Source of the DNA: Bacillota bacterium
Lineage (GTDB): Bacteria; Bacillota; Dethiobacteria; Dethiobacterales; Dethiobacteraceae
NCBI GenBank assembly: GCA_024650095.1
Contig: JANKMV010000001.1
Span: 11,095 to 34,702 of the forward strand
Direction of reading: 5' to 3'
Length of the DNA: 23,608 nucleotides
Part shown: one piece after another, positions 1 through 23,608 of the stretch
How the letters are laid out: each line of letters starts with the position of its first letter
How positions within the stretch are numbered: position 1 is the stretch's first letter
Notes under the pieces: model-generated
Database searches by the model: none
Told to the model about the DNA's origin: nothing
What the model saw: the letters and a program-made list of their open reading frames with translations, nothing else
Program-made: the position numbers and the translations under genes

Positions 1-396
1 ATAAAGATGGTGACGGGTTGTATATTGGGAATCGTGCAGCACGACCTGACAACCAAGTCCCGTCGCCTCGTTGATGAGGAGAGGCGCCATCAGGTTCGTC
101 GTCATATCTGCCGGGTTATCTGGAACGGTTACGATTGAGTAAACCTCTATATCATCATCATGGGCAAGAAGCTCTTCTACCAACTCATTTTTATTGATTT
201 TCACTAGATAGTCGTTAAAGAATAATCCCGGTTTCGTTAGAATGAAACTGGGTCCGTCCTGGCTTTCAAGCCAAAAAAATAACGAATTCCCAGGAATTTT
301 CTGAAGGCGGAAGCTATAAATATCTGGAAACCCCGGCAAGGCTTTCACCATGCTCACAGGTATATTATTCTCTACTGCACACACTTTTACCCACAT
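1..396 (-). CDS. fliW: Flagellar assembly factor FliW, C-terminus cut by the window edge
   Basis: FliW binds flagellin and, in Bacillus, releases flagellin to antagonise the translational repressor CsrA. Reading the minus strand from 396 gives 132 codons without a stop. They contain the family signatures ALPGFPDIYSF near the N-terminus, a PGLFFNDY segment, then VTVPDNPADMTTNLMAPLLIN and a terminal stretch of the type QVVLHDSQYTTRH. Family members are about 150 aa, so only a few residues should lie beyond base 1. ATG 396 has almost no spacer to the AAAGG before it; GTG 384 is a reasonable alternative start behind GGATG. The gene follows flgL by 42 bases with no terminator, the Bacillus order, where csrA usually comes next outside this window. 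Identification is from motif and synteny. Confidence 0.9.
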   Translation of the reverse strand, partial: MWVKVCAVENNIPVSMVKALPGFPDIYSFRLQKIPGNSLFFWLESQDGPSFILTKPGLFFNDYLVKINKNELVEELLAHDDDIEVYSIVTVPDNPADMTTNLMAPLLINEATGLGCQVVLHDSQYTTRHHLY

Positions 397-438
397 CCTT
401 TATAACATAATCTTTCCGTAAGAGCAAGATTTAAGAGA

Positions 439-1320
439 TTACCGGAGGAAATCCAAAAGACTCGGTTGAATAATTTTTGCACCTGCGGATAATGATGCTC
501 TATAAACATTCTCCATCATGGCATAGTTCATATAGGTTTCCGCAAAGTCGATATCCTCTAACTTTGATCGTAACTCAGTGAAGTTAATTTTTTCCGATAG
601 TAAATTCTCCATTGTCATGTCCAACCCATTGGTCATGGCACCAACTGTTGCCGTTTTGTCCAGGATATGATTTAGAGCAGCGTCTATTTTTTCGATTGAT
701 ATATTAACAGCCTCCCCATCGTTATCAAGCAACCCCTGTTTCATTTGTTCCATGGACTGAAACATATCTGATGTCATAAATAAGTCATTACCATCAATAT
801 TACCACGGATCGTCACCGAAGGCGCCACCTCCCAAGAGATGCTTCCTTGATCGCCATGGTAAGAGATGCCATCTTCATCTCTGGTAAACGGCACTGTGTT
901 CGTCTGATGACCGCTAAAAATATAGCGACCCTGATAACTACTATTTCCTATTTGCACAAGAACATCAGTTAATGTATCAACTTCGATTGCATTAGCTCTG
1001 CGAGCTTCTTCAGACATGGTATCTGTGGCACCGGCTATCGCTAATTCACGGACGCGCTGCAATACTTCAGTGATACTTTTGAGGGAATCTTCTGTCACAC
1101 TCATCCACGAAGTTGCTGCAGCAATATTTTTCTGATACTGATCATTTGTAGCCAGAGCTGTGGTATAGTTCATAACTTGCGCTACCTTGATTGGGTCATC
1201 TGAAGGTTTCTGCAGAGCTTTGCCGGAGGAGAGCATGTTTTGCAAACGACTCATTTGACCAAGATTTTTATTAACATTATTTAAAACACTATTTTTCATT
1301 AGCTGGTGCGTTACTCTCAT
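439..1320 (-). CDS. flgL: Flagellar hook-associated protein 3 (hook-filament junction), FlgL
   Basis: FlgL sits between FlgK and the filament outside the cell and is exported by the flagellar type III system. The 293-aa product begins MRVTHQLM, as in Bacillus FlgL, followed by a coiled-coil flagellin-like N-domain with SGKALQKPSDDP. It ends in a flagellin-like C-domain (YMNYAMMENVYRASLSAGAKIIQPSLLDFL). A longer frame opens at TTG 1326, but ATG 1320 lies 7 bases after an AAAGGAGG ribosome site and matches the family start, so ATG is chosen. It is immediately downstream of flgK (13 bases) and probably co-transcribed from the flgM promoter. There is no sign of truncation. Confidence 0.93.
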   Translation of the reverse strand: MRVTHQLMKNSVLNNVNKNLGQMSRLQNMLSSGKALQKPSDDPIKVAQVMNYTTALATNDQYQKNIAAATSWMSVTEDSLKSITEVLQRVRELAIAGATDTMSEEARRANAIEVDTLTDVLVQIGNSSYQGRYIFSGHQTNTVPFTRDEDGISYHGDQGSISWEVAPSVTIRGNIDGNDLFMTSDMFQSMEQMKQGLLDNDGEAVNISIEKIDAALNHILDKTATVGAMTNGLDMTMENLLSEKINFTELRSKLEDIDFAETYMNYAMMENVYRASLSAGAKIIQPSLLDFLR

Positions 1321-1333
1321 ATACAACCCTCCT

Positions 1334-2803
1334 TTATCTGATCATACGGTTAATTACTGTATCAAAGAGTTCATCAAATGCGGTAATCATTCTGGCAGAT
1401 GCCTGATAAGCCAGTTGGAACTGAATCATGTTGGCAAGTTCTTCATCCAAGGAAACCCCGGAAATTGATTCTTTTCGTTCCTGCATCATGTGGATGAGGG
1501 ATTGCTGGTTCTCTGACATGCGGCTACTTTCCTGGGAATCCACACCCAGACGAGCAATGAGATCTTTGTAAAAATTCTCAAATGTAGTGATTCCGGTCTC
1601 CCCATCCGCTGGTAAACGCAGACGGTTTTGGAGTTCTGCATCCGTGTCCTCAACCATGGATGCATTGCGCAACTGAGCAATTTGCAGCGCATTATTACCG
1701 TCACCTGCATTGGGAGCGCCCGGTTCTGACCAATCATCAGGGAGAGCTGCTGCTGCGATTTTTCCTACATTCGCTTTTATCTCATCGCTGACTGCCAGGT
1801 TTTCCAGATGGGTACCGGTAAAAAAGTTAGTACCCTGATCGCCGAAAAGGTCCATTCCCTGGGAGTGTGCAGCGTTGACCTCAGTGATGATTCCCCAAGC
1901 CATGCTTTCAAAAGTTTGCATATAATCTTTTAGGTTGGTGTCGCGCACACTTTGGAGTCCGCCGATTTCGCCGTTTCCAATATTGACCACACGATTGTCC
2001 CGTTCCCATACAATCTGAGGAGAGACAGGCCAACCCTCAACCATCCCCTCGGACGGCTCTACAGCAAGATTGTGTACAGAGTTTTCATTTACAAGGGACC
2101 GACCGCCGATATAGATATTTAAGGAACCACGGGGAGTCGACAGCGCTGTAAACTCAATCAGTTCAGATAGCCTATCCACTAAGATATCCCGCCGATCCAT
2201 GAGATCACCCGGCGTTTCATTCAAGGAAACCAATGTGATGATCTGGGAATTAAGGTCCTTAATTTGTGTTGCCAGAGAATTAACTTCAGTTACTTTTAAT
2301 GAAACATTCGTATCTATTTGGCTACGAATTGTTTTTAACTGTTCATTAACATGTTTAATGGAGTTCACCAAGGCGTTGGCGTTTTCAACAAGAGCTGCCC
2401 TGACGGGAGTACCCTCGGGATTAAGACTAAGTTCCTGCCATCCATTAAAAAAGTTTGTTATGACCGAATTAAATCCAGTTGTAGTAGGCTCCATAAACAC
2501 ACCTTCAATCTGGGTTAGAACCTCACAACTGGCATGCCAGTTACCATGAGTCTGCAGCTCTCCTCTGATTTGCATATCTAAAAATTCGTCGCGAATACGA
2601 GCGATCTCTTCCACTTTGACACCACTACCCAACATCCCTTCACCGTCGGGATAGGACATAGGAGTAGTCGCTACCATTCGGGCAACCTGGCGGCTGTAAC
2701 CGGGCGTATTTGCATTTGCCACATTATGGGCTGTGACTTCCAAAGCTTTTTGTTGTGCCTGCATTCCCAGACGGGATACATTAAGACCAGAAAACGTTGA
2801 CAC
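1334..2803 (-). CDS. flgK: Flagellar hook-associated protein 1, FlgK
   Basis: FlgK forms the first junction layer on the hook. The 489-aa product starts STFSGLNVSRLGMQAQQ and carries the rod/hook/HAP N-terminal signature ALEVTAHNVANANTPGYSRQ. The conserved C-terminal helix has SGVSLDEELANMIQFQLAYQASARMI and ends TVINRMIR. Length is typical for Bacillota. The frame is open back to TTG 2812, but that codon abuts the Shine-Dalgarno sequence; GTG 2803 has a 9-base spacer from GGAG and gives the N-terminus seen in relatives (MxSTF). It lies between flgN and flgL in the standard order. Confidence 0.93.
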   Translation of the reverse strand: MSTFSGLNVSRLGMQAQQKALEVTAHNVANANTPGYSRQVARMVATTPMSYPDGEGMLGSGVKVEEIARIRDEFLDMQIRGELQTHGNWHASCEVLTQIEGVFMEPTTTGFNSVITNFFNGWQELSLNPEGTPVRAALVENANALVNSIKHVNEQLKTIRSQIDTNVSLKVTEVNSLATQIKDLNSQIITLVSLNETPGDLMDRRDILVDRLSELIEFTALSTPRGSLNIYIGGRSLVNENSVHNLAVEPSEGMVEGWPVSPQIVWERDNRVVNIGNGEIGGLQSVRDTNLKDYMQTFESMAWGIITEVNAAHSQGMDLFGDQGTNFFTGTHLENLAVSDEIKANVGKIAAAALPDDWSEPGAPNAGDGNNALQIAQLRNASMVEDTDAELQNRLRLPADGETGITTFENFYKDLIARLGVDSQESSRMSENQQSLIHMMQERKESISGVSLDEELANMIQFQLAYQASARMITAFDELFDTVINRMIR

Positions 2804-2838
2804 TATTCTCAACTCCCTAATTGCTCATGAAGCAGATT

Positions 2839-3297
2839 TTAGGCCGAGCTACTCACAAAGTTGCCAGCAGGTGGCACCCCTACCAGCTGACCAGAACCGT
2901 TGTAAGACGGTCCATCCGCACCAAAGACTGCCCGTTGCAATTTCTCCTTAAACGCAAGAGTTTGCTTAAAGAGCAGGAGGTTCGACTTACTGATGGCTTG
3001 AACTTCCCGAGCGCTAACCTTTAAATCAAACTGCAAGGAAGCCAGTTTACTTTTTTCTTCCTGCTCGACTTCTTGAATAATTTCCCGTAGCATTCTTTTA
3101 CCGGTCAATGCTACTCGTTTCCTTTCCAGCATCTCCATAGAGGCTTTAACTTCTTCCTTTTTTTTGAAGCTCTCTGACAGGAGAGATGTGTTGGAATTAA
3201 TAATCCCTTCACGTTCCTTAAGGCTTACTTCAATGAGTCTAGACACCAGTGTTTTTTCTTCTGTCATTATATCAACTAGGATTTGTGCATCAGACAT
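2839..3297 (-). CDS. flgN: Flagellar protein FlgN, export chaperone for FlgK/FlgL
   Basis: FlgN-family chaperones are small helical cytoplasmic proteins that hold FlgK and FlgL before export. This 152-aa protein is largely predicted helix with heptad-like stretches and no membrane segment. It begins MSDAQILVDIMTEEKTLVSRL, and the pattern 'ILxxExxLxxxLIexslxErexI' is the family hallmark. Primary sequence is poorly conserved in this family, so the call leans on position between flgM and flgK, which is its place in Bacillus (yvyG/flgN). GGGAGG lies 6 bases before ATG 3297. The C-terminal tail (GSGQLVGVPPAGNFVSSSA) looks disordered. Confidence 0.8.
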   Translation of the reverse strand: MSDAQILVDIMTEEKTLVSRLIEVSLKEREGIINSNTSLLSESFKKKEEVKASMEMLERKRVALTGKRMLREIIQEVEQEEKSKLASLQFDLKVSAREVQAISKSNLLLFKQTLAFKEKLQRAVFGADGPSYNGSGQLVGVPPAGNFVSSSA

Positions 3298-3309
3298 AAG
3301 ACGCCTCCC

Positions 3310-3582
3310 TTAGTCGTTTTTAAGCATTATTTCGGCCAGTTTTTTGCTGTCCATTTCGTAAGTGCCGCTAGCAATCTGTTCCTTTATGGCAGCGACGCGT
3401 TCGCTATTATCTGCGGCATTAAGAACCTTTGCCCGCAATGCCTCCATCGCTTTTACGTTAGAGGAAATCTCTAGTGTATCCCTCGTTTTTTCTTTTCCGT
3501 TAGAGGGAGAAGGTGTGCTTACCTGTTGCTTATTCTTACCCAATAGTTTGTTGGTTTGTGAAGTCAAATCGTTAATTTTCAT
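3310..3582 (-). CDS. flgM: Anti-sigma-28 factor FlgM
   Basis: FlgM holds sigma-28 (SigD/FliA) inactive until the hook is complete and is then exported. The 90-aa product starts MKINDLTSQTNKLLGKN. It has a linker rich in Ser, Lys and Thr, then the conserved C-terminal sigma-binding region (DTLEISSNVKAMEALRAKV, RVAAIKEQIASGTYEMDSKKLAEIML). The frame extends to TTG 3618, but that codon overlaps the -10 element of the promoter, so it cannot be translated from that transcript. ATG 3582 is 9 bases from AAGGAG; ATG 3588 is only 3 bases away. It heads the flagellar operon. Confidence 0.93.
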   Translation of the reverse strand: MKINDLTSQTNKLLGKNKQQVSTPSPSNGKEKTRDTLEISSNVKAMEALRAKVLNAADNSERVAAIKEQIASGTYEMDSKKLAEIMLKND

Positions 3583-3616
3583 TCTCATACTCTCCTTATT
3601 CTCCGCTATAGTATTC

Positions 3617-3643
3617 AAATCGTCATTTCAAGCAGAAACTTTA
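3617..3643 (-). promoter_or_regulatory. Sigma-28 (SigD/FliA-type) promoter of flgM operon
   Basis: On the minus strand, TAAA (3643-3640), a 15-base spacer and GACGATTT (3624-3617) match the Bacillus SigD consensus TAAA-N15-GCCGATAT at 10 of 12 positions. The start site would fall near 3610, giving a short leader before the flgM ribosome site at 3597-3592. Control of flgM by its own sigma factor is the known feedback arrangement. Confidence 0.8.
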
Positions 3644-3761
3644 GGGCAAAACACACTAATTTCTTGAATCCTTCAGTTTAAAAAATATTAAATAAAGGAA
3701 ATTTCGGTATGATAAAGAAGTTCTTATTGACCTTATTTGGTTAAGGAAAGGATGAACACCT

Positions 3762-4022
3762 GTGGAACTTGTAAATATGATGGAAGAAGTTGCAAATCAT
3801 TTTTTAGAAGATGTCTGGGCCAAAGAAAAGATGTGTAAATGTTATAAATGTCGTTTCGATGTTTTAGCCAAAACTCTAAACGTTCTTAAACCCCGCTATC
3901 TGGTCACTGATCGAGGCAAAGCATTTTCCAGGGCAGACTTTCTGGAAACACAGAATAATGTGGATGTGCTTACAGCGCTTTCCGCAGCTATTCGTATTGT
4001 TAAGGAGAACCCCCACCACTAA
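3762..4022 (+). CDS. comFB: ComFB-family protein (late competence / cyclic-dinucleotide-associated family)
   Basis: The 86-aa product matches the ComFB family: a helical N-terminus, a cysteine cluster CKCYKC (C25, C27, C30) followed by FDVLAKTLNVLKPRYLVT, and a closing helix ending AAIRIVKENPHH. The cysteines suggest a bound metal. Family role: ComFB lies in the comF competence operon of Bacillus, and cyanobacterial members have been reported to bind cyclic dinucleotides; I infer no specific function here. GTG 3762 is used, 9 bases after AAAGGA; ATG 3752 is in another frame and short. In Bacillus comFB lies a few genes upstream of flgM on the same strand; here it is divergent. A sigma-A-like TTGAAT-N16-TATTAA at 3664-3691 is a weak promoter candidate. 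Confidence 0.85.
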   Translation: MELVNMMEEVANHFLEDVWAKEKMCKCYKCRFDVLAKTLNVLKPRYLVTDRGKAFSRADFLETQNNVDVLTALSAAIRIVKENPHH

Positions 4023-4030
4023 TTATACGG

Positions 4031-4064
4031 AAAAGGCCATCTTTTGAGAGGTGGCTTTTTTTTA
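4031..4064. terminator. Intrinsic terminator between convergent comFB and the cap operon
   Basis: AAAG(G)CCATCT pairs with AGGTGGCTTT around a 6-base loop, with one bulged G and one G-T pair, and is followed on the plus strand by a run of T. It ends comFB. The minus-strand reading has AAAAGG giving only four T after the stem, so it may also end the cap operon, less efficiently. It overlaps the last bases of the ggt fusion gene. Confidence 0.8.
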
Positions 4065-6551
4065 TTGGGCCTGAAAAATACCGTCTCCCCGACTCGGATC
4101 CCCGGAGCCGGAGAATTCTTGTACTTCTGGTTCATCATAGATTACGGCGACTCTACCAAAATATGCACTAGGACTTAAAGTCACAATCTCATACCCTTTT
4201 TGTCTGAACATATCTGTTACCTTTTTTGGCATCCCCGTTTCCACCCAGACTTTTTTTTCTTCACTCCAAAAACGAGGGTGATTCACTGCATCAACAATAT
4301 TCATGTTCATGTCTGCAAATAGAACCATAACCTGTGTCAAGAAGGCTGGAATTTTTCTTCCCCCCGGGCTACCCAAAGCCATTATGGGTAAATCTTCTTT
4401 AAATACCATAACTGGACTGATATGGCTGTAAGGCCTTTTGCCAGGCTGAAAGTAATTGGGGGATGAGGGACTTAAACTGAAATTATGTAACTGTGTGTTT
4501 AGAAAAAAGCCCTCCGCTTGCAAGCCATTACCGAAAAGGTAACTGAGCGTATTGGTCACACTCACCCAATTGCCATATGCATCAACCACTACAAAATGAG
4601 TGGTATTATCTGAAGGTCGGTAGGGATCAGTATACATTTGCAGGGGCACACTTCCCTCACTTATTTGTGTTACTTTCTCTGCTACATACGCGTCACTTAA
4701 TAGTTCATCCAGTTCCACATAGCCAAAACTAGGGTCACCCACATAATTTCGTCGGTCGCTGTATGTGCTTTTCATTGTCTGTTCGATTAGCCGATAGAAC
4801 TCAGGCTCATTTTCCGTATACACAGAAAGGTCGAAATGATTTAAAATCTTCAACTGTTGCAATACATTAAATCCTCCGGCCGGAGGTGGCACCGTTACAA
4901 TGGTATAGCCTCTATATTCTCCCGATATCGGGGCTCTGACAACCGGCTGATAATCTTTTAAATCCCTATGTGTGATTGTCGCTCCCTGGCGTTTTAGTGC
5001 ATCAATAATACTGCTACTAATATAGCCTTCATAAAAAACAGAACTACCCTGGTCCATAATACTTTGCAACGTATTTGCAAGAGTTGGTTGCGTAATTGTT
5101 TCCCCCACCTTTGCGACCCACCCATTGCGGAAAAAGTCCCTAAGCGCATCCCGGCTTTGTGCAATTTTCCCGGAATTATTCCTTAACCTTACCTGCAGTT
5201 GATTCGTTAAAGCAAAGCCGTCTTTTGCCAAAACATAAGCAGGCTTTATGGCATCGGCATAGTTTAACGTACCATAATCTTCGATTGCTTTTTCTAAACC
5301 TCTAACAAATCCGGGAATTCCTGTGCTTGGCCAGGCCACTAGTTTTTCTATTTCTTCCCTACTGGCAGTGGATGGAGCAGTTTCCCTGTAGTCAATAACA
5401 ACCTGCCTGTTTTCCTCAGCAAGATGGACCAACATGATCCCACCTCCACCCAAACCGGAACCGTCTGGCTCAACCACAGCCAAAGCATATGCTACAGCCA
5501 CTGCCGCATCAACAGCATTACCACCGGCTTGCAAAATATCCATACCCGCTTCAACAGCCAATCGGTGTCCTGCTGCAACAGCATAGCTTTTGTCACCAGT
5601 AACAGGTTTTACACTGGGTTCATCAGCAAAGGGTTCGTCCGCGTTTTCCTCTAGCGTAAAGAGTTGTGGCGAGGCATATACCCCCTTGAAATACTGACGA
5701 TCAAACTCGTCGCCGATCAGGTTGTTTAAAAACGCCTGTGCCTGAAAATAGTGCCATGGCCTCATCAATAATGCGGGGACGCCACCTTCCATCTCAAGAG
5801 GGGCCACTTCCGCCATGATGCCGTCAGGATAAACAGCAACTGAAACAATCGCACTCGATGAGTTTCTCCCCCCAATAAAAGAGTCTAAACCAGAAATAAT
5901 TACCCCGTTTTCATAAATTACAACGTTAGAGGTACTCTTCTCATGGTCACCTATGACTATGTGAGCCCCATTATCGATTGCAAATTCCGCGTTACGATAG
6001 AAAAGATCTTCGCTCCAATCCTGTGTATCATATGCAAACTTAACAATGATTGCGTTATAATCTTGGTACCCGGAGATTATTTGTGACATTTCTACTGTTT
6101 TAATCTCGCATGAAAGGTTAAGTAAAACAGCATCCGGGATTTGCGATAGGTATAGGACAGAAAGATTCTCTTTAGTCTCCGGATCAGGGCTAACCTCTTC
6201 GCCTTCAAGGAAGAATGCAAAGCCCTCTTCGGAAAGATACGGGAGTGTTACCGCTGAGATATCGGCATCCTTGAGCAACTCTTTTTCCCGGTTTCCCGGT
6301 AGCGAGTTATCGTAATGGGCAATCAAATAGTGATTTTCTGCCGATTGCACAATTGCATCTCTACTTAAATAATAACTAAGAGCATTGTTTCTTGCAATAC
6401 TACCCGCAATTGTCACAGTAATAAGGGGGGTCTCCTGTGGGGCAGGATACCTCCCTTCAGCATGCCTTAGCCATATTGTTCCCGCTACTGCTGCTGCTGT
6501 TATTATGATTAATAATAAAAAGACCATAATAACTTTCCGGACTTTCTTCAT
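4062..6551 (-). CDS. CapA-like domain fused to gamma-glutamyltransferase (CapD-like), membrane anchored
   Basis: One uninterrupted 829-aa frame. Residues 7-30 form an N-terminal membrane anchor, which places the rest outside the cell. Residues ~42-300 resemble the CapA/PgsA (PGA_cap) fold: strand ITVTIAG, PDAVLLNLS at 139-147 and GAHIVIGDHEKS...GVIISGLDSF at 195-225, but the metal ligands are lost (GD becomes AG, NLE becomes NLS, GHHPH becomes GDHEK). Residues ~315-829 are a full gamma-glutamyltransferase. It has the Arg loop YRETAP (R389), the autoprocessing nucleophile in DNTTHF (T650), GNGLQAEGFFLN and the oxyanion GSPGG (727-731). Family knowledge: CapD of Bacillus anthracis, a GGT homologue, cuts polyglutamate and attaches it to the envelope. 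Last gene of the capsule operon, 13 bases after capC. I infer a tethered capsule-processing or anchoring transpeptidase; plain hydrolase activity is the alternative. Confidence 0.85.
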   Translation of the reverse strand: MKKVRKVIMVFLLLIIITAAAVAGTIWLRHAEGRYPAPQETPLITVTIAGSIARNNALSYYLSRDAIVQSAENHYLIAHYDNSLPGNREKELLKDADISAVTLPYLSEEGFAFFLEGEEVSPDPETKENLSVLYLSQIPDAVLLNLSCEIKTVEMSQIISGYQDYNAIIVKFAYDTQDWSEDLFYRNAEFAIDNGAHIVIGDHEKSTSNVVIYENGVIISGLDSFIGGRNSSSAIVSVAVYPDGIMAEVAPLEMEGGVPALLMRPWHYFQAQAFLNNLIGDEFDRQYFKGVYASPQLFTLEENADEPFADEPSVKPVTGDKSYAVAAGHRLAVEAGMDILQAGGNAVDAAVAVAYALAVVEPDGSGLGGGGIMLVHLAEENRQVVIDYRETAPSTASREEIEKLVAWPSTGIPGFVRGLEKAIEDYGTLNYADAIKPAYVLAKDGFALTNQLQVRLRNNSGKIAQSRDALRDFFRNGWVAKVGETITQPTLANTLQSIMDQGSSVFYEGYISSSIIDALKRQGATITHRDLKDYQPVVRAPISGEYRGYTIVTVPPPAGGFNVLQQLKILNHFDLSVYTENEPEFYRLIEQTMKSTYSDRRNYVGDPSFGYVELDELLSDAYVAEKVTQISEGSVPLQMYTDPYRPSDNTTHFVVVDAYGNWVSVTNTLSYLFGNGLQAEGFFLNTQLHNFSLSPSSPNYFQPGKRPYSHISPVMVFKEDLPIMALGSPGGRKIPAFLTQVMVLFADMNMNIVDAVNHPRFWSEEKKVWVETGMPKKVTDMFRQKGYEIVTLSPSAYFGRVAVIYDEPEVQEFSGSGDPSRGDGIFQAQ

Positions 6552-6564
6552 GGTAGACCCAACC

Positions 6565-7014
6565 TTATACTAAAAAAATATAAATCAAAAGACCTAGATA
6601 CGTTATTCCACCTAAAGCAAACATACTTGCTACAGTGGGCACTATCCCCTGTTTCCCGAAACTGTTGGCAATCAGCCCCGGAATAATAATACCCATTCCG
6701 TTTAATACCAAGAAATCCAAATGATACATCTTCATCACAAACATCAAACCAGCTTTAATTAGTAGTGAGGCAAGAATCATCGCACCGAATTTACGCCGAC
6801 CGTAAAGAATAATATGTTTTGACAGCCACTCTACGCTCATATAAGAAATAATCGCGATGAGTAATATAGCGATTAAAGCAACCGGCTGGTCAAAAACGAG
6901 TGCTAAAAATGAAGGCACAATTATCCCTGCAGGAATAATACCCAATATATCCGCAAATATAATACTTAGGGAAATCCCTAAAACTAAAGCTACAAAAAGC
7001 TCGCCCTGGTACAT
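6565..7014 (-). CDS. pgsC: Poly-gamma-glutamate synthase membrane subunit PgsC/CapC
   Basis: The 149-aa integral membrane protein closely follows Bacillus PgsC along its full length. Shared landmarks are the opening ALVLGISLSIIFADILGIIPAGIIVP, the central ILYGRRKFGAMI and GIIIPGLIAN. About five hydrophobic segments are visible. PgsC works with PgsB as the core polymerase of poly-gamma-glutamate at the membrane. Its ATG directly abuts the stop codon of pgsB (TAAATG), so translational coupling is likely; its ribosome site, GGGGGCGAG, lies inside the end of pgsB. Confidence 0.95.
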   Translation of the reverse strand: MYQGELFVALVLGISLSIIFADILGIIPAGIIVPSFLALVFDQPVALIAILLIAIISYMSVEWLSKHIILYGRRKFGAMILASLLIKAGLMFVMKMYHLDFLVLNGMGIIIPGLIANSFGKQGIVPTVASMFALGGITYLGLLIYIFLV

Positions 7015-8199
7015 TTACTCGCCCCCAAGCTCCCGACAAATTTCCTCCACACCAAAATAGTTGCCGATACCAAGAAAAACATCTTTTGATTTGCACCGTT
7101 CCTGCAAATACTGTGCTATATTTTTTGCAGAAAATCCTTCCAGATTAGTCACTTCACTAAATGAAAGGGTTTTGCGATTTGTATAGATTAAGCCAGTTCC
7201 TTCTCCAATCAGTATGAGAGATTTTGCTGGTATCTTTTCTAGCACTCCCTTTAAAAAATACCGTGCCCTATCCATCCTATCGTTTCGACAATTCATAATC
7301 AGCGTGGTATCTCTGTTTACCTGTTCCCTTGACTCTAAATAATCCCAGATGGCAATGGTTGTGGTAGGGTCATTTGCAGAAAAAGCATTGATTAAAACCC
7401 CCTCACCCGCTTTTCCCTTTATCTTCTGGAAACAAATAGCACCTGAATCGGGAATTGCTTTTAGCATTCCCGCCATGGCAACATCTTCTCCGATTCCCAG
7501 CGCTAACGCTGCCTCCAGCGCAAGCGCCACGTTCTCCTCAAAAACAGGAAAGGAAAACTTTCCACAGTATTCCTCTGAAACAAGCGAAGCGTCTGCCACC
7601 CGAAGCACAATATTTCTTCCTTCGGCTGCTTCTGAAAAATAGGCTGTGAAATCATCCTGAAGTACTATCAGCGTAGTGCTTTCGGGCACAGCCGCCATAA
7701 AGGCATCCGCCGCATCCTGTAAGGAGGGACCCTGAACATCCATATGATCTTCCCGTACGTTGGTAACAATCGAAAAATTGCTTCTAAGATATTCTTTGGC
7801 AAATACCTTTTGATAATCAGGAGCCACAGCCATACATTCCGCAACAATTGCCCGCGCGTCCTTTTGTAATGCTTCCCGGATCACAAGCTTTACTTCCTTT
7901 ATGTTTGGACCTTCCGGACGACGGATTAACTCTGTCTCCCTGGCAAGGTACTTGCCGTCTTCCATCTCGAAACTCAGTATACATGACTTACTCCCCGTTG
8001 TCTTACCCACCGTGGGAATGCCCGCTTCCAATAATGCCGCGGTCAAAAGGCGCGTAACAGTGGACTTGCCCCTTGTACCATTAACATTAATCCTATATGG
8101 AATAGTAGAAACCTGCTTGGCTATCATATGTTTTTCCCGAAAAGCCAGTCCGATTGCAATCAGAGGGAAAACAAGCATAAAAAAAGTCGCTGGATTCAT
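7015..8199 (-). CDS. pgsB: Poly-gamma-glutamate synthase ATP-dependent ligase PgsB/CapB
   Basis: This Mur-ligase-like amide ligase activates the growing polyglutamate chain with ATP. The 394-aa protein is the size of Bacillus PgsB (393 aa). It has an N-terminal membrane segment (residues 4-20), then the P-loop VNGTRGKSTVTRL at ~39-51, nearly identical to PgsB/CapB. TNVREDHMDVQGPSLQDAA is the Mur-ligase metal-binding region, and the C-terminus is a Rossmann-like domain with LIMNCRNDRMDRARYF. GAGGTG lies 6 bases upstream of the ATG, and the gene follows the capA-like gene by 15 bases. It is intact, so the operon should be able to make polymer. Confidence 0.95.
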   Translation of the reverse strand: MNPATFFMLVFPLIAIGLAFREKHMIAKQVSTIPYRINVNGTRGKSTVTRLLTAALLEAGIPTVGKTTGSKSCILSFEMEDGKYLARETELIRRPEGPNIKEVKLVIREALQKDARAIVAECMAVAPDYQKVFAKEYLRSNFSIVTNVREDHMDVQGPSLQDAADAFMAAVPESTTLIVLQDDFTAYFSEAAEGRNIVLRVADASLVSEEYCGKFSFPVFEENVALALEAALALGIGEDVAMAGMLKAIPDSGAICFQKIKGKAGEGVLINAFSANDPTTTIAIWDYLESREQVNRDTTLIMNCRNDRMDRARYFLKGVLEKIPAKSLILIGEGTGLIYTNRKTLSFSEVTNLEGFSAKNIAQYLQERCKSKDVFLGIGNYFGVEEICRELGGE

Positions 8200-8215
8200 C
8201 GCGTCACCTCTACTG

Positions 8216-9223
8216 TTATAGCTTCAATTCCCACTTTTGGCCACCCAGTCTACGAGAGATTTTATAATATAAGAAACCTTTATTCAGAACCTTACAGGAA
8301 TAACCATTACCAACAACAGGAATTGCATTAATAACCACGTTACCTTCCGCTGATACCACCACCTGAAGTACAACAGATTCTCTCTCATAACTATATACAG
8401 CTTCCTGTGACCATAAAGTGCCAATATTATAAAATATAACACTATCTCTATAGTACTCCACTTTTCCCACCGGACCCGACCCTGTACCCACCACAATATG
8501 CACACCTTTGTCAACTAATGCCATGCCTAACTCTTTTTTCCTTTCCTCCAAAATATCTTCGGGAAAAGATACTAAAGCAATCACAATATCAGCACTCAGC
8601 TTAGCCTCAGTAATAGCTTCATCATGTCTCTCACCAAAAGTTGCCACGCCAAAACGATTTACTCCCGCAGCCCATCCCAACGGTGGAGATGCATTGACAG
8701 CCAAAACACCCAGCGCTATTTCCTTCCCGTGAAAATAAACCGGGGCCACCGCATCCACTTCATTAAGACCTGCCCCGATAAAATCTATACCTTGCTGGCC
8801 TAATGCATTAACGGTATCCAGCAGGCCGGTAACCCCAAAACTTAAAAATTGTTGGTCTGAAATCTGTACCAAGTTTATACTGTATTTTTCTAGTAATTCA
8901 ATGATAAAATGACCCACATTACTGTCATCCATATCCCGAAATATAGGAGTTGTCAGGGAAAGCAAATTCACATCAGATAAATTAAAAATTTCCCCCAAGC
9001 CCCTGCTAAACGGAATGTTTTGTTGTTTAAACGAGTACAAATTGCCTCCGACTGTGATCGTAAGGCTGCTGTTGTCCCTTGCTGAAAATACAATTCTCTC
9101 TTCTTGTTTTTCCAGGTAGACAACTGCAACAGAACTAATTATAAGTATAATGAGCAACCAACGTAAGTGAGGCATATTCATAACTCGACTCTGTTTAATA
9201 TAATGTAACCCTTTACTTTGCAA
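8216..9223 (-). CDS. CapA/PgsA-like capsule protein lacking metallophosphatase ligands
   Basis: First gene of the capsule operon. From TTG 9223 it encodes 335 aa, with one membrane segment (~21-38) and an extracellular domain that aligns to CapA throughout. Landmarks include GLLDTVNALGQQGIDFIGAG, AKLSADIVIALVS and VDKGVHIVVG. Each place where the calcineurin-like fold holds its metal ligands is altered: GDvml to GGNLY (~59), NLE to LTT (~99), ANNH to SDQQ (~122), HWGxE to SFPED (~219), GHHPHV to GTGSGPV (~246) and GNFVF to GTLWS (~268). TTG is chosen because AGAGGAG sits 8 bases before it, while ATG 9286 would lie upstream of the start site of the promoter at 9277-9303. CapA/PgsA is needed for polymer export or stability in relatives; here I infer a scaffold rather than an enzyme. 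Confidence 0.85.
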   Translation of the reverse strand: MQSKGLHYIKQSRVMNMPHLRWLLIILIISSVAVVYLEKQEERIVFSARDNSSLTITVGGNLYSFKQQNIPFSRGLGEIFNLSDVNLLSLTTPIFRDMDDSNVGHFIIELLEKYSINLVQISDQQFLSFGVTGLLDTVNALGQQGIDFIGAGLNEVDAVAPVYFHGKEIALGVLAVNASPPLGWAAGVNRFGVATFGERHDEAITEAKLSADIVIALVSFPEDILEERKKELGMALVDKGVHIVVGTGSGPVGKVEYYRDSVIFYNIGTLWSQEAVYSYERESVVLQVVVSAEGNVVINAIPVVGNGYSCKVLNKGFLYYKISRRLGGQKWELKL

Positions 9224-9276
9224 AAGAGTAACTCCTCTCTCACGCTTAAAAAATGATAAACCAGCATACATATTAA

Positions 9277-9303
9277 TAATCGGCACGTAATAATTTTTCT
9301 TTA
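9277..9303 (-). promoter_or_regulatory. Sigma-28 type promoter of the capsule operon
   Basis: Minus strand TAAA (9303-9300), 15-base spacer, GCCGATTA (9284-9277), against SigD consensus TAAA-N15-GCCGATAT: 10 of 12 bases, with GCCGAT complete. The start would be near 9270, about 35 bases before the ribosome site of the capA-like gene. Spacer length equals that of the flgM promoter in this window. Confidence 0.65.
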
Positions 9304-9383
9304 GGATTCAAAATAAAATGCTTACAAATGCTCGCCAAATTAACCTTTACTATTCGCACGGGGACGAACTATCCGGAGTATTA

Positions 9384-9413
9384 GTTATATGAATGTGAAG
9401 GAAGACGTAACAA
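9384..9413 (-). promoter_or_regulatory. Possible second, sigma-A type promoter for the capsule operon
   Basis: Minus-strand TTGTTA (9413-9408), 18-base spacer, TATAAC (9389-9384). The match is fair and lies in an otherwise featureless 180-base stretch (9304-9485) where I see no gene. It would give a leader of about 150 bases before the capA-like gene. Confidence 0.3.
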
Positions 9414-9485
9414 GTACAATGTGGGGATGGTTTATGAATGCGGATGATACTATTTGACCACTATTGGCACACAAGTGAAAATTAG

Positions 9486-9527
9486 AGAACAAAGAAACAA
9501 CCACGGGAGCTCAAAACTCCCGTGGTT
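9486..9527 (-). terminator. Intrinsic terminator of the tRNA-Thr transcript
   Basis: A perfect 11-base-pair stem (9527-9517 with 9509-9499, core CCACGGGAG) with a 7-base loop is followed on the minus strand by a T-rich run (GTTTCTTTGTTCTC). It lies 13 bases beyond the CCA end of the tRNA. Confidence 0.8.
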
Positions 9528-9539
9528 ACTATATTTGCA

Positions 9540-9615
9540 TGGAGCCGGCAAGAGGACTTGAACCCCCAACATGCTGATTACGATTCAGCTGCTCTACCAT
9601 TTGAGCTATGCCGGC
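9540..9615 (-). tRNA. tRNA-Thr, anticodon CGU
   Basis: The minus strand folds as a full cloverleaf. Acceptor GCCGGCA (9615-9609) pairs with TGCCGGC; the D stem is GCTC/GAGC; the anticodon stem GCTGA/TCAGC is perfect around loop ATCGTAA, which puts U33 before anticodon CGT; the T loop is TTCAAGT. The discriminator is T and CCA is encoded at 9542-9540. It decodes ACG (Thr). It has its own promoter and terminator and appears to be a single-gene transcript. Confidence 0.95.
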
Positions 9616-9626
9616 GCGCATAAAGT

Positions 9627-9655
9627 ATTATAGTATAGAACGGTGGGAAAATCAA
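9627..9655 (-). promoter_or_regulatory. Sigma-A promoter of tRNA-Thr
   Basis: Minus-strand TTGATT (9655-9650), 17-base spacer, consensus TATAAT (9632-9627). The start site would be about 6 bases before the mature tRNA 5' end. Confidence 0.85.
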
Positions 9656-9670
9656 GTGGTTAATTGTTGG

Positions 9671-9689
9671 GTACGCTACCATAGCGTAC
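9671..9689. repeat. Perfect inverted repeat downstream of the UPF0280 gene
   Basis: GTACGCTA (9671-9678) and TAGCGTAC (9682-9689) form a perfect 8-bp stem with a 3-base loop, 26 bases past the UPF0280 stop. No T-run follows on either strand, so it is a poor intrinsic terminator. It could stabilise the 3' end of the homocysteine operon mRNA. Confidence 0.5.
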
Positions 9690-9715
9690 GAAATGCTTTT
9701 AAACTCTGACTGTTG

Positions 9716-10456
9716 CTATGCAGGTAGAAGTTTTAGCTGACCCCAAACGACTAATTTGTCGTCCTTAATGATGAGAGCACCCATTACGCCTGGGATCTGG
9801 CGCGCGAAAGTTAAGGCGGGTTCCAGGTCGGCGGGCGTTTGTACCCGGTTCGCGGTCGCGGTGGCCACCGCGTCTGCCAGCATTGTGGAGGGTGCTATGA
9901 TCATGGCGGCATCCGCACGACCAAAGCTTAAAGATGGCCCCACCGTGCCCGATGATGTACACACGCCAAAACTAAATGCTTGGGGAGCTAACTCTACAAT
10001 GATACGATTGCTTAAAGGTGAGTCTCCGGCATAGACAGCAACGGTTGCCTTCTCCTTCACCTGCAAGAAGATATCACCACCATTTTCCACTATCACCTGC
10101 TCTACCGAAGATAACAAATCACGACCCACAAATTCGGCAAATGCGCCTGCCACAGCTGCCATGGGACCAACGCTAGCAAGATTACCAGCCTGGGTCATGG
10201 CAAGCGCCATGGGGGGTGCATCAGCACCTACCACATAGGGCTCTAATGTTGTGCCAAATAACGGCTGTCGGCTAATATATTGTTCTAGTAGTGTCCGATA
10301 ATAAAGCACACGTTTTTCCACGAAGGCAACTAAGTGTGGTGTAAAGCTATGCTCATCCACGGCAAGCTGCAAATCTGTTTCTTTCATTTTATACGTGAAG
10401 CTACTAAACTCAGCGGGTTGCATGTGTTGTCGGTAATGACGGCGTGAACTATCCAT
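9716..10456 (-). CDS. UPF0280 family protein (ApbE-like fold)
   Basis: The 246-aa protein has the family core: PPMALAMTQAGNLASVGPMAAVAGAFAEFVG followed by VIVENGGDIFL and FGVCTSSGTVGPSLSFGRADAAMI. UPF0280 proteins resemble ApbE, the FAD-dependent flavinyl transferase, but have no proven reaction. It starts 2 bases after the NIL-ferredoxin gene stops and is the third gene under the SAM riboswitch, which suggests a helper role in reductive homocysteine synthesis, for example with a flavin or in electron delivery; that role is inference. The ribosome site (GGTGA) is weak, consistent with translational coupling. No signal peptide or lipobox is visible, unlike many ApbE proteins. Confidence 0.85.
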   Translation of the reverse strand: MDSSRRHYRQHMQPAEFSSFTYKMKETDLQLAVDEHSFTPHLVAFVEKRVLYYRTLLEQYISRQPLFGTTLEPYVVGADAPPMALAMTQAGNLASVGPMAAVAGAFAEFVGRDLLSSVEQVIVENGGDIFLQVKEKATVAVYAGDSPLSNRIIVELAPQAFSFGVCTSSGTVGPSLSFGRADAAMIIAPSTMLADAVATATANRVQTPADLEPALTFARQIPGVMGALIIKDDKLVVWGQLKLLPA

Positions 10457-10458
10457 CT

Positions 10459-10878
10459 TTATTCACCAGAAAGATATAAAGCTTCCACTGCACGAGCTGG
10501 ACAACCCTTGAGGCAGCGTTCACACACTACGCATTTTTCACTGCAGAAGGAGACCGTCATCTCAGGCCTTTTCATCCACAAGGCATTGGTGGGACAAATA
10601 ACAGTACAGGCACCACATTGTGTGCAACGATCTTCTAGCCATATGATTTGTTGCTCTAACGGTTGCACCAGTACACCACGAGTTTGAAGAAAGTCCATGC
10701 CCTTTTCGTAGTCTATATCTTCGGCGGTGAGTTCCACCACCATGTTTCCTTCCTTGCGTGGGTTAATGTTCGCCTTGAGGATACTTGCAACTATATTATA
10801 TTCCTTAGCCAGTGTGGAGATAAAAGGATGTTCCACCACAGAGGCAGGAAACCGAAGGACCACTTTTCTCTTAATCAT
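10459..10878 (-). CDS. NIL-domain protein with two 4Fe-4S clusters (partner of the DUF39 homocysteine enzyme)
   Basis: A 139-aa cytoplasmic protein with a NIL domain (~1-75, the small domain also found on methionine ABC transporter ATPases) followed by a bacterial-type 2[4Fe-4S] ferredoxin: CTQCGACTVICPTNA and CVVCERCLKGCPARA, all eight cysteines present. In methanogens the equivalent protein (MA1822 type) supplies electrons with the DUF39 protein in making homocysteine from aspartate semialdehyde and sulfide. GTG 10884 is also in frame, but AGGAGG touches it; ATG 10878 has a 7-base spacer. Five bases separate the longer frame from the DUF39 stop. Confidence 0.9.
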   Translation of the reverse strand: MIKRKVVLRFPASVVEHPFISTLAKEYNIVASILKANINPRKEGNMVVELTAEDIDYEKGMDFLQTRGVLVQPLEQQIIWLEDRCTQCGACTVICPTNALWMKRPEMTVSFCSEKCVVCERCLKGCPARAVEALYLSGE

Positions 10879-10889
10879 TGCCACCCCTC

Positions 10890-12089
10890 CTATTCCTTAG
10901 CCGAAAGCTTATGTGACGTAATGGGGGCCCCTGCCGTTGGTAATGGAGCCACCGCCTCGGTCAGAGTAAATTCACCTTTCTCGATCCACTGCTTCAGCGT
11001 CCCCGCAATTTCACGGGCCTTGGGATAACTAGACAGTGGAGCCGTGGGAATTTCTTTGTCCCCAATGATAATGGTACCTGACTTTAGTTGGGCGTACGTA
11101 ACTTCACCCAAACTACCACCGATACCCTTGGGATAGGCGTCACTATAATCCACAACCTGTGCCACAATATCTTCGTCCTTGACCGCAGCGAAGCGTAGCG
11201 TCTCTACATCTAGAATGGGAATGGGTAGTCCAACGCCCACCTGCATGGAAACTCCATAGCCTAAGAAGCTCACGCCACGCAAATACTTAGCACTCATTTG
11301 CTTTAAGTCCCCAAGTAAGGCCAATGTACCGGCTCCACCGCGGGGGACACCATTCTCGCTCCGTGGCGCGTTGGGGTTATGTTGTGTACCGTGCCAAGCC
11401 ACATAACCCACACCACCACCTAGAAAAAGCTTGGTGCCCACACCAACGGTGCGATAAAATGGATCATTCAACAGTGGTGAGAGCTGGCCCGCACTGGAAT
11501 AGTTGGCATTGCCCATATTGGGTTTTAAGATGCCCATATAGGTGTAAATGGTACGATCACTCACATTGACGGCAACATTATAGTTCTGGTAGCAGTTGCG
11601 CGGATTAAATAAGTACGCTTCATTAATATCCGCCAAGGTAATGTATGTTTCCAGCTTCTGACGGGGATAACAATCTGTACCGTACGAAGAGGCCTCTAAT
11701 AACACTTGCTTACCCGCGACTAAATCTTCAATTACATGGGCTCCCCCATAGTTAAAATCTCCGGGAAAAGTACTGTTGGCTGGGTCCGTGTCCGGAATTT
11801 CCGTTGCCCCGAGAAAAACATCCACTGCAGCAATGCCAGCATAGGCATTAACGCCATTTAAATACGCTTTGGTTATGCGCATGCGTGGGGTTGCGTGGCC
11901 AAGATTAAGGAAAGCACCTGAAGAACACATGGGTCCAAACGTACCCGTGGTGACCACATCGACACGACGGGCCGTATCCTCCACACCGTGTTCGGCCACA
12001 AGGCCTAGCACTTCTTCAGCGGTTACAACTACCGCTTGCCCTTTGGCAATTTTTTCGTTAATTTCTTTAATACTACGTAATTGTGACAT
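10890..12089 (-). CDS. Homocysteine biosynthesis protein, DUF39 (L-aspartate semialdehyde sulfurtransferase)
   Basis: The 399-aa protein matches the DUF39/HcyBio family of Methanosarcina MA1821: GTFGPMCSSGAFLNLGHATPRMRI with the conserved Cys, NYGGAHVIEDLVAGKQVLLEASSYGTDCYPR with a second Cys, FLGGGVGYVAWHGTQHNP, and GEVTYAQLKSGTI. The family makes homocysteine directly from aspartate semialdehyde and sulfide, bypassing O-acylhomoserine. It heads the operon with NIL-ferredoxin and UPF0280, under a SAM-I riboswitch, exactly the control expected for a methionine-pathway enzyme. ATG 12095 lies 1 base from AAGGAGG, so ATG 12089 (7-base spacer) is taken as the start. The enzyme is classically archaeal and is also found in anaerobic bacteria. 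Confidence 0.92.
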   Translation of the reverse strand: MSQLRSIKEINEKIAKGQAVVVTAEEVLGLVAEHGVEDTARRVDVVTTGTFGPMCSSGAFLNLGHATPRMRITKAYLNGVNAYAGIAAVDVFLGATEIPDTDPANSTFPGDFNYGGAHVIEDLVAGKQVLLEASSYGTDCYPRQKLETYITLADINEAYLFNPRNCYQNYNVAVNVSDRTIYTYMGILKPNMGNANYSSAGQLSPLLNDPFYRTVGVGTKLFLGGGVGYVAWHGTQHNPNAPRSENGVPRGGAGTLALLGDLKQMSAKYLRGVSFLGYGVSMQVGVGLPIPILDVETLRFAAVKDEDIVAQVVDYSDAYPKGIGGSLGEVTYAQLKSGTIIIGDKEIPTAPLSSYPKAREIAGTLKQWIEKGEFTLTEAVAPLPTAGAPITSHKLSAKE

Positions 12090-12100
12090 CTTCATTCCTC

Positions 12101-12139
12101 CTTCATAAAAAGAAAAATCCCTTTCTGAACAGAAAGAGA
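12101..12139 (-). terminator. Riboswitch-controlled intrinsic terminator
   Basis: Minus strand: TCTCTTTCTG (12139-12130) pairs with CAGAAAGGGA (12127-12118) and is followed by a T-rich tract. Its 5' arm can instead pair with the P1 3' strand (GAGAG) together with TCGTA/TACGA, forming an antiterminator. SAM binding would therefore favour termination. Confidence 0.8.
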
Positions 12140-12158
12140 AATCGTAAAAAAAATACGA

Positions 12159-12258
12159 CTCTCATCTTCCAGAATTCGTTCTGCTGGAATTAGCACCGTA
12201 ACAGTCGTCCGGTTGCCGGGTTTCATAGGGCCAGTCCCTCCACCTCTCTGGATAAGAG
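12159..12258 (-). ncRNA. SAM-I riboswitch (S-box)
   Basis: The minus strand carries the S-box core in order: CTCTTATC (P1 5'), AGAGAGGTGGAGGGACTGG, CCCTATGAAACCCGGCAACC, a variable P3 stem, GGTGCTAATTCC, and GATGAGAG (P1 3', pairing with one G-U). It precedes a terminator and the homocysteine operon, so high SAM should stop transcription of the DUF39, NIL-ferredoxin and UPF0280 genes. Confidence 0.97.
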
Positions 12259-12279
12259 CAATGCTATGCAATTGAGTTT

Positions 12280-12309
12280 ATCCTACACCCTATTAGGTTC
12301 TTCTGTCAA
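12280..12309 (-). promoter_or_regulatory. Sigma-A promoter of the SAM-riboswitch operon
   Basis: Minus-strand consensus TTGACA (12309-12304), 18-base spacer, TAGGAT (12285-12280). Transcription would begin about 15 bases before P1 of the riboswitch. Confidence 0.75.
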
Positions 12310-12399
12310 GTAAAAATTGTACGCATGCTTGATCATAATTTCTTGAAATGGCTATTACTTACATAAGCATAACGTGGTGACATTGTAGCTAATTTTTGT

Positions 12400-12428
12400 T
12401 TGACTTTCGTGGTGATTATGCATACAAT
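12400..12428 (+). promoter_or_regulatory. Sigma-A promoter of the CoA-disulfide reductase gene
   Basis: TTGACT (12400-12405), 17-base spacer, TACAAT (12423-12428). The start site falls near 12435, at the edge of the palindrome at 12437-12453. GTGGTGA occurs at 12374 and again at 12409 inside the spacer, which may be chance. Confidence 0.8.
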
Positions 12429-12436
12429 AAGTATAG

Positions 12437-12453
12437 ATACCCACCTAGGGTAT
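12437..12453. promoter_or_regulatory. CsoR/CstR-like operator over the start site
   Basis: Perfect dyad ATACCC-N5-GGGTAT immediately downstream of the -10. C-tract/G-tract dyads with A/T flanks of this kind are bound by CsoR-family repressors, including the persulfide sensor CstR, whose targets include CoA-disulfide reductase/rhodanese genes. No csoR/cstR gene is in the window, so the identity of the repressor is inferred. Confidence 0.6.
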
Positions 12454-12485
12454 GTTACTAGTAAATCAAGGAGGATGGTGGATAG

Positions 12486-14249
12486 ATGCAAGTAAAAAAA
12501 ATTGTTGTTGTGGGAGGCGTCGCTGGTGGCGCTAGCTTTATCGCTCGCATGCGACGTTTAGATGAATACGCCCAAATTATTCTGTTGGAAAGAGGACCTC
12601 ACATATCCTTTGCCAATTGTGGCTTACCTTATTATGTCGGCGGTACTATTGAGAATCGTGGAGCGCTCCTCATTCAAACTCCCGAAAGAATGCACGACGT
12701 CTTTAATGTAGATATTCGCGTGGAAAATGAAGTACTATTTGTGGATACAAATGAGAAAAAGGTGACTGTCAAAAATCTACAAACAGGCGTAACATACCAA
12801 GAAAGCTACGATTATTTAGTCCTCGCACCGGGTGCACAACCCATTAAACCCCCTATTCCCGGTTTAGCGGAAGCACCCGTTTTTACTGTACGTAACGTGC
12901 CCGATGTAGATGCCATTAAAAATCACCTAGAACAACACTCAGCACGCACTGCTGTGGTGGTAGGTGGTGGCTACATCGGTTTAGAGATGGCCGATAATTT
13001 GCATGCATTAGGCCTTCATGTTTCCATCATTGAAAAAGCGCCTCAACTTATCGGCACTATGGATGAAGATATTGCAGCCATTGTGGCAGGACATATTCTC
13101 TCCAAAGGTGTTCATATCTATCTTAACGACGGTGTAGACGCGTTTGAAAATAATGGGACCAACACAGAGGTGCTCTTGGAAAGTGGTAAGAAAGTACAAG
13201 GTGATATTATTATTCTGGCCATTGGCGTACGACCAGATGTGAAATTTGTTAAGGAAAGCGGAATTGAACTTGGTGCCCGGGGTGGTATTCGCGTCAACGC
13301 CGCTATGCAAACTTCAGCACCCGCCGTGTACGCACTTGGTGACGCCGTGGAAATTGAAGACTTTAACAGTGGTACCATGACACTGATTCCACTAGCAGGA
13401 CCCGCCAATAAACAAGGTCGTTTGGTGGCAGACAATATTGCCGGCCTTAACAAAAGATACAACGGAACGCAAGGCACAGCGATTGCCAAGGTATTCGATC
13501 TTACTGTAGCCGCTACAGGCAGTAGCGAACGCTCTCTACAGGCAAGAAACGTAGTATATTCCACCGCCATCACCTTACCCAAATCTCATGCTGGCTATTA
13601 CCCTGGCGCATTACCCCTAACCATTAAAACACATTTTTCTCCAGAGGGTCAGATCTTAGGTGCCCAAATTGTCGGCTATGATGGTGTCGCTAAAAGTATC
13701 GACGTTTTAGCAACTGCAGTGCGCCTACGACAAACCGTCTATGATCTTCAAGAACTTGAACTAGCCTACGCCCCACCCTTTTCCTCCGCCAAGGATCCTG
13801 TAAATATGGTGGGCTTTGTCGCTGAGAACATGCTTTCGGACCGCATGGACACAGTATATTGGCACGATATTTCTCAACTCGATCTCAATAAAGCCATGAT
13901 TGTGGATGTGGGTGAAGCAGACGAAAGAGAGATGGGGCTAATTGAAAACTCGAGCCATATCCCTCTTGGTCACTTGCGAAAGCGGCTTAACGAGCTGCCT
14001 CAGGACAAAGAAATTATTGTCTATTGTCAAGTGGGTATACGCGCATACATTGCCACGAGTATCCTGCTCCAAAGAGGCTATCAAGCTAAAGTGTTAGCCG
14101 GTGGCTATAAACATTATGCCAGTGTAATCAATGCTTTAGCTGCGCTGGAGTCACAAGATTATATTTTCGGTAATAATGAACCCGTATTTGTAGACGTAAG
14201 CAAACAGGATGTCTATAGTTCAGAAACAGCAGATACAGACACCAATTAG
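12486..14249 (+). CDS. CoA-disulfide / CoA-persulfide reductase with C-terminal rhodanese domain
   Basis: A 587-aa flavoprotein. Residues 1-30 hold the FAD site (VVVGGVAGGAS). SFANCGLPYY carries the single redox cysteine C45 typical of CoA-disulfide reductases. VVVGGGYIGLEMA (157-169) is the NAD(P)H site, YALGDA is the second FAD motif, and AYAPPFSSAKDPVN contains the conserved Tyr428. Residues ~460-550 are a rhodanese domain with active cysteine C514 in IVYCQVGIRA. This is the CoADR-RHD/Npsr architecture of Bacillus anthracis and Shewanella, which reduces CoA disulfides or persulfides with NADH and releases sulfide. It is divergent from the homocysteine operon and preceded by a CstR-like operator, supporting a persulfide role. 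A strong AAGGAGG lies 11 bases before ATG. A short acidic tail follows the rhodanese domain. Confidence 0.93.
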   Translation: MQVKKIVVVGGVAGGASFIARMRRLDEYAQIILLERGPHISFANCGLPYYVGGTIENRGALLIQTPERMHDVFNVDIRVENEVLFVDTNEKKVTVKNLQTGVTYQESYDYLVLAPGAQPIKPPIPGLAEAPVFTVRNVPDVDAIKNHLEQHSARTAVVVGGGYIGLEMADNLHALGLHVSIIEKAPQLIGTMDEDIAAIVAGHILSKGVHIYLNDGVDAFENNGTNTEVLLESGKKVQGDIIILAIGVRPDVKFVKESGIELGARGGIRVNAAMQTSAPAVYALGDAVEIEDFNSGTMTLIPLAGPANKQGRLVADNIAGLNKRYNGTQGTAIAKVFDLTVAATGSSERSLQARNVVYSTAITLPKSHAGYYPGALPLTIKTHFSPEGQILGAQIVGYDGVAKSIDVLATAVRLRQTVYDLQELELAYAPPFSSAKDPVNMVGFVAENMLSDRMDTVYWHDISQLDLNKAMIVDVGEADEREMGLIENSSHIPLGHLRKRLNELPQDKEIIVYCQVGIRAYIATSILLQRGYQAKVLAGGYKHYASVINALAALESQDYIFGNNEPVFVDVSKQDVYSSETADTDTN

Positions 14250-14276
14250 AATTCAGTGAGCCAGGACCAAATCCAC

Positions 14277-14320
14277 AAGACCGCTTTGAGCCAAATAGGC
14301 TGAAGCGGTCTTTTATTATT
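14277..14320 (+). terminator. Intrinsic terminator of the CoA-disulfide reductase gene
   Basis: AAGACCGCTT (14277-14286) pairs perfectly with AAGCGGTCTT (14303-14312); inside, GAGCC faces GGCT around a short loop; TTTTATTATT follows. Confidence 0.92.
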
Positions 14321-14363
14321 AATGTAAACATATAATTAATTATCATTTAACAATAATTTTTTA

Positions 14364-14392
14364 TTGACATACTATATTTTGCATGTTACACT
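14364..14392 (+). promoter_or_regulatory. Sigma-A promoter of the DUF2975/XRE pair
   Basis: Consensus TTGACA (14364-14369), 17-base spacer, TACACT (14387-14392), 29 bases before the ATG, with AGGAGGTG between them. Confidence 0.8.
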
Positions 14393-14421
14393 GTACTTAA
14401 TCAAGTAGGAGGTGTATTTAC

Positions 14422-15018
14422 ATGCGTTCAGAAGAGTACTTACAAAAATACCACGGTGTTACTAAATTTTTACGGATTTTGGCCCAGATATCTTTTTGGT
14501 TAGTGGTTGTGTTAGGGGCGGCGTCACTTGCGTTAGGTGTAGCAACGCTCTTTATGAGCAGTGACAGTTTTACTTTCAATTTTTTGGATAATATTCGTTT
14601 ATCCATGGATGGAGTTTTACAATTTGATTTATCCTTGGCCAATATTACGGCCACCACTAAAAAAGAAATTATCACAACCATCCTCTTTGCTCTGAGTAGC
14701 TTCGCCATCATATATGGCTTGATTATTTCTCAACTTACGTCATTTTTAAAGACGGTGGAAAACGGGATGCCCTTTGCCAGTGCCAATGTAAAAAGGTTAA
14801 ACATGATTGGTATCCTCTTTATCGTTGGTTCCTTTATCATTAATACGGTGTACGGTCTTGTGGCGAATAAGATTATCCATGCCTTAGGCATATCCACACT
14901 ATCGGTGAATCTACAAAGTGACGCCAACATGCTTTTTATGGGCATCATCATCATCATCCTCGCTGGTATCTTCCGCTACGGCAGCTACCTACAAGATGAG
15001 TATGATGCGACGATTTAA
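14422..15018 (+). CDS. DUF2975 domain membrane protein
   Basis: A 198-aa protein with four clear hydrophobic segments at roughly 20-45, 85-108, 130-152 and 170-190. Between the second and third is LKTVENGMPFASANVKRLNMIGILFI, the conserved loop of DUF2975. The function of the family is unknown. The gene lies 13 bases before a small XRE regulator, a pairing seen repeatedly in Bacillota, where the two probably form a sensor/regulator unit; the direction of regulation cannot be read from sequence. It starts at ATG 14422 behind AGGAGGTG. Confidence 0.85.
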   Translation: MRSEEYLQKYHGVTKFLRILAQISFWLVVVLGAASLALGVATLFMSSDSFTFNFLDNIRLSMDGVLQFDLSLANITATTKKEIITTILFALSSFAIIYGLIISQLTSFLKTVENGMPFASANVKRLNMIGILFIVGSFIINTVYGLVANKIIHALGISTLSVNLQSDANMLFMGIIIIILAGIFRYGSYLQDEYDATI

Positions 15019-15031
15019 GGAGGAGTAAACG

Positions 15032-15238
15032 ATGGCTATTATCTTACGCTTAGACCGCATGTTAGCGGATAGAAAAATGCAACAAAATGATCTGGCTGAA
15101 AAAGTTGGCATCAGTGTGGTTAATTTATCAAACATTAAAACAGGGAAAGTAAAAGCCATTCGCTTCTCCACACTAGATGCCATCTGTCGGGAATTAAAAT
15201 GTCAACCCGGTGATATTCTAGAATACCAAGCAGAATAA
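15032..15238 (+). CDS. Small XRE-family (YozG-like) transcriptional regulator
   Basis: The 68-aa protein is essentially one Cro/CI helix-turn-helix: LRLDRMLADRKMQQNDLAEKVGISVVNLSNIKTGKVKAIRFSTLDAICRELKCQPGDILEY. It has the recognition helix in the middle and the typical 'C-x-PGDILEY' ending. There is no partner domain. GGAGG lies 9 bases before ATG, and the gene is co-transcribed with the DUF2975 gene. A short GC-rich hairpin (GAAAGG-CGG-CCTTTC) follows the stop but lacks a T-run. Confidence 0.9.
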   Translation: MAIILRLDRMLADRKMQQNDLAEKVGISVVNLSNIKTGKVKAIRFSTLDAICRELKCQPGDILEYQAE

Positions 15239-15267
15239 TTGAAAGGCGGCCTTTCTCCAAAAAAATA

Positions 15268-15297
15268 TTGACATGCACAGCATGCAGAACATATAAT
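15268..15297 (+). promoter_or_regulatory. Sigma-A promoter of the T-box/symporter transcript
   Basis: Perfect TTGACA (15268-15273), 18-base spacer, perfect TATAAT (15292-15297). Transcription would start about 15-20 bases before T-box stem I. Full-consensus boxes fit a gene controlled mainly by attenuation. Confidence 0.88.
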
Positions 15298-15318
15298 TGG
15301 GTTTAAATATACAATGCA

Positions 15319-15604
15319 AACGCGATGATGAAGGAAAGTAAGCGGAGTTATCTTGCTAGGGAGAGCTTGTCCTAGACTGAAAGCAGGCTCGAAGAAAAAC
15401 CGTTGAAGTTCCCTTTTGAGTACGCTCGCTGAAAAGCAATTATTGCGGTAGGCGGGAGCGGAATTCCACCGTTAAAAGGATAGGATATAGTTTTTTGTAT
15501 CTGATAATGAGTGCGCATTTCTTTACTTATATGCGAACCAGGGTGGTAACACGGAATAGCCATAACAGCCTTTCGTCCCTTCAAAGGGGGTGAAAGGTTT
15601 TTTC
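15319..15604 (+). ncRNA. T-box leader, probable Phe (UUC) specifier, with terminator
   Basis: Stem I begins GATGATGAAGGAAAGTAAGC. The specifier loop is bounded by helices AAGG/CCTT and AGCGG/CCGTT and has the loop-E pair AGTA (5') with GAA (15405-15407). In the register GAA-N-specifier seen in known T-boxes, the codon is TTC at 15409-15411, six bases before the conserved GAG; it is followed by C rather than the usual purine. The T-box sequence AGGGTGGTAACACGG is at 15541-15555, and the terminator (CCTTTC to GAAAGG, 15570-15598, then TTTTTT) follows. Uncharged tRNA-Phe would permit readthrough into the symporter genes. The T-box call is firm; the codon assignment is less so. Confidence 0.9.
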
Positions 15605-15662
15605 TTGTCTTCCAAAACAGGTGTTCGTGGATATAACAGTCAACGAAAGGTAGGTGACGAAA

Positions 15663-15794
15663 ATGTGGGGACTACCCGATCCATCAGTATGGCTTGCTTA
15701 TTTATTATCGATCTGCAGCACAGTTTTATGTGTTGTTTATGGGCTCCTAAATTGGAACAAAGACGACAGCAAAGAAGGGGGTAATAAAAAATGA
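15663..15794 (+). CDS. Symporter small accessory protein (43 aa)
   Basis: ATG 15663 follows AGGTAGGTG and encodes 43 aa: a short WGLPDPSVWLAYLL start, one membrane helix (~10-30) and NWNKDDSKEGG at the end. Tiny proteins of this form (W/L-rich start, one helix, 'YG-x-x-NWNK' then a charged tail) precede SSS-family symporters in many Bacillota and are taken as accessory subunits. The stop codon overlaps the symporter start (ATGA), so the two are translationally coupled. Its function is known only by association. Confidence 0.85.
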   Translation: MWGLPDPSVWLAYLLSICSTVLCVVYGLLNWNKDDSKEGGNKK

Positions 15795-17401
15795 ATTACA
15801 TCATCATCAGTTTTTCCTTCTATATCTTAATGGTAGTAGTGCTTTCTTATCTTGGATTCAAGGGGACAAAAAGTACCAGTGATTATCTTTTAGCCGGCAA
15901 GCAAATGCACCCTGTGGTGATGGCCTTATCCTATGGTACCTCCTTCATCAGCACGTCTGCCATCATCGGGTTCGGAGGCGCTGCAGGGCAATTTGGCATG
16001 GGCCTTTTATGGCTTACTGTATTAAATATCGCTGTAGGCGTCTTTATTGCCTTTGTTGTCTTTGGCAAGAAAACCCGGGAGATCGGGCATAAGCTTGGCA
16101 CAAACACCATGCCGGAATTGTTTGCGCTGCGTTTTGATTCCAGATTCATGCAAGGTTATGCAGGTGTACTAATTTTTTTATTCATGCCGATTTATGCTTC
16201 CGCAGTACTCAAAGGCATTGTGGACTACGTCTCACAATATGTTGGCGTTAGCTTTAACGCTGTACTAATCATCCTAGGGTTATTAGCTGCAGTAATTGTA
16301 GTCTTCGGCGGGCTAAAGGGCATCATGTATGCCGATGCCTTTCAAGGTGCCATTATGTTTGCCGGCATGGCATTCCTCATTATTTACACCTATTCTTTGC
16401 TGGGAGGCGTTGAAGCGGCGCATGCGGCACTTGTGCAATTGCCGCAAATGCCCGGGGTGGGGGAACAGACGGCTAATCTGGCAAGCGGCGGGTTTATGGG
16501 ATGGACATCCATGCCAAAAACAGGAACTCCTGTCTGGTGGAACATCGTCTCTACGTTGGTGGCAGGCGTTGGTATCGGCGTGTTGGCACAACCGCAGCTG
16601 AGCGTAAAATTTATGACAGTTAAAAGTGGTAAGGAACTCAACCGTGCAGTGCTCTCAGGAGGTATTTTTACGCTTTTTATGACGGGTGTAGCATTTACAA
16701 TTGGAGCACTATCCAATGTAGCATTTTATAAAAATACAGGAGAAATAGCCATCGTTGCTGCTGGAGCTAATGACAGCATTATACCAGCCTTCATCAAGTC
16801 TTTCTTACCGGAATGGTTTGGCGGAATTTTTCTCGTTGTATTACTGGCAGCAGGCATTTCCACGCTGAATGCATTATGTCATACCATGGGGACAGCACTT
16901 GGGTATGACTTCTTAAAAAAGTCTTTAAAGATTACAACAAAAACCATTACGCTAACCCGCATATCCATGCTAATTGGGTTGTTAATAAGCATAGTTTTGG
17001 CGTGGCTTTCCAGCAAATTGGATGTCAGTATGGCAATTATTGCCACAGGAACATCCTTATTTTTCGGTTTATGTGCTGCCACTTTTTTGCCCACCTATAT
17101 TGCAACGCTTTATCTCAATAAATTCCCTAAGACGGCTGCCATTGCCAGCATGATCACCGGTTCGGCAACAAGCCTATTCTGGCTGTTCTTTGTTCAGGAA
17201 AAAACAGCAGCGAGTCTACAGCTATGTAAATTAATCTTTAATACCACCTCAATCGTAAAGGGTACGCCCCTGAGTATTTTCTCCATGGTGGATGCTATTA
17301 TTATCGCACTTCCGCTTTCTATCATCGCGGCGCTAGCAACATGGGCTTGCATCGGTAATGCCAAAGAAACAGCAATAAAGCCTGCACTTGAATGCCAGTA
17401 G
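15791..17401 (+). CDS. Sodium:solute symporter (SSS family), probable aromatic amino acid transporter
   Basis: A 536-aa integral membrane protein with about 13 hydrophobic helices and SSS signatures: YLLAGKQMHPVVMALSYGTSFISTSAIIGFGG near the N-terminus (sodium site region), a VVFGGLKGIMYADAFQGAIMF core motif, and LLAAGISTLNALCHTMGTA later. The family couples sodium entry to uptake of sugars, proline, pantothenate, carboxylates or other solutes, so the fold alone does not give the substrate. A T-box with a likely Phe codon upstream, and aromatic-acid genes downstream, suggest phenylalanine or related amino acids; this is inference. The ribosome site AAGGGGGT lies in the end of the small accessory gene. 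Confidence 0.85.
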   Translation: MNYIIISFSFYILMVVVLSYLGFKGTKSTSDYLLAGKQMHPVVMALSYGTSFISTSAIIGFGGAAGQFGMGLLWLTVLNIAVGVFIAFVVFGKKTREIGHKLGTNTMPELFALRFDSRFMQGYAGVLIFLFMPIYASAVLKGIVDYVSQYVGVSFNAVLIILGLLAAVIVVFGGLKGIMYADAFQGAIMFAGMAFLIIYTYSLLGGVEAAHAALVQLPQMPGVGEQTANLASGGFMGWTSMPKTGTPVWWNIVSTLVAGVGIGVLAQPQLSVKFMTVKSGKELNRAVLSGGIFTLFMTGVAFTIGALSNVAFYKNTGEIAIVAAGANDSIIPAFIKSFLPEWFGGIFLVVLLAAGISTLNALCHTMGTALGYDFLKKSLKITTKTITLTRISMLIGLLISIVLAWLSSKLDVSMAIIATGTSLFFGLCAATFLPTYIATLYLNKFPKTAAIASMITGSATSLFWLFFVQEKTAASLQLCKLIFNTTSIVKGTPLSIFSMVDAIIIALPLSIIAALATWACIGNAKETAIKPALECQ

Positions 17402-17482
17402 CAGCACCCTCGGCGCTGTGGTAGCAATGACGGTGAAAAAGTAGTCATATCAAGACAGACGATTTACTTACCTAGAAACACA

Positions 17483-17523
17483 AAGTGGTGACAGGCAGTA
17501 TGAGCTACTCCCTGTCACCACTT
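17483..17523. terminator. Bidirectional hairpin between convergent symporter and aminotransferase genes
   Basis: A perfect 13-bp stem (AAGTGGTGACAGG with CCTGTCACCACTT) and a 15-base loop, between the stop codons of the two convergent genes. It is followed by TATTGTTCC on plus and by TTTGTGTTTC on minus, so it can serve both. Confidence 0.75.
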
Positions 17524-17535
17524 ATTGTTCCTTGC

Positions 17536-18762
17536 TTAAGCGGTTTTCTCTTTTTTGTAGGCGACCATTTCGGCTTGCATGATTTCGCCAAGAATGGCAA
17601 TACCTTCGATGATTTTATCGGGGGCAGCTTCAGAGAAGGAGAAACGTGCTGTGTTTTCGCCCTTGCCGTTAACAAAGAAGCCCGCACCATCCACAAAAGC
17701 GACTTTACGCTCGATGGATTTGAGTAACAGTTGGCGCGCGGTCATCCCATCAGGGAGTGTAACCCAGATGAAGAAACCGCCTTTTGGATGTGTCCACGTA
17801 ACATCTGCAGGAAAATTCTTTTCCATGCAAGATAACATTAAGTCACGTCTTGCTTTATAACGTGAAATCAAGGAAGAAACATGTAATTCAATATAGCCAC
17901 TGGCAGCAAAGCGATACGCCATGCGTTGACCCAGCGAGTTGGAGCAAAGATCGGTGGAACCCTTCGCACAAGCTACCTTTTGAATTAATTCGGGCTCCGC
18001 CAGCATCCAACCGACACGAATACCAGGTGAAAATGTTTTGGAAAAGGACCCGAGGTAAATAACGCGTCCGTCGGTGTCCATGGAACGCATGCTCTGGACG
18101 GCTTGCCCTTCGAAACGAATTTCACCATAAGGATTATCTTCTACGATGAGGAAGTTGTACTCACGAGCCAGAGCCAGCATTTTTATTCGTCGTGCTAGAT
18201 TCATGGTACAGCCCGTGGGGTTTTGAAAGTTCGGTACTAAATAAATAAATTTAGGCGTACGACCTTCGCTGTGTAGTTTACGTAAGCGTGCTGCCAAGAG
18301 GTCTACGCGAATGCCATCATCATCAACGGGGATGGAAATACGGTCGGCTTCGTAGTTGTAAATGGCGCCTAATCCACCCACATACCCTGGTTCTTCAACA
18401 ATTACGACATCACCTGGGTTAACAAACACCTTACTAATTAAATCCATGCCTTGCTGCGAACCATTGGTGATAATGATATGTTCAGCTGTGCAGGGAGAGC
18501 CTTCACGAGTCATTTTCTCAGCAAGATACTGGCGCAACTCCAAATTGCCTTCCGTGGGACCATACTGCAGGGCAAATTTCCCTTCTTCGGCAATTAAATC
18601 CCGCAACACTTCCGTTACTTTTTCCATGGGGAAAAAATCAGCACTAGGGAACCCGCCCGCAAAGGACATCACATCCGGTTGCTCTGTCAGCTTAAAAAAT
18701 TCTCGTACTGCAGATGTTTTCATACACTGGGCCCGATCGGCATATAGCTGTTCAAAATTCAT
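17536..18762 (-). CDS. PLP-dependent aminotransferase, class I/II (LysN/aromatic type)
   Basis: A fold-type I aminotransferase of 408 aa. SFAGGFPSADFFP lies near the N-terminus, YGPTEGNLELRQYLA at 67-81, PNFQNPTG at 177-184, VEDNPYGEIRF at 207-217, the PLP lysine K242 in LGSFSKTFSPGIRVGW, and RFSFSEA at the end with the carboxylate-binding Arg. This subgroup includes 2-aminoadipate, aromatic and broad-specificity transaminases. With IorAB and PaaK nearby, aromatic amino acid to arylpyruvate is the likely reaction, but substrate cannot be fixed from sequence. The frame runs back to 18891, inside the T-box; the true start is ATG 18762, 6 bases after GGAGGTG. Transcription is governed by the T-box leader. 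Confidence 0.9.
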   Translation of the reverse strand: MNFEQLYADRAQCMKTSAVREFFKLTEQPDVMSFAGGFPSADFFPMEKVTEVLRDLIAEEGKFALQYGPTEGNLELRQYLAEKMTREGSPCTAEHIIITNGSQQGMDLISKVFVNPGDVVIVEEPGYVGGLGAIYNYEADRISIPVDDDGIRVDLLAARLRKLHSEGRTPKFIYLVPNFQNPTGCTMNLARRIKMLALAREYNFLIVEDNPYGEIRFEGQAVQSMRSMDTDGRVIYLGSFSKTFSPGIRVGWMLAEPELIQKVACAKGSTDLCSNSLGQRMAYRFAASGYIELHVSSLISRYKARRDLMLSCMEKNFPADVTWTHPKGGFFIWVTLPDGMTARQLLLKSIERKVAFVDGAGFFVNGKGENTARFSFSEAAPDKIIEGIAILGEIMQAEMVAYKKEKTA

Positions 18763-18801
18763 TCGTTGCACCTCCGCAATTTTTAAAAAGAAGATAATGG
18801 C

Positions 18802-19047
18802 AAAAGAAAACAAAAATCCCGTCTCCGAAAAAACAGAGACGGGATGGATTCCCGTGGTACCACTCTGGTTACCAGACAAATGTCTGATCACTCAAGCCAA
18901 GGCTTTCTGGATAACGGCAGCGCCGACCCCACTTACTATAGTTCAGCGGGCAACTCCGGGACGGCTCACCTTTCACGTTAACCGAGGAACCTCTCACCAT
19001 GCAGTTCCTTCTCTGTCGGTTGATTCGGGCTTCTTTCCCATCATCGT
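18802..19047 (-). ncRNA. T-box leader of the aminotransferase gene, with terminator
   Basis: On the minus strand, stem I starts at GATGATGGGAAAGAAG (from ~19046). The apical arm pairs AACCGA with TCGGTT and GGAAC with GTTCC. The canonical T-box sequence AGAGTGGTACCACGGGA lies at 18866-18850. CGGGA then pairs with TCCCG as antiterminator; the competing terminator is a 10-bp stem (18845-18836 with 18825-18816) followed by ATTTTTGTTTTC. The specifier loop is unusual: AGAA on the 5' side rather than AGTA, and GAG rather than GAA on the 3' side. By the register of the other T-box the codon would be CGT (18963-18961), but a GAA-A-GGT reading slightly upstream is also possible, so the amino acid is unresolved. 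Confidence 0.92.
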
Positions 19048-19105
19048 TTTATTTTACTATATGATTTTTTTTCGTAAAGTGTGCAATAAAGTAAACTTGA
19101 ATGTT

Positions 19106-19134
19106 ATTATAGCAGAGGGAAACGGACAATGCAA
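19106..19134 (-). promoter_or_regulatory. Sigma-A promoter of the aminotransferase T-box transcript
   Basis: Minus-strand TTGCAT (19134-19129), 17-base spacer, consensus TATAAT (19111-19106), about 50 bases before stem I. No terminator separates it from iorB, so readthrough from iorB into the T-box is also possible. Confidence 0.82.
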
Positions 19135-19156
19135 GATGTAATTTTTGAATTTTTTG

Positions 19157-19759
19157 CTAAATGTCGGTAAAATATTGATAGCCGGCTAAAAAGGCTTTTT
19201 TATTCGCTGCCAAAAAGCGAGCAGGCACAATGGCTTCGAGAGCCTCTTCAAAACTGGCTAAGGGAAACTGCAAACAGTGTGCTAAAACACCGATTAAGGC
19301 AACGTTTGCTGCTTTGGGTTGCCCGCACTCACGTGCTACAGCCAAGGCATTGATGGCATACAGCTTACCTAGCGTGCCCTTTGCCACCATCGTTTGCATG
19401 GCCTTTTCAATGTTATGTGGGTATTTTTGTAAGCCCATAATGACAGGGACAGGTTTAATCTCTTGTGTACTGCAAACCATAGTGCCACCACTATGCAGAT
19501 AGGGCAACCAACGCCATGCTTCTAACTTTTCCGAAGCCATCACGTAGTCTGCCTGCCCTGGCTCAATGAGAGGTGAATGCACTACTTCACCAAAACGAAT
19601 ATAGGTGAGCACGCTGCCGCCACGTTGAGCCATGCCGTGTATTTCTGAAATTTTAAGATCAAAATCATGGGCTTGAATCACATGCGCTAAAATCTTACTG
19701 GCCAACACAATTCCTTGGCCCCCGACTCCACCCATCAAAATACTGGTTGTTTTAGGCAT
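19157..19759 (-). CDS. iorB: Indolepyruvate ferredoxin oxidoreductase, beta subunit
   Basis: The 200-aa gamma-type 2-oxoacid:ferredoxin oxidoreductase domain has the family start SILMGGVGGQGIVLASKILA, then KISEIHGMAQRGGSVLTYIRFG and IEPGQADYVMASEKLEAWRW. With IorA it oxidatively decarboxylates indolepyruvate, phenylpyruvate or hydroxyphenylpyruvate to the aryl-acetyl-CoA while reducing ferredoxin. ATG 19759 is preferred (AGGTG, 6-base spacer) over GTG 19768. It overlaps the iorA stop by 8 bases, so the subunits are translationally coupled. Confidence 0.94.
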   Translation of the reverse strand: MPKTTSILMGGVGGQGIVLASKILAHVIQAHDFDLKISEIHGMAQRGGSVLTYIRFGEVVHSPLIEPGQADYVMASEKLEAWRWLPYLHSGGTMVCSTQEIKPVPVIMGLQKYPHNIEKAMQTMVAKGTLGKLYAINALAVARECGQPKAANVALIGVLAHCLQFPLASFEEALEAIVPARFLAANKKAFLAGYQYFTDI

Positions 19760-21503
19760 CTTGGTCACCTGCCTTTACAATGGCATTGGATCTACAAACC
19801 TGAACACAAACGCCACAACCTACACACAAGGAAACATCTATGGACATGGTCTTATTATCTTTAACGATAGCTGGGCAACCCAGCTTCATGCACAGACCAC
19901 ATGAGATGCACCGCTCTGTATCAATGACATAGACCTCTTTGATGCTCTTATCTAAAAGTGCGCATGCACGACGTGCGATAATGACAGATGGTTCCGGCGC
20001 GGCTGCTTCTTCGCGAATCACGGCATCCAAGGCAGCAAGGTCATAGGGATCCACCTCGCGCACCCGTTTAACGCCCAGTGCACGGCAGATAGCACCTATA
20101 TCCAGTGCCACTGTGGGATTCCCCTTTAAGGTAGAACCAGTGCCAGGATGATGCTGGTGGCCTGTCATAGCCGTGATGCGGTTATCTAGCACCATCGTTA
20201 ATGTGGTCCCTTGGTTGTAGACCACGTCCGCCAAACCCGTCATACCGGAATGGAAGAAAGTTGAATCGCCGATGACTGCAGCCACTTTCCCTTTTAAGGC
20301 AGGATTGCCCTTTTCAAAGCCTAGCCCCGTGGAGATGCTCGCGCCCATGCAAATGCAGGTATCCATGGCATCAAGTGGTTGCAGCGCCCCTAGCGTATAG
20401 CAACCAATATCTCCACTGACTACCATCTTTTGCTTATGCAATGTATAGAAGACACTACGGTGCGGGCAACCTGGACACAGCACAGGGGGACGAGCAGGTA
20501 CCGGCGCTTCACTGTCCATATCTGCGGCCAAGCTCTGCGTTAGCGGCTGTCCGAGAATCTTTTTCGCAATGAGATTGGGTGAAATTTCACCTGTGAGGGG
20601 GAACAATCCTTTGCCTTGCACCTCTATCCCCATCACTTTAATTTGTTCCTCCATGAAGGGATCTAACTCTTCCACCACATAGAGTTGATCGACGTTGGCG
20701 GCAAATTCTGCTAGCAATTTTGTGGGTAAGGGATAACACATCCCCAACTTCAAAACGGAGGCGTCGGGTAACGCTTCCCGCACCTGTTGATAACAAATGC
20801 CGGCACAGATAACGCCAATTTTTTTCTGCCGCCACTCAATGCGATTAAGGGTCGTTTGCTCTGCATATTCGCGTAAAAATTCCAGTCGTTCCTCCACCGC
20901 CACATGGCGTGGGCGAGCATAGGCAGGCATCATGACATGCTTACTCATATCCTTTTCATAGGGACGAATGGCAATATCCGCTCGCTCGCGCACGCTCACC
21001 AAAGATTGTGCATGGGATATGCGCGTGCTCGTTTTCAACATCACTGGCGTATCAAACTCTTCACTAATCTCAAGTGCCGACTGTACAAAGTCTTTTGCTT
21101 CTTGACTATCGGCTGGCTCTAACATGGGAATCTTAGCAAAACGTGCGTACTGCCGACTATCTTGTTCGTTTTGTGAACTATGCATCCCTGGATCATCGGC
21201 TGCCACCAGAACGAGGCCGCCGTTAACGCCGATGTAGGAAAAGGTCATTAACGGATCTGTCGCAACATTGACACCCACATGCTTCATGGCCACCAACACG
21301 CGGGAGCCAGCTAAAGCAGCGCCAATCCCCACTTCAAGTGCCACCTTTTCATTACTGGACCATTGTGCATCAATTTCGTCATAGGTGGCCACATCCTCTA
21401 AAATCTCTGTACTCGGGGTACCGGGATACGCCACTGCGAAATGAACACCGGCTTCATAGGCACCACGGGCAATGGCTTCATTGCCGCTCAGTAACTTCTT
21501 CAT
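19752..21503 (-). CDS. iorA: Indolepyruvate ferredoxin oxidoreductase, alpha subunit
   Basis: A 583-aa TPP- and iron-sulfur-dependent subunit. The N-terminal pyrimidine-binding domain has LLSGNEAIARGAYEAGVHFAVAYPGTPSTEI. VLCPGCPHRSVFY lies at 342-354 and GDIGCYTLGALQPLD at 364-378. The TPP/Mg site runs from GDSTFFHSG (412-420) to DNRITAMTGHQ (440-450). The C-terminus carries two 4Fe-4S clusters (C532/C535/C538/C543 and C560/C563/C566/C570). The reaction is arylpyruvate + CoA + oxidised ferredoxin to arylacetyl-CoA + CO2 + reduced ferredoxin, central to aromatic amino acid fermentation. Length is within the family range. It starts at ATG 21503 behind AGGAGGGGG, 24 bases after paaK. Confidence 0.96.
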   Translation of the reverse strand: MKKLLSGNEAIARGAYEAGVHFAVAYPGTPSTEILEDVATYDEIDAQWSSNEKVALEVGIGAALAGSRVLVAMKHVGVNVATDPLMTFSYIGVNGGLVLVAADDPGMHSSQNEQDSRQYARFAKIPMLEPADSQEAKDFVQSALEISEEFDTPVMLKTSTRISHAQSLVSVRERADIAIRPYEKDMSKHVMMPAYARPRHVAVEERLEFLREYAEQTTLNRIEWRQKKIGVICAGICYQQVREALPDASVLKLGMCYPLPTKLLAEFAANVDQLYVVEELDPFMEEQIKVMGIEVQGKGLFPLTGEISPNLIAKKILGQPLTQSLAADMDSEAPVPARPPVLCPGCPHRSVFYTLHKQKMVVSGDIGCYTLGALQPLDAMDTCICMGASISTGLGFEKGNPALKGKVAAVIGDSTFFHSGMTGLADVVYNQGTTLTMVLDNRITAMTGHQHHPGTGSTLKGNPTVALDIGAICRALGVKRVREVDPYDLAALDAVIREEAAAPEPSVIIARRACALLDKSIKEVYVIDTERCISCGLCMKLGCPAIVKDNKTMSIDVSLCVGCGVCVQVCRSNAIVKAGDQDA

Positions 21504-21527
21504 TGCTATCTGTCCCCCTCCTCTGCC

Positions 21528-22826
21528 TTACGTGCGTCGATCAATAACCCGCTTCGCTTTACCCATGGTGCGTTCTAATGATTTGGGTTCTACTAGCTTC
21601 ACACGAGCACTGACGGTTAACACACTCGCTAATTTACTACTAATTTTTCGTTCCACTTCTTCTAGATCCCTAAATGAACCCGTAAATGTATTACGGTTTA
21701 ATTCCACACGAACTTCCAAATCGTCTAGGTACCGTTTCTTTTTATCCACGACAATTAAATAATGCGGTGCCACTTCCTTAATCTCCATCAACACACTCTC
21801 GATTTGCGAAGGAAAGACGTTGACTCCATTAATGATTAACATATCATCCGTCCTGCCCGTGACACGACGCATACGCGCCGTGGTGCGACCACAGGCACAA
21901 CGCGCCCGTGTAAGCACCGAGATATCTTTGCTTCTATAACGTATGACAGGGAAACCCTCTTTGGTGAGGGTGGTGAAGACCAATTCCCCTTCAGTACCAT
22001 CCGCTACGACATGTCCCGTTTGGGGATCAATCACTTCCACGAGGAAATGATCTTCATTAATATGCAAGCCTGCTCGCGCAGAACATTCGCCGGCCACTCC
22101 GGGGCCTATAATTTCGGTTAAGCCATAATTATCTGTTGCCGTTAGCCCTAAACGCGCCTCTATCTCTAGCCGCATCTGATCTGTCCACGGCTCGGAACCA
22201 AACATACCAACCCGCAGAGGTAAGGAGCATGGATCGATTCCCATATCTACCGCCACTTCGGCAAGATAGAGCGCATAGGAAGGCGTAGCAATTAAAACCG
22301 TAACACCAAAATCTCGCAGCAACATAATTTGCTTTTCCGTATTGCCCACAGATGCCGGCACCACCGTGGCACCCACCTTTTCCAAACCATAGTGCAAACC
22401 AAAGCCCCCGGTAAACAAGCCATACGAAAAACAAACCTGCGCAATATCTTCGGCTCCCACACCAGCCATGGTGGTAATTCGCGCCACCAGTTCTGACCAA
22501 ATGGCAAGATCATTGCTTGTATACCCAGCAACAATAGGCTTGCCGGTAGTACCAGAGGAAGCGTGTACGCGCACAATGTCTTTCATGGGGCGTGCAAACA
22601 AGCCAAAGGGATAGTTATCGCGCAGTGCATCTTTTGTGGTAAAGGGAAAATGCTGCAAATCCTCAATGGATTGCACTTGCGAGGGGTGCAGACCCTGGCG
22701 CTCAAAAAGCGCACGATAAAACGGTACTGTTTCATACACAGACGCTATTGTATTCTGTAATCGTGATAACTGTAGCGTCGTCAGCGCTTCTCCACTTATC
22801 GTCTCTTGCTTCGGGTCCCAGATCAT
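21528..22826 (-). CDS. paaK: Phenylacetate-CoA ligase
   Basis: A 432-aa adenylate-forming enzyme of the PaaK family. It has the ATP P-loop HASSGTTGKPIVAGYT (88-103), FSYGLFTGGFGLHYG, the DNYGLTEIIGPGVAGEC motif, YRSKDISVLTRARCACGRTTARM before the C-terminal domain, and the C-terminal catalytic lysine region ERTMGKAKRV. It interconverts arylacetate, ATP and CoA with arylacetyl-CoA, AMP and PPi. In amino-acid fermenters next to iorAB it is thought to recover energy from arylacetyl-CoA or recycle free acid. First gene of the paaK-iorA-iorB operon; GGGGGGAG precedes the ATG. I found no convincing sigma-A promoter upstream; an inverted repeat lies at 22895-22913. Confidence 0.95.
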   Translation of the reverse strand: MIWDPKQETISGEALTTLQLSRLQNTIASVYETVPFYRALFERQGLHPSQVQSIEDLQHFPFTTKDALRDNYPFGLFARPMKDIVRVHASSGTTGKPIVAGYTSNDLAIWSELVARITTMAGVGAEDIAQVCFSYGLFTGGFGLHYGLEKVGATVVPASVGNTEKQIMLLRDFGVTVLIATPSYALYLAEVAVDMGIDPCSLPLRVGMFGSEPWTDQMRLEIEARLGLTATDNYGLTEIIGPGVAGECSARAGLHINEDHFLVEVIDPQTGHVVADGTEGELVFTTLTKEGFPVIRYRSKDISVLTRARCACGRTTARMRRVTGRTDDMLIINGVNVFPSQIESVLMEIKEVAPHYLIVVDKKKRYLDDLEVRVELNRNTFTGSFRDLEEVERKISSKLASVLTVSARVKLVEPKSLERTMGKAKRVIDRRT

Positions 22827-22894
22827 TTTTCTCCCCCCACGACTTTGCTACCTGTTTAATGCAGAAATAACTTTTCAATGCTGGTCACATTAGC

Positions 22895-22913
22895 CACTTG
22901 CTAGCTGTAAGTG
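22895..22913. repeat. Inverted repeat upstream of paaK, possible operator
   Basis: CACTTGC-N5-GTAAGTG: seven pairs, one of them G-T, within the 100 bases between a terminator and paaK. No T-run follows. Placement fits an operator or mRNA leader structure, without other support. Confidence 0.35.
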
Positions 22914-22935
22914 ATATGATTTCCTTACCAGCACT

Positions 22936-22965
22936 AAAAAACGGCCCGCACGTATGCGGTGCCGT
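22936..22965 (-). terminator. Intrinsic terminator downstream of the ACT-domain gene
   Basis: Minus strand ACGGCACCGCA-TACG-TGCGGGCCGT forms a GC-rich stem (22965-22941) followed by TTTTT. It separates the ACT gene from paaK, implying paaK has its own promoter or relies on readthrough. Confidence 0.9.
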
Positions 22966-23019
22966 CTCTTCTACAACACTACCGCGCTACAATCTTTTGT
23001 GTCCAGTACATGTAACTTT

Positions 23020-23451
23020 CTATAAAGAGTAGACTGCTTCCCCATCTAACACACGAATTCCCTTCGCCTGTAGCGCCTTTACTGCACCGTCACAATCTTC
23101 CACCCGGAAGATGACAAGGGCATCTTGCGATGCATGCCCCACAAAGGCATAAAGGTATTCGATATTAATGCCACCCTGCCCCAAATATTCTAACACATCG
23201 GCCAAACCACCGGGACGATCCGGGACATCTACCGCGATCACTTCTGTTTCACTCACCATAAAACCTTCGTCTCGCAAGATGCGATTAGCTTCATTTGGCT
23301 TACTGACAATGAGACGTAAAATCCCGAAATCCGTAGTGTCCGCTATCGATAATGCACGAATGTTAATTCCATTAATCCCTAGGGATCGTGTAACATCTGC
23401 GAGGCGACCCGATTTATTCTCTAAAAAAACCGAAATCTGTTTAACCTTCAC
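23020..23451 (-). CDS. Tandem ACT-domain protein, likely amino-acid sensor
   Basis: The 143-aa protein is two ACT domains and nothing else: residues 1-68 (QISVFLENKSGRLADVTRSLG, NIRALSIADTTDFGILRLIV) and ~70-143 (VIAVDVPDRPGGLADVLEYLG, NIEYLYAFVGHASQDALVIFRV). ACT domains bind amino acids and regulate enzymes or transcripts. Stand-alone tandem ACT proteins are a frequent neighbour of paaK and iorAB, where an aromatic ligand is presumed; that ligand is inference. GTG start at 23451, 5 bases after GGAGGG. It is followed by a strong terminator before paaK. Confidence 0.9.
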   Translation of the reverse strand: MKVKQISVFLENKSGRLADVTRSLGINGINIRALSIADTTDFGILRLIVSKPNEANRILRDEGFMVSETEVIAVDVPDRPGGLADVLEYLGQGGINIEYLYAFVGHASQDALVIFRVEDCDGAVKALQAKGIRVLDGEAVYSL

Positions 23452-23508
23452 GTGAACCCTCCTTCAGGCACTATCATGTTTTATTCGACAATGCCGCTTG
23501 TTTTCCTG

Positions 23509-23608
23509 CTATTTTGCCCATTGTCTACATAATTCAATAACACGGATACTAACACCACGTATATAAAGCAATTTCGACAAAGAAGGAGAATCTTCCTCTA
23601 ATTCCACC
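23509..23608 (-). CDS. Possible C-terminal fragment of an unidentified gene, cut by the window edge
   Basis: On the minus strand one frame is open from the window edge to TAG at 23511-23509, giving 32 codons: ELEEDSPSLSKLLYIRGVS then IRVIELCRQWAK. The other two forward frames of that strand stop sooner or read less protein-like. I do not recognise the family. It lies 57 bases upstream of the ACT gene on the same strand. Such a short open stretch can occur by chance, so this is tentative. Confidence 0.35.
   Translation of the reverse strand, partial: VELEEDSPSLSKLLYIRGVSIRVIELCRQWAK

Follow-up and report, generated by a model that had tools for sequence, protein, structure and literature searches.

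A CapA-fold module fused to a CapD-type gamma-glutamyltransferase in polyglutamate operons of the Dethiobacteria

The polyglutamate operon and its fused gene

The window analysed here, a stretch of 23,608 nucleotides from a genome of the class Dethiobacteria (GenBank assembly GCA_024650095.1, contig JANKMV010000001.1), carries on its minus strand an operon in the order capA1-pgsB-pgsC-fusion, with intergenic gaps of 16, 0 and 13 bases. Profile matches to pgsB and pgsC precede the fusion gene, in agreement with a sequence-only reading that had placed it in a polyglutamate operon; that reading did not mention capA1, a further CapA that the operon encodes on its own. The features of the operon and of the fusion protein are as follows.

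9277..9303, minus strand: sigma28-like promoter before capA1, TAAA-N15-GCCGATTA (match to a pattern that we take to be the sigma28 consensus)
8216..9223, minus strand: capA1, a separate CapA/PgsA-like protein of 335 aa with a TTG start (PF09587, 70.3 bits; start assigned as in P0122)
7015..8199, minus strand: pgsB (TIGR04012, 365 bits)
6565..7014, minus strand: pgsC (TIGR04011, 111 bits; PF14102, 106.6 bits)
4062..6551, minus strand: CapA-GGT fusion, 829 aa, the final gene of the operon (at least ten homologues of the same architecture among the matches listed)
6459..6551, minus strand: N-terminal helix, residues 1-31, predicted membrane anchor (hydropathy and model)
5664..6434, minus strand: CapA/PGA_cap-fold module, residues 40-296, conserved catalytic residues absent (fold, profiles and residues)
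5580..5663, minus strand: linker, residues 297-324, of low model confidence
4086..5579, minus strand: CapD-type gamma-glutamyltransferase (GGT), residues 325-822 (PF01019 and residue comparison)
5385..5387, minus strand: R389, which we take to be the conserved arginine of the GGT donor site from its role in E. coli GGT (15 of 15 listed family members)
4602..4604, minus strand: T650, the predicted nucleophile, with which the small subunit would begin (15 of 15 listed members)
4482..4484, minus strand: N690, which aligns with E. coli Asp433 (Asn in all 15 listed members)
4359..4373, minus strand: GSPGG, residues 727-731 (residue check)

The fusion gene is a single open reading frame that begins with ATG, contains no internal stops and is also open in the genome assembly, a draft of 2.66 Mb. 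The frame had been described as continuous and as encoding one polypeptide with a CapA-like module and an intact GGT, and both descriptions held up: the architecture is repeated in at least ten listed homologues, which rules out two genes joined by error, and an assembly error is excluded because one homologue with the whole architecture sits in a genome consisting of a single contig of 3,558,951 bases. Four of residues 1-7 are Lys or Arg, the hydropathy peak falls in the 19-residue window from residue 8 (mean 2.76, the best value beyond residue 40 being 1.58), and residues 2-31 were modelled as a helix. The linker spans 13-37 residues across the 11 listed fusions. Modelling of the whole chain gave low confidence in the GGT half (mean pLDDT 66.4, pTM 0.48), and we therefore make no claim as to the relative placement of the two halves.

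Between the operon and the genes that precede it stand a tRNA-Thr(CGT) gene and, after it, a 16-pair terminator-like hairpin (9496-9615, minus strand). Elsewhere in the window lie a gene for a methanogenesis marker 16-related protein (10890-12095, minus strand; 132 bits against a cut-off of 364) with adjoining ferredoxin-like and PRK04334-like genes, and the beta and alpha genes of an indolepyruvate ferredoxin oxidoreductase with an adjoining phenylacetate-CoA ligase-like gene (19157-22826, minus strand).

The two halves of the fusion protein

The C-terminal half is a complete GGT domain, aligned by PF01019 over residues 338-821 (440 bits, cut-off 27; profile positions 2-510 of 512) and scoring 425 bits with TIGR00066 (cut-off 358). 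R389, T650 and GSPGG, on which the claim of an intact enzyme had rested, are all in place, residue 650 falls, in the HMMER alignment, on the residue with which solved GGT small subunits begin, and T651 also occupies its expected place. The identification as a GGT can moreover be narrowed using the family of 15 homologues, which was drawn from the best 120 of 3754 protein matches. The position of E. coli Asp433, which is Asn throughout this listed family, carries Asp in 85 of 109 other GGTs and Asn in 18. The stretch between F691 and K705 comprises 13 residues in every listed member, compared with 23 residues in 80 and 13 in 25 of the other 109, so that the lid loop is absent from these members. 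All 15 also carry TNT(L/I)S. By HMMER alignment, the small subunit of solved CapD likewise lacks the lid loop, reads TNTLS and has Asn at the Asp433 position, a pattern taken from a single CapD alignment (PDB chain). Judged by these residues, the GGT half is of the CapD type and not a generic GGT. As described in the available part of PMC8062742, the cleft of GGTs without a lid loop is open and can suit polymer, which these enzymes are thought to accept, and CapD anchors polyglutamate to peptidoglycan.

The N-terminal region had been called a degenerate CapA-like module, for which comparison of a predicted structure with CapA/PgsA had been proposed as a check. It is predicted, in a confident model, to adopt the CapA/PGA_cap (calcineurin-like) fold, and the profile evidence agrees: the N-modules matched PGA_cap proteins at 96.6% over 80 columns, against 1.1% for a GGT control and 0.7% for a PgsB control. 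In a comparison bearing on a possible origin of the module by duplication of capA1, the profile probability was 95.5% to capA1 versus 96.6% to other PGA_cap proteins. Among eight homologues scanned with PF09587 (PGA_cap, cut-off 27 bits), P0003 (30.2) and P0012 (33.2) passed, and the other six scored 11.3-25.7 bits. Structure prediction and profile matches together rule out an unrelated N-terminal fold.

The fold thus stands, and the word degenerate can be made more precise by reference to MslH, in which, according to the accessible text of PMC10406935, E44, N87, H259 and H261 are metal ligands and H88/D91 and D11/H295 form acid-base pairs. In our alignment, N87, H88, D91, H261 and H295 (MslH numbering) occur in none of the 11 listed fused modules. 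The H261 column holds Lys in all 11 and the H295 column lacks His in all 11, both lying in the well-aligned part of the module; N87, H88 and D91 fall in a gap in 11 of 11, within a stretch (N87-D91) whose alignment is uncertain. Glu persists at E44 in three modules and Asp at D11 in two. By comparison, ten non-fused PGA_cap proteins have E44, N87, H88, D91 and H261 without exception, H295 in nine cases and D11 in eight; the H259 column is uninformative, since only one of these ten has His there. The degeneracy is therefore best stated as the loss of the conserved catalytic residues from 11 of 11 listed copies. From its sequence, the fused CapA half looks catalytically dead, and we class the module as a CapA fold, not as a working PGA_cap enzyme.

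Similar losses are found in some separate CapA proteins. H261 and H295 occur in none of six capA1 proteins, the window's included, the copy of G021 keeping H88 and D91. Where a separate CapA lies beside a GGT, the site is intact in G049; in G072, E44 and N87-D91 are lost and H261 and H295 kept; and in G186 and G109, N87, H88, H261 and H295 are lost, the G186 protein having Lys at H261 as in the fused modules. Two pgsBCA operons with no adjoining GGT (G220, G372) retain the CapA site. Loss of the site is thus suggested, by residue comparison, to be tied to a neighbouring GGT (three of four unfused cases), though we acknowledge that the cases are few and related and that G049 speaks against it. 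Short degenerate CapA proteins adjoin a GGT at L101:6021-7025 (334 aa), which has Lys at the H261 position like the fused modules, and at L106:7500-8501 (333 aa); these may be cousins of the fusion's ancestor.

Distribution and origin of the fusion

At least 11 full fusions of 821-853 aa, the window's included, are among the best 120 of 3754 matches, and the other ten listed are 47-68% identical to the window's protein; one fusion homologue, P0006, is from Candidatus Contubernalis alkaliaceticus. The same best 120 of 3754 include at least four shorter family members without the module (P0008, P0011, P0014 and P0015), P0008 retaining the anchor and a remnant of it. Across 97 genomes of the class, four have the fusion, one (G094) a 599-aa form and two (G049, G072) an unfused operon GGT, while G074 has a GGT of a different type and no pgsC match. 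The 599-aa protein (L018:8936-10735) consists of the anchor and the GGT with only a remnant of the module, and its gene follows capA1-pgsB-pgsC. Matches to pgsC (PF14102) were found in eight of the 97 (the four fusion genomes, G094, G049, G072 and G046), and seven of these eight loci have a GGT, fused or within the same gene string; in the eighth, G046, a polyglutamate hydrolase gene follows pgsC (PF05908, 152.7 bits).

In a sample of 398 genomes from the phylum, 34 had a pgsC match: two were class genomes, 30 were read and two sub-cut-off matches (G426, G261) were set aside, as was one order-search match (G479). The 38 pgsC loci read comprise four with the fusion, one with a GGT without the module, four with a separate CapA and then a GGT, two with CapA and no GGT, four with a PF05908-type hydrolase and 23 with none of these genes detected beside pgsC, four of which have a GGT elsewhere in the stretch. 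This survey, which the sequence-only reading had called for, finds CapA and GGT near pgsC as separate neighbours in four loci and as one polypeptide in four. The PF05908-like genes follow pgsC at L056:8437-9300, L098:7302-8261, L105:5881-6726 and L107:7762-8607, the first assigned by Pfam and the others by similarity, with CapA and GGT undetected there. The fusion was matched at E<=1e-60 in 44 of the 398 genomes, only two of which, both class genomes, align over the N-module; matches outside the class begin at query residue 301 or later, in open frames of at most 629 aa. A search with the P0012 N-module returned just P0012 and P0013 from 7995 scored candidates, though it relies on shared five-letter words and so does not exclude independent CapA-GGT fusions. 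At the level of titles and listings, a weak test, we noticed no paper on such a fusion in the open-licence literature, and we found none there with both Dethiobacter and polyglutamate. The fusion is real and conserved within one class, and constitutes a new arrangement of two known parts.

Gene order suggests that the fusion arose in place from pgsA and capD. The unfused order pgsB-pgsC-pgsA-ggt occurs in G049, G072, G186 and G109, where 32 bases separate pgsA and ggt in G049, their reading frames overlap in G072, and the spacing is 15 and 31 bases in G186 and G109, respectively, and this arrangement is a plausible starting point for the fusion of neighbours. In G000, G010, G021 and G094 pgsB is preceded by a capA1 gene of its own. 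Three of the four fused genomes, the window's among them, retain a separate CapA1; the fourth, G004 (98% complete), has pgsB-pgsC-fusion, with no other CapA in the operon nor, by PF09587, in the genome. In a tree of 48 GGT domains, built quickly by maximum likelihood and with SH-aLRT as its only measure of support, the 15 listed family members group together (100); they and the GGTs of the G049, G072, G186 and G109 operons, along with further relatives that lack the lid, stand apart from classical GGTs (100). Among the unfused operons, the residue comparison of the GGTs covered G049, G072 and G109 (protein P0050). Near the root of the family lie the branches of P0014 and P0015, a position that fits either an early gain or an early loss of the module. 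P0008 and P0011 are nested among fused members, which suggests that their lineages lost the CapA module.

Proposed function and comparison with known systems

Our computation backs the identity of the parts, the order in which they stand and the absence of the catalytic residues; where most of the protein lies, whether it docks and cleaves itself, and which substrate and acceptor it uses are matters of inference. We consider it likely that, taken together, a pgsA/capA gene and a CapD-type GGT gene fused in place, that the dead CapA half serves as a tether and that the GGT processes polyglutamate at the synthase. The protein would be held by its single N-terminal hydrophobic helix with its bulk outside the membrane, and the CapA module, keeping an old contact, would dock on PgsB/PgsC and serve there as a tether without catalysis. 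Autocleavage of the GGT half would take place before T650, and the enzyme would take gamma-glutamyl chains as they emerge from the synthase and pass them either to water, with effects on release and chain length, or to an amine such as the cell wall, which would anchor them, alternatives between which sequence cannot tell. The sequence-only reading had likewise suggested that a fusion would hold the transpeptidase at the synthase complex and could set chain length or anchoring. An enzyme that cuts or anchors the polymer would then be joined physically to a synthase subunit, a link that matters for the way in which export is coupled to the length and anchoring of the chains.

The alternative that survives best, though we regard it as rather unlikely, is that the CapA module is a vestigial spacer, decaying since the fusion, and that the GGT is an ordinary membrane-anchored CapD that does not dock. 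Loss of the conserved catalytic residues from every listed copy fits such decay, as does the faster evolution of the module, with 33-60% identity versus 59-76% for the GGT half. The module is also missing from four of the 15 listed members, two of them nested among fused ones and one, P0008, with a remnant, so that it is dispensable there; and since three of the four fused genomes keep CapA1, the fused module is not the sole candidate for the docking part. Against this reading stand the confidently predicted fold and 25 invariant columns of 255 in the 11 listed fusions, K171, F172, W266 and Y268 among them, which show the module to be under some constraint, and the fact that no other PGA_cap protein was found in G004.

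It is very unlikely, in our view, that the GGT half is instead an exported enzyme cleaving glutathione or gamma-glutamyl peptides, or a cephalosporin-acylase-like amidase, present in the operon by chance. The top-scoring solved relatives are indeed Bacillus and E. coli GGTs, with CapD and a cephalosporin acylase also listed. The portion of PMC8062742 at hand further states that class IV cephalosporin acylases have Asn at the Asp433 position and that the D433N variant of E. coli GGT lost transpeptidation and kept 82% of hydrolysis, so that N690 alone is no proof of a polyglutamate transpeptidase. The absent lid loop and TNT(L/I)S of all 15 listed members, as in CapD, the grouping of the family with operon-linked GGTs apart from classical ones, and the presence of a GGT at seven of the eight pgsC loci of the class all argue against this alternative. 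That the N-terminal region has an unrelated fold, or that the frame is an artefact joining two genes, is hardly credible: a Pfam scan of the window's copy did return nothing N-terminal of the GGT at E<=1, PF09587 included, but the CapA fold and profile results and the ten or more listed homologues contradict this reading.

The operon adjoins flagellar genes. Genes matching flgM, flgN, flgK, flgL and fliW (Pfam) occupy positions 1-3618 of the window on the same (minus) strand, about 440 bases downstream of the operon. Judged by eye from ORF starts, flgN- and flgK-like genes and further flagellar genes adjoin the operon downstream in G010 and G094 and divergently upstream in G021 and G004; none was seen beside it in G072, nor in the available part of G049, whose contig ends just before pgsB. 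The sigma28-like site ends 53 bases before the TTG of capA1, and the pattern TAAAN13-16GCCGAT has two matches in the window where 0.28 would be expected, the second lying inside the gene at 15791-17401. Before the assumed first operon gene, sites score 10/12 at 63 bases in G010 and 11/12 at 75 bases in G004, scores of 10 or more being expected at about 4.9 sites per 23.6 kb of random sequence of the window's composition. In G094 a 9/12 site stands 158 bases ahead of where the first operon gene is assumed to begin; the best site in G021 scores 10, about 190 bases upstream and inside another ORF; in G072 the score is at most 8, and the upstream region of G049 spans 23 bases only. For B. subtilis, the consulted portion of PMC3963450 reports that polyglutamate synthesis rises when flagellar rotation is blocked and that pgdS, which encodes the polymer hydrolase, has a promoter of the sigmaD type.

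A bolder combination, to which we give only slender odds, is that a PgsA beside a CapD-type enzyme lost a metal-dependent, epimerase-like site, became purely an adaptor and was then fused to that enzyme, that the polyglutamate made is of one chirality and that the operon is switched on through sigma28 together with the flagellar filament genes. The prediction of one chirality derives from the L-rich polymer of B. subtilis without pgsA, as given in the available text of PMC6029982, and from the epimerase activity of MslH; judged by title, we found no open-licence paper addressing a link between PgsA and epimerisation. If true, a synthase with its own transpeptidase would export and process polyglutamate.

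The role of CapA/PgsA is itself disputed: in the accessible sections of PMC6029982, earlier work is cited as finding it essential, and polymer was made without PgsA, its D/L ratio shifting from 75/25 to 5/95. In this lineage, two points argue for a structural role, namely the missing catalytic residues and the finding that in G004 the module occurs solely as the first half of a CapD-type enzyme, and the fusion offers a single-chain object on which that role can be tested. Like CapA/PgsA (PF09587), the fused module has the fold, the N-terminal anchor and the place in the pgs operon; unlike CapA/PgsA, it is fused to a GGT, is shorter and has lost the conserved catalytic residues. MslH, a lasso peptide epimerase (PDB 8gq9, 8itg, 8ith, 8gqb), combines a Ca(II) site with two His/Asp pairs in the available account of PMC10406935, whereas the fused modules, by alignment, lack its site. 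CapD, the capsule transpeptidase of B. anthracis (PDB 3g9k, 3ga9), shares with the GGT half the GGT fold, the Thr that opens the small subunit, the absent lid loop and, in its solved chain, TNTLS, QLxNF with Asn and GSPGG; its gene too lies in a polyglutamate operon, the cap operon, and it joins polyglutamate to the wall, according to the part of PMC4497714 available. CapD is a separate protein, however, whereas the fusion chain begins with a CapA-fold module. The separate pgsB-pgsC-pgsA-ggt operons of G049, G072, G186 and G109 share the gene order and the type of GGT but encode CapA and GGT as two adjacent genes. What is new is the architecture and the loss of the CapA site; the chemistry is not.
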